Assembly (NCBI GenBank): GCA_028583405.1
Contig: CM053248.1
Coordinates: forward strand, 27,116,769 to 27,180,768
Direction of reading: 5' to 3'
Length of the DNA stretch: 64,000 nucleotides
DNA from: Pogonophryne albipinna
Taxonomy: Eukaryota > Chordata > Actinopteri > Perciformes > Artedidraconidae
Made by a program: the position numbers and the translations under genes. Positions within the stretch are counted from its first letter, which is position 1, and every line of letters begins with the position of its first letter. Under the pieces are notes generated by a model. It worked only from the letters and a program-made list of their open reading frames with translations. It made no database searches and was not told the origin of the DNA. This document shows positions 1-64,000 of the stretch, in pieces.

Positions 1-1076
1 AACACAGGCATGGTACTGTATGCACCACTTTCCTAATTATGTTGTTACTAACGACATTATTTATGAACAATAAATCATTTGGTGTGGAGCACTCATTTAT
101 TCACTTATTTATGATATTACTTTATAGTCGGCAAGTGATGGGTTTCTCTTACCTGATTCTTTTAACAGTAAACCTTTCATTTTAAATGTAAGCCATAACA
201 GGCGAAACACTTTCTGGCTCTAGTTCTTCCTTATCAATGTTTTTTGTTGCCACGATTATTCTGTGTTGCCTTGTCATCAAACATCTGACCCAAATAGCAA
301 TAGCTATCTGCAATTATGACTTTATTTATTGATTAACAACAGACTTGACCTTTGGGATTTTTATTCAGCTACCATATTATCATATCGATTAAATCATAAA
401 TGAAAGGTTATTCCATACAGTAAACCCTATGGTGTGGGGTTGTAAATGTTTCGTTTTTTATACATTCTGGCCGTAAATGGCTTTTTAAAGCGTTTTTTAT
501 CGGAATCAGATTAATGGTCAGATCATGGATCACCGATAAAAGTGCTCTGTGATGGCTCTTCCATTGTTTCCCTGTGGAGGGAGCAGTGCTGAACACAAGT
601 GGTACCCACACTGCGCTGTGCTCAAATCTCAAATTATTTAAACTTTGACCTCTGTTGCTTTTGACATTTGAAGTGCGACCAATGAGATAGTTCCGGCTGC
701 ATGAGAGTAAATACCATATGGGAGAGACCATGGCAACCGTGCAGCAGCTAGGTGTATTGCAGAAGCTTAACAGAAGCTCAAGAAGAAACATCTAAGTAAA
801 GTGTCTATCGTGGATACTCTTGATAAAATGTTAAGACAAAAGCTCTATGTGCGGCCAAGCCCAGCGTGGGAAAGTCCCCACAGAAACCAAAGCTACTGTA
901 TACTGTGAGATACAGAGAGCCAGCGATTTAGCCACCATTGTTTAACTTGTTTGACAAGCAGGTCAAAGTACTGCAATGACAACATAAAAACAATTGGCAT
1001 GCATAGTGGCCGCACTCGTGATTTTGACGGCAACATTTGTGCATGACCACTGTGTGCACTGCAGCATGTACTGTAC
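1..1076. other. Intronic/flanking sequence, no gene recognised
   Basis: No exon of the adjacent ectonucleotidase gene could be recognised here on the minus strand: the downstream apyrase conserved regions are not visible, so the next exons probably lie left of the window. The sequence is AT-rich and low in repeats. Open frames in this stretch carry no family signature. Confidence 0.5.
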
Positions 1077-1194
1077 CTTTGACATCGCAGGAATGTGTCT
1101 GTTCAACTCTTCCCGTGTTGTTATCCTTCTCAGCTGGCCACTCGTAGATATACAGAGCAGTGTGGGAGGAGCCGGCGTCCAGCACGATTCCATA
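1077..1194 (-). CDS. entpd1: ENTPD1/CD39-like ectonucleotidase, exon with apyrase conserved region 1
   Basis: Read on the minus strand, this exon begins after a CTCAAG acceptor and ends before a GTACAG donor. It encodes [20 protein letters not shown] followed by an AEK-NNTG segment. The [11 protein letters not shown] core is apyrase conserved region 1 of the GDA1/CD39 family, which binds nucleotide phosphate and cleaves extracellular ATP and ADP. The acceptor side continues in phase 0 from the membrane-anchor exon at 1612-1739; the donor leaves phase 1, as in vertebrate ENTPD genes. Later exons lie outside the window to the left. ENTPD1 fits best from the WPAEK-NTG context, but ENTPD3 or ENTPD8 paralogues cannot be excluded from two exons. 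Confidence 0.85.
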
Positions 1195-1611
1195 CTTGAG
1201 TGGAGACACAAGGAGGAATGCATGTTCAGTGCTCAGTGACTTTCATCCTGACATGCAGTTTAAACATTAAGCCCACTGACAAACTTGTTGCCAAAACGAC
1301 ATGTATATCAGCAATATATTTAGCTTTACTATGTTGTAAAACAGAACCCTTAACACTTTAATGAGCAACAGATGTGGTACTCTTAGTGGGCCTGCATCTG
1401 TGCCCAAAAGTAGCGGTGTTTTAAAATTCTTATCAACATCCTCTGGCCTTATTTGGTATTGTATTTCTAGAAACACTTGTAAATGATGAGGTCACATTGA
1501 CAACAGACCATATTTGGCATGTGGACTTTGTAAAGAGATCCTTCTGTAATTCAGTGGGCTCACACAGGGAACAGGTTACTGTTACATTTTAACAGATTCC
1601 TTTAACCATAC

Positions 1612-1739
1612 CTTGTACTTTTGGGAGAGGGGCCTGTTCTGCAAAACTGCTACTGTCCCCAAGGCAACAATCGCTATGACACCAATCACAGAGATGATGA
1701 TGGTCACAGGCGTGTGCCAGGAGTTCTTCTCTTTCATCT
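1612..1739 (-). CDS. entpd1: ENTPD1/CD39-like ectonucleotidase, first coding exon (N-terminal anchor)
   Basis: On the minus strand a pyrimidine-rich tract ending CTCTCAG precedes an ATG at 1737-1735, and the exon ends AAGTACAAG before a GTATGG donor. The 42 codons give a short charged start (MKEKNSW), then a hydrophobic helix of about 22 residues rich in Ile, Val and Ala, then QNRPLSQKYK. This is the layout of the N-terminal cytosolic tail and first transmembrane anchor of cell-surface ENTPDases, which hold the catalytic domain outside the cell. The ATG is chosen because it opens the only frame that joins in phase to the next exon (1077-1194). A 5' untranslated exon must lie further right; see 2732-2760. 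Confidence 0.8.
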
Positions 1740-2731
1740 CTGAGAGCGGGGGTGGAGAGACAGACAGACAGGCAGGAAGGGGAAGCGAGGGGGTTGTTGG
1801 AGAGGAAAAGATGGGGAAACATTGGAAAGAGGAACGGGAGGTTAGCCAATCTTGCATCCAGATGTGAGTGATTTCACAACATGTTTCTCTGTATGAGAGA
1901 CGGTCTGACCGGGGGGTTTGCGAAAGTCTTTTATTTGAGTTGTTTTGTTACCCAGGACTACAGATGCATTTTTGTTTTGGTATGCTTGAAGTCATGCCAA
2001 GAGGTACTTCAGCTGCAGCAGTTTGAAATGGTCGTATGCCAAAGTGTGCAGCTAATGCTGAAAGATCAACAAGATTTCCTCTTTGGAAAAAGTTTCAAAG
2101 GAAACCCCTTTATTATGGAATAGTGTTTATACAAAACAGGAGAACAATTGGCGACAATCAAAAAATGATGACCTGCTATGATTAAACAACACATCAGCAA
2201 TGAGACACTGTTAGCAAGCAATAATTAATAGTATCAACCTCCTTATATTATAGTTATTATTTTAGTATATTTGATCGCTGTGTTTGCTTATACTTTCTTT
2301 TGTTTCCCTTCTTTCCTAAGCACTCATTGGGTTTCCAGTATTTACTAAAAGGATTTTAAACACACATACACCCAGATGGTATTGTAGTTTATATGTGCTT
2401 AAACACTCTATATCCACAGTTTATAAAGGAGGAAAAAAGGGTGTAACTGACTGTCCATATTTGCAAGGCTATTTGAAATGCTAGAGTGAGATACCTAAGG
2501 TAAGTTAAATGGCAGACAATATCTAGATCCACATCACAGCTGGCAAAGTGATCTGGCTGTGGTACTGTACACATTTCCTAAGGACATAGAACAGACACAC
2601 ACACTAGTATTTCTGCCGCACTACATCAGCAGGACTCGCAGCAGTGATAATAAACCTGAACTTTGTCCACAGCGCACACAAAGACTAAAACTAAGAGCAT
2701 GTTAGAGAGCACAGCTAAAGAGTGAACTTAC

Positions 2732-2760
2732 CTCTGTTGTCTACTTCAATGAACTTAACA
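2732..2760 (-). other. Candidate 29-nt exon upstream of the ENTPD-like start
   Basis: On the minus strand a long pyrimidine tract ending CCCCTGTCAG is followed by 29 bases and then a textbook GTAAGTTC donor. It sits about 1 kb upstream of the ENTPD start exon in the same orientation, so it could be a non-coding or alternative 5' exon. The assignment rests on splice signals alone. Confidence 0.35.
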
Positions 2761-5380
2761 CTGACAGGGGAGCGGGAGAATTGCAGAGAGAGAAAGAGGG
2801 AGAGAGAGTGGGGGAGGGATGAGAGAAAAAAGAGAGTGGAAGTGGAAAGGAGACGGGAGAATGGACTGAGGGAGGTAGCAGAGTGATAAGAGAAAGAGAG
2901 AAGAGGTTTTCCCGTCATGACCGGACAGACGGTTATAATAGAGTCGTGTGTGTGTATGTTTGTGTGTGTGTGTCTTTCTGGTGGAGCGGCCTTTAAGCAC
3001 GGAGTTTGGCATTTCCTCCCAAAGCCGGGGCACTATCGCAGATCACTATGGAGACGGAGCTAAGTGTGTTTGTGCGTGTGTCAGCGCACTAAAGTGTGCA
3101 TGTGAACCCCTTAAAAGGGACTGTCTCTCTCTCTCTTACCCTCCCTCTCTTTCTGTGAACTTGTGAGAGTGACTTGCCTCAACTCGACTCTCTCTCTCTG
3201 TTCATTCTGTGGGATGTGTACGAGGGAGGGGAAGTGGGGACTCCCTTGTTTAGCTGTTTTTATTACTGGCAGGCTGTGATGTCATCTCTGTGACGGATTG
3301 GAATCCCCTTCTTTTGTCTGAGGCTGTGTGTGTGTCTGCGAGTGTGTGTGTGTGTTTGTTGGAAGAATAGGGTTTGTCGATGGGCTGATGTGTGTGTGAG
3401 CGTGTGTTTGTGCAGACCCTAAAACATGACTTGCCTGCAAATGTGTAGACCCATTCATAGATCCATTCTGTTATTTCCCCTGCTGCTCACATGCAGAAGA
3501 TACGCACATCCAATCACGAGAATTACTGTCAACTTTTTTTAAATATCTCTTATCTTTTGCCAACTTTCCTCTACTGGAGATCGGAATGATTAAAGTCTCC
3601 AACATTATGGACACACACACACGCAGCAAAGTATTCTGTAATTGTTTGACGATGTCACTGAGCAAACAACCAAAGTTCACAGTAATTTTACCCTCCTTTG
3701 AAACATTATCTAGGGGCTGTCTGAACCAGACACATTCTATTTATCGAGTCACTGTGTGTTCTGTACTCAACCATCTATTTTTATGAAAAGGGAAATTCTA
3801 AAGTTAACACAAAATAAGAGACGTAAACAGCTTCTATACTTTAGTAGACACAATTGGACCATGAAAGGCTCATGAAGTGTTGATACTGGAGTGGAAATCC
3901 AACCACTAACTGTGTCTGGATGAGCTGCATCATGCACTGCCAGCATGTGGTTCTGTGGAATTATCATATTCATCAAGCCTTTCCTCGAAAGCAATGCAGC
4001 TGCAGTGAAGCAAGAATGAAACCACATGTGATTTCCACACATCTTTACTTGTTTTACAGTGTCTTCACATGCCTTGATTATATACTGTGTCTCCATTACT
4101 ACAGAAGATTGTCTCGCACAGCTAGAATGTATGAGAACAGCTGCGATATGTCTGCTGGTGAAGTAAACAACCACCATTGATATTAATTGACAACTACATT
4201 AATGACAGCTGGCACCAATTGCATAACCCCTGCTTTATTATAGAAGTCTGTGAGTGAAACGGTTTAAAGTAGAGCTGTAAAGGTCGCCATGAATTAACTG
4301 AACCTCACCCTTCCTTTCAGTTATCGTCAAGCTCAAGACGTGTTGAACAAGAAAGGAAACATTTCGTTTCCAGGCAAATTCCTTAACCTGTTTTCATTCA
4401 GATTACAGTAGGCAAGGACTTTTTTATCATGTGTAACCACTTACGCATGTTGATGCTGTTAGCACCAACCAAAACAGGCGCAAGCATGTTGAGACAGAGA
4501 GCAAGGCTTACCTGGGAAGCAAGTGAGATCAGAGGAACTCAACAGTGATACAGACTGTAGGCCACACATACACACAGATATATTTGTTTGTACTTGTGAG
4601 AAGTTCTATTGACATTATGCATTCCCTAAGGACCACAACTACATGTCTAACGCAAACCCTTGGCCTTTCCCAAAGCCAGTCTATTCTCATCCCTAAAACC
4701 AAGTCATGTTCAGAAGTGAGGAATAACCAATAAGCCTACACATTCTCTCTCTCACACACACACACATGCAATCTTGCAACAAAATGTTTCCTTTCCCAAC
4801 TCTTATGTCAACACAAATTTAGTATTTAGGTGAGGTGAGGTGATGGTTCGAATTAAGAAATTAGGGAAAACAATAGTGGTGGGAACAGGAGTCAGGAGAA
4901 ATACAAGCAAAACAAAATATCAAATATTTGAGTTTATTTACCAAACTTAATAAATAAAAGGCATTACTGTGTGCTTCAAATAAATGCTGCTAGTCAAGAA
5001 AGCAGGAAATAAAAAAAAGAATATGTTTTGGAGGGGGACTTGAGATATAACATGAACTCCTGTTGCCTGCTGTAATAGTGAGTGTTGTTTAGACGAGCAG
5101 GGTTTAGATCGAGCACCCACAAAAACAATGTTCAACAAATGTGACACAGAAAATAACATTCACAGTACAAATGCATTTTTACTGCCTAACACACATTGTC
5201 CAGCCTCAAAATGACCGTTGACTACATTTATTCCCCCAATCCTTCAATTGTATATCTATCCTTGCTGACTAAATAAAACATACAGACCAAAGCAAATGAT
5301 CTCATTTTGAAAAAGTCTAAAGTTCAAACTGTTTTTTACAAGTAGAACACACATAAATTATCATACAAACACAGGTCCTT

Positions 5381-5411
<31 letters not shown>

Positions 5412-7796
5412 CGCACACACGCACACAAGATGCACAGTTCATAGGTTTGCTCAATGTACCCCATCCCCACACAACATAGCAAACAACTAGGAGTTTATAT
5501 TGGCAGTATGCTGAAGCCCTGTTAGGACAGGGCATACAGTATAACAGTATGAGTCTCCACCCGTGTTGATCTAAAACTACAGGCTCATAAATCTCCTGTG
5601 ATAAAAAAGATACAACAGCAATGGAGAAATAGATATAAAGCTAAAAGGAATTAGTTTGAATCAGCAGATACTGTGACATTCGGTACTTTACACTCAGCGA
5701 TGAGTCAAAGGATGATACAGTCTTAGATTGACTGTGTGGTTTTTTAATAAGGGGAAGACGAGACAACAACGTCCCTGACAGGCAGGTCTTACATTTGTTG
5801 TGCTGCTCTGATAGAATCTAATAAGTCAAAAGCCTGTGTGTGGTCACATGTACGTGAGCAAAGAGGCGATGCATGTGTTACATGGAGACAGTCACCACAA
5901 CTTGCCTCACATCAGTGATTCAAATCCTTTAATTACGTAACATTAGCATTACCACAGTGAAAAAATACAAATTACAAGGTCCTGCGTTATACTTTCGGTA
6001 AACAAGTATGGGCTGTTCTATGAAGGAAATACTGGATGGAAATTAAAAGATATAGATCAAGGGAAGAGAGAGAGAAAGAAAGATGGGACAGCATACAATA
6101 TTATAGAAGTGATATTAGATGATTAAATGTTAAAGTAAAATATCTCAATGCAGACTAAAGTAAAGAAGTAGTACCTTCATAGTGTACTTAATGTCTATTG
6201 AATCAAATCTGCAATTACGCTCTAATGAATACAATATATTGTTTCCAACCATCAAAAGAATACATTATAATAATCTGAATTGTAAGCACTTAATGATGGA
6301 TAGGAAGTGCTGGCATCTTCGAATGCATTGAATATGCACTTAATTATGTTCTGTCTAGTACATTGATCATGTTATTGTCTTCGTTAGCTTAACACACAGG
6401 CGTATATACCCTCGAAAAATCCTTAAGTGCCCAACATCCTCTACAATTACCACATCCACTGTTCCCACACATCACACATCATTGTGTCTCTAAAAATTGT
6501 CCTTGAGTTGTCACTGGGATTCTTGCCTCAAGTTTTTCCAATTAATCAGGCAAACTTTTGTGTTTCCTAAGCGTTCAAAGAGACAAGAACACTCAACAGT
6601 CTATAAATACTCTCAGCCAGACTGTTGTGAAACAGCGATGTTTCTCAGTTCCTATAAAAAAAGGAACCTATGGCAGCCTCATATGATTCAAAGTTAGAGG
6701 AAGCATATCTGCCTGGTCGCAACAGGGAAGTGGTCTGTGGTCCTCTCAGCGTGACCTTGCATACAGGACATTCTGACTCTGACCCTGCTGGCTGGGGCCC
6801 TTCAGCAGAGAGAGAAAATAGCCGTTGCCATTTTACTCTAAAGGATCTTTCTGCACACCGCTGGTTAGAGAGAAAATATACCAATGAATTTAAGTGTACA
6901 GTATTTTTACAATTGTGATTTGGTGTTTACTTTCATCTAGTACACAGAGGGTTAGTTTAATTATTTAAATATTATATATGTCACTGAACAAAGCTAGTTT
7001 TGCTTTAGACAAGACTCAAATTACAAATAAAGAAATGTTCTCACTTCCTTGTATTAAGCCACTTACCACTTTGGTTTTATTTGTCCCAGTTTTTAGATAC
7101 TAGTCTCACCAATTCTCATTGAGTATTTGATATTTAAGGATTTGTTTAGAAAGGATGCCTTATCTTGACAGATTAGGGTTTAGGGTCATTGATAAGGTTT
7201 CAACCACTTAACAAAAGCACATTTGAATATTGTCGAGAATACATTTGCAGGAATGTCCAAACATTCTTGAATGCACTGATACTTAAGTAGCTTAAAACAA
7301 ACATTTGGGTGCAAAGGATAGTTGGCTCAGAGAAAAAAATTATGGCGGTAAATTGTATTTAATTTGTACTTCTCACGGCATTACATTTGTATAGAATGGT
7401 TTTTGAATGACATTGACTTGCATTGAAACAAAAACACTAGCACTTCAAATCTGAACTATGTGCATGCCATGAATATAATGTGTTGTAACTTTGGTGAACT
7501 AACCCTTTAATCTTCATGAGGTGCCTCGTGTCTTATGTGAAACAAGTTTGAGGTTGTATTAAGTTCCTCAAATTCACCAATACCATGGTAACCTTCAACA
7601 AACCATAAGCCCTGCAAAAAATATGTGATCCTCTGCTCTTATTTTTCACATTAGACTTGGCAACAAGTAATTATTGGATCATACGTCAAACATTAATTTA
7701 ACTTTACCAACCTAACATACACAACACACAACTCTGTAAGCGTGCCTCCGTTTATCCTCAACAACACAGCGCACATACTTTAAACCTCCTGCTGAA
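2761..7796. other. Non-coding flank, no gene recognised
   Basis: This 5 kb has CT-rich and GT-rich tracts (2770-3200, 3320-3400), a (CA)n run at 5380-5425 and AT-rich DNA, but no protein family signature on either strand. A good minus-strand donor (TTCCCAG followed by GTAAGC, donor at 4511-4510) could end an upstream 5' exon of the ENTPD-like gene, but no coding content supports it. Confidence 0.5.
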
Positions 7797-7800
<4 letters not shown>

Positions 7801-7855
<55 letters not shown>

Positions 7856-7867
7856 CACACACACACA
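7801..7867. repeat. (CA)n microsatellite
   Basis: Nearly pure CA dinucleotide run of about 65 bases, interrupted once by a CG near 7848. It is a simple repeat; the histidine/threonine-rich open frame through it is not a gene. Confidence 0.97.
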
Positions 7868-8067
7868 AATAGGCACCTGCTTATGCCACACTTACAGTGC
7901 ATGCATGGCAAAGTCACACACCTGCCCCACACTGCTACACAGATGCTACATGCATTAAAGCAAGTCACATAGTTAGAAGAGAACACACTCACCTGATACT
8001 CAACATGTACTGTACCCACTTCTGGTACATCCTGATGATGTGAATCTGGGTGATGAGCATTTCCTGC

Positions 8068-8296
<229 letters not shown>

Positions 8297-8359
8297 CAGT
8301 CATAGCAGTACACCTACCTCTTTGTGCAGACATGGGTTCTCTCTCAGCAGCAACACAAT

Positions 8360-8830
8360 GCTCTTTCTATTCTTCCCCCCTCTCACTCCTTTCTGTATTC
8401 CCCCTCTCTCTCACCCTCAGTGTTTCTCTCCAACCCTCTCTCTCTCTTTCTCTCTCTTTCTCTCTCTTCCTCTTCCTCTCTGTGGTAACACAGCTCTCTG
8501 CTCAGTCTAACGCTTTTCAGCACCTCCTTTCACATACAGTCGCTTTATTAGGAGAAGCTGTGCTTCCCTCCTCCCTCTTACTCTGCCCACTCCCCTCCTT
8601 CCCAGGCGCCTTAAGCTTTGCCTTATGTTTCTCCCTTTCTCTTCCTCTCTCTCTCTCTCTCTCTCTCTATACCTTTAGCATCCACTTTGCTGATGTCACC
8701 CACTCCTGTGTTCCCTCCTTTCCCCAATTTCTGCATCTGTCTTCGACTCTCCTGCTCTACTCCACCGGTGTCTTTTTCATCCTTTTCCTTCTGTCCCTGT
8801 TTTTCTTTGTCATTGTCTCTGTCTTGTAAA
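8360..8830. repeat. Pyrimidine-rich CT tract
   Basis: A strongly CT-biased stretch on the plus strand with (CT)n runs at about 8434-8472 and 8640-8668. It keeps a frame open for over 100 codons purely through composition. No domain is recognisable. Confidence 0.85.
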
Positions 8831-9152
8831 AGTGGGTCAAACATGAAAGCAGTGTTAGATCTGGATGGTAGCTGGAGCTCAAGCTCGAGGGATATTGGAG
8901 AAAAGGCAGCGGGTGAACTCAGTCATAAGCCTATATTTTCGGCACTCTTGTTTTTATAGATGTAACCTTACTCTGTTGAAAAGGAATTGGTCTGTTATTG
9001 ACCCCACAGAAGTCTTTAACCTCAAATACAGAACCTAAAAAGTTGACTCTATTATGTAAGATTTCTTTCAGTTCACAATGATAAAGAAACCTTGAGTCCA
9101 AGGCCATGGCGTTGACAGTTCTACCTGTTTGTTGTGTGTGGGCGCTTGTCTC
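8831..9152. other. Short unique flank before the hAT element
   Basis: Nothing recognised. The last eight bases (cttgtctc, 9145-9152) are the left copy of the target-site duplication of the hAT element that follows. Confidence 0.6.
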
Positions 9153-9333
9153 CAGGGGCGCCGTAAGGGGGTGAAAAGTTAGGACGATTCTAAGGGCCCG
9201 TGACTGACAGGGGCCCCAAAATGTTTAGAACATTAAGAAAAAAAATGTAAGTAATCTTTCATCAATCCTCAATAATTAATATTAATACAACGTTATATTG
9301 ATAAATTACTCACTAAACTTACGATTCATTTAA

Positions 9334-9721
9334 AGGCGGGGTAGGTACATTTCAGAAACCGGCTCGAGATACACTTTTTGTTATATTCCATGGAATGCTC
9401 TTAACATCCCGATAGCAATGAATATCTTAAGTGCTTTGACAAAAAATCCATAAAATTTCATCTGTGGAAGCCGTAATACTGTAAATAGCACGACCAATTG
9501 GATTGCCGCCCTGTCTGTCAGCATTCCATCTCGTACACGCACAAATGTATCTTGTGCCCTCATTGGGCGTGCCGTAATTGGGCGTGCATTGCGTGTTCAT
9601 GTGTGTTGGAGGAGGTGCTGCTCTGTAAGGAAGTCTGAAGGAAGGGACGGATTCTTTTCGGCTGTGTACTTTCAAATTTTAGTGCACTCGAGCCGGTTTC
9701 TGAAACTTACCTACCCCACCT
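9334..9721. mobile_element. piggyBac-like MITE, 388 bp, TTAA target site
   Basis: The termini AGGCGGGGTAGGTA and its imperfect complement TACCTACCCCACCT are each bordered by TTAA (9330-9333 and 9722-9725). The inverted repeats continue inward through about 35 bases (GAAACCGGCTCGAG on the left, CTCGAGCCGGTTTC on the right). TTAA duplication is the signature of piggyBac-type transposition. No transposase frame is present. Relatives lie at 10508-12029 and as single arms near 39320-39491 and 51595-51766. Confidence 0.82.
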
Positions 9722-9827
9722 TTAATTTATTTTCTTCCAAAAGTTAATTACCCAAAGCCTCTGTACACCCCCTTCTATTTACATGTAATGGTTTGGTCCT
9801 GCCTCCAAACGCGGTGCGGCAGCGGCA

Positions 9828-10263
9828 CTTGTGGAGGAGTGAAAGCATTCCCGTTTTGGTTTAAAAACTGAATAACGTCGGTTTTTTGGTTTTCCGTTTT
9901 TCAGAAAAACCAAAAAAAGACACCGGTTCTTTTTTAAACGTTGTTAATATGTTTTGGATGCATATTGTTCTAATATTTGTTCAGGCTGTTACATATAATT
10001 AGCCTCTGTTGCTACCGGCTGGTGAATAAATACCGCATAGCCTAGACCGGAAGCTTCCGGTCTAGGCTATGCGGTAGTCTAACTCAGGGGTTCCCAACCT
10101 TTATTGTGCCAAGGACCGGCAGATACATTAAAAAAAAATCGCGGACTGGTTGTCAATTTTAACTGATTTTAATATTTATTCACCAGCCGGTAGCAACAGA
10201 GGCTAATTATATGTAACAGCCTGAACAAATATTAGAACAATATGCACTTGTGGAGGAGTGAAA
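9828..10263. repeat. Foldback insertion with perfect 44-nt central palindrome
   Basis: A perfect 44-base palindrome centred on AAGCTT at about 10053 joins two oppositely oriented pieces of the hAT family seen at 14050-14350. The right arm (10075-10243) matches that element's left end and its flank; the left arm (9848-10030) matches an inner part in reverse. The whole insertion is bracketed by a 20-base direct repeat (gcacttgtggaggagtgaaa) at 9827 and 10244. It interrupts the transposase-like exon of the surrounding hAT. Confidence 0.75.
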
Positions 10264-10265
10264 GA

Positions 10266-10365
10266 CCAACAAAGTCAGGCTGTAAGAAAAGAAGAGAAAG
10301 GAGAGAAAGAAAAGAGAGAGGGACTAAAGGGCGACAGTATGTCACCCAGTTTTTCACAAGAAAAG
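10266..10365 (+). pseudogene. hAT transposase N-terminal exon remnant
   Basis: This frame reads PTKSGCKKRRERR, then a long Lys/Arg/Glu-rich stretch, then GRQYVTQFFTRK. A Lys/Arg-rich start followed by a short aromatic segment is typical of the first exon of hAT transposases related to zinc-finger MYM-type genes in fish. No zinc-finger or catalytic region is visible nearby, so it is a remnant inside the 9153-12625 element. Assigned from composition and context only. Confidence 0.45.
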
Positions 10366-10507
10366 GTGGGTGTGTGGTCCATGAGTGGTGGAAATTAGTC
10401 TGTTAGCTAATGTTTTTTTGTTTACTAAGCTGACATTAAGTACTGTTAATATCTTTACAGAAAATTCAGAGGTCTTTAATTTCACTGCTCTTTTAGCTGA
10501 CATTTAA

Positions 10508-12029
10508 AGGTATGGTAGGTAATTCACTTCAGAAACACTTTTTGTTATATTCCATGGAATGCTCTTAACATCCCGATAGCAATGAATATATGAAATGCTT
10601 TGACAATAAATACATTAAAACATGTCATCTGTGGAAGCTGTGGCGCTGTAAAAAGCACGACCAATCATCTGAGCCGGCCCGGCAAAAATGACTGGATGGC
10701 CTACCTGCCATGGATGTATAATAAGAACTGGATACAGCGTGGGAGGCGGGGCCTCATTCATTCCTATGAGAGTTGCTCATTAGCGCATGATGATAAAATG
10801 GCCCAACTTTTGAGAGAGCGAAACGTCACAGATTACCCAGCATGCCTGAGAAGTACCCGTATGTGCGCTCATAGCGCATGCACAACTTTAACCAAAATGC
10901 TCGTTCACATCAAGCACGTCAATTTGCGTACACGTAACGGCACCGTGCGTTCATGACAGCATGGTAATGATTTGTTATTATGATGGATTTGATATTAACG
11001 AGGCGGCAGTTAGCAGCTAGCAGCTAGCTAGTCATTATGCTAATTACACATCAATCGTTATGTACTTATATTACGCTGTAACAGGATCTAGTGATATCCA
11101 AGCAACAGAGCTTAATTTAGCATGAAAGAATGATTGCACTGTATATATATATATATATATACTTATAATAATAAGTAATATTAACTTTATTTAATACAAC
11201 ATTTACGGTACAAGATTTAATCATACAGCCCATGTAGTATGATAATGAATTACAGCAAACATGTGCAATATATCCATTATTACAGCTCCGTGGGATGGCA
11301 GTAAGACGATATGGGTCCGTTCTTATTGTGCATCCATGGGTAAAGATAAACGCAACTCACATTGGTTTCTCAAACAGCATCTCTGTAAACTACGTGTATT
11401 GTATTCACTGAATTTCACTCTCTGCCTTTAACGGCTCGTTGTAGCTCCAATAGCTCCAGCCCCCACCCTTCCTGTGAGCACAGTATGCTCTGATTGGTCG
11501 GGACCATGCTGAACACATAACATGAACGTGCCGGGCGGCGCGGTCCCGTGGGTTAGATGCGCGTTCATAATGCCGAGGGAAATAACTCTCAGAATAACGT
11601 TATTAGCACATTATTACAACTTGAGGAACGATTTTTTTTAATAAGGGCTATACAAGTGTTCATACTGGGTAGTTTATTTAGTTTAAAAAAAATTATCCAA
11701 CGATTTACAGACCACTCTTTCCCCATGTAAGTCAATGGGAAAAAGTGTTTCCGGGCCTGGCAACCAAACGGAAGTGTAGTACCGCCGTTTGGCCACCACG
11801 AATATTTTCATCTGAGTCCGGCGCACTTCCTGGGGGCTTGCTACCTGCCTGTCAGCCTTCCATCTGTGCACAAACTGATCTCATGCCCTCATTGGTCATG
11901 TGCGCGTTCCTGTGTGTTGGAGGAGGGGCTCTGTAAGGAACTCTGAAGGAAGGGACAGATTTTTTTCGGTTGTGTAATTTCAAATTCTAGCGCACTCGAG
12001 CTGGTTTCTCCATTCTTACCTACCTACCT
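10508..12029. mobile_element. Larger member of the piggyBac-like TTAA family, 1.5 kb
   Basis: It begins AGGTATGGTAGGTA and ends TACCTACCTACCT, with TTAA on both sides (10504-10507, 12030-12033). The outer about 150 bases on the left and about 200 on the right match the small element at 9334-9721, so this copy shares its arms but has about 1.1 kb of extra sequence in the middle (about 10665-11830). The middle has CpG-rich and tandemly repeated short motifs and a (TA)n run at 11142-11161 but no recognisable gene. Confidence 0.75.
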
Positions 12030-12468
12030 TTAATAAATGCAGGCACATTTTTAGCGCCTATTCATACTAAATCAGTTGTCCCTCCCCCTGGTGCCAGGTC
12101 CAACAGATCCATCTTTAGGCTCAGCAGCTCTTTCCCCCCATAAGGCTGAACCTGAACCAGCTTTTCTCCCAACTGAAGGAGGTGAGCAGCATTGAGTTGA
12201 ATGACATGCCACTTAACATATCTGAAGGGAGACTGGAATACAAAATATATATATATAACAAAAAGCTAACATCTAATTTAAATTATACATTTCAAACACA
12301 GTATTTTCCCACATAGCCAATGATCTATATAAAACAAAAAACTGCTTTTAGTCTATTTAGGATGATGGACAGTTTGAAGCATTGAGTGATCAGTCTGTAT
12401 TAGGTAAACAAAATGTTAATCACCGACATTTTGGTGATGATATTAATACTAATGTTATTATATTAAAG

Positions 12469-12570
12469 CAGGGGTGGGGAACCTCCGGCCCCCGGGCCGT
12501 ATACGGACCGCTAGACCATTTGGTACGGCCCTCGAGGTAATTTATAAACAAAGTGGCCTGTGCCTGGTGG
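12469..12570. mobile_element. Fragment of a second hAT family end
   Basis: It starts CAGGGGTGGGGAACCTCCGG, a typical hAT terminal sequence, but only about 80-100 bases continue before the sequence of the enclosing hAT right end resumes. No matching opposite end was found. Confidence 0.5.
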
Positions 12571-12639
12571 TGGGGCCCAATGTGATATATTTTCATGGGG
12601 CCCAAAATCCCTGGCAACGCCCCTGCTTGTCTCACACTT

Positions 12640-12985
12640 TTACCAAGGCTGAAAAACAAAGCTCTCTCTGTTTTTGAGCCTGGTCACAGGGGGAGTCCAT
12701 TCCCAGACCAGGCTGCACTTACACAACAATAGGCCACCATTCCTTAGCAAGGATACTTGTATGAGAAAAATGTGCCACCATCAGCAGAAACCACTGAAAA
12801 TATGGGTGTGATCAGTATGCATGCTGGTCGTATATGGGAAATTCTTTGTTTTAATGGCGGGACTGCATATGGAGGTATTATTTTGCATCTCCTAGTATTT
12901 TGTGATGTGAAGAAACACACACATTTCCTAACAACAATAATCCTCACTTAATGATTTTCTAAATTACATGCGGAATATTTCCCTC
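12640..12985. other. Unassigned spacer
   Basis: No repeat family or gene recognised between the hAT right end and the LINE fragment that starts near 13000. Confidence 0.5.
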
Positions 12986-12989
12986 AAGA

Positions 12990-13432
12990 AAGCCATAGTC
13001 AATAGATGAACTCCCCTGTTTTTGATTTTGCTTCTTTCTCGGTCTCTGAAGTCTTACACGGTTTGCACTCAATTGATCCTACAAAGTCTGCCGGGCCTGG
13101 CGGCCTGGATCCTTTCTTTTTTTAAATTGCAGCTCAGATTATAGCTCAACCAGTTACTGATATTTTTAATCTCTCCCTTTCCACTCACACACTGCCAGCT
13201 GTGTGGAAGCAAGCTCTTGTATCGCCCCTCTTGAAAGCTGGTGATCCCACTGAGTTGAATAACTATCGTCCCATCTCAAATCTTTCTGTGTTATCAAAGA
13301 TTCTTGAGTCCCTAGTTTCTACTCAGCTAAAACTTTTTTTAAATTCACACAACATCCTTAACCCTATGCAATCTGGATTCAGATCAAAGCACAGTACTGT
13401 GACTGCCAGTCTGAAAGTCTTAGACGATATTA
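12990..13432 (+). pseudogene. LINE reverse transcriptase fragment, N-terminal half
   Basis: The plus-strand reading has the linker before the reverse transcriptase domain (SVSEVLHGLHSIDPTKSAGP) and the conserved NNYRPISNLSVLSKILE and FRSKHSTVTASLKVLDDI blocks of CR1/L2-type non-LTR retrotransposons. A poly-T/stop region at 13115-13125 breaks the frame. The frame is cut at 13432 by the element at 13433-16084 and continues in phase at 16088. It is truncated at the 5' end with no endonuclease domain. Confidence 0.85.
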
Positions 13433-14437
13433 ACCTGCTAAACCCCAAGGTCCCCGTTGGCGGGGACTCTGTTTTTTTTTTTCACGACACTGTGTCTCAG
13501 GGGATCTTAATATTTAAGAACCTATTAATGTGTTATGCCAGATAAACGGAAATAATCTCAGCTAACTGACGATACAAACCATTTTTACCAAAACAAAACA
13601 CAAGTCTCATAAGAAGCATCTAAATGACCCCTTAGCGAAAAATGCTAACGGACATTGGCACAGAACTCAAGATAAAAGTACCCTTATTACTTATCGTAGC
13701 TGCACATACAAGATATCCGATTAAAGCTGAGGTTCCACAGATTATTTAGGTATATAGTATCATCACTGAGTGATCCGAACTCGCGACAGGGGAAGCAAAC
13801 ACAGACATCACAACACGTACCTTTACGGAGCTTCGAGGGAGATCGTCTCACCGTAGCTGTCAATCTGATCAAAAGACGTGTTCAATGGCATTAAAACGAG
13901 AAAAAACGCGGCTGAATCGGTTAATCCATAGGTTTTTAACGTGTCTGTATAAAAAACAATATTTCATTTATAATCCATAATTCCATTTTTATGTAAAAAT
14001 CGGAGAGCAAAAGTTAGCTGCTAATGGTAGCCACCAGAGTGGCTGCTGCTTCCGGTCTAGGCTATGCGGTAGTCTAACTCAGGGGTTCCCAACCTTTATT
14101 GTGCCAAGGACCGGCAGATACATTAAAAAAAAATCGCGGACTGGTTGTCAATTTTAACTGATTTTAATATTTATTCACCAGCCGGTAGCAACAGAGGCTA
14201 ATTATATGTAACAGCCTGAACAAATATTAGAACAATATGCATCCAAAACATATTAACAACGTTTAAAAAAGAACCGGTGTCTTTTTTTGGTTTTTCTGAA
14301 AAACGGAAAACCAAAAAACCGACGTTATTCAGTTTTTAAACCAAAACGGGAAAACAGATAAATCAACGTTTTGGTTTTGTTTGTATGATTTACGGATAAT
14401 CCAGTGATGGGAAAACGAGGAGAAGGCGCATTATGAA

Positions 14438-14576
<139 letters not shown>

Positions 14577-15176
14577 ACTGGCATTTGTTTTCAGAAGATA
14601 TTATGATAGTGACGTTCGTTCCGGTGCACGTCCTACAGCATTTAGTACTACATCGAGATTAAGATTAAACTAATTTATTTTGGGAACACCCGCATATAGG
14701 CTACCTATGGCTATGGAGTTAGCCAGATGTGTGTAAATTACTGTTCATGGTCATTTGAAAACAAATGCCGGTGTCGGACAGACACAAACACAGAGCTGTT
14801 CATGCACCTTGGTGACTGGACATCTCCTTCATAAAACTAATAAAAGGGGGAGTAATCGGGCAGTTCGATGTGTGTAGAGGTGTGTGTGGTTAACACGTAG
14901 CAGCCTGCAGTCACTCGCTGTTCTGATGAAGGTAAACACAGCGAAGGCGGTGCGTAAAAAGGCACAGCTCTCGGCGCGCTAGTGCTGCACTTCTCAGAGG
15001 CGGAGTTACACGTCCCGCTGCCTCCTGATGCTGCCTGCAGCCATTTCATTAAGTGAAGGAGGTTTTCCTTCTATAAAACAGCTGCGGGCAGCAGATACCG
15101 TGAGAGTCCCGGACATGAATTCATAGATCAAGGCAGACTGGCTTACTCTCCTGTTTTGCCAATCCGGTGCTTAAAC

Positions 15177-15325
15177 AAAGGCAAGGCAAGGCAAGTTTAT
15201 TTATATAGCACTTTTCAACACAAGGCAATTCAAAGTGCTTTACAAATAAATGAAAGACATTAAGAAAATGGCATTTAAAATCAGTCATTAAAAAGAAAAG
15301 CTAATAAAATAAACATATAGCTCTA
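15177..15325 (-). mobile_element. LINE 3' end fragment, reversed
   Basis: It starts with (GGCAA)n and continues as the reverse complement of the 3' end of the LINE at 31000-32455 (AGTTTATTTATATAGCACTT). It is a very short 5'-truncated insertion of the same L2-like family. Confidence 0.8.
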
Positions 15326-16087
15326 CACCCCTGGCCGACATGTCCTTAAAATGAAGTCCGAGTTTGAAATATATCTCAAATTATGTATGCACTGCCATTT
15401 CCCCACATAAACATAACAGTCTGCAATTAAACGGTTGTCTCCTGTGCGCTCCTCTTCCTACTTGGCGCACCGGCAACTTTTTTGTGCGCACAAGAGGCTG
15501 ATACCAGGCTGTGCCGCCGAGTCCCTCGGAACATAATAACATCCGCCGACCGGGGGTTGGGAACCCCTGGTCTAACATTACCAAATAAGGACTATGTGGG
15601 AGTTCCCCTCGATTCCATTGGCTCTGACGGTCAGAAAGATATGTCACATGTCAAAATCCAGCAAGGGGGGCCAGAGATATGGAAAATCCACCCAAATGGC
15701 CCCAGAAGAGTTTTTTTTGTGCTAAATCTGTCTAAAAAGGTCAAATATCACTTGTTTTGCATCAATCTTGATACAGGGTACTTATTATATGTTGTACTTT
15801 GGATTGCTAAAGCTTTTAGTCTACTAACCCATCATCCAAGGTTAGTTTTCACTATAAGTACACTATAATTTACAGTTTTTTACCATGTTCAATCTGAATT
15901 TTCTTTAAAATAAAAAACATCTATATTGAATCTGACTTTTCTACATCCAACTCACAGGTTTATCATTACTTTGAGAAAAAAGATTATTAATTTAACCCTT
16001 TTAGAAGGGAAGATATGGTCATTTGTTCTGGGAATGTCATTTTCGAGCCTGAAACCTGAAAAACAGGCTCGGGGTTTAACAGGTTTA

Positions 16088-16870
16088 AGGCTGCTTTGGA
16101 TAAAAAATCTGTTTGTGTTACATTGTTTATTGACTTAGCCAAAGCATTTGACACTGTAGATCACCACATTCTATCTAATGTTATGTTGATGTCTCGTTTA
16201 GGTCATAACGCCATTTGCTGGCTTCAAAGTTATCTAACCGACCTTACTCAATGCGTCAGGTTGGGTAGTACTGTCTCTGACCCTGTCATCTTGGAGAAGG
16301 GAGTTCCACAGGGCTCTATTTTGGGGCCTTTGCTCTTTTTATTATATGTAAACAATATTTGTAATCAGATGCAATTTTCTACCTATCATATGTATGCTGA
16401 TGACACTATTGTATACTCATGTGCTGCTTCTCTGGATATGGCCATTTCCAATGTAAAAACAGATTTTATCACGCTACAGCCACAGCATGCACTTATTGAT
16501 TCGAAACTGCTATTGAACAGTAAGAAAACCAAAGCAATGCTCTTTGCTCCCAAGTCAGCGTCCTCTTGCCTTTCCATTGACACCCTCGATGGCGTCCCCG
16601 TTGAGTTTGTCGATATATACAAATATTTGGGCTTTTGGTTGGATAGAAATCTAAACTTTAAACACCACATTGAAGTTCTAACTAAGAAATTGAAATTCAC
16701 TATTGGCTTCCTTCCTTTACAGACTTAAATGTTGTTTGTCAACTTCTTCCCGTAAAAGGTTGGTCTCTGGCTTATTCCTGTCCCAGCTTGACTACGGTGA
16801 TACAATTGATAGATTTGCCTGTCCCACTGTTTTGGCCAAACTTGACCCACTCTACCATGCTGCACTGCAA
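16088..16870 (+). pseudogene. LINE reverse transcriptase fragment, catalytic half
   Basis: This continues the frame broken at 13432. It contains FIDLAKAFDTVDHHILS (motif A), GVPQGSILGPLLFLLYVNNI (motif B), MYADDTIVYS with the catalytic YADD box (motif C), and YKYLGFWLDRNLNFKHHIE. A frameshift near 16708 moves the thumb region to another frame (FLYRLKCCLS onward). The fragment stops abruptly at about 16870 where another repeat starts, so the LINE 3' end is missing. Confidence 0.88.
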
Positions 16871-17125
16871 TATACACTGAACAAAAATATAAACGCAACG
16901 CTTTTGTTTTTGCTCCCATTTTTCATGAGATGAACTCAAAGATCTAAAACATTTTTTATATACACAAAATAACCATTTCTCTCAAATATTGTTCACAAAT
17001 CAGAAAAAATCTGTGATAGTGAGCACTTCTCCTTTGCCGAGATAATCCATCCCACCTCACAGGTGTGGAATATCAAGATGCTGATACCAACACACCTACA
17101 TCATATTAGTTGCATACATGTATTT
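16871..17125 (+). mobile_element. Left-end fragment of a widespread fish DNA transposon
   Basis: It starts TACACTGAACAAAAATATAA after a TA and continues with sequence I recognise as the recurrent end of a TA-targeting (Tc1/mariner-like) element common in fish genomes. It fades after about 250 bases with no second end in view. Family assignment is from memory of the terminal motif. Confidence 0.5.
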
Positions 17126-17329
17126 AAATGGCTGTCAGGGCCCCATTATACAACAGGCAAAGAAACCAAGAAATGACAAGCATGTAATTCAATGGTAAAA
17201 TGTCACATCTGGTGATATAGAGTAAAAAGGACAAATTGAACTATTTTCCTCCAATATAAAACCCTGACATTACAAAATGCATGATTTTATACCGGTATGG
17301 CGGAGAGATCAAAAGATGTGGTTATAATG

Positions 17330-18095
17330 GGAGTGGATGGGACATTTTTGTCCACGAGTGGCTAATGTGTGACTTTTTTGTTTAATCTGATTCTGTGCAA
17401 AAATTAATAATCAACCAAAATCAATGTTGTTGCTAATCTTTGACATATCCAAGACTGTGTTAAAAAAAAAAGCCCACCCCCCCAACATTCATTATATGGA
17501 AAATAACTGCCTTTTTGTGCATGTTTTTCATAGAAAACGCAAATTCATGTTTTCAAACTGGCAGTTAAAGGGTTAAAATCCTGAAGATAATTTAACATTT
17601 GGTATTTTTGATCAGGACTGAAGTTGATTGAAAGATTTAACCCCAAAAAGTTTTTAAAAATATTAATCTGTGGTCATTTTAGAGCAGTTTTTGGAAGTGG
17701 ACATTTTTGTCCCGAATGACTAATTTGTAACCTTTTTGTTCAATCTGAGTTTGTGCAAAAACTAATAATGCAAAAAAATCCATTTCGTTGCTAATCTTTG
17801 ACATATCCAAGACTGTTATAAAAAAAAAAGAGCCAGTCCCCAGATATGTATTTTTTGGAAAATAACTCATTTTCTCTGTTTTCATCATGAAAAAAAACAG
17901 CGGTTTCATGTATTCAAAATGGCATTTAAAGGGTTAAAATCCTGAAAATTATTAAATTTTTGGTATTTTCTATTAGGGCGGAAGTTGCTTTAAAGATTGA
18001 ACCAAAAAAAGTTGTGAAAAAAACCTTTTAATTTAATGTTTTTATCAAAGCATTTTGCAGTGGACATTTTTGTCTCGAATGACTAATTTGCGTAG
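17330..18095. repeat. Tandem repeat with ~360-bp unit
   Basis: Two diverged copies (about 17340-17697 and 17698-18060) and the start of a third (18061-18095) share GACATTTTTGTCC, GCTAATCTTTGACATATCC, and AAAGGGTTAAAATCCTGAA in the same order. No open frame is conserved between units. Confidence 0.75.
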
Positions 18096-18360
18096 TCCAA
18101 TCGAATGATACCGGAGGGTTAACAGACCATTAACAAGTGCAACATCAATACTGTACTGAATGAAGTGGTCCAAACTTGTAAACACACACTACACCATGTA
18201 TTGTTGGCAGACGATTGTTATTAGCTTGTTCAAAATTACCTTGAATTACCATATTTCCCAAAATGTATGAAATCAAACTAAAAATGACAGAAAACATGAT
18301 TTTAATATTCAAATTTATTTTAGAAAACAGGCAGCAATGTGTCATTTTTAGTTTGATTCA

Positions 18361-18870
18361 AGACACTGGTACTTGCATACCATGCTGCGAATGGATCTGG
18401 CCCTTCCTACATCCAGGACATGGTTAAACTGTACACCCCAGCGCGTGTACTACGCTCTGCATCAGCCAAACGACTCGCTGCACCCTCGCTGCGAGGGGGA
18501 CCCAAGTTCCCATCAGCAAAAACACGTGGGTTTGCTATCCTGGCTCCAAAATGGTGGAATGAGCTCCCCATTGACATCAGGACAGCAGAAAGCCTGCACA
18601 TCTTCCGGCGCAGACTGAAAACTCATCTCTTTCGACTCCACTTCGAGCGATAGAATTACTAACAAAGAACTGCTAACAGAGCACTTATATACTAATAAAG
18701 GACTGGCTTATCTATAGCCAGTTGAGTAGCACTTGAAATGTTTGGCTCTATGAAACCTGATGTACTTATATGATTCTGTTTTCTTCAAGGTTGTGTCTTC
18801 CTGGTCGAATGTACTTATTGTAAGTCGCTTTGGATAAAAGCGTCAGCTAAATGCAATGTAATGTAATGTC
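18361..18870 (+). mobile_element. L2-like LINE 3' end (5'-truncated)
   Basis: The plus strand encodes the C-terminal end of a LINE reverse transcriptase (YHAANGSGPSYIQDMVKLY, then WWNELPIDIRTAESLHIFRR, RLKTHLFRLHFER, stop at about 18651). It is followed by the tail GTAAGTCGCTTTGGATAAAA and a (TGTAA)n end typical of L2-type fish LINEs. It starts abruptly at about 18361. The same family recurs at 63150-63700. Confidence 0.85.
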
Positions 18871-19184
18871 CCTGAGCAAGACTCTTAACCCGTTATTGCT
18901 CCCCAAACGCTGTGGAATAAATGCAGAGGACACATCGTATGTGCAAATATACAGTGACACAAGATACCCCCATAAAAAAAGAGGGTGTGTAAGAACCATT
19001 GGTGCAACTGCAAACAAGAACAGCCTGAAGCTTCAAGTCTTCCATGAAGGCGAAGCTGTAAACATTTGACTTATTTTTGACTGTAAGAACAACAGTCTAT
19101 TGTCCATGAAAGAACAGTATTGTCTATGAGGTGGTAACCTTTGTACTGTATGCACAAGGAAAACACCGAGTGTGGTGGGGTACC

Positions 19185-19336
19185 CTAAGTTGGACTTGCG
19201 TTTGTTTCACTTGTGTTCGTTTCACTTGTGTTCCTTGGGATGCCTCCCTCGCGCTCTGGAGCATAACGAAGCCACTTCTTCACAGTTTCACTGAAGCCAT
19301 TGTGGGTCAGCTTGCGGTCGAACTGCCGAGCAGCAG
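19185..19336 (-). CDS. Terminal exon of an unrecognised multi-exon gene
   Basis: On the minus strand a TCTTTCAG acceptor precedes a frame reading AARQFDRKLTHNGFSETVKK, then WLRYAPEREGG and a short Thr/Ser/Asn-rich repeat (NTSET twice) to a stop at 19185-19187. It joins in phase with the exon at 19696-19761. I do not recognise the KLTHNGF...WLRYAPER block. It may be the 3' end of the SAMD3-like gene or of a different gene. Confidence 0.45.
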
Positions 19337-19695
19337 CTGAAAGACAAGATTACAAAAATAAGCGTGAGGAAGGGAGAGAGTGTGTGTATCCCATACAACT
19401 TCTGTTATAATAAGAAAATCACTCTCACTCTGTACAGTAACACAAGCTACAGTCAGCAGCCAGTTTGCTAAAAGACTGGACTGGAAAGAGGAGCAAACGG
19501 CTAGCCTGGCTCTATCCAGGTAATAACATTTGCATCCGAGCACCTCTAAAGCTCACCAATTAGGTTGTCTTTTTTTGGTTTATTTCTTATAGCTTCACCA
19601 TCACCTGATTCCAACCTAACCTTTTTTGTTACGTTAAGTTCATGCTTTATTCTTCAACAGGGGATTACAGAGAGACATGAAACAAGTTCACTTAC

Positions 19696-19761
19696 CATTG
19701 CAACCATGATCAGGCACTGACTGCATGGGATCAAACTGGTGGCAGGTTCCTCTAAAGAAGT
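19696..19761 (-). CDS. Small exon of the same unrecognised minus-strand gene
   Basis: It is bounded by a CTCCTCTAG acceptor and a GTAAGTG donor on the minus strand. The frame reads FFRGTCHQFDPMQSVPDHGC. It enters and leaves in phase 1, matching the exons on both sides. No family recognised. Confidence 0.42.
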
Positions 19762-19895
19762 CTAGAGGAGGGAAAAACAAATGCTGTAACATTTACACAA
19801 AAAACACGACTAGTGTGATTTGATTTGTCTACAAAGATATTACTTTACATTTTAGTAGTAAATTGGGTTCATTAGTGACGAATACAATGGCATAC

Positions 19896-19965
19896 CATTT
19901 TGTGCACGTTGTGGGGGTCCAAGGGGGGGTGTACTGCACCGAGCCGTATCCCATTCCCGATATCC
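19896..19965 (-). CDS. Small exon of the same unrecognised minus-strand gene
   Basis: It has a TTTCTACAG acceptor and a GTATGC donor. It reads GYREWDTARCSTPPLGPPQR in the frame that chains with its neighbours; a second open frame (GISGMGYGSVQYTPP) also exists, so the reading is not certain. No family recognised. Confidence 0.38.
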
Positions 19966-20172
19966 CTGTAGAAACAAAATCATTAGTTATATTTCACTAT
20001 ACTTTGGGAGTAGCAACATAACCTGATGTTCCAGCATATTGTTGTCAACTACCACAGGATGTCTGAACACAAAATCTGAATTGTAAGTCATACATATGTC
20101 AAATAGTATTCATTGAGTTCTGTGTCCCCGTCTCTCAAAACGTTGGTGTAGTGAAAGAGTAGGGCATCATAC

Positions 20173-20244
20173 CAGTACTTGTACTTGCTCGCTGTGGGGC
20201 CTGGAGCTGGTGGTAATGGGCAGCACCAAATCCTGACATCCCAG
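20173..20244 (-). CDS. Small exon of the same unrecognised minus-strand gene
   Basis: It has a TGTTTCAG acceptor and a GTATGATG donor and is 72 nt, a multiple of three. The frame chaining from the upstream exon in phase 0 reads LGCQDLVLPITTSSRPHSEQ; another frame is also open. No family recognised. Confidence 0.38.
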
Positions 20245-20308
20245 CTGAAACACACAGTAGGAAATAAAGTTATTAGCATATGACACTATTGTAACCTCCC
20301 ATGTAAGG

Positions 20309-20377
20309 AAATGTGTCTATGTGTGTGTATGTGTGTAAGTTTGTGTATGTGTATGTGTGTGCCTGTATGTGTGTGTA

Positions 20378-20445
<68 letters not shown>

Positions 20446-20652
20446 TATGTATGTGTGTGCCTGTATGTGTATCTGTGTGTATGTGTATCTATGTGTGTGC
20501 ATGTGTGTGTCTGTTTGTATGTGTGTCTGTTCATGTGTGTGTGTGTGTGTGTATGTGTGTCTATGTATGTGTGTGTCTGTGTGTCTATGTATGTGTGTGT
20601 CTATATGTGTGTGTCTATCTGTGTGTCTGTTTGTGTGTCTGTTTGTGTGTAT
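20309..20652. repeat. Degenerate (TG)n with ATG and CTG interruptions
   Basis: About 340 bases of interrupted TG repeat. It opens long Cys/Val-rich frames in more than one phase, which are composition artefacts. Confidence 0.95.
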
Positions 20653-20720
20653 TTATAAGATAAACTATATTTTTTGATGATCTGTCACATACATTCAAAA
20701 CAGTTATTATGCTGACTTAC

Positions 20721-20811
20721 ATGCCACAGCCTCAGAAACCTGGAGTCTTCCTCATGCAGAAATCCAGGCAGGGAGGAGAGCAGCACGTCGGCTATGGACG
20801 TCACCTCGATC
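20721..20811 (-). CDS. SAMD3-like family exon
   Basis: On the minus strand, after a CACTCAAG acceptor and before a GTAAGT donor, the frame reads IEVTSIADVLLSSLPGFLHE then EDSRFLRLWH. This resembles the segment of fish SAMD3-like proteins in which an alpha helix is followed by a 'LP-x-FL-x-ED-x-x-x-F' block. It follows the exon at 21126-21267 in the expected order, but the phases do not join cleanly, so an exon is missing, a splice site is misjudged, or the locus is decaying. Confidence 0.5.
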
Positions 20812-21125
20812 CTTGAGTGCAAAAACATATCTCTGTTTTACTTTGGATGCTAAACAGCATAGCCACACAACAATTTATATCACAAGGGCTCTTCCATGAC
20901 TGAAGAGATTACCATTTTGAAGCAATTGAGGCGTCTGCGATCCCACCTGTATCTCATTAGCACAACAACAAGGTGCAATAACATTAACACTGCTGTTCCC
21001 TCCCCAAACACAAGTATCTTAATAATAAATCTAAATCTATCAGGCTGACCCTCTGCCCCCCAACACACACACAGAAAATCCACTCTAGTATGATAATAAA
21101 ACACCAAGAGGCTTAACCGACTCAC

Positions 21126-21267
21126 CTGGAGGTCATAGGCGGTGAAGAGCTGAACTTCAGACACTTCGCCTTTGTGTGCCGCCTTCTTCCTGAACAAGCT
21201 CAACAGCATGCCGATCCAACTCCGTGTAAAAGTGGTTCTTCAGGTTGAGGTTCGTTATCCTGTGAAA
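21126..21267 (-). CDS. SAMD3-like family exon with an internal frame change
   Basis: The minus-strand frame starts FHRITNLNLKNHFYTELDRH after a GTGCAGAG acceptor, in phase with the exon at 21440-21535. It then runs into a stop, while a neighbouring frame continues LLSLFRKKAAHKGEVSEVQL to a CAG/GTGAGT donor. The two halves together match the middle of the fish SAMD3-like family ('RIT...L...F...LD...LL.LF..K'). A small indel near 21205 explains the change. It is either a pseudogene lesion or an assembly error. Confidence 0.55.
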
Positions 21268-21439
21268 CTCTGCACAAATATAAAATGACTATTTAATTCA
21301 GAGTACAATGTATATGTGGACTGAAGGCAGCAGAGATAAACAGAAACATGACATGCTAAATCTGAGTAAACATGCCAAGTTATCAGTGACAAAGGCACAC
21401 AAAATTATTATATAGTTGTAATATCTAAAATATTTTCAC

Positions 21440-21535
21440 CTGTGACTCCATTGTCAAGGCAGGCCAGCGTTCCAGGATCTCTCCAACAGGTAGCTCATCA
21501 TTGATGATCTCATTGCGCCGCAGGGCAAAGGTAGT
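21440..21535 (-). CDS. SAMD3-like family exon
   Basis: The minus-strand frame TTFALRRNEIINDELPVGEI then LERWPALTMESQ lies between an AATGCAG acceptor and a GTGAAA donor. The 'RR.EI......V..I..RWPAL' pattern is the signature stretch of teleost SAMD3-like proteins, an expanded and poorly characterised family. It joins in phase 0 to the exon at 21126-21267. Function unknown. Confidence 0.6.
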
Positions 21536-21722
21536 CTGCATTTACTTTGCAATCAAGGGATGGTTTTTATCTCTCATCTTAACACACACTAGCACCCCCC
21601 CCCCCCAAACGCGGCGCACCTACAGTGTAAGCGCACCAGTTTCGTTGCTGCGAGGCTCCACAGGCTCCACTAGCACCCCCCCCCCCCCCCAAGTGCGTTA
21701 GTTTCTCCACTGCAAGGCTTAC

Positions 21723-21766
21723 CAGGTTGAAGAAGCCCTTTATCTGCCAGTTGCTTCAGTTTCAGC
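21723..21766 (-). other. Candidate 44-nt exon upstream of the SAMD3-like exons
   Basis: Minus strand: CTCTTTAG acceptor, 44 bases reading LKLKQLADKGLLQP, then a GTAAGCC donor. Splice signals are good, but its phase does not match the next exon, so it may belong to a damaged gene. Confidence 0.35.
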
Positions 21767-21786
21767 CTAAAGAGAAAAAACATTGA

Positions 21787-22200
21787 AGGTTAGCTGGGTT
21801 GCAAAGTTTTCACAAAATGATCAGAGAAACACTATTTTCGAGCATAAAATGGCGGCAGACGGCACGCTTTCTTCTTTTGTTACCGCATGGATGTCTGGGC
21901 AGGTTTTATTAACTTTTAGAGGCATAGAGGATTTACGTAAATTTTATCCACTAACGTTGTGCCACAACCGTGCGTTCTGCATGTTTTGTAAAAGCAAGCT
22001 AACTTGAAACCCATTGTAAAATGAATAGTCTAGTATTTCAAGTTAGCTTGCTTTTACAAACATGGATAAAATGAACGTAAATCCTCTATGCAAGTTAATA
22101 AAATATGCTCAGACATGCATGCAGTAACAAAAAAGAAGAAAAAACCGCCATTTGCGGTTCGAATTTTCCAGAGAACTTTTGCAACACAAACGTTCCACTT
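21787..22200. repeat. Imperfect inverted repeat (foldback), arms ~180 bp
   Basis: The left arm (about 21840-22007) reappears reversed at about 22046-22155: for example TAGAGGATTTACGT at 21927 and its complement near 22078, and GCAAGCTAACTTGAAA at 21992 against TTTCAAGTTAGCTTGC at 22038. The spacer is about 30 bases. It is likely a foldback or MITE-type element; termini were not fixed. Confidence 0.65.
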
Positions 22201-22259
22201 TGAGATATAACTTAACATTGAATTGCACCTGCTGCTCAACCATTCATGATCATAACAAC

Positions 22260-25200
22260 ATTATGACTTCATCATTTATTCATTCCCTAAGAAATCCACA
22301 CCCTTTCATCCATAAATAAACTAAAGGTATTAAAACTAATATTTGATCAAGGACTAGCATATAGACTCCCTTTTTAGATTGATGATTTATAAATTGGCTA
22401 TCCTGCTTCAGAGGAATTGAGCCGGCAATAAACAATTAATGTTTTCTTTTACATATTTACTCTACGAGACTCACCCTCTTTGTTCAAATGCAAATATTTA
22501 CAGAGCATCTGACTGCAGTTTAAAGGAGTATTGACATGTCATGGATTTTCTTTCCAAATGTTATTTGAGTAGACATACATCCTTATATTTACGGCACCTA
22601 TCAACATCATGAAATTGAACAAAACAGTAAAGGAATACCCTTATCTGAAACATCCACTTGCTGAAGCTGTCACAAAGTAAATGAGGAAACGTAAATGTTC
22701 CTTTGTGGCCTTTCAGGAGTTATCGTTTCCTCATTTTGCAAATCGCTTACTGATGCAACATCTTACAGTTCCTCAAACAAGATAAGAAAGGAAAATTACA
22801 GACAGACACAATTTTCACAGTAGAAAAATAAGAGGGTCGCCAGGCAAGTCTCCTTACGTTTGTTGGAACACATTTTAAATCAGCAATCATTGAAACATGA
22901 CAATCCATAAATCAAAGTTGTATTCTAAGTGCAAACTAAGGGCTTTTACTGGAGAGCAGTTTTTTTATGAAATGCAACCATAGCAACAATATTTCATGTT
23001 TTAATGTCATTGGTTGGTCTGGGCTGACCTCTGTACATCATTCAGTTTTATATATTGTCACTCCAATAATAGATGTCAACAAGCTGCAAAGTCAGGAAAT
23101 GTTCTATATGCTTTTGGTTTTATTTTCTGATGTTTTTTGATGTTTTAAGCTGTATAGTCTGCACATTATAGAAGTCAAATGTGGCCAAATGGTGTACCTA
23201 CATACATACATAAAACAATTAGTATTTCTATAAAAAAAAGTTGCTAGATTTACATAAACTGAGAGAGTGACCCCTATTGCAGTTTCTTAGGACCACTTTT
23301 TATTCCTCTAACACAAACCTTATTAAGAAAGCACTTAAATGTTTTCTGGAGTCATTTAAGAGGTTCTTTGTGGTTGAGGAAGTATGGTTTCACTTTCACT
23401 GTAGATGCTGCTTCTCAAGTCTCTCGGGAATGACAGCTGGACAGTGCTGTTAATAAAGTGTCTTGGCTGCGAAAGTGCATTTGTTTTCTCCCTTTATGAC
23501 ACATGTATCAAGCACACATGCTAAATTGTTTGTCATTTAATTCCTCCCTCATGTCTGGAGACCACCGCCTCACAGTCTGTATCATGATGCTGCTCAGTGG
23601 TTGAACCCAGATGCTCAGGACACCCTCTTGGAGTGCCAGTAAGCACTCTCATCGTTTCTCTCCACTGGAGGAAGCTCTGTGGGCAACTCAGTATCCTTCG
23701 GTTTACTTTAGTGTAGTTCTCCTGCCAATAAAGAGCAAGATTTATGACTCGGCTTGCATATTACATTTTTCGACTCCATTGACATTGTGGTTCTTGATAA
23801 GTAAACAGCAAAAATAACACATGGATACAGTTGGCATGGCAGAACCTAACAAATCATGCAATTATGAAAACAGCAAAAAGTAGCTTCGTCAAAATAAACA
23901 CTTATTGTGTGAAATCTAAACTGACTCAAATCTGCAACACTGTACAGTATGTTGTTGTGCAGCTACCAAGTGTATGCCTACATTCTGATACTGTGACTGT
24001 TTATCCAAAGTATTGAAAGAACTGTCAGGCCTCAAGGCTAACACATCCAGGCGGGGACAATAGACAGTGTGTTTTGGGACCCAAGGAAGTACATTATGTT
24101 GAGTTCAAGCTCCATTTAGAAAACATTACTATTGGGCCAAGGTTATTTATATAACATCATCATAATGTGCTGTAATGTAGTTTTGTCAAAATGTGGGTTT
24201 TGACCAGAAACTTGAATAAATATACTTGATTGAGGATAAAGTTTTCACAGCAATTTCATGTAGATTCTAAAGAGGGAATAACCTTACACAATTGAACATA
24301 TAATAAAAACCAGTATGCAAACATTGGATGGGGTTTTGTCTTTTCTAGTTATCAAAATGATACTAAGAAAAATGGAACTTCACTGGTGTCAACAACATTT
24401 CTTATTGTGACTTCCCTAATGCGGTCGTGTCTCTAATGGCAGAATTAATCTGTCATGTCATTTGGAGCACTGTTAATTATTTTTGTATGAGTTTAATTCC
24501 ATCTTCTCAGCTTTTAATAACACTATTCTAATGCTTATACTTTACTTGTATTGGCCTTCAATTAAGCAATGTATCATCAACAATCTAAACAAGCAATAAC
24601 ATATTGGAGAACACTTTGTAACCTGTAATTAAAAGACTTCTAACTTCCCTTTTCTTGTGTTCTCAAACTACTTCTCATTTTGATTTTCCAGTCATGTTTT
24701 CATGATCTAGCACTAACAGCTTCACGTCAGTGTCTAATGAATTAGCAATGATGATGCGTTCAATGCAGTTGAAAAATAACGGAAACCAACTTGGTGTATC
24801 TGTAATGTAAAATATGAAAGTCTTATGAAGTTTAGGGCCCTCTCCAATGTATACTTTCTTTAGTCATAATAGTATAACATTCAATACCCTTGTTCACATT
24901 TTACAACCAAATGAAGTATTTCCATTGTCATCAAGAGATGAAATCCCTACTAACAAGAAGTTGGTCAATAGCAAAGTTCATATAAAAATATTTTTTTTAT
25001 ATGGCACACACCAAAAACGTATGTCCACCTATTCAGTTAAATATCTCAGAGTACTGTGTGGACATGCACAAAACTCCTTTCTATGAATTTGAGCATTTTT
25101 GTATTGTTGTTATGAGGAGATAATGTCCACAATACATGTGCGTACTTGCATAAAAACTCATTTGCGCATCAAATCCAACATTTAAAAAATATCAGTCACA

Positions 25201-25370
25201 GAGTAGGAAGTTGAGAGATGGGCTTGGCTATTGTCTTTTCATTACATTTATTAACAATAACAAAAATGCGGACCACCAGGCTTATCCTCTAGGCAGTGTA
25301 GAATTAAGCAGTCTCACATTAAACTCCAAAAACCACGTGCATAATGGCTTTGTCTAGTACCTTTCCATCT
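22260..25370. other. Unannotated flank, no gene recognised
   Basis: About 3.1 kb of AT-rich DNA on which no exon, repeat family or RNA gene was recognised on either strand. Confidence 0.5.
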
Positions 25371-25375
25371 CTGTT

Positions 25376-25439
25376 TTATTTTGAAACATGCCCAGTCCAA
25401 ACCAAGACCGTTGATTCATCAGAGTCCTCACTGTAATTC
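25376..25439 (-). other. Candidate terminal coding exon
   Basis: On the minus strand a strong acceptor (CGCCTTTCTTTTACAG) is followed by a frame NYSEDSDESTVLVWTGHVSK and a TAA stop at 25376-25378. An acidic, serine-rich end followed by a short hydrophobic stretch could be the C terminus of a host protein whose upstream exons would lie to the right, with the BEL element sitting in its last intron. I do not recognise the gene. Confidence 0.35.
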
Positions 25440-25842
25440 CTGTAAAAGAAAGGCGTATTAGCCTGATAGAACAAGAGGGGAATATGATAACACTTGTAAT
25501 GCATTTTGGGGGGCATTGTGTCACATTACCATCCCAGCTGTATGATTACATTATGGTAAGACTTAGAGCGTCAGTTGAGAATGTTTTTATGAAAGAGAGA
25601 CAAGGAGAGGAAGAGAGGGTTACAAGATACATTTAACAACAAGTCATTATCAAACCCGTGACTCAGGGTTGTGGAGTAGACAAAAGACAGACAGAAAGAG
25701 GGAAAGAGAGGATCCCCGGTTCATTGTTGAGATATTAATGGTACAGTTTCCATGTTCTACCCTGTGCCTGTCTCTTTTCATCAGCAACAACCACTCTGAA
25801 TAAAGAGTAAAGAGGGTGCTAACATGGTCTTAGAAACCACAC

Positions 25843-26258
25843 TGTTTTGTCAGAGCCTGAGAAGTGCAGTTCAACATTTGGCTCCAGTCCAGCAGGTGGA
25901 GACAGGGAGCCTAGGGTCTGTGATTCCACTGAGAATGTGGTGCAAAGGAAGAGTGTGAGCCTCCTATTTAATTAGCTTAATGCAACGCACCTGTGGATGC
26001 ACACTCGTAGCAGAGGACAAACAATTCGCTGTCTGTGATAGAGGAGAAGAGACTCAAAGATTCGACAAAGACGCTGCTGGTTTTCAACCTATATGATGCA
26101 TCAGGAGGCTAACAAGAGGCTGAATTAAGCAAAAAGGAATCTGCAATAAACTCACATAAAGAGGAAAGATTCAAATTTGAGTTGTCCTTTTGGAGTGAAT
26201 CAAGCCATTTTCAAGTTTAGGCAGGAGTCAATCAAACAAACCAAATCACAACTTGACA
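25843..26258 (+). repeat. 5' LTR of the BEL/Pao element
   Basis: Starts TGTTTTGTCAGAGCCTGAG and ends AAATCACAACTTGACA. By eye it differs from the 3' LTR at about 12-13 positions plus a 4-bp and a 9-bp indel, so the insertion is not very recent. A polyadenylation signal AATAAA lies at 26145-26150. A clear tRNA primer-binding site just after 26258 was not identified. Confidence 0.9.
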
Positions 26259-26356
26259 GTTGAAAACCATTGCCAAGCAATAAGAACTAAAGGATCAAGA
26301 ACCTGTAAAAGTCAGAAGAAACCAAACTGTCTGCAGTAACCACACACCTCAACAAA

Positions 26357-26412
26357 ATGGCAGAGGAAGCCTATGGGAAAAGTGACATGGCGCTCAAGCA
26401 GGAGAGGACAAT
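26357..26412 (+). pseudogene. gag: BEL/Pao gag, N-terminal piece
   Basis: The ATG at 26357 lies about 100 bases after the 5' LTR and opens MAEEAYGKSDMALKQERT, after which the frame is cut by the Harbinger element. It continues at 27814 in phase once that element and one AAT are set aside. This is the expected position and start of a BEL gag polyprotein. Confidence 0.75.
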
Positions 26413-27813
26413 AGCCGCATTCACACCGCAGGACTTTCCCTGGTACTTTGGTTCTTTAGTTCCGTTAGTACCAATAATATCGCGTTCACACCGCCGGGAC
26501 TACTCAGTGCCGGGAACTCTTTTGGCCATTTTCAGTCCCTGCTAGAGAGGTGGTACGAACCTGGTGATAAAAGAGTGCCAATTTCTATTCTATTTCTATT
26601 GGCTGGGCGAATTGCAAACCACGCCCCCGTTAGACTCTGATTTTTTTTTGTTAGGCAGCCATTTTTTTCCTCGCTACAAAACCACATCCACACCTGAGCG
26701 AGTAGTTTTTTTGTACTTTAAAGCAGTTATGACCACACGTACTACAACACCGGAGCGGTGAAATGATGAGGAAGTGTCGGCGCTTCTGGCAATTTACTCT
26801 GAGGACGGGATGCAGCAGCTTCTACAGAAAGCTGTTCCCAACTCCAAATGTTTTGAGCGATGTTCGCAAAAGCTACTTGAGCTGGGAATCGTGCACACGG
26901 ATGCCGGGTAAAAATAAAGAAACTCAGGCAGGACTATAAAAAAATTAAAGACCACAATAATAAGAGTGGTAACGATTTTCTATTGTTATTATATATATAT
27001 ATTGCCACTGTTTTTTAATACTGACACCTAACTTGCACCAAGGTGTGTCTGCTGCTATATATATTGCCACTGTTACATTGTTTTGAAACTACTTACAATT
27101 TATTTTACATTTCACACTTTTATTTAACTTCAATTTACATGCATACGACACACCTGGAACAGCGTGATGCCGTTATTGTTATGTCTTGACTGTGCAATAA
27201 AACAAACAAACTGGCGAAGCTTTATTTATTGTGTCCCACCCCAAATTTGCAGAATAGAAGAATGTGAGAGCAGACAGGTGTCGGTGGTTGAATTTATCTA
27301 CAATGTTGCAACCTTGTGCAGCAATGGCAGGGGCAGAAACACAAGTCTTACACACATAAACACAAGTAATTTATCATGACATTTGTTTTAGATAAATAAG
27401 GGAAAAACACCAAACAAGGGTTAATGTCCTTTTCCAAAATCAGCCTGAGGGGGTAATATATAATAAATACATAAAGATAAAGTCCATTGTTATAATGGGG
27501 TATTTTAAATTTTGTAAATTACCCTTATGAACTCCATCATGTAAACAAACGCCTCATACAGCGGGTGGGCTTTATACCCCCTCCCCCGTGTAGTTCTTCT
27601 TCTCTCGTTTTTTTTTGTACTCGCCGTGAAGTGGTTTTGCGGCCTGCCAGTAAACCCAGAGAAGAAGAAGACGAAGTGACGTCAGCGTAATCTTGCCTCA
27701 GGTAAAGTACTACGGTGTGAATGCGATTGGCACTAACCCCCTGGCGGATTCAGTGCCGTGGTACTTTAGTGCCGGCACTGAAGTACGGCAAGTCCTGCGG
27801 TGGGAAAGCGGCT
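26413..27813 (+). mobile_element. PIF/Harbinger-type element remnant, 1.4 kb
   Basis: The left end AGCCGCATTCACACCGCAGG and right end (its imperfect complement, closing GAAAGCGGCT) form a 24-base inverted repeat with three mismatches. AAT flanks both sides (26410-26412, 27814-27816), a 3-bp target duplication. Inside is a damaged Myb/SANT-like DNA-binding frame (26764-26985), the accessory protein of Harbinger elements. The transposase itself is absent. Confidence 0.82.
26764..26985 (+). pseudogene. Harbinger Myb/SANT-like protein remnant
   Basis: The reading DEEVSALLAIYSEDGMQQLL and then CSQKLLELGIVHTD is the first part of a trihelix/SANT domain. After a stop and a frame change near 26911 it continues VKIKKLRQDYKKIKDHNNKS in the adjacent frame. 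A TGA at 26758-26760 stands where family members have a tryptophan. In intact elements this protein helps bring the transposase to the nucleus and to the ends. Confidence 0.75.
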
Positions 27814-27816
27814 AAT

Positions 27817-28344
27817 GGCTAAAGGTGCATTCACAAAAGTAGCTAACTTTCTTAGCAGAGGAGCACGAAGCATGACTGAAACTGAGCTTCGGGAGGAATT
27901 CAAAAAGCTCACTTTGATGGGAAGAAATGTCAGTGAAGCAAATGATGACTTTCGGAGTGGCCTACTCGCAGACATAGAAGCCAGCACTGCTGAAGAGGTG
28001 GAAGAAGAGCTTAGCGAGCAACAGGAGGCTGACATGGAAAAAACTATCGATGAAAGTGAAATCAGAATGAATGAAGTGAGAATAATTGTTCAAACAAACC
28101 TGTGGTCTCGTTATGGGCAAAAGGAGCTGGAAACCTCAATCCAGGAAGCAGAAATGGCTTGCGATAATGCTGCTGAAACATCTGTATCTGCACTCAATCG
28201 GGATGGTTAAGAGATGCAGTTGGTTTTCATGGAGAAGCTGGTCAAGGAAGCTAGAAAAAGCCTAGCATCTTGGGAATTGTGGATTCCAGAGACTGTAAAA
28301 GCTAATCTAGAAGGCAGGGTCAAAGACTTAAAGTCAATGAATAA
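27817..28344 (+). pseudogene. gag: BEL/Pao gag, second piece
   Basis: It encodes FLSRGARSMTETELREEFKK and a long Glu-rich coiled-coil-like region (EASTAEEVEEELSEQQEADM) followed by VRIIVQTNLWSRYGQKELET, typical of the amino half of BEL gag. An in-frame TAA at 28208-28210 ends the open frame, but the same frame continues past it (MEKLVKEARKSLASWELWIP). The sequence is broken at about 28344 by the 147-bp repeat block and resumes at 37492. Confidence 0.85.
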
Positions 28345-29855
28345 CAAACTCGCCATGAAACAGGGTGTTGTCGTAATTCAATAGAAAATCGTCCAAACGC
28401 CACCAGACTTCAGACTATCATTAATGGTCTGGCCCTCAACAACTCTATGCCAATTATGGGATGTCCTCACATGCCGTTGCCATGGCAACACGTCCCTCGC
28501 CAATAAACCTGGTGTTGTCGTAATTCAATGGGAAATCGTCTAAACTGCACCAGAGTTCAGACTATCATTAATGGTCCGGCCCTCAACAGCTCTACGTGAA
28601 ATCTAAAATCTCACCGTATGCCGTTGCCATGGAAACGCATCCTTCGCCAAAAAATACGATGTTGTTGTAATTCTATGGAAAATCGTCGAAACAGCACCAG
28701 ACTTCAGTCTAATATTAATGGTCCGGCCCTCAACAGCTCTATGCCAATTATGGGATGTCATCATATGCCGATTCCATGGCAACAGATCCCTCGCCATGAA
28801 ACACGGTGTCGCTGTTACTCCTATGAAAATGGTCCAAACGGCACCAGACCTCAGATGATGGCTAATGGTCGGGCCCTCAACAGCTCTACGCCAATTATGG
28901 GATGTCATCTTATGCCATTTCCATGGCAACGCATCCCTCGCCATGAAACACGGTGTTGTCCTAATTCTATGGAAAATGGTCCAAACTGCACCAGACTTCA
29001 GATGACAGTCAATGGTCCGGCCCTCAACAGCTCTACGCAATTATGGGATGTCATCATATGCCGTTGCCATGGCAACACATCCCTCGCCAAAAAACCTGGT
29101 GTTGTTGTAATTCAATGGGAAATCGTCTAAACTGCACCACACTTTAGATGACAGTTCATGGTCTGGCCCTCAACAGCTCTATGCCAATTATGGGATGTCA
29201 TCATATGCCGTTTCCATGGCAACGCATGCCTCGCCATAAAACACAATGTTGTCTTAAGTCAATGGAAAATTGTCCAAACTGCACCAGACTTCACATGACA
29301 GTTAATGGTCCGGCCCTCAACACCTCAATATGACAATAGTGACTGTTCCTCAAAAGCTGTTGCCATGGCAACGCATTCCTCGCTGTTAAGCACGATATTG
29401 CTATAACTCCTGTGTAAATGAAAAAAAAGGGTTCAAATGTCACATATGTGCTAACCGTCAACCCCTCGAGACATATATGTGTCAGTTTTGAGATTTCGTC
29501 AAATGTCGTTGCTATGGTAACAAAATGGTCGCCGTGAAATACGGTTTTCTCTTAACTCCAGTTAACATGCTCCAAACGGCACAACACTTCACAGGTTTGA
29601 TAACGATGCAGCCCTCAACACATCTAAGCATATTATGGGGTGTCATCAAATGCCGTTGCCATGTCGACAGATCACCCGCCATCAAACACAATGTTTATGA
29701 TACTGCTGTAACTCAAAAACATTGTCCTATCGGCCTGAAACTTCCCACGTTTGCCAACGGTCGAGTCCTCGAGACACCTAGACACACACGTCGATGTGCG
29801 GACAACAGCCTGCGGAGCGTCGAAGACACGCTCAACGCTGCTTGCAGCTTTAATT
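28345..29855 (+). repeat. Tandem array of ~147-bp units (forward, part 1)
   Basis: About ten units share CTCAACAGCTCTATGCC, GGGATGTCATCATATG, CCATGGCAAC and TCGCCATGAAACA. The last three or four units (from about 29330) are more diverged and end at CTTGCAGCTTTAATTAGGG. The unit length is a multiple of three, which keeps a frame open without selection; the resulting 'protein' is not a gene. Confidence 0.85.
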
Positions 29856-30649
29856 AGGGTCTGAGACCTAGGTCGGCGAAGACCCTATTGAAATCGGTCG
29901 CGCAGCGACCGATAAACCTGCCAAAAACCCACAAAAACAGGGAAAACGACCAGCAAAAGCACAGAAAAGGTTCGGAAATCATGACGGCTGATAGGCCGCG
30001 TGAGCCCAGTCACGGGCGGAGCCCACGTGACTGCAACTCGCATTATTGATATCGTACGATCAATTTACGCGAGCGATAACCATGCAAAACCCACAAAAAA
30101 CAGTGAAAACATGGGACAAAAGCCCATTAAAAGTGACCTAAATCATGTCAGTTGGTAGCCCATGCCACTACAGTGAGGTGGGCTAATGTTAAATAGCACA
30201 TTATTGAGATCGGACCGATTATTCATTATTAGGGTCTGAGACCTAGGTCGGCGAAGACCCTATTGAAATCGGTCGCGCAGCGACCGATAAACCTGCGAAA
30301 AACACCCAAAAACAGGGAAAACGACCGGCAAAAGCACAGAAAAGGTTCGGAAATCATGACGGCTGATAGGCCGCGTGAGCCCAGTCACGTGGGCGGAGTC
30401 ACGCGGGTTGCAGTCACGTGGGCGGAGCCCACGTGACTGCAACTCGCATAATTGATATCGTACGATCAATTTAGTCGCTCGCGTAGCGAGCGATAACCAT
30501 GCAAAACCCACAAAAAACAGTGAAAACATGGGGCAAAAGCCCATTAAAAGTGGCCTAAATCATGTCAGTTGGTAGCCCATGCCACTACAGTGAGGTGGGC
30601 TAATGTTAAATAGCACATTATTGAGATCGGACCGATTATTCATTATTAT
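29856..30649 (+). repeat. Two tandem copies of the tail module
   Basis: The two copies start at about 29862 and 30231 with AGGGTCTGAGACCTAGGTCG, share GACCGATAAACCTGC, CGATATCGTACGATCAA-type sequence and end TTGAGATCGGACCGATTATT. The second has an extra repeated GTCACGTGGGCGGAG motif. Reversed relatives are at 33691-34033 and 37146-37490. Confidence 0.8.
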
Positions 30650-30999
30650 TATTATTTGAACTTTTGGAACGCACTTTTGACCCCCGCAACATATGTGAAA
30701 ACTCACCAAATTTTGCACGCGCATCAGAAGTGGCGCAACTTGAGATATGTAATTGGTTCCGGAACTTTGCGTCAAAAATTGCGTAGGCCACGCCCACTTC
30801 CGTTTTTAACGTTAACTCCCCCTACTTTAACTTTCACGTAAACGAACGAAACTCGCTACGCATATCTAGGGTGCGGAGACGAACCAAAAAGCCTCTTGGA
30901 GGGGTATAAAATAACATACAGGAAGTCGGCCATTTTGAATTTTGTGTCGTAAAAACACGATTTATCGCGTTTTTCGTCCTCCGTTTTTTTTTTTTTTTT
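30650..30999 (+). repeat. Unit D of the composite block
   Basis: It contains CAAATTTTGCACGCGCATCA and CACGCCCACTTCCG, and ends in TTTTTCGTCCTCCG and a T run where a LINE has inserted. The reversed copy at 36776-37145 lacks the LINE and so shows the empty site. Confidence 0.75.
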
Positions 31000-32455
31000 C
31001 AACAGTTGAGTAATTTCTTGCATTTAAATAACTGTTTGGATGTGTTCCAGTCAGGCTTTCGTCCAAACCACAGCACTGAGACTGCTCTTGTAAAGGTCTT
31101 TAATGACATCCACTTAAACACAGACAGTGGCAGAACTTCAGTGTTAGTATTATTAGATCTCAGTGCTGCGTTTGACACTGTTGACCACAACATATTACTA
31201 GACCGACTGGAAAACTGGGTGGGACTTTCGGAAACAGTTCTAAATTGGTTTGAATCCTACTTAAAGGACAGAAACAACTTTGTTTCTATAGGTAAATACA
31301 CATCTGAGTTGACAAATATGACATGTGGGGTACCTCAAGGCTCCATCTTGGGGCCTCTTCTCTTTAACGTCTACATGCTACCACTGGCTCAGATAATGAA
31401 GAACAACAAAATAAGTTACCATAGCTATGCGGATGACACACAAATTTATGTAACAATTTCACCAGGAGACTATGCTCCAATTCAAACACTGAGTAAGTGC
31501 ATTGAACAAATCAATGACTGGATGTGTCAGAACTTTCTCCAATTAAACAAAGATAAAACTGAGGTAATGGTTTTTGGAGCCAAGGCAGAACGTTTAAAAG
31601 TTAGCGCTGAGCTTCAGTCTGCAATGTTCAAAACAACAGATAAAGCCAGAAATCTAGGTGTAGTCATGGACTCTGACCTGAGTTTCAACAGTCATATTAA
31701 ATCAGTTACTAAATCAGCCTACTATCACCTAAAGAATATATCTAGGGTTAAAAGACTAATGTCACAGCAGGATTTGGAAAAACTTGTCCATGCTTTTATC
31801 TTCAGTAGACTCGACTACTGTAATGGTGTCTTCACAGGTCTCACTAAAAAATCTATTAGAAAGCTGCAGCTGATTCAGAACGCCGCTGCTCGAGTCCTCA
31901 CTAACACTAAGAAAGTGGATCACATCACTCCTGTTCTGAAGTCTTTGCACTGGCTTCCTGTGTGTCAAAGAATAGATTTCAAAATACTGCTGCTGGTTTA
32001 TAAAGCACTGAATGGTTTAGGCCCAAAATACATTTCTGACCTCCTGCTAAATTATGAACCATCCAGATCTCTCAGGTCTTCAGGGACTGGTCAGCTTTCT
32101 GTCCCCAGAGTCAGAACTAAACATGGAGAAGCAGCGTTTAGTTATTATGCTCCAAATATCTGGAACAAACTCCCAGAAACCTGCAGGTCCGCTGCAACTC
32201 TGACTACTTTTAAATCCAGGCTGAAGACTTTTCTTTTTGTCGCTGCTTTTAATTGAACTATTCACATCTTAGACTGCACTGTAACTTTTATTCATGTATT
32301 TTTTTTTCTTTTAATGTTTATTTTATTTGCTTTTCTTTTTAATGACTGATTTTAAATGCCATTTTCTTAATGTCTTTCATTTTTTGGAAAGCACTTTGAA
32401 TTGCCTTGTGTTGAAAAGTGCTATATAAATAAACTTGCCTTGCCTTGCCTTGTCT
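31000..32455 (+). mobile_element. 5'-truncated L2/CR1-like LINE with long open reverse transcriptase frame
   Basis: The frame is open from about 31006 to a stop at 32256 (416 codons). It contains LLDLSAAFDTVDHNILLDRL (motif A), CGVPQGSILGPLLFNVYMLP (motif B), YADDTQIYV (motif C) and the C-terminal PNIWNKLPETCRSAATLTTF block. The 3' end has ATATAAATAAAC and a (TTGCC)n tail. The endonuclease and the N-terminal part of the polymerase are missing. Comparison with the reversed copy of its host module at 36800-36850 shows the pre-insertion site. The frame has no obvious lesion apart from the truncation. Confidence 0.92.
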
Positions 32456-32629
32456 CCGCGCAAAATCTATCTTGTCCTAGGGACTTTATCCGTACAGCTC
32501 GAAATTCGTCGGGTAGCTTCACGAGACATGGGCAATTTAAAGTTATCACGGAAGTTTTTTTCTTTCGCACGGCGGAGCCGTTATTTGGCGCCAAAGTTTG
32601 CGTTCGCTCGATGCTAGGCGGTCCCTCGC

Positions 32630-33690
32630 CATGGAACACGATGATGTCATAACTCAAACTGACATACTCAGAACGCCACCAAACTTCACATGATGGTTAA
32701 CACTACAGCCCTGAACAGCTCTAGGTCAAATCTGATGTTACTTAATTTGGCGTTACCATGGCGACGGATCCTTCGCCATAAACAACGGTGTCGCTGTAAA
32801 TCCAATGGACACGGTCCCATCGTCCCCCAATCTTCACTTTTATATCACTGGTCCATGCCTCAACAGCTCTATGCCAATTATGGGATGTCATCATATGTCG
32901 TTGCCATGGCCACAGATCCCTCGCCATGAAACAGGGTGTTGTCGTATTTCTATGGAAAATCGTCCAAACCGCACCAGACTTCAGACTATCATTAATGGTC
33001 CGGCCCTCAACAGCTCTATGTCAATTATGGGATGTCATCATATGCCGTTGCCATGGCAACACATCCCTCGCCAAAAAAAACGGTGTTGTTGTAATTCAAT
33101 GGGAAATCGTCTAAACTGCACCACACTTTAGATGACAGTTCATGGTCTGGCCCTCAACACCTCAATATGACAATAGTGACTTTTCCTCAAAAGCTGTTGC
33201 CATGGCAACGCTTCCCTCGCCGTTAAGCACGATATTGCTATAACTCCTGTGTAAATGGTTAAAAAGTGTTAACATTTCACATGTGTGCTAACCGTCAAGC
33301 CCTCGAGACATATATGTGTCAGTTTTGAGATTTCATCAAATGTCGTTGCTATGGTAACAAAATGGTCGCCGTGAAACACGCTTTTCTCATAACTCCAGTT
33401 AACATGCTCCAAATGGCACAACACTTCAGAGGTTTAATAAAGATGCGGCCCTCAACACTTCTAGGCGTATTATGGGGTGTCATCAAATGCCGTTGCCATG
33501 GCGACAGATCACCCGCCATCAAACACAACGTTTGTGTTACTGCTGTAACTCAACAACATTGTCCGATCGGCCTGAAACTTCCCACGTTTGCCAACGGTCG
33601 AGTCCTCGAGACACCTACACACACGTCGACGTGCGGACAACAGCCTGCGGAGCGTCGAAGAACCGCTCAACGCTGCTTGCAGCTTTAATG
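32630..33690 (+). repeat. Tandem array of ~147-bp units (forward, part 2)
   Basis: About seven units of the same family as 28345-29855, ending at CTTGCAGCTTTAAT where the reversed tail module begins. The lead-in (32456-32630) is the end of module D with CGCGCAAAATCTATCTTGTC. Confidence 0.85.
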
Positions 33691-34033
33691 TGCTATTTAA
33701 CATTAGCCCACCTCACTGTAGTGGCATGGGCTACCAACTGCCATGATTTAGGCCACTTTTAATGGGCTTTTGCCCCATGTTTTCACTGTTTTTTGTGGGT
33801 TTTGCATGGTTATCGCTCGCTATGCGAGCGACTCAATTGATCGTACGATATCAATTATGCGAGTTGCAGTCACGTGACTGGGCTCACGCGGCCTATCAGC
33901 CGTCATGATTTCCGAACATTTTCTGTGCTTTTGCCGGTCATTTTCCCTGTTTTTGTGTGTTTTTGGCAGGTTTATCGGTCGCTGCGCGACCGATTTCAAT
34001 AGGGTCTTCGCCGACCTAGGTCTCAGACCCTAA
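33691..34033 (-). repeat. Reversed tail module
   Basis: Reverse complement of the module at 30231-30620, ending CGACCTAGGTCTCAGACCCT. It contains the inverted GCTCGCTATGCGAGCG and GGTCGCTGCGCGACC hairpins seen in the forward copies. Confidence 0.8.
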
Positions 34034-36775
34034 TTAAAGCTGCAAGCAGCGTTGAGCGGGTCTTCGACGCTCCGCAGGCTGTTGTCCGCACGTCGACGTG
34101 TGTGTAGGTGTCTCGAGGACTCGACCGTTGGCAAACGTGGGAAGTTTCAGGCCGATCGGACAATGTTTTTGAGTTACAGCAGTAACACAAACATTGTGTT
34201 TCATGGCGGGTGATCTGTCGACATGGCAACGGCATTTGATGACACCCCATAATATGCTTAGATGTGTTGAGGGCTGCATCGTTATCAAACCTGTGAAGTG
34301 TTGTGCCGTTTGGAGCATGTTAACTGGAGTTATGAGAAAACCGTGTTTCACGGCGACCATTTTGTTACCATAGCAACGACATTTGACGAAATCTCAAAAC
34401 TGACACATATATGTCTCGAGGGCTTGACGGTTAGCACACATGTACAGTTTGAACAGTTTTTGACCATTCACACAGGACTTATAGCAATATGGTGCTTAAC
34501 GGCGAGGAATGTGTTGCCATGGCAACAGCTTTTGGGCATATTGAGGTGTTGAGGGCCGGACCATTAGCCATCATATGAAATCTGGTGACGTTTGGACGAT
34601 TTTCCATTGAATTACAACAACATTGTATTTTTTGGCGAAGGATGCGTTTCCATGGCAACGGCATATGATGACATCCCATAATTGACATAGAGCTGTTGAG
34701 GGCCTGACCATTAATGATAGTCTGAAGTCTGGTGCGGTTTGGACGATTTTCCATAGAAATACGACAACACCCTGTTTCATGGCGAGGGATCTGTGGCCAT
34801 GGCAACGACATATGATGACATCCCATAATTGGCATAGAGCTGTTGAGGGCCGGACCATTAACTGTCATGTGAAGTGTAGTGCAGTTTGGACGATTTTCCA
34901 TTGAATTACAACAACATTGTATTTTTTGGCGAAGGATGCGTTGCCATGGCAACGGCATATGAGGACATCCCATAATTGACATAGAGCTGTTGAGGGCCTG
35001 ACCATTAATGATAGTCTGAAGTCTGGTGCGGTTTGGACGATTTTCCATAGAAATACGACAACACCCTGTTTCATGGCGAGGGATCTGTGGCCATGGCAAC
35101 GACATATGATGACATCCCATAATTGGCATAGAGCTGTTGAGGGCCGGACCATTAACTGTCATGTGAAGTGTAGTGCAGTTTGGACCATTTACCATTGAAT
35201 TACGACAACACCAGGTTTTTTGGCGAGGGATGCATTGCCATGGAAACGGCATATGATGACATCCCATAATTGGCGTAGAGCTGTTGAGGGCCCGACCATT
35301 AGCCATCATCTGAGGTCTGGTGCCGTTTGGACCATTTTCCATTGACTTACGACAACAGTGTGTTTTATGGCGAGGGATGTGTTGCCATGGCAACGGCATA
35401 TGATGACATCCCATAATTGGCATAGAGCTGTTGAGGGCCGGACCATTAACTGTCATGTGAAGTCTGGTGCAGTTTTGACCATTTTCCATTGAATTACGAC
35501 AACACCAGGTTTTTTGGCGAGGGATGCGTTACCATGGCAACGGCATATGAGGACATCCCCTAATTGACATAGAGCTGTTGAGGGCCAGACCATGAACTGT
35601 CATCTAAAGTGTGGTGCAGTTTAGACGATTTCCCATTGAATTACAACAACACCAGGTTTTTTGGCGAGGGATGTGTTGCCATGGCAACGGCATATGATGA
35701 CATCCCATAATTGGCGTAGAGCTGTTGAGGGCCGGACCATTGACTGTCATCTGAAGTCTGGTGCAGTTTGGACCATTTTCCATTGAATTAGGACAACACC
35801 GTGTTTCATGGCGAGGAATGCGTTGCCATGGAAATGGTATAAGATGACATCCCATAATTGGCGTAGAGCTGTTGAGGGCCCGACCATTAGCCATCATCTG
35901 AGGTCTGGTGCCGTTTGGACCATTTTCATAGGAGTAACAGCGACACCGTGTTTCATGGCGAGGGATCTGTTGCCATGGAAACGGCATATGATGACATCCC
36001 ATAATTGGCATAGAGCTGTTGAGGGCCGGACCATTAATGATAGTCTGAAGTCTGGTGCTGTTTCGACGATTTTCCATTGAATTACAACAACATCGTATTT
36101 TTTGGCGAAGGATGCGTTTCCATGGCAACGGCATACGGTGAGATTTTAGATTTCACGTAGAGCTGTTGAGGGCCGGACCATTAATGATAGTCTGAACTCT
36201 GGTGCGGTTTGGACGATTTTCCATTGAATTACGACAACATCAGGTTTTATGGCGAGGCATGCGTTGCCATGGAAACGGCATATGATGACATCCCATAATT
36301 GGCATAGAGCTGTTGAGGGCCGGACCATTAATGATAGTCTGAAGTCTGGTGCGGTTTGGACGATTTTCCATGGAATTACGACAACACCAGTTTTTTGGCG
36401 AGGGATGCGTTACCATGGCAACGGCATATGATGACATCCCATAATTGACATAGAGCTGTTGAGGGCCGGACCATTAATGATAGTCTGAAGTCTGGTGCTG
36501 TTTGGACGATTTTCCATTGAATTACAACAACATCGTATTTTTTGGCGAAGGATGCGTTGCCATGGAAACGGCATACGGTGAGATCTCAGATTTCACGTTG
36601 AGCTGTTGAGGCATGGACCAGTGATATAAAAGTGAAGATTGGGGGACGATGGGACCGTGTCCATTGGATTTACAGCGACACCGTTGTTTATGGCGAAGGA
36701 TCCGTCGCCATGGTAACGCCAAATTAAGTAACATCAGATTTGACCTAGAGCTGTTCAGGGCTGTAGTGTTAATAA
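34034..36775 (-). repeat. Tandem array of 147-bp units (reverse, about 18 units)
   Basis: The longest array. Units run GAGCTGTTGAGGGCCGGACC, then a variable stretch, then GACGATTTTCCATTGAATTA, then TTTTTTGGCGA, then the X-box-like palindrome, then ATATGATGACATCCCATAAT. Exact 147-base spacing is visible between units at 34940, 35381 and 35675. A 336-codon open frame on the minus strand is just the repeat read in one phase. Confidence 0.87.
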
Positions 36776-37145
36776 AGTAGTGGATAAAGTCCCTAGGACA
36801 AGATAGATTTTGCGCGGAGGACGAAAAAAAACGGAGGACGAAAATTTGAACAAAATTCAAAATGGCCGACTTCCTGTATGTTATTTTATACCCCTCCAAG
36901 AGGCTTTTTGGTTCGTCTCCGCACCCTAGATATGCGTAGCGAGTTTCGTTCGTTTACGTGAAAGTTAAAGTAGGGGGAGTTAACGTTAAAAACGGAAGTG
37001 GGCGTGGCCTACGCAATTTTTGACGCAAAGTTCCGGAACCAATTACATATCTCAAGTTGCGCCACTTCTGATGCGCGTGCAAAATTTGGTGAGTTTTCAC
37101 ATATGTTGCGGGGGTCAAAAGTGCGTTCCAAAAGTTCAAATAATA
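36776..37145 (-). repeat. Reversed module D, empty of the LINE
   Basis: Reverse complement of 30650-30995 plus part of 32456-32500, but without the LINE at 31000-32455: CGCGGAGGACG, a short A run and CGGAGGACG are contiguous. This documents the LINE's insertion site. Confidence 0.78.
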
Positions 37146-37490
37146 ATAATCGGTCCGATCTCAATAATGTGCTATTTAACATTAGCCCACCTCACTGTAG
37201 TGGCATGGGCTACCAACTGCCATGATTTAGGCCACTTTTAATGGGCTTTTGCCCCATGTTTTCACTGTTTTTTGTGGGTTTTGCATGGTTATCGCTCGCA
37301 ATGCGAGCGACTAAATTGATCGTACGATATCAATTATGCGAGTTGCAGTCACGTGGGCTCCAGTCTGGGCTCACGCGGCCTATCAGCCGTCATGATTTCC
37401 GAACATTTTCTGTGCTTTTGCCGGTCGTTTTCCCTGTTTTTGTGTGTTTTTGGCAGGTTTATCGGTCGCTGTGCCTAGGTCTCAGACCCT
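37146..37490 (-). repeat. Reversed tail module at the right border of the block
   Basis: Like 33691-34033 but with a 30-base deletion just before the end, so the border reads CGCTGTGCCTAGGTCTCAG then ACCCT. The BEL gag frame follows immediately. Confidence 0.78.
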
Positions 37491-38228
37491 AATAATTGAA
37501 GAGCTTGAGGAAATTCCTGTTTTAAGAGCAGATCAACCAAGAAGAGTCATCAACTTAATCCAAACTGTGGAGAAAGCACTGGCAGACCTGACAGAGCTTG
37601 AAAGGACAGATGCCATCAAGAACCCACTGGTCACTAGGTCCATAGAGAGCAAGCTGATTCTGTAAAGAAGGATTGGCTCGTCTTCATGGTAAATCCCAGC
37701 AATAGAGTCACCCCTGAGAACCATTTTGACAGTCTCCTCGAGTTTCTGAAGACACAAGAAGAGATTTTGGAAAAACTGGAGCAGCATGGAGTAACTGAAA
37801 AGTCAGAGAAACCGGAAAGGAAGTTTGAAAGAAAATATTGCTCAACACGTTCCACCAGGAGAGACGGACATTGTTTTGTCTGTGGAGAAGAAAGGCTTGA
37901 AGAGAAACTATTCTTTTGCAAGCAGTTCAAGAGCCTAAATCTGGTCGAAAAGTTAGATGCTGTGAAGAGATTGGGAGCTTGTAAGAGGTGTTTGAGATGT
38001 CATGAAGAAGGACATGAATGTGAAAACACCTACCTTTGCAGGAAAGGAGAATGCAAGAAGGGGAGCTCTTCAGACCACCACTTTTTCCTCTGTCCTAAAG
38101 GAGGGTACAGAGAACATGAACTGGACAAAGGTGGGAAAGACTTGAAGAAAAGACCCAAACTCACAGAAGAGCAAGTGAAATGTATTGCTGAACTCTCTCC
38201 CGAAATGGCAGAAAAATGCAAGAACGCC
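37491..38228 (+). pseudogene. gag: BEL/Pao gag, C-terminal piece with Cys/His zinc-binding region
   Basis: After the repeat block the frame reads IIEELEEIPVLRADQPRRVI and LIQTVEKALADLTELERTDA. A stop near 37662 is followed by an adjacent frame with FDSLLEFLKTQEEILEKLEQ and then a Cys/His-rich region (HCFVCGEE, FFCKQF, CKRCLRCHEEGHEC, LCRKGECKKG, HHFFLC) that corresponds to the nucleic-acid-binding zinc knuckles of BEL gag. The frame is cut at 38228 by the Polinton and continues in phase at 52863. Confidence 0.88.
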
Positions 38229-38395
38229 AGTAGTATTAACCATGCGGCATCAATCACATTAGTATGCATAAAAAGTGACAGGTGGACACGCCCCCAATTA
38301 TGCAAATGAGCTAAGTCCCGTTGTTCGAAACCCTTTGATGTGATTGGGTACAATCATGTTAATGAGCTAAGTCCCGCCTCCCATTGTTCGAGATC
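38229..38395. repeat. Outer end of the left Polinton arm
   Basis: Matches the reverse complement of the right end (52690-52856) except for a 6-base gap after AGCTAAGTCCCG and a single substitution in GACAGGTGGACACG (ACATGTGG on the right). It has two copies of an AATGAGCTAAGTCCCG motif. Confidence 0.9.
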
Positions 38396-38705
38396 CTTTG
38401 ATGTGTTGATTAAGGTATGTGTGGAATCCCCCTCAGGGTAATGCTTTTGTTGTCTATTTCTTTGATGTGTTGATTAAGGTAGTCTCTTTGAAGTTATATT
38501 GTCTGATAGGTAGGTGTGGAATGCCCCCCAGGGTAGTGCCTTTGTAGTCTAATTATTTGATGTGAGATAATAGGTAGGTGTGGAATGCCCCCAGGGTAGT
38601 GCCTTTGTAGTCTAATTCTTTGATGTGAGATAATAGGTATGTGTGAAATGCCCCCCAGGGTAGTGCCTTTGTTGTCTATTTCTTTGATGTGTTGATTAAT
38701 GCAGT
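38395..38705. repeat. Subterminal tandem repeats (left arm)
   Basis: Four to five units of about 65-95 bases, each with TTTGATGTG, GGTAGGTGTGGAATGCCCCC and AGGGTAGTGCCTTTGTAGTC. The mirror image is at 52380-52690. No coding potential was seen. Confidence 0.8.
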
Positions 38706-39319
38706 CTCTTTGAAGTTACGCTGTCTGGTCCCCTCAGGGTTGTATAATCTAATTAGCCTGTGATGTTATCCCCTTTGAGGTGGTGTGTTATAAGCCTTTT
38801 GATGTTAATCTATGTGTGTCTTTGAAGTTAAGTGTGAGACTGTCTAACCCCCTCCCCGCCCAGGCCTCTCCCCCCTTTCTCCACCCCTTCCTTTCCCTTC
38901 GGTTGTGTACTTTTCAGAATACGTAAAGGGGGAAACAAATAAAACAATTTAAAAAACATGATCTTTGTCTTTTTTTATAATTACTATACACCACTATAAG
39001 AATTTCCTGTAAGCAACAAAAAAAGAAGGTTTGAATGGTGAAAAAGACTCACCTTTACAGTGCCTCCCACTCAACATAACAAGTCCCGCCCTCCTCACCA
39101 GATCATTTAAAAGTAAGGGGGTGGAAATAGATGAAAATAGGAATATTCTCAAATTAAAAAGACAGTAATCTCCACTTACTAAGTCACCTTGCAAAAAAGA
39201 AAAATGGCCAAGAGACGCCTCGATATGGGTTTAATCAGCGAGACGCCGTGACAACTTACCGATGTAGCACCAGTCAAGAAAACGAATGCAGTATATGGCC
39301 AGGGTTCAGACGCCTACAG

Positions 39320-39491
39320 CCAGAGATCTTTGCATAACCTTATCTCGTGCCCTCTTTTTGGTCATGTGGAGCGCGTTCATGTGTGCTGGAGGAGGGGGCT
39401 ATGTGAGGAAGCGGCAGATTTTCGGTTGTGTACTTTCTAATTCTCGCTCACTGGAGCTGGTTTTCTCCAAAATGATCTATCCCCTACCTTA
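39320..39491. repeat. Solo right arm of the piggyBac-like TTAA family (left Polinton arm)
   Basis: It matches the right arm of the elements at 9334-9721 and 10508-12029 (CGTGCCCTC, GGTCATGTG, GTGTGCTGGAGGAGG, TCGGTTGTGTACTTTC), ending CTACC then TTAAG. Only one arm is present. The mirrored copy is at 51595-51766. Confidence 0.65.
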
Positions 39492-39499
39492 AGAACAAT

Positions 39500-39501
<2 letters not shown>

Positions 39502-39563
<62 letters not shown>
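39502..39563. repeat. (AC)n microsatellite in the left Polinton arm
   Basis: Pure AC run of about 62 bases; the mirrored run at 51519-51577 is slightly shorter. The small length difference is one of the few distinctions between the arms. Confidence 0.95.
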
Positions 39564-39565
<2 letters not shown>

Positions 39566-39909
39566 GTAGGAGTTGGCCTTTTGTGTGGGGGTTAGAGATA
39601 AGCCTGGTATGTTAATCTGTATGTTGATTAAGACACTTTCTATGAGGTGAGAAGCGAGGGGATGGAGTTAGTCTTTAAAAAGAAATACGCTCTAACTAAA
39701 TAAAACAACCATTAATTTTCACTCACTAAGACACATAAAAAAAACGTTATTGTCCTCTCTAGATTTGATTCAGGGTTTTGCTCTAAATGATTAATGCTTG
39801 CTAGGATGTTTTCTTTTCAAGTTATTGTGAAACTGTTAACTTCAAGGAAGTATCTGTTTTTGCAAAGAAGGTATTCATATTAATTTAAAAAGATCTTATT
39901 TAGGTTTTT

Positions 39910-40714
39910 GTGTACTACACTCCTTCTAATCCAGGGAGTTTAGGAGGTGTGGATAAACTCCATAGAGCTGTACAGAATGAAATGGGTAAACAAGTAAATG
40001 TAGAGAAAGTCAGAGAATATTTATCTGAGCAGGATGCATATACTTTGCATAAGCCGGCTCGGGTGCATTTTGTAAGAAACAGAGTTTTCGTACTCAGACC
40101 GTTACAACAATTTCAAGCAGATCTTTGCGATATGCAGTCACTGTCCAAATATAATGATGGTTTTAATTATTTGTTAACAGTCGTAGATGTATTTTCGAAA
40201 AAAGCCTATGCTCAGGCATTAAAGAAGAAGATGGGCATAGAGGTTACCAAGGCCTTTGATACAATTTTAACACACAGTCAGATTCCCAGAAAGATACAAA
40301 CAGACGCAGGGAAAGAATTCTTTAACAAAGTTTTTTCAAACCTTATTGAAGAAACGAGGTATTGCACATTATGCAACAGCCAGTGATATGAAGGCATGTG
40401 TGGTAGAGAGATTTAACCGTACGCTGAAAACTAAAATGTGGCGGTATTTTACAGCTAAAAACACTCATAGATATATAGACGTCTTACCTGAACTAATTGA
40501 AAGTTACAATAATAGTTATAATCGAAGTATTAAAATGACACCAATGCAGGTGACCAAGCAAAATGCGGCTCAAGTGTTTCGGAACCTGTATACCCCATCT
40601 GGCCTTCCTAAAAAAGCTGCTGCCAAAATGAACTTTAAGGAGGGGGAGCTTGTAAGGATATCCAAATTGAGAGGGGTATTTGATAAAAAATATGAGCAGA
40701 GTTATACATGGTAG
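39910..40714 (+). pseudogene. Polinton retroviral-type integrase, left copy, frameshifted
   Basis: The first frame runs from a GTG at 39910 (not a convincing start, so the N terminus is probably lost) with YYTPSNPGSLGGVDKLHRAV and SEQDAYTLHKPARVHF, then QQFQADLCDM, VVDVFSKKAYAQAL and IQTDAGKEFF. Around 40330 a T run has an extra base, and the next frame continues RGIAHYATASDMKACVVERF, NRTLKTKMWRYFTAKNTHRY and KMTPMQVTKQNAAQVF to a stop at 40714. The Asp, Asp and Glu of the rve catalytic triad (ADLCDM, QTDAG, VVERF) are all present but in two frames. The role is DNA cutting and strand transfer of the Polinton ends. The right copy (50368-51172) has the same lesion. Confidence 0.9.
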
Positions 40715-40719
40715 TGGTC

Positions 40720-41340
40720 AGCTTTTAAACACAAAAGTGTATCTTTCGGTAACTTTCTGAGAGAATTTAGGCATAAATCTGTCAAATGTTCAAAACAGCC
40801 TTCACTGAAATAGCCTCAAAATCACAAACTGCCATTAAGAGTCAGAATCCTAACAAAATCTACTAAAACAAAGTTCTTCATTATCTACTTTTTCAGCTTT
40901 TATACACAAAGTGTATCTTTCAGTAACTTTCTCAGAGAATTAAGCATAATTTTGTCAAATGGTCAAAACAGCCTCTGTTTTTCAAGCCTCAAAATCACAA
41001 ATGGCCATTAAGAGGCAGAATCCTAACGAAATCTACTGACACAGAGTACTTCATCATCTACTTTTCAGCTTTTATACACAAAAGTGTATCTTTCAGTAAC
41101 TTTCTCAGAGAATTTAAACATAAATCGGTCAAATGTTCAAAATAGCCTTCACTGACATAGCCTCAAAATCACAAACTGTCATTAAGAGTCAGATTCTTAA
41201 CGAAATCTACTCAGAGTACTTCATGGTAGTGGTCAGCTTTTTTACACAAAGTGTATCTTTCAGTAACTTTCTGCGAAAATTAAGCATAAATCAGTCAAAT
41301 GTTCAAAACAGCCTTCAATGAAATAGCCTCAAAATCACAA
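40720..41340. repeat. Inner ~180-bp tandem repeats, left arm, first block
   Basis: Three to four units share GTGTATCTTTC, AGTAACTTTCTCAGAGAATT, AGCATAAATCTGTCAAATGT, TTCAAAACAGCC and AGCCTCAAAATCACAAACTG. They start directly after the integrase stop. Mirrored at 49740-50365. Confidence 0.85.
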
Positions 41341-42415
41341 ACTGCAACTTTTTAAACAGAGTCAGACATCGATGGACATTATACTGGTGAAAAAGACCCT
41401 CACTTTTGCAGAGGACTCAGCCTCCCACTCAACATAACAAGTCACACCCTCCTCACCAGATCATTTAAAACTAAAGACCCCTCAAAGAAAAGCATTGTGT
41501 TTTCTACCTATGTAAAAGGTCTTACAAAAATGTGTTATCTCTGTATCAAGATGATGTGTTTAAAAATGAATCTTGTGAAAAATACCAACTGTGTGAGAGA
41601 CGTCATAAAGACACTCATTTTAACCACAGTGTTTGGTCTCTACAAATGTTTAAAGATTGTTACAAAATGTAAAAAATAATAAAAGGTATGGAGACAAAAT
41701 TAATTCAGGTGACTCTGTCTATTATTAGGAAAACAAAAATATAAGACAAATGGTTTAAGGGGTAAAAAATGTAACCATCTTGGACTTAATATTCTAACAA
41801 AATACTTTATCTGAATACATTTCTTTTAAACGCACTTTTTGAAATTATTTATATATTATTTCAGTGCAACAATCCAGTTTTTGTTAACATCAACGCTTTT
41901 TTCTCTTTTCTTGTGTTACTAAGATACTTTTAGACACACTTTGGCGTATGCAACACTTAACAACTGGTAGATTATGAAGTGCTTTTGTAAGGAATTTGGT
42001 TTTCTTTTAATGGCAGGGTTTTTTTATTGCTGTAAAAACACTTATTCAGTTAAACAAGGTTTTTTCTTTTTTTCTGATAACCTTACATATTTTAGTTATT
42101 TTCTGCTACCAAAATACTTTAAGATACACCTTGATGTACGCAACACTTAACAAAAGGGTATAATATGAAGTACTTGGTAGGAATGGGGTTTTCTTTAAGG
42201 GGTGCAAAACTTTAGAACTGGGTAAAATATTCATTAATTTGTAATGAATAGAGTTTCTTTCTTTTGATTTTCAGCATACTATTTTGCACACAATGACTTT
42301 TCCATATTTCTGACAAACTATACTTTTGACTTGTTCTGCAAAATCTTGACAAACTATTACTTATTCTTAAATTTGACCTATTGCTGTTTGGTTGGAAATG
42401 ATAGATGAAAAAACT
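41341..42415. other. AT-rich inner segment of the left arm
   Basis: About 1.1 kb with two diverged copies of a motif containing CGCAACACTTAACAA and TGAAGT, and AT-rich DNA otherwise. An open frame of 60 codons at 41497-41679 has no recognisable family. Mirrored at 48665-49740. Confidence 0.6.
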
Positions 42416-42709
42416 ACAACGCCTACTTTTCAGCTTTTATACACAAAAGTGTATCTTTCAGTAACTTTCTCAGAGAATTTAAACATAAATCTGTCAAATG
42501 TTCAAAACAGCTTTGTTTCACTGACATAGCCTCAAAATCACAAACTGTCATTAAGAGTCAGATTCTTAACGAAATCTACTCAGAGTACTTCATGGTAGTG
42601 GTCAGCTTTTTTATACACAAAGTGTATCTTTCAGTAACTTTCTGACAAAATTAAGCATAAATCAGTCAAATGTTCAAAACAGCCTTCACTGAAATAGCGT
42701 CAAAATCAC

Positions 42710-42785
42710 AAACTGTACAGTGAACTGGAGAAATTACAGCACAGAGTTTTCTACTACGACACAGATAGTATAATCTATGTGACAA
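42710..42785 (+). pseudogene. DNA polymerase B motif-C fragment, copy 1 (left arm)
   Basis: The plus-strand frame reads KLYSELEKLQHRVF followed by YYDTDSIIYV. YxDTDS is motif C of family B DNA polymerases, the aspartates that bind the catalytic metal, and this spacing is that of protein-primed Polinton polymerases. Only about 25 codons survive, embedded between repeat units, with no other polymerase motif in the window. Confidence 0.75.
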
Positions 42786-43102
42786 GCGAAATCTACTCAG
42801 AGTACTTCATGGTAGTGGTCAGCTTTTTATACACAAAGTGTATCTTCCAGTAACTTTCTGACAAAATTAAGCATAAATCAGTCAAATGTTCAAAACACCC
42901 TTCACTGAAATAGCCTCAAAATCACAAACTGCCATTAAGAGTCAGGATCCTAACAAAATCTACTCAAACAGAGTACTTCATGGTAGTGGTCAGCTTTTAT
43001 ACACAAAAGTGTATCTCTCAGTAACTTTCTCAGAGAATTTAAGCATAAATCTGTCAAATGTTAAATACAGCCTTGTTTCACTGAAATAGCGTCAAAATCA
43101 CA

Positions 43103-43200
43103 AACTGTACAGTGAACTGGAGAAATTACAGCACAGAGTTTTCTACTACGACACAGATAGTATAATCTATGTGACAAGACAGGGGCAGTCTCCAGTACTT
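43103..43200 (+). pseudogene. DNA polymerase B motif-C fragment, copy 2 (left arm)
   Basis: Same frame and motif as the copy at 42710, extended by TRQGQSPV to about 33 codons. It runs into repeat sequence on both sides. Confidence 0.75.
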
Positions 43201-43652
43201 TCATGGTAGTGGACAGCTTTTAAAAAAGAAAAGTGTATCTTTCGGTAACCTTTTTGAGAGAATTAAGCATAAATCTGTCAAATGTTCAAAACGGTCTTCA
43301 CTGAAATAGCCTCAAAATGACAAATTGCCATTAAGAGTCAGATGCTTGACGAAATCTCATGGTAGTGGTCAGCTTTTAAAACATAAAAGTGTATCTTTCG
43401 GTAACTTTTTGAGAGAATTAAGCATAAATCTGTCAAATGTTCAAAACACCCTTCACTGAAATAGCCTCAAAATCACAAACTGCCATTAAGAGTCAGGATC
43501 CTAACAAAATCTACTCAAACAGAGTACTTCATGGTAGTGGTCAGCTTTTATACACAAAAGTGTATCTCTCAGTAACTTTCTCAGAGAATTTAAGCATAAA
43601 TCTGTCAAATGTTCAAAACAGCCTTGTTTCACTGAAATAGCGTCAAAATCAC

Positions 43653-43750
43653 AAACTGTACAGTGAACTGGAGAAATTACAGCACAGAGTTTTCTACTAC
43701 GACACAGATAGTATAATCTATGTGACAAGACAGGGGCAGTCTCCAGTACT
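43653..43750 (+). pseudogene. DNA polymerase B motif-C fragment, copy 3 (left arm)
   Basis: Essentially identical to the copy at 43103-43200 and duplicated along with the surrounding 550-bp unit. Confidence 0.75.
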
Positions 43751-44009
43751 TTCATGGTAGTGGACAGCTTTTAAAAAGAAAAGTGTATCTTTCGGTAACC
43801 TTTTGAGAGAATTAAGCATAAATCTGTCAAATGTTCAAAACGGTCTTCACTGAAATAGCCTCAAAATGACAAATTGCCATTAAGAGTCAGATGCTTGACG
43901 AAATCTCATGGTAGTGGTCAGCTTTTAAAACATAAAAGTGTATCTTTCGATAACTTTTTGAGAGAATTAAGCATAAATCTGTCAAATGTTCAAAACTGCC
44001 TTGGTTCAC

Positions 44010-44340
44010 TGAAATGGATAAATGTATCCGAAAATAGTGTCTCTTAAGGCAGGTAGAGTCCCCAGATAACTCCCGTTACATTCCTCCAGAGTCAGAAATA
44101 GTGTAAGTTAACTTTTGGAAGAACCAGAGAAAAGGGTGAAAATGGATAAAATATATCCGAAAATAGTGTCTCTTAAGGCAGGTAGAGTCCCCTGACAACT
44201 CCCCTTACATTCATCCAGAGTCAGAAAAAGTCTCTACGTTATCTTTTTTGGGGGAACCAGAGGAAAGGGGTGAAAATGGAGAAATTGTATCCGAAAATAG
44301 TGTCTCTTAAGGCGGGTAGAGTATGAGAATTGAACGATAA
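44010..44340. repeat. ~125-bp tandem repeats near the centre of the left arm
   Basis: Three units with CCGAAAATAGTGTCTCTTAA and GGTAGAGT, ending at the ORF remnant below. One more unit is near 45075-45240. Mirrored in the right arm. Confidence 0.8.
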
Positions 44341-44436
44341 AGCGATCACTGTAAATGAAACGCGGAGAGAAGCAGCAGTGCAAATCGTTAAGTCTATTAC
44401 CTTGTATGCACTACGACACTATCTTGGTAAAATGTA
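44268..44436 (+). pseudogene. Unrecognised C-terminal ORF remnant, copy 1
   Basis: In one frame: VKMEKLYPKIVSLKAGRV, a TGA, then ELNDKAITVNETRREAAVQI and VKSITLYALRHYLGKM ending in TAA. A second copy at 45178-45343 lacks the TGA (a tryptophan codon there) but has a stop further on. The similarity of the peptide in two copies with lesions at different places suggests the 3' end of a former Polinton gene. I do not recognise the family. Confidence 0.45.
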
Positions 44437-44707
44437 ATGTGTTTTTTTTATGAAAATGTGTTGAATGTTGTGTTTTCAATTAAACAACCATTACAAAATG
44501 AAAATGTGTTTTATTTTTATTTTTTTGCTTTCATATATAGTAATAGTATTGTAAACGAAACATTTAAAATGTATCATGTGCTCTCATTGTATGCTCTGTT
44601 TTTTTGTTTTTTTTCAGTAACTTTCTCAGAGAATTTAAGCATAAATCAGTCAAATGTTCAAAACAGCCTTGTTTCACTGAAATGGCGTCAAAATCACAAA
44701 CTGGCTG

Positions 44708-44810
44708 AAACTATACAGTGAATTGGAGAAATTACAGCACAGAGTTTTCTACTACGACACAGATAGTATAATCTATGTGACAAGACAGGGGCAGTCTCCA
44801 GTACTTTCAT
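44708..44810 (+). pseudogene. DNA polymerase B motif-C fragment, copy 4 (left arm)
   Basis: Contains the same YYDTDSIIYV-TRQGQSPV segment, with slight changes upstream (CTATAC for CTGTAC). It again lies between repeat units, beside SLKW-type repeat sequence. Confidence 0.75.
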
Positions 44811-45177
44811 GGTAGTGGACAGCTTTTAAAAAGAAAAGTGTATCTTTCGGTAACCTTTTGAGAGAATTAAGCATAAATCTGTCAAATGTTCAAAACAGCC
44901 TTGTTTCACTGAAATATTCTCAAAATGACAAATTGCCATTAAGAGTCAGATGCTTGACGAAATCTCATGGTAGTGGTCAGCTTTTAAAACATAAAAGTGT
45001 ATCTTTCGGTAACTTTTTGAGAGAATTAAGCATAAATCTGTCAAATGTTCAAAACTGCCTTGGTTCACTGAAATGGATAAATGTATCCGAAAATAGTGTC
45101 TCTTTAGGCGGATAAAGTCCCCTGATAACTCCCGTTACATTCTCCAGAGCCAGAAATAGTGTAAGTTAACTTTTGGA

Positions 45178-45343
45178 AGAACCAGAGAAAAGGGTGAAAA
45201 TGGATAAAATATATCCGAAAATAGTGTCTCTTAAGGCGGGTAGAGTATGGGAATTGAACGATAAAGCGATCACTGTAAATGAAACGCGGAGAGAAGCAGC
45301 AGTGCAAATCGTTAAGTCTATCACCTTGTATGCACTACGACAT
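45178..45343 (+). pseudogene. Unrecognised C-terminal ORF remnant, copy 2
   Basis: The frame reads LLEEPEKRVKMDKIYPKIVS and continues LKAGRVWELNDKAITVNETR to a TAA eleven codons before the end of copy 1. No known domain. Mirrored on the minus strand at 45740-45905. Confidence 0.42.
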
Positions 45344-45526
45344 TAACTTGGTAAAATGTAATGTGTTTTTTATGAAAATGTGTTGAATGTGGGGTTTTCA
45401 ATTAAACAACCATTACAAAATGAAAATGTGTTTTATTTTATTTTTTTGCTTTCATATAAAGTAATAGTATTGTAAACGAAACATTTAAAATGTATCATGT
45501 GCTCTCATTGTATGCTCTGTTTTTTT

Positions 45527-45554
45527 GACACAAAAGATGCATTACATCTAAAAT
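45527..45554. other. Palindrome centre: 28-bp spacer
   Basis: The left arm ends GTATGCTCTG plus seven T; the right arm begins with eight A plus CAGAGCATAC. Between them are 28 bases including AGATGCATTACATCT, whose ends can pair, so the hairpin can extend almost to the axis. Confidence 0.88.
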
Positions 45555-46271
45555 AAAAAAAACAGAGCATACAATGAGAGCACATGATACATTTTAAATG
45601 TTTCGTTTACAATACTATTACTTTATATGAAAGCAAAAAAAAAAAAAAAAACACATTTTCATTTTGTAATGGTTGTTTAATTGAAAACCCCACATTCAAC
45701 ACATTTTCATAAAAAACACATTACATTTTACCAAGTTAATGTCGTAGTGCATACAAGGTGATAGACTTAACGATTTGCACTGCTGCTTCTCTCCGCGTTT
45801 CATTTACAGTGATCGCTTTATCGTTCAATTCCCATACTCTACCCGCCTTAAGAGACACTATTTTCGGATATATTTTATCCATTTTCACCCTTTTCTCTGG
45901 TTCTTCCAAAAGTTAACTTACACTATTTCTGGCTCTGGAGAATGTAACGGGAGTTATCAGGGGACTTTATCCGCCTAAAGAGACACTATTTTCGGATACA
46001 TTTATCCATTTCAGTGAACCAAGGCAGTTTTGAACATTTGACAGATTTATGCTTAATTCTCTCAAAAAGTTACCGAAAGATACACTTTTATGTTTTAAAA
46101 GCTGACCACTACCATGAGATTTCGTCAAGCATCTGACTCTTAATGGCAATTTGTCATTTTGAGAATATTTCAGTGAAACAAGGCTGTTTTGAACATTTGA
46201 CAGATTTATGCTTAATTCTCTCAAAAGGTTACCGAAAGATACACTTTTCTTTTTAAAAGCTGTCCACTACC

Positions 46272-46375
46272 ATGAAAGTACTGGAGACTGCCCCTGTCTT
46301 GTCACATAGATTATACTATCTGTGTCGTCGTAGAAAACTCTGTGCTGTAATTTCTCCAATTCACTGTATAGTTTC
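46272..46375 (-). pseudogene. DNA polymerase B motif-C fragment, right-arm mirror of copy 4
   Basis: Minus-strand reading of the YYDTDSIIYV region. A single change here gives CGTCGTAG for CGTAGTAG-type sequence in other copies. Confidence 0.72.
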
Positions 46376-47331
46376 AGCCAGTTTGTGATTTTGACGCCAT
46401 TTCAGTGAAACAAGGCTGTTTTGAACATTTGACTGATTTATGCTTAAATTCTCTGAGAAAGTTACTGAAAAAAAACAAAAAAACAGAGCATACAATGAGA
46501 GCACATGATACATTTTAAATGTTTCGTTTACAATACTATTACTATATATGAAAGCAAAAAAATAAAAATAAAACACATTTTCATTTTGTAATGGTTGTTT
46601 AATTGAAAACACAACATTCAACACATTTTCATAAAAAAAAACACATTACATTTTACCAAGATAGTGTCGTAGTGCATACAAGGTAATAGACTTAACGATT
46701 TGCACTGCTGCTTCTCTCCGCGTTTCATTTACAGTGATCGCTTTATCGTTCAATTCTCATACTCTACCCGCCTTAAGAGACACTATTTTCGGATACAATT
46801 TCTCCATTTTCACCCCTTTCCTCTGGTTCCCCCAAAAAAGATAACGTAGAGACTTTTTCTGACTCTGGATGAATGTAAGGGGAGTTGTCAGGGGACTCTA
46901 CCTGCCTTAAGAGACACTATTTTCGGATATATTTTATCCATTTTCACCCTTTTCTCTGGTTCTTCCAAAAGTTAACTTACACTATTTCTGACTCTGGAGG
47001 AATGTAACGGGAGTTATCTGGGGACTCTACCTGCCTTAAGAGACACTATTTTCGGATACATTTATCCATTTCAGTGAACCAAGGCAGTTTTGAACATTTG
47101 ACAGATTTATGCTTAATTCTCTCAAAAAGTTACCGAAAGATACACTTTTATGTTTTAAAAGCTGACCACTACCATGAGATTTCGTCAAGCATCTGACTCT
47201 TAATGGCAATTTGTCATTTTGAGGCTATTTCAGTGAAGACCGTTTTGAACATTTGACAGATTTATGCTTAATTCTCTCAAAAGGTTACCGAAAGATACAC
47301 TTTTCTTTTTAAAAGCTGTCCACTACCATGA

Positions 47332-47429
47332 AAGTACTGGAGACTGCCCCTGTCTTGTCACATAGATTATACTATCTGTGTCGTAGTAGAAAACTCTGTG
47401 CTGTAATTTCTCCAGTTCACTGTACAGTT
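47332..47429 (-). pseudogene. DNA polymerase B motif-C fragment, right-arm mirror of copy 3
   Basis: Same motif-C segment on the minus strand, mirror of 43653-43750. Confidence 0.74.
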
Positions 47430-47881
47430 TGTGATTTTGACGCTATTTCAGTGAAACAAGGCTGTTTTGAACATTTGACAGATTTATGCTTAAATTCTCT
47501 GAGAAAGTTACTGAGAGATACACTTTTGTGTATAAAAGCTGACCACTACCATGAAGTACTCTGTTTGAGTAGATTTTGTTAGGATCCTGACTCTTAATGG
47601 CAGTTTGTGATTTTGAGGCTATTTCAGTGAAGGGTGTTTTGAACATTTGACAGATTTATGCTTAATTCTCTCAAAAAGTTACCGAAAGATACACTTTTAT
47701 GTTTTAAAAGCTGACCACTACCATGAGATTTCGTCAAGCATCTGACTCTTAATGGCAATTTGTCATTTTGAGGCTATTTCAGTGAAGACCGTTTTGAACA
47801 TTTGACAGATTTATGCTTAATTCTCTCAAAAAGGTTACCGAAAGATACACTTTTCTTTTTAAAAGCTGTCCACTACCATGA

Positions 47882-47979
47882 AAGTACTGGAGACTGCCCC
47901 TGTCTTGTCACATAGATTATACTATCTGTGTCGTAGTAGAAAACTCTGTGCTGTAATTTCTCCAGTTCACTGTACAGTT
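47882..47979 (-). pseudogene. DNA polymerase B motif-C fragment, right-arm mirror of copy 2
   Basis: Same motif-C segment on the minus strand, mirror of 43103-43200. Confidence 0.74.
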
Positions 47980-48296
47980 TGTGATTTTGACGCTATTTCA
48001 GTGAAACAAGGCTGTATTTAACATTTGACAGATTTATGCTTAAATTCTCTGAGAAAGTTACTGAGAGATACACTTTTGTGTATAAAAGCTGACCACTACC
48101 ATGAAGTACTCTGTTTGAGTAGATTTTGTTAGGATCCTGACTCTTAATGGCAGTTTGTGATTTTGAGGCTATTTCAGTGAAGGGTGTTTTGAACATTTGA
48201 CTGATTTATGCTTAATTTTGTCAGAAAGTTACTGGAAGATACACTTTGTGTATAAAAAGCTGACCACTACCATGAAGTACTCTGAGTAGATTTCGC

Positions 48297-48372
48297 TTGT
48301 CACATAGATTATACTATCTGTGTCGTAGTAGAAAACTCTGTGCTGTAATTTCTCCAGTTCACTGTACAGTTT
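48297..48372 (-). pseudogene. DNA polymerase B motif-C fragment, right-arm mirror of copy 1
   Basis: Shorter form of the motif-C segment on the minus strand, mirror of 42710-42785. Confidence 0.72.
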
Positions 48373-50367
48373 GTGATTTTGACGCTATTTCAGTGAAGGC
48401 TGTTTTGAACATTTGACTGATTTATGCTTAATTTTGTCAGAAAGTTACTGAAAGATACACTTTGTGTATAAAAAAGCTGACCACTACCATGAAGTACTCT
48501 GAGTAGATTTCGTTAAGAATCTGACTCTTAATGACAGTTTGTGATTTTGAGGCTATGTCAGTGAAACAAAGCTGTTTTGAACATTTGACAGATTTATGTT
48601 TAAATTCTCTGAGAAAGTTACTGAAAGATACACTTTTGTGTATAAAAGCTGAAAAGTAGGCGTTGTAGTTTTTTCATCTATCATTTCCAACCAAACAGCA
48701 ATAGGTCAAATTTAAGAATAAGTAATAGTTTGTCAAGATTTTGCAGAACAAGTCAAAAGTATAGTTTGTCAGAAATATGGAAAAGTCATTGTGTGCAAAA
48801 TAGTATGCTGAAAATCAAAAGAAAGAAACTCTATTCATTACAAATTAATGAATATTTTACCCAGTTCTAAAGTTGTGCACCCCTTAAAGAAAACCCCATT
48901 CCTACCAAGTACTTCATATTATACCCTTTTGTTAAGTGTTGCGTACATCAAGGTGTATCTTAAAGTATTTTGGTAGCAGAAAATAACTAAAATATGTAAG
49001 GTTATCAGAAAAAAAGAAAAAACCTTGTTTAACTGAATAAGTGTTTTTACAGCAATAAAAAAACCCTGCCATTAAAAGAAAACCAAATTCCTTACAAAAG
49101 CACTTCATAATCTACCAGTTGTTAAGTGTTGCATACGCCAAAGTGTGTCTAAAAGTATCTTAGTAACACAAGAAAAGAGAAAAAAGCGTTGATGTTAACA
49201 AAAACTGGATTGTTGCACTGAAATAATATATAAATAATTTCAAAAAGTGCGTTTAAAAGAAATGTATTCAGATAAAGTATTTTGTTAGAATATTAAGTCC
49301 AAGATGGTTACATTTTTTACCCCTTAAACCATTTGTCTTATATTTTTGTTTTCCTAATAATAGACAGAGTCACCTGAATTAATTTTGTCTCCATACCTTT
49401 TTTTATTTTTTACATTTTGTAACAATCTTTAAACATTTGTAGAGACCAAACACTGTGGTTAAAATGAGTGTCTTTATGACGTCTCTCACACAGTTGGTAT
49501 TTTTCACAAGATTCATTTTTAAACACATCATCTTGATACAGAGATAACACATTTTTGTAAGACCTTTTACATAGGTAGAAAACACAATGCTTTTCTTTGA
49601 GGGGTCTTTAGTTTTAAATGATCTGGTGAGGAGGGTGTGACTTGTTATGTTGAGTGGGAGGCTGAGTCCTCTGCAAAAGTGAGGGTCTTTTTCACCAGTA
49701 TAATGTCCATCGATGTCTGACTCTGTTTAAAAAGTTGCAGTTTGTGATTTTGAGGCTATTTCATTGAAGGCTGTTTTGAACATTTGACTGATTTATGCTT
49801 AATTTTCGCAGAAAGTTACTGAAAGATACACTTTGTGTAAAAAAGCTGACCACTACCATGAAGTACTCTGAGTAGATTTCGTTAAGAATCTGACTCTTAA
49901 TGACAGTTTGTGATTTTGAGGCTATGTCAGTGAAGGCTATTTTGAACATTTGACCGATTTATGTTTAAATTCTCTGAGAAAGTTACTGAAAGATACACTT
50001 TTGTGTATAAAAGCTGAAAAGTAGATGATGAAGTACTCTGTGTCAGTAGATTTCGTTAGGATTCTGCCTCTTAATGGCCGTTTGTGATTTTGAGGCTTGA
50101 AAAACAGAGGCTGTTTTGACCATTTGACAAAATTATGCTTAATTCTCTGAGAAAGTTACTGAAAGATACACTTTGTGTATAAAAGCTGAAAAAGTAGATA
50201 ATGAAGAACTTTGTTTTAGTAGATTTTGTTAGGATTCTGACTCTTAATGGCAGTTTGTGATTTTGAGGCTATTTCAGTGAAGGCTGTTTTGAACATTTGA
50301 CAGATTTATGCCTAAATTCTCTCAGAAAGTTACCGAAAGATACACTTTTGTGTTTAAAAGCTGACCA

Positions 50368-51172
50368 CTACCATGTATAACTCTGCTCATATTTTTTATC
50401 AAATACCCCTCTCAATTTGGATATCCTTACAAGCTCCCCCTCCTTAAAGTTCATTTTGGCAGCAGCTTTTTTAGGAAGGCCAGATGGGGTATACAGGTTC
50501 CGAAACACTTGAGCCGCATTTTGCTTGGTCACCTGCATTGGTGTCATTTTAATACTTCGATTATAACTATTATTGTAACTTTCAATTAGTTCAGGTAAGA
50601 CGTCTATATATCTATGAGTGTTTTTAGCTGTAAAATACCGCCACATTTTAGTTTTCAGCGTACGGTTAAATCTCTCTACCACACATGCCTTCATATCACT
50701 GGCTGTTGCATAATGTGCAATACCTCGTTTCTTCAATAAGGTTTGAAAAAACTTTGTTAAAGAATTCTTTCCCTGCGTCTGTTTGTATCTTTCTGGGAAT
50801 CTGACTGTGTGTTAAAATTGTATCAAAGGCCTTGGTAACCTCTATGCCCATCTTCTTCTTTAATGCCTGAGCATAGGCTTTTTTCGAAAATACATCTACG
50901 ACTGTTAACAAATAATTAAAACCATCATTATATTTGGACAGTGACTGCATATCGCAAAGATCTGCTTGAAATTGTTGTAACGGTCTGAGTACGAAAACTC
51001 TGTTTCTTACAAAATGCACCCGAGCCGGCTTATGCAAAGTATATGCATCCTGCTCAGATAAATATTCTCTGACTTTCTCTACATTTACTTGTTTACCCAT
51101 CTCATTCTGTACAGCTCTATGGAGTTTATCCACACCTCCTAAACTCCCTGGATTAGAAGGAGTGTAGTACAC
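50368..51172 (-). pseudogene. Polinton retroviral-type integrase, right copy, frameshifted
   Basis: Mirror image of 39910-40714. The same two frames, the same extra base in the homopolymer near 50750, and all three catalytic acidic residues are present. The translations of the two open frames are identical to the left copy as far as compared; at nucleotide level there are synonymous or flanking differences only (for example near 51100, CATCTCATT against CATTTCATT). Sharing one lesion means the duplication came after the damage, or conversion has kept the arms alike. Confidence 0.9.
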
Positions 51173-51516
51173 AAAAACCTAAATAAGATCTTTTTAAATT
51201 AATATGAATACCTTCTTTGCAAAAACAGATACTTCCTTGAAGTTAACAGTTTCACAATAACTTGAAAAGAAAACATCCTAGCAAGCACTAATCATTTAGA
51301 GCAAAACCCTGAATCAAATCTAGAGAGGACAATAACGTTTTTTTTATGTGTCTTAGTGAGTGAAAATTAATGGTTGTTTTATTTAGTTAGAGCGTATTTC
51401 TTTTTAAAGACTAACTCCATCCCCTCGCTTCTCACCTCATAGAAAGTGTCTTAATCAACATACAGATTAACATACCAGGCTTATCTCTAACCCCCACACA
51501 AAAGGCCAACTCCTAC

Positions 51517-51518
<2 letters not shown>

Positions 51519-51577
<59 letters not shown>
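51519..51577. repeat. (GT)n microsatellite in the right Polinton arm
   Basis: Mirror of the AC run at 39502-39563, a few bases shorter. Confidence 0.95.
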
Positions 51578-51578
<1 letters not shown>

Positions 51579-51594
51579 ATTGTTCTTAAGGTAG

Positions 51595-51766
51595 GGGATA
51601 GATCATTTTGGAGAAAACCAGCTCCAGTGAGCGAGAATTAGAAAGTACACAACCGAAAATCTGCCGCTTCCTCACATAGCCCCCTCCTCCAGCACACATG
51701 AACGCGCTCCACATGACCAAAAAGAGGGCACGAGATAAGGTTATGCAAAGATCTCTGGCTGTAGGC
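51595..51766. repeat. Solo arm of the piggyBac-like TTAA family (right Polinton arm)
   Basis: Mirror of 39320-39491. Confidence 0.62.
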
Positions 51767-52379
51767 GTCTGAACCCTGGCCATATACTGCATTCGTTTTC
51801 TTGACTGGTGCTACATCGGTAAGTTGTCACGGCGTCTCGCTGATTAAACCCATATCGAGGCGTCTCTTGGCCATTTTTCTTTTTTGCAAGGTGACTTAGT
51901 AAGTGGAGATTACTGTCTTTTTAATTTGAGAATATTCCTATTTTCATCTATTTCCACCCCCTTACTTTTAAATGATCTGGTGAGGAGGGCGGGACTTGTT
52001 ATGTTGAGTGGGAGGCACTGTAAAGGTGAGTCTTTTTCACCATTCAAACCTTCTTTTTTTTGTTGCTTACAGGAAATTCTTATAGTGGTGTATAGTAATT
52101 ATAAAAAAAGACAAAGATCATGTTTTTTAAATTGTTTTATTTGTTTCCCCCTTTACGTATTCTGAAAAGTACACAACCGAAGGGAAAGGAAGGGGTGGAG
52201 AAAGGGGGGAGAGGCCTGGGCGGGGAGGGGGTTAGACAGTCTCACACTTAACTTCAAAGACACACATAGATTAACATCAAAAGGCTTATAACACACCACC
52301 TCAAAGGGGATAACATCACAGGCTAATTAGATTATACAACCCTGAGGGGACCAGACAGCGTAACTTCAAAGAGACTGCA

Positions 52380-52856
52380 TTAATCAACACATCAAAGAAA
52401 TAGACAACAAAGGCACTACCCTGGGGGGCATTTCACACATACCTATTATCTCACATCAAAGAATTAGACTACAAAGGCACTACCCTGGGGGCATTCCACA
52501 CCTACCTATTATCTCACATCAAATAATTAGACTACAAAGGCACTACCCTGGGGGGCATTCCACACCTACCTATCAGACAATATAACTTCAAAGAGACTAC
52601 CTTAATCAACACATCAAAGAAATAGACAACAAAAGCATTACCCTGAGGGGGATTCCACACATACCTTAATCAACACATCAAAGGATCTCGAACAATGGGA
52701 GGCGGGACTTAGCTCATTAACATGATTGTACCCAATCACATCAAAGGGTTTCGAACAATGGAGGCGGGACTTAGCTCATTTGCATAATTGGGGGCGTGTC
52801 CACATGTCACTTTTTATGCATACTAATGTGATTGATGCCGCATGGTTAATACTACT
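52380..52856. repeat. Subterminal repeats and outer end of the right Polinton arm
   Basis: Mirror of 38229-38705, including 4-5 units with GGGGGCATTCCACACCTACC and the terminal GGTTAATACTACT. It is followed by the AACGCC target duplication. Confidence 0.88.
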
Positions 52857-52862
52857 AACGCC

Positions 52863-53219
52863 TTTACCAATATGATTGCAATAACAAACTGCAATGAAAA
52901 GGACCGGTCTGTGCTGATGGAAGGAAATAGACATGGCGAGATACCAGTTATCATGATGCTGCTGGAAGTTACTGCAAATTCAGGTCAGAAAGTTGGAACC
53001 CTGATAGATTTAGCATCAGACACCAACTACATAACCCACAGAGCCGCCAACCGGTTAAACCTGGAAAGTGAAAAAATCACATTGGTTGTCCATGGAGTTG
53101 GAGGAATGACAATGAGGGTGAACAGCAGAAGATATTTCCTCAGAGTTTGAGTCAAGACACCCAGAGGTACAGAAAAAGCGCACCAACTTGTTTGTTATGG
53201 CCTCAATGAAATAGCCAAC
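52863..53219 (+). pseudogene. pol: BEL/Pao aspartic protease region
   Basis: Resuming after the Polinton, the frame reads NEKDRSVLMEGNRHGEIPVI, then GTLIDLASDTNYITHRAANR and VVHGVGGMTM. This is the retropepsin-like domain of BEL/Pao elements: a catalytic loop around ID-x-AS-D-T-N-Y-I-T and a glycine-rich flap. The classical DT/SG triplet is written DLAS here, as in relatives. An in-frame TGA at 53148-53150, probably from an arginine CGA, interrupts the polyprotein; the frame then continues unchanged. Confidence 0.82.
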
Positions 53220-54027
53220 GTGCAAAGAGTCATCGAACCTGAACAGCTGAAGAAGTTCTTTCCAGAAGTCAAACTTGAGGATTTAAAAAGACCAGAAAAC
53301 ATTGAGCTACTTATCAGCCACCGAGAAGGTAGACTGGTCCCACAGAGGGTGAAGATTGTCGGAGACCTCGTTTTGTGGGACAGCCCACTGGGTAAAACTG
53401 TGGTTGGAGCTCACCCTGATCTCTTTGAGGAAGTGGAGATGACAACACATAAGTCTGAAACACACTTTGCTTGCTCCATGCGTATGGCCGCAGTGAAATA
53501 CGAGGAAATCATCGGAGCTGAAGAGATTCAGGCTGAAACAAAAAGCACAGCTGTTGACAGAGATTTTCTGGATTGGTGGAAGTGGGACAGTATTGGAGTA
53601 GCCTGTGAACCAAAATGTGGAGGATGTCGATGTGGTCATTGTCAGCCTGGAGTAAAGGAAATGACATTAATTGAGGAAAAAGAGCTGGAAATCATAAAAC
53701 AAGGCCTTACCTATGTTACAGCTGATGCCCACAGTAGTGCTCTACACTGGGATACAAAGTACCCTTGGATCGAGGACCCAATCTCTCTTCACAACAACAG
53801 GACTGCATTGGAAGCAACTTTTCTGAGGACAGAAAAACAACTCAAGGGGGAGCCAGATTGGCAAGCTGCCTACAAGGCACAGGTACATGAAATGGTGGAA
53901 AGAGGAGCAGCAAAGAAACTCACTAAAGAGATAAAGGACAGCTGGACAGGACCAGTATGGTATGTGAGCCACTTGGTGGCACCAAATCCTCACTCTGTGA
54001 CAACACCGGTACGCCTTGTGTGGAACA
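53220..54027 (+). pseudogene. pol: BEL/Pao pol, protease-RT linker and reverse transcriptase N terminus
   Basis: An open frame with EPEQLKKFFPEVKLEDLKRP, LISHREGRLVPQRVKIVGDL and VLWDSPLGKTVVGAHPDLFE, then the Cys-rich CGGCRCGHCQPGVKEMTLIE and the RT start (RTEKQLKGEPDWQAAYKAQV, WYVSHLVAPNP, PVRLVWN). These blocks are diagnostic of BEL/Pao pol. The frame is cut after VWN by the LINE at 54028 and resumes at 59272. Confidence 0.9.
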
Positions 54028-54257
54028 ATAGATGGCGCCTGTGTCGGCATGCCGCTCCCTCAGCTCTCTGCCTTTAGCTATCCTGTTTTTGTTTTATGTT
54101 TGTCAGAATGTCCCTGCTCTGCTTGTCTATGATCACCAAGGTCTCCTCCACCTAAGACCCTCACTGGAGTTTATACTGCTCCCCAAACCTATATCTGGCA
54201 ACCGTAAATCGACTCCCCCCCCCTCTACTGTCAAATATTCCCACCTACCTGCGCCGG

Positions 54258-56093
54258 TTGCCCTGCATCCTGCCTCACCGAAAGCGCTTTAGGCGACGGG
54301 GAAAACGTGGTGGCGCGCTCGTCCATCAAAAAGCACACCTGACGGCTTCTTCCGTGACTTATCCACGTATAAGATGTCATGGCCCTCCCGCTGCACGCCA
54401 TCCGAGGGTTCGGTGGATTCGCCCTGTTTTTCCGGAGCTGCGGCCTCTGCTGGGCCCGCTGGCAGCTCCTCCTGCCCGACTGACTGCTCCCGGTCCGCGC
54501 GGCGTTCAACACGCACATCTTCGTCAGCTAAGACGCACTACACCTTCGGCCAGCCCGGAGAGAAAACTCTGCATGGCTTTGCTAAATGCTAGGTCAATAG
54601 CAAACAAGACGTTCCTGTTAAACGACTTCTTCACCTCTCATGATCTGGATTTAATGTTCCTGACGGAGACCTGGGTCCACACCGGCGAGTATGTACCGTT
54701 TTCTGAACTTCTTCCTCCCGACTGTACTTTCTTCAGCTTCCCCCGTACCACCGGCCGTGGTTGGGGTATAGCTTCAGTGTTTAGAGCTAATCTCCAATGC
54801 CGTTTGCTTCACCCAGTAACTAGCTATGCTAGCTTCGAGTTGCCGCTTTTTGAGCTGAACCTGGCCTCACCTATACTATGCGCAGTCGTGTATCGTCCGC
54901 CAAAGTACAATAATGATTTTATAACTGATTTTTCTGACTTTCTGTCCGGGATCATAGTGAAATATGATCGTGTTTTGATCTGCGGAGACTTTAATGTCCA
55001 TGTGTGCTGCGAGTCTAAACCTCTGGTTAGGGATTTTTTAAACCTCCTCGACTCTTTCGGTCTCATTCAGTCTGTGGCTGGCCCAACACATGATAAAGGA
55101 CATACCTTAGACTTAGTATTATCGTTTGGATTGTCTATCTTTGTGGATGAAATCTGTGCAGGAACGCGTATCTCAGACCATTTACCGGTTCTGTTTACAA
55201 CCTCGATCCCTTCTGCGGGAGTCGAATCATGTGCCCCTGCGCGTTGTCTGCGTTCAATTAACCCCTTGACTGCCTCACAGTTTTCAGATGCTTTTAATAC
55301 TTATCCGATTTGTAAATTAGAGGTGAACTGTGCTTTTAGTGCGGATGAGCTTATCTCTTTGTTTGATTCGACATGCACACTAATACTGGATTCCGTTGCT
55401 CCTTTTACGCTTAGACGCAACAAAGTTCTCTCAGAGCCGTGGCTCAACGATTGTACTCGCGCTTTTAGACGCGCTTGTAGGCGTGCAGAGAGAAAATGGA
55501 AAAAGGATAAACTTCATGTCTCCTTAGAAATTCTTCGCGCTTGCCTTTCGGATTATCAGATGGCAGTTAAAGCAGCCAAAACAGAGTATATTTCTCTGTT
55601 AATCTCCAAAAACAGCCATAAACCTCAAGTTCTTTTTAATGTCCTCAATTCGATCATTAATCCTTGTGATGCCTCTCCCATTGTGCCATCAACTACTCTC
55701 TGCGATACATTTCTTACATTTTTTATCGAAAAAGTATCTGCTCTAAGGCTAGCCTATACTAGTGTTACCCCAGATCCTGCTCCCTTTCTGTGCCCTGCTG
55801 TCCTCGACCATTTTGAGCCTGTATCCCTCTCTTCTCTCTCGGAAGTAGTCAAGCACCTCCGGCCGACAAACTGCACCTTAGACAGCATTCCCTCTCGCTT
55901 CCTTAGAGATGTTTTTGAATCAGTTGGAGCAAGTGTTTTATTGCTTGTAAACACCTCTCTTAGCTCAGGATGTGTCCCAGCTGCCTTCAAACATGCCGTG
56001 GTTAAGCCACTACTTAAAAAGATCCCTCCATTCTCGCAAATTTCAGGCCCATCTCCCAGCTACCCTTTTTATCTAAAGCCTTGGAGCGAGTAG
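54258..56093 (+). pseudogene. LINE endonuclease and RT N-terminal frame
   Basis: 611 codons from the first ATG. A basic N terminus (RKRFRRRGKRGG) precedes the endonuclease: LNARSIANKTFLLNDFFTSH, LDLMFLTETWV, VYRPPKYNNDFITDFSDFLS, LICGDFNVHV and RISDHLPVLF. The Asn, Glu, GDFN and SDH residues of APE-type LINE endonucleases are present. It continues into the finger region (LRPTNCTLDSIPSRF, KHAVVKPLLKK) and then leaves frame after a run of five A at 56016-56020, probably one base short. The true polypeptide would continue in the 56081 frame. Confidence 0.9.
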
Positions 56094-57352
56094 TCTACGC
56101 CCAGCTGCAGTCGTTTTTAACCACGCATGGCATCCACGAAAAATTTCAGTCTGGCTTTAAACCTATGCATAGCACTGAAACAGCCCTTTTAAGAGTTTTT
56201 AATGATCTGCTCTTAGCCACCGATTCAGGCAGCCCAGCTGTCTTGGTGCTGTTAGACTTAACTGCTGCCTTTGACACTGTGGATCATAGTATCCTGTTGT
56301 CATGGCTTGAACAGTCCGCAGGTATTACAGGCTCTGCTCTTGCATGGTTTAGGTCTTACCTGACGGACCGTAGCTTCTCAGTGCAGTTGGGTGCCTTCTC
56401 CTCTGCCAAAGCCCCTCTTACCTGTGGGGTTCCCCAAGGCTCGATTCTGGGCCCCATCCTTTTCCTATTGTACATACTGCCCCTAGGTTCAATTCTCATA
56501 AAACATAATATCCCCTTCCATTGTTACGCTGATGATGTACAGATGTACCTGCCTCTCAATGAAAATGCCAATTCACTACAGCAGTTGAAGGACTGCTTAA
56601 TGGAGATAAAATCCTGGCTGAGCCAAAACTTCCTTACCCTCAATGAGAGCAAGACCGAGGTCATCTTTTTTGGACCCCAACCAACAGTCTCCCCGGTTGA
56701 TATTCTGGGCTCCCTCAATAAAAATATCCTCCCCTCTGTCATGAACCTTGGAGTGACCTTCAACAGCGCCTTTAAATTTGATAAGCAGGTTAGTACTGTA
56801 GTCAAGACCTGCTTTTTCAAAATACGACTATTGGCTAAGACCAAGTCGTTTTTATCTTTTAAAGACCTAGAAAGGGTTATTAACGCCTTTGTTACCTCGA
56901 GACTGGATTACTGCAATGCTCTGTATGTGGGTATGGATCAGGCCTCAATTAGGCGCCTCCAGCTAGTTCAGAACGCAGCTGCACGTCTTCTTACTGGCCA
57001 TAAAAAGCGTGACCATATCACCCCAATTCTGGCCTCACTGCACTGGCTTCCAGTTCGGTTCAGAATAGATTTTAAACTCCTTTTATTTGTTTTCAAAGCC
57101 CTAAATGGGCTGGCTCCGGCCTATATAGTCGAACTCCTCCATCGTTACACCCCAGGCAGAGCCTTAAGGTCGGCTGATCAGCTGCTGTTGATAGTGCCTA
57201 AGACCAGGCTTAAAACCCGAGGGCATCGAGTTTTCGCAGCGGCTGGCCCTAGGCTCTGGAATACTTTTCCCCTCCATGTGAGGTCGGCCCAGACCCTGGG
57301 GGTTTTTAAATCAACACTTAAAACTCACTTTTTCTCTCTGGCTTTTGTTTAA
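56021..57352 (+). pseudogene. LINE reverse transcriptase frame
   Basis: The frame used after the A-run lesion is open from about 56021. It includes FQSGFKPMHSTETALLRVFN, LDLTAAFDTVDHSILLSWLE (motif A), CGVPQGSILGPILFLLYILP (motif B), CYADDVQMYL with the YADD active site (motif C) and the C-terminal RLWNTFPLHVRSAQTLGVFK block to a stop at 57350-57352. Apart from the single frameshift it looks undamaged. Confidence 0.92.
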
Positions 57353-59271
57353 TTATTTATTTATTTAGTTATCCTCAGAATTGATACTATTTTTAATATT
57401 ATTAAATGTTATTAATATTATTGGGGTTTTATGGGGTTTCAGTTTTTTATGATTAGTAGGTTGGGGGCGGGGAGACCTTAGAGAAGGTTCTGACTGGACT
57501 GACTGGTTGCTACGTCTGGTTGCTTGGAGCTGAGTTGGTATAACCCTGAATTAGATTAGAACATTTTAGAAATATGAGGAATAACCTCTTGGTTTTATAA
57601 ACCGTTTTGTAATTACTTCTTCATCCATTTTTGGATCTCTGCTGGGTTTTCTTTTAAAACCCTAAACCCCCCCTTGGGCTTGGTCCCTCCCCTCTCCCTC
57701 TGCGGATCTAAGGTCCGGTAGAGGGGGATGGGGCACAGAGTCGCTTATCCAGGCGGGGGAGTGCATCTGACGAAGAGATAGGTTGTTGTGCTCTCTATCT
57801 CTGTTTCTTATCCTACATTTTCACCCTGGACTAGAGGGAAAGCGTTCTTGGACGCCTTTTCAGCTCTGTTTCTTACTATATTCTTCCTACCCCGTTTACC
57901 TTGAACTATTCTAGGAGAGTGTGTTGACGTTGACTCGTTGGGCCTTTCCTCCTGTACTTGTTTGTTCCCCAGTTCTTTCCTTTAACTGAATCTAGGAGAG
58001 GGCTTTTAGGCCTCTCTACTTCCTTCTTTTGATTAGTTTAGTTTTTCACCCCCTTTCCCTTGAACTAATTTATACGGGAGAGTGTATTTACGTAGTTACG
58101 TTGTGCCTCTCGGCGTATACTTTGACTTTCTGTCTCTTTGGAGAGTGCTAGTACGTTGGATACGTTGGGCCTTTTCACTGTTGTCCCTCTTCACTAGTAT
58201 CCCATGTCCCCTCTTCATAATTTGGGTCTTCATAATTTCCACCCTATTCTAAGGGGAAGCATGATGGTGCCTTTTCTTTTCAATTTCTGGCTTTGTGTTT
58301 CTTCACCTCTTACTCGTTTAATATTTAGGAGAGTGCATTTACGTAGTCACGTTCTGCCTCTCTTCCTCTGTTTCTTGCTATTCTTTTCATACCCTTGTTT
58401 CTCTGAGAAGAGAAGAAATACTATTCTAAAAAGGAGTTGACACATGGTGTCTCTTCACTTGTACACTTGAGGGGTCAGAGTTCATATGGTGAGGGATTCC
58501 ATGAGCGATATGCGCCGGCCTGTTAATAGAACTGCTCGGGTCTTGATAGATTGAGTGGGGAAGTTCATGAGATCTTTCTAGAGGGTTATCAAGAATAACT
58601 TTTATCCAATGACCGTTCCCCTCTCTGTCTGTGTCTGTGTATTCTCTTGTTCCGATTAACCCAGCCAAATCTTTTTTCTTGTTTTGTACCTATATCTACG
58701 CCGGGATCCGGAGTCGAGGCTGATCCTCTTGCTGTAGTCCTGTGTCTTGGATCCTCTATTCCGAGTTCTGGATTAAGTCGTGGACGTTTCGGGTCGTGGC
58801 TGAACCTGTCTCTGCGGTCCTGCCTTGGGTCTCGCCATGCTGCTTCCCTGATGGCTTCCTCAGGATTGTAGCTGACATCCTCGTGGATTCATCTTCTTAA
58901 TACAGACACATGCATTTCCTAACATTCGGTCTATATGCTGTAAAATGTATTATCTCTTCGATTTACACACGGCATCTATTGCACGTCTGTCCGTCCTGGG
59001 AGAGGGATCCCTCCTCTGTTGCTCTCCCTGAGGTTTCTCCCATTTTTTCCCCTTAAACTGTGGGTTTTCTCTGGAAGTTTTTCCTTGTACGATGTGAGGG
59101 TCTAAGGATAGAGGGTGTTGTTTTTCTCATACTGATATTCTGAACAATCTGTGCTATTGTATTTGCTGTAAAGTGTCTCTACTGTAGGCTAATTTTATTA
59201 TATGTACAGCACTTTGGCTCGACCAAAAATCGTTTATAAATGTGCTATAGAAATAAAACTTGATTTGATTT
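57353..59271 (+). other. Long 3' UTR of the LINE
   Basis: Non-coding, with several repeats of a GGAGAGTG-containing segment (GCCTCTC, TACGTAG, TGAC) spaced 60-120 bases apart between about 57780 and 58440. The end (AAAATCGTTTATAAATGTGC) resembles the CACTTTG/TATAAAT tails of fish L2-type LINEs. Confidence 0.8.
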
Positions 59272-60233
59272 GAACAGCAGCCAAAAGTTCAAAGGGTTCA
59301 GTATGAACGATCTTCTACTGAAGGGGCCTGATGTATTTAATCCAATCCGAGGAGTTTTACTCCGATTCAGAAGAGGAGTGCATGCAGCTTTGGGAGACAT
59401 CAGGAAGATGTATATTTTATGTGTGGCTGGAAGACCTGGAAATGCATCTTCACAGATTCTTATGGAGAGACACTCAGGACGAAGAACTAAGTGAATACGC
59501 AATAACAAGAGTCACCATTGGTGATCGACCTGCAGGATGCATAGCACAGCTGGCTATGCGAGAAACATCAAGGCTACCAATGTTTACACACCTCGAAGAG
59601 GAAAGAAGAGTCCTGGAGGAAGATTGCTACGTGGATGACATCCTGACATCCCACAATGACCAAAAAAGGTTAGAAGAGTGCACTAATGGGGTTGAAGAAA
59701 TTCTGAAAGCTGGAGGATTCTTTCTTAAACCTTGGGTCCACTCAGGGCAAAGTGGGAGGCAAGTGCAGGAGAACCACAACCAAGTGATATCCGCAGGAGA
59801 AGACAGAGGATTGATACTTCCAAATCAAATGAAGGAAGAGGACAATAAGGCCCTGGGGGTTGGCTACCTCGTGGAGGAGGACAAACTATATGTGCTTACC
59901 TCCATCAACTTCTCAAGGAAAAAGAGGAAAATGAGAGTAGGCCAAGACCTCCTTGAAGAAGAGGTAAGAGGAAAGACTCCTGACCCTTTAACCAGAAGAG
60001 AGCTATTAAGTCAGGTAGCAGGCCTCTATGATCCCATCGGTCTTGTCACACCATTGAAACAGAAGGGAGCCATACTCGTCAGAAAAGCGTTCCAGGAGGC
60101 AGGAAGCAGAAAATCCAGCCGGGAAACTTGGGATAATCCACTTTCAGCAGGCCTAAGGGAGGAAGCAATACAAGTATTTGAAGAGTATTTGCAACTGAGT
60201 CAAATCACCTTTGACAGAAGCTTGCAAAGATGA
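59272..60233 (+). pseudogene. pol: BEL/Pao reverse transcriptase, catalytic part
   Basis: After the LINE: SSQKFKGFSMNDLLLKGPDV, then VLLRFRRGVHAALGDIRKMY. A frameshift near 59410 moves the sequence to the frame with VWLEDLEMHLHRFLWRDTQD, then EEDCYVDDILTSHNDQKRLE and DPLTRRELLSQVAGLYDPIG. YVDD is the catalytic motif C box. The frame ends at 60231-60233 just after QLSQITFDRSL. RNase H would follow in an intact element but is missing. Confidence 0.9.
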
Positions 60234-60715
60234 AGCATCCTGATGGTACAGAACCTGTAACCCTTGTAAAACCCTCTGAGGGTGAGAAAGAGACTCAAAC
60301 CCAAAGAATACCAGCTGGCTCAGTTATAGGGCAACTGATTGATGTGAGGAAATTCAGCAGCTTGGATAAAGTGGTCCGAGTTGTTGCCTGGGTGCTGAGA
60401 GCTGCTAAGGAGTGGAAGAGGAGGACGATGAACCCAACTCCCTACAGGTCAAAGTGGGAGGTAATTCCTTCAAAAGAAGAGAGAGAGTTGAGAACTAAGA
60501 AAACTGTGCTCTCTGTTGGAGAATGTAAAGATGCACTCAGACATCTTTTCCTTTCAGCCCAGGAAGGAGTACCATTTAAAGACATTACTCTTAGCAGGTT
60601 GGTTGTGTATAAGGAGGAAGAGTCGGGACTCTTAGTATGTGGAGGAAGGATCCAATACTTCAATGAGGACAAAGTTGTAGTACCAATCCTACCTTATGAG
60701 GCATGGATATCCACA
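60234..60715 (+). pseudogene. pol: BEL/Pao pre-integrase region after an RNase H deletion
   Basis: The frame starting near 60230 reads IPAGSVIGQLIDVRKFSSLD, KVVRVVAWVLRAAKEWKRR and RLVVYKEEESGLLVCGGRIQ, a stretch that in BEL/Pao elements lies between RNase H and the integrase zinc finger. It abuts the RT C terminus directly, in another frame, so several hundred bases carrying RNase H are gone. Another frameshift near 60710 leads into the integrase frame. Confidence 0.85.
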
Positions 60716-61877
60716 CAGAGCAAACCACGAGGAAATAGCAGGAACACTCCTACAGATGAGAAAGAAAGCCTGGGTTGTCAAAGGCAGAAGATTGGCTAAA
60801 AAGGTGGTTGACAGCTGCGTGATATGCAGAAAGGCCAGAGGAAGGAAGTGCAAGCAAATCATGAGTGACCTGCCATCAGAGCGGACAAATCCAGCAAGAC
60901 TCTTTGAATACACAACTGTGGACCTGTTTGGACCATATGAGGTGAAGGACCAAGTGAGGAAAAAAGTAAGGCTGAAAGTATGGGGTATTGTCTTCTGCTG
61001 TATGGCATCCAGAGCAATACATGCAGATGTTGTTGGAGACCAGTCAGCTGAAGGCTTCCTACTGGCCTACAAAAGATTCACTGCATTGAGGGGACATCCA
61101 AAGAAAATGTGGTCAGATCCCGGAAGCAACTTTGTAGGAGCCAGACCTGCCCTGAAGGAGCTCTACATGTTTCTGGACTGCTTAGGAAAATCTGAGCTGG
61201 AGGATGAAGCTACCAAACATGGAACAGAGTGGAGCTGGACAATTTATCCTGCAGACTCACCTCACATGAAAGCAGCTGTTTGTGTTGTGAAAAGGGCCCT
61301 CAACAACCTTGGAGGAGATGGAACCTTCACATGGGGAGAATTTCAAACATTCCTATACATGGCAGCGAACTTGGCTAACAAGAGGCCGATCGATGCCAGG
61401 ATTCAAAGCAGGGAGGACTGCATAGGGTACATCTGCCCAAACTCACTTTTGCTTGGAAGGTCTGGACCAAAAGGAGACCCTGGGAGCTTTACATTTGAAA
61501 GCTATCCCTACAAAAGATTAAGGGAAATCCAAGCCGAAGTAGACAAATTCTGGAGGAAGTGGAGTCAGTTGGCAGGGCCCAATCTGTTTGTAAGAAATAA
61601 GTGGCACCCAAGGGAGCGGAATGTGGCTGTAGGAGATGTTGTTTGGGTGGCAGACCAGAATGCCTTAAGAGGTCAATACAGACTTGCCAGGGTGGTTGGT
61701 GTTAACGCCGATGGAAAGGGCATAGTGAGAGATGTAAATGTCCGCACCTTTCCAAACTACCCAGTCCCATCGGAAAAGGTTATTGAACAACCCGCCAGGA
61801 GAAAAGTTGTGGGGACGAACAAAATCTCTCAACTAAAACCCCTGCCACAGTACTTCACAGAGACGTCTGGCGCATAG
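60696..61877 (+). pseudogene. pol: BEL/Pao integrase
   Basis: An open frame of 393 codons, stop at 61875-61877. The zinc-binding part has H-x-H-like residues (RHGYPHRANHEEIAG) and DSCVICRKARGRKC. The rve core has TTVDLFGPYEVKD (first Asp), ADVVGDQSAEGFLLAYKRF and MWSDPGSNFVGA (second Asp). In the third block, PADSPHMKAAVCVVKRAL, the residues that should include the catalytic Glu are lacking, apparently through a small in-frame deletion. A C-terminal domain (NVAVGDVVWVADQNALRGQY) follows. The enzyme would be inactive. Confidence 0.9.
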
Positions 61878-62054
61878 TAGTTCTGCTTCCCATTGAAGAG
61901 CAAAATGCTGGAAGCAAGAACAACACATATGATGATCAGACTGGGAAATAGTACAATACACCAAACTCATCAGCAGTGAATCATTTTCTGTAACTTCAAT
62001 AGAAAAAGTGTTGTGACCTCCTTGGGTTCAGGAACCAGGAGCTCAAGTGGGAGG
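61878..62054 (+). other. BEL 3' non-coding leader with polypurine tract
   Basis: About 175 bases between the integrase stop and the 3' LTR. The last bases (AGCTCAAGTGGGAGG) are purine-rich and fit the polypurine tract that primes plus-strand synthesis. No env gene is present. Confidence 0.7.
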
Positions 62055-62475
62055 TGTTTTGTCAGAGCCTGAGAAGTGCAATTCAACATCTGGCTCCAGT
62101 CCAGCAGCTGGAGACAGGGAGCCTAGGGTCTGTGATTCCACTGAGAATGTGGTGCAAAGGAAGAGTGTGAGCCTCCTATTTAATGAGCTTAATGCAAGGC
62201 ACCTGTGAATGCACACTCGCAGCAGAGGACAAACAATTCGCTGTGAGAGAGGAGAAGAGACTCAAAGATTCGACAAAGACGCTGCTGGTTTTCAACCTAT
62301 ATGATGCATCAGGAGGCTAACAAGAGGCTGAATGAAGCAAAAAGGAATCTGCAATAAACTCAAATAAAGAGGAAAGATTCAAATTTGAGTTGTCCCATGT
62401 GTCCTTTTGGAGTGAATCAAGCCATCTTCAAGTTTAGGCAGGAGTCAATCAAACAAACCAAATCACAAATTGACA
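62055..62475 (+). repeat. 3' LTR of the BEL/Pao element
   Basis: Direct repeat of 25843-26258, starting TGTTTTGTCAGAGCC and ending CACAAATTGACA, with AATAAA at 62353-62358. It has an extra 9-base stretch (CATGTGTCC) and lacks 4 bases compared with the 5' LTR. Confidence 0.9.
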
Positions 62476-63149
62476 CACGCGTCTGTAGCATATAGTTTAA
62501 AAATATTCAGACACTTGTATCTTCATTTTTCTTAACTTTTTAGGTAAATACAGTGAGTGTTTGGTTTTAAGCCTGCAAGCAGTAGGCTGTATGTTGGATA
62601 ACGTTTGTTGTTCCATGTCTTTGCTCCAGAGATATCCCATCAACCAAGTGTTCTCTGGAGAAAGTGTGGATTGATTCATTTTTAAAGACCTTGCTTGCCA
62701 ATACACATACACACAGTGATATCAGGAATTAATTTCCTAAGTCACAGATGAAAGCATTTCAGCAGAGGGGTCACAGCACAGGCCACCCGGCCAATAAATG
62801 GCTCATGTTCCATATTATATTACGCAAATAACGGAAAGCCTTGTGAATGACAAAATATAATTAGTCAGGGGTCAATCTAAATAAGAGAGTAAGTTAGGGT
62901 TAATACATAATTCATATGACCTCTTCACTCATGATGACCTTTTTTTGGGTTACAGCCCATCCTGCTGAGTAGTGTTACCATGGCGCCTGGTCCCAGAGGA
63001 AATGGAAATTGTTAACAAAGAGGCTTTTTGTCACTTTGGTTTTATGCAAGATGAGAAACATGATTGTTGGGGCAAAAATAGCTCAAATATACTCCTCCCT
63101 GTTATTGACTGGTGGCAATCACTGGACAACATCTTTATGTTCAGATGTT
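62476..63149. other. Right flank of the BEL element, no gene recognised
   Basis: Host sequence after the cacgc target-site copy. No exon matching the candidate terminal exon at 25376-25439 was found here. Confidence 0.5.
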
Positions 63150-63700
63150 GGAGGTCTATTGTTGTTGTTTTGAACAACATCTCACGCCTAGACTACTGCA
63201 ACTCCCTCCTGGCCGGTCTACCTGCATGTGCCATCCGACCTCTGCAGCTCATCCAGAATGCAGTGGCTCATCTGGTCTTCAACCTTCCAAAATGTTCCCA
63301 CACCACTCCGCTCCTCCGCTCCCTTCACTGGCTTCCGGTAACTGCTAGAATCCACCTCAAGACACTGGTACTTGCATACCATGCTGCGAATGGATCTGGC
63401 CCTTCCTACATCCAGGACATGGTTAAACTGTACACCCCAGCGCGTGCACTACGCTCGGCATCAGCCAAACAACGATAGAATTACTAACAAAGAACTGCTA
63501 ACAGAGCACTTATATACTAATAAAGGACTGGCTTAACTATAGCCAGTTGAGTAGCACTTGAAATGTTTGGCTCTATGAAACCTGATGTACTTATATGATT
63601 CTGTTTTCTTCAAGGTTGTGTCTTCCTGGTGGAACGCACTTATTGTAAGTGGCTTTGGATAAAAGCGTCAGCTAAATGCAATGTAATGTAATGTATCATG
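63150..63700 (+). mobile_element. L2-like LINE 3' end with internal deletion
   Basis: The plus-strand frame SRLDYCNSLLAGLPACAIRP, LQLIQNAVAHLVFN, LRSLHWLPVTARIHLKTLVL and YHAANGSGPSYIQDMVKLY is the C-terminal part of a LINE reverse transcriptase. After ASAKQ the sequence jumps to CGATAGAATTACTAACAAAG, so about 170 bases found in the related copy at 18361-18870 are deleted. It ends with GGCTTTGGATAAAAGCGTCA and (TGTAA)n. Confidence 0.87.
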
Positions 63701-64000
63701 TGACAGTATACTTTTTTAAGAATTTGTTTTAATTATATTGTTTTAATTAATTTATGGCATACTATTGTTATTATACAATAGTATTATTAGTACTATTTTG
63801 ACAATCTATTTTAAGACTTTAATGGCATTTAATACTTTAAGTGACCTTTTTTCAATTATTAATATTTCATATAAGGCATTAAGAGCACTTTTTAAATGAT
63901 CCTTCTCTACCACGACTTTCTTATGACAATCTTGATTTTTTTTTGCTAAGGAATACTAGACAAGACATTTTTATTATATTTAGGGAATACTATGATTTGA
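63701..64000. other. AT-rich flank
   Basis: Nothing recognised. Confidence 0.5.

Follow-up and report, generated by a model that had tools for sequence, protein, structure and literature searches.

A multi-copy family of palindromic, non-autonomous Polintons in the genome of Pogonophryne albipinna

The window analyzed here, a stretch of 64,000 nucleotides, carries a 14.6 kb palindrome belonging to a multi-copy family of non-autonomous, foldback-like Polintons. The family is of single origin, as shown by an integrase breakpoint common to the arms examined and a centre common to most copies examined, and concerted evolution links the outer parts of the two arms.

Polinton replication is generally assumed to pass through linear molecules primed by a protein; to our knowledge, such a molecule has never been caught in a vertebrate. 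Multi-copy palindromes with co-evolving arms offer a standing genetic record of events between the two ends of a linear molecule, and the near-identical halves within copies open to testing a way of copying such DNA that has long been suspected. Concrete predictions follow: a linear or hairpin molecule whose size is known, homogenization from the ends inward and dependence on polymerase-bearing relatives. They also show that Polintons are able to spawn multi-copy foldback-like parasites of themselves.

The palindrome in the window

The two inverted 7.3 kb arms described in the initial annotation measure 7,298 and 7,301 bp; their alignment of 7,293 columns contains 10 substitutions, and a further 5 indel events account for 13 gap columns (Table 1). 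The 28-bp spacer also described is present, although 29 bases actually separate the arms and a 28-base stretch, GACACAAAAGATGCATTACATCTAAAAT, lies within them. The termini (AGTAGTATTAAC and GTTAATACTACT) are of the Maverick/Polinton type, AGTAGT...ACTACT, and AACGCC on both sides forms a 6-bp target duplication, so that the reading of intact ends starting with AG and duplicated flanks holds. An integrase-like frame does lie near each end, pointing inward, and is split by an identical frameshift in both arms. The host of the palindrome is a BEL-like element with probable LTRs (94.1% identical); when the flanks are joined with the two AACGCC copies and six bases of the element retained, which adds 12 bases and keeps the frame, a single open reading frame runs across the insertion site.

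Perfect hairpins are a familiar artefact of long-read data, and a missed adapter, a hairpin read or a misjoined repeat could be suspected. However, an equivalent structure recurs at ten other loci, each with flanks and a duplication of its own, which excludes chance and a one-locus assembly artefact and confirms that the window palindrome is real. Any assembly or sequencing artefact has a negligible probability, given that the left and right flanks differ yet carry one reading frame, that each of the 11 loci has its own perfect 6-bp duplication, and that between 2 and 17 outer-region sites distinguish the arms of one element (11 elements).

Table 1. Features of the palindrome and its insertion site (window positions).
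Feature	Position	Strand	Basis or remark
Target-site duplication, left copy AACGCC	38223..38228		sequence
Target-site duplication, right copy AACGCC	52857..52862		sequence
Left palindrome arm, starts AGTAGT	38229..45526	+	arm alignment
Centre between arms, contains 28-base stretch GACACAAAAGATGCATTACATCTAAAAT	45527..45555		
Right palindrome arm, finishes ACTACT	45556..52856	-	arm alignment
Terminal part, piecewise match to ends of same-genome polymerase-bearing Polintons	38229..39377	+	mirrored at right end
AC dinucleotide repeat, left arm	39502..39563		right-arm version two units shorter
Integrase core fragment	39904..40383	+	Pfam rve
Integrase fragment, other frame; chromodomain end missing	40271..40711	+	match to polymerase-linked integrase stops at 40707
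Second integrase fragment, mirror copy	50368..50811	-	same frame break
First integrase fragment, mirror copy	50696..51178	-	
Integrase / foreign-repeat junction	40707..40718	+	same end base in 22/22 arms examined
First tandem array, 173-bp units	40718..41345	+	
Inner tandem arrays, left arm	42430..43658	+	more repeats continue up to centre
Tandem array, 129-bp units	44012..44322	+	
Protein-primed DNA polymerase gene fragment, copy 1	42710..42786	+	motif YYDTDSIIYVT
Polymerase gene fragment, copy 2	43102..43191	+	
Polymerase gene fragment, copy 3	43653..43742	+	
Polymerase gene fragment, copy 4, 95 bp	44703..44797	+	91.6% to polymerase gene at G000:C23
BEL-like element, probable left LTR	25843..26258	+	
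BEL-like element, probable right LTR	62055..62475	+	94.1% identical to left LTR

A family of single origin

A search of the same genome for palindromes elsewhere, which the initial annotation had suggested, was productive: all ten further loci fetched are palindromic, at other sites, and all 11 elements (the window and these ten) have AGTAGT...ACTACT ends and a perfect 6-bp target duplication. This supports a multi-copy family integrated as a whole unit and bears out the proposal of a non-autonomous palindromic type of Polinton with two integrase ends. The 28-base centre stretch occurs at 74 genome sites (at most 3 mismatches; control 0); at 24 of 30 centre loci, the window locus included, arms of at least 500 bp flank it on both sides in opposite orientation, while four have less arm sequence than this and two are one-sided. 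The latter (L040 and L041) were considered as the parent of the palindrome and ruled out, the other side being a sulfotransferase-like frame (named by eye).

In 22/22 arms, the integrase ceases to match that of the polymerase-linked copy at position 2743, and the junction of integrase and repeat is present in all 20 arms fetched. Since one and the same base marks the departure from the integrase in every one of the 22 arms, the palindrome had a single origin and multiplied afterwards; the initial proposal of a fold-back is thereby corrected to a multi-copy family, in place of a single recent event. A common centre core is found in 8 of 11 elements, and in the three without it the turning point is shifted to one side, as would follow from a central deletion. 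Separate formation of each palindrome is rejected on the common breakpoint and centre. Had each arisen at its own site from an ordinary Polinton already integrated there, through inverted duplication or conversion, the outer arms would be closer within a copy than between copies, as indeed they are; however, the shared integrase breakpoint, the shared core, the spacer at its many sites and the displaced turning points make this very improbable.

Relatives, probable helpers and a proposed mechanism

The arm integrase carries an rve domain (Pfam), and the integrase fragment reaches 73% identity with the top protein in the database and 61% with one of the fish Lucifuga dentata; no relatives were found among viral contigs. 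It is truncated, with the chromodomain end gone, in 22/22 arms, and its frame is open in only 3 of 11 elements over the pieces tested. As to selection on it, counts that pool broken with open copies give pN/pS = 0.56, a value to which we attach no meaning. Only fragments of the polymerase gene, of at most 95 bp, were matched in the arm, which makes the family a non-autonomous derivative. No capsid-type Pfam matches were found in the 11 stop-to-stop arm pieces scanned, a class for which Pfam may lack models. The genome itself contains 78 pPolB matches from 59 candidates, and the 20 pieces fetched form one family. DNA identity between the arm integrase and that of a polymerase-linked Polinton of this genome is 97.5%, so the palindromes were likely mobilized in trans; their integration as units very likely used proteins supplied in this way, as the initial annotation had proposed for the integrase.

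Palindromic (snap-back) molecules are known from adenovirus and linear plasmids, and such molecules, like the palindromes described here, consist of one end and its complement; unlike those by-products of replication, this family is integrated, inherited and multi-copy. AAV snap-back particles are likewise snap-back genomes of a linear DNA virus (PMC8235507). Vertebrate Maverick/Polintons, as described, have ends (AGT)2//(ACT)2, a 6-bp target duplication and an inward integrase module, all of which the family shares, but the inverted repeats of intact elements span 46-1,447 bp, a range that excludes its 7.3 kb repeat (PMC8097293). In contrast to them, it has an integrase at both ends, truncated, and no polymerase gene. 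Among the literature matches listed, no title dealt with palindromic or non-autonomous Polintons or Mavericks; one sentence in the Galileo paper mentions a reported expansion of Polinton inverted repeats (PMC3573991).

On balance we lean, with moderate confidence, toward a joint explanation that combines a single-origin inverted-dimer Polinton family with copy-back, helper proteins and fill-in from the ends inward. The window element is one copy of a family in which a rearranged integrase end is present as an inverted dimer. The founding step would be a copy-back on a linear Polinton molecule, in which copying turned to the complementary strand where there is a short run of T/A; this is a plausible origin for the palindrome. 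Polymerase-bearing Polintons of the same genome would provide both the protein-primed polymerase that replicates the palindromes and the integrase that inserts them. The displaced single strand would fold into a hairpin of ~7 kb, and incomplete strands would be filled in from the other arm, ends first, leaving the outer arms most alike and the centre least. We infer from this an extrachromosomal, protein-primed stage.

Contrary to the first reading, the arm cannot be taken as just an end of some intact Polinton: within the outer arm, matches to the polymerase-linked copy examined are limited to positions 26-666, 834-889, 892-1149 and 1682-2479, and the inner 4.8 kb is made up mostly of tandem repeats, with short fragments of the polymerase gene. 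The make-up of the arm counts against our explanation in two ways. Of arm 3117-4202, only ~70-85 bp were recovered in the polymerase-linked pieces examined. Further, polymerase fragments and integrase share one orientation in the arm but are opposed in the polymerase-linked copy, so that more than one rearrangement is needed.

A bolder version, which we put forward as a tentative and rather doubtful idea, is that a Polinton lineage has become a self-complementary “snap-back transposon,” heritable as an inverted dimer. The strand displaced in protein-primed replication would fold on itself, and the sequence of one arm would be replaced by a copy of its partner, ends inward, with arm divergence as an insertion clock. 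If it were true, arm divergence would date insertion much as LTR divergence does in retrotransposons, and the terminal 42 bp, varied between elements and usually matched within them, would reflect the same process in ordinary Polintons.

Similarity of the arms

Over the outer 2.0-2.4 kb (11 elements), arms differ by 0.08-0.8% within a copy and by 1.1-4.0% between copies, and those of one copy are mutual closest relatives in 11/11 elements (10/11 by the terminal region alone, 9/11 by the integrase alone). We favour end-inward re-copying from the other arm during protein-primed replication as the cause. A serious rival, possible though less probable than not, accepts the same family and has arm likeness maintained after insertion by chromosomal gene conversion between arms, as in other large palindromes, with replication playing no special part; the sister relationship of all 11 outer arm pairs is equally what it would give. 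Conversion has also been invoked for Galileo, whose terminal repeats are described as 98-100% identical within a copy (PMC3573991). As described there, this P-superfamily transposon (7-bp target duplications) resembles the palindromes in that its inverted repeats are very long and contain tandem repeats, and some copies consist of two repeats only (PMC3573991); the palindrome family differs in being a Polinton, with 6-bp duplications (11/11), an integrase and polymerase-bearing relatives.

The distribution of differences cuts both ways. Among 75 outer differences, 54 are single-arm changes absent from other elements, the pattern that mutation of initially identical arms would leave and an argument against conversion, and 21 recur in other elements (two copies account for 14 of these), which counts against end-inward re-copying. 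The 10 differences in the window palindrome are evenly spread, so that converted tracts are not visible, but they also lack the gradient that our preferred explanation would predict (KS p 0.78, few data).

The ends offer a second comparison. Facing neighbour end pairs are identical over the terminal 41-42 bp in 26 of 32 cases (~1 by shuffling), a result in favour of end-inward re-copying. Among them are 23 of the 25 pairs that lack the spacer pattern, one of which is a 23.5 kb pair enclosing a polymerase match; matching between ends so far apart argues against conversion. Yet mismatch is commoner in spacer-bearing pairs (4/7, against 2/25 of the others), which conversion would accommodate, and constant end re-copying predicts more matched ends than the 3/7 seen there.

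In the central 280 bp, arms differ by 1.26% on average (18 elements), more than the 0.08-0.8% of the outer arms (11 elements), and this weaker likeness at the centre speaks for end-inward re-copying. The ~300 bp beside the centre are, on average, less homogenized, which conversion could explain since stiff duplex arms could hardly pair there. Two further observations weaken end-inward re-copying in turn: just 6 of the 18 elements have central arms that are mutually nearest on both sides, and, of the eight elements measured in both regions, five have a centre more diverged than the outer arm and three a less diverged one.

Separate left and right lineages near the centre were considered and gave no general signal across the family, three sibling copies apart: same-side difference is 2.70% and opposite-side difference 2.74%, with 82 of 2000 relabellings reaching the observed value. 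The three siblings, provisionally taken as separate insertions because they lie on three contigs, with lengths of 13.8, 12.3 and 13.7 kb, have in common 5 arm differences, none of which is more than 340 columns away from the centre, in keeping with weaker homogenization there. Farther out, one of the three has a misaligned left arm.

The palindrome and its insertion site

The element is a near-perfect palindrome in which arms of 7,298 and 7,301 bp, aligned over 7,293 columns with 10 substitutions and five indel events, surround a centre of 29 bases. Its termini (AGTAGTATTAAC...GTTAATACTACT) are flanked on left and right by AACGCC, bearing out the palindromic Polinton with intact ends and a 6-bp target duplication described in the initial annotation. 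Joining the flanks across the insertion site gives a single open reading frame; with a weak aspartyl-protease match (below the Pfam cut-off) and integrase-like frames further downstream (by eye), the site belongs to a BEL-like retroelement, the family being assigned by eye. Over 425 aligned columns the probable LTRs of this retroelement show 12 mismatches and 2 gaps; since they have diverged more than the arms (0.14% substitutions), the palindrome is the younger insertion of the two.

Features of the palindrome, its arms and its surroundings (window positions)
Feature	Position	Description
Palindrome	38229-52856	two inverted Polinton arms around a short centre
Terminal region		outermost part of arm; matches Polinton ends piecewise
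AC repeat		inward of terminal region
Integrase with rve core		inward of AC repeat; frameshift at identical place in both arms
Switch from integrase to tandem repeats	40707	abrupt
Stretch outside tandem arrays	41346-42429	
Further repeats		inward of the preceding stretch; four copies of a protein-primed polymerase gene fragment
Internal repeat, outer copy	39036-39116	near arm end
Internal repeat, inner copy	41385-41474	inner part, outside arrays; 83% to outer copy
Tandem repeats of ~147 bp	35604-36642	partly open in one minus-strand frame
Two long frames	54156-57352	within BEL-like element; LINE-like endonuclease and reverse transcriptase (by eye)

Fish proteins are among the database matches of the arm integrase. 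The repeat fragment carries the motif YYDTDSIIYVT, which we take to be that of a protein-primed polymerase, and matches the polymerase gene of a Polinton copy on contig C23 (91.6% over 95 bp). The internal repeat is a trace of an earlier rearrangement.

A family of palindromes and its polymerase-bearing relatives

In the source genome (1.07 Gb, 861 contigs), 40 of the scored matches to the terminal 372 bp were full-length. Twenty-six of these make up 13 pairs, among them that of the window, whose ends face each other across 10-14.6 kb; the remaining 14 have no partner among the scored matches. Ten of the 12 non-window pairs were sampled, not randomly because the loci chosen resemble the window copy and keep both ends, and all ten proved palindromic, each with a perfect 6-bp duplication different from the others; the same arm-spacer-arm structure, which the initial annotation had proposed to seek elsewhere, is therefore present at other sites in this genome. 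The spacer, a 28-base stretch of the centre, occurs with up to 3 mismatches at 74 genome sites (reversed control, 0). Thirty spacer centres, including that of the window, were examined as loci: 24 lie between oppositely oriented arm sequences of at least 500 bp each, in four the flanking arm sequence is shorter, and two are one-sided. The one-sided loci (L040 and L041, ~45 kb apart on G000:C175) are one-armed palindrome copies adjoining a sulfotransferase-like frame (by eye) and are 99% identical over 2.8 kb. Family-type ends number 1,047 (control, 0). At G000:C2:4141699-4323802, same-strand ends ~5 kb apart recur every 83-94 kb, perhaps a segmental duplication. Of 32 facing end pairs on contigs C1 and C2, 12 span less than 10 kb, one of them containing the spacer; these 12 probably represent additional shortened forms of this Polinton family.

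When the genome was searched with the viral B-type polymerase family, 59 candidates yielded 78 matches; the 20 pieces fetched are one family (93.5-99.9% identity), whose members are likely helpers of the palindromic copies. In the C23 copy, polymerase and integrase lie on opposite strands, the integrase (97.5% identical to that of the window) ~5.7 kb past the matched polymerase stretch, with an AGTAGT end beyond it; this integrase-side end is the one seen. Outside the polymerase gene of another copy, on C11, lies a related end, 79% identical to the C23 integrase end. From these two layouts, ordinary members are therefore arranged as described for vertebrate Mavericks (PMC8097293), and the palindrome has the integrase end twice.

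The palindrome family has one origin, as indicated by its integrase breakpoint, junction and centre core. The match to the polymerase-linked integrase ends at the identical base of that copy in all 22 arms, the chromodomain falling within the missing part; the integrase-repeat junction is present in all 20 fetched arms; and the core is common to 8 of 11 elements. In the other three the core was not found and the turning point is shifted to one side, as expected from deletions in an unstable palindrome.

Set against an intact Maverick, the palindrome has the ends, target duplication and integrase but departs from it in polymerase and in the length of its inverted repeats, in agreement with the non-autonomous type suggested initially. 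We file the family as a non-autonomous, foldback-like Polinton derivative; Foldback-like elements, Galileo for example (PMC3573991), come closest to it in kind. Among the titles listed by literature searches, none concerned Polintons (Mavericks) that are palindromic or non-autonomous.

Concerted arms and matched ends

A single origin without homogenisation should leave the arms of one element at least as different from each other as from those of other elements. The outer 2.0-2.4 kb differ by 0.08-0.8% within elements versus 1.1-4.0% between them, and in trees of this stretch the arms of all 11 elements pair as sisters (FastTree; IQ-TREE ultrafast bootstrap 93-100); the terminal region alone gives this pairing in 10 of 11 elements and the integrase alone in 9 of 11. 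Of 75 within-element differences, 54 involve a state absent from all other elements and 21 are shared with others, 14 of these in two elements.

The ends behave similarly. Among 97 of the 1,047 family-type ends there are 59 distinct terminal 41-42-mers, and neighbouring facing ends are identical in 26 of 32 pairs versus ~1 expected by shuffling; one identical pair encloses a polymerase match. In the 372-bp search, end bit scores differ by a mean of 3.0 within elements versus 25.6 for random pairing, a comparison that misses any pair in which one end fell below the scores listed. The ~20 bp following AGTAGT are strikingly diverse from element to element.

The common denominator of matched ends and concerted arms is that sequence is transferred from end to end. 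Protein-primed strand displacement of the adenovirus type yields single strands whose ends pair into a panhandle. In a palindromic Polinton the displaced strand would pair along its whole length, and an incomplete 3' arm could be completed from the other arm. Such re-copying, which we consider slightly favoured with the family facts included, predicts that the ends match in every member and that palindromes have homogenised outer arms around a neglected centre.

Towards the centre the signal weakens. The central 280 bp, measurable in 18 of 37 centre sets (in the others they are missing from at least one side), have a mean arm difference of 1.26% versus 2.7% between elements, and in only 6 of the 18 is the partner arm the nearest sequence for both arms. 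Eight elements could be compared in outer arm and centre; divergence is greater at the centre in five of them and smaller in three. Gene conversion in the chromosome, a serious possibility that we nonetheless hold somewhat improbable, explains a neglected centre at least as well. The same applies to the finding that ends are identical in 3 of 7 pairs with the spacer between them versus 23 of 25 others (two of these being known palindromes missed by the spacer pattern), a concentration of mismatches that counts against replicative re-copying. Chromosomal conversion accounts less naturally for the ordinary members, whose matched ends can be separated by as much as 23 kb. The boldest form of the replicative account, a self-complementary "snap-back transposon" in which one arm would be rewritten from the other during protein-primed replication, seems to us rather doubtful.

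Three sibling copies have five arm differences in common, none lying more than 340 columns from the centre, so both arms can be inherited together, and re-copying, if it occurs, sometimes stops short of the centre. In the window, with 10 differences only, no gradient along the arms was seen.
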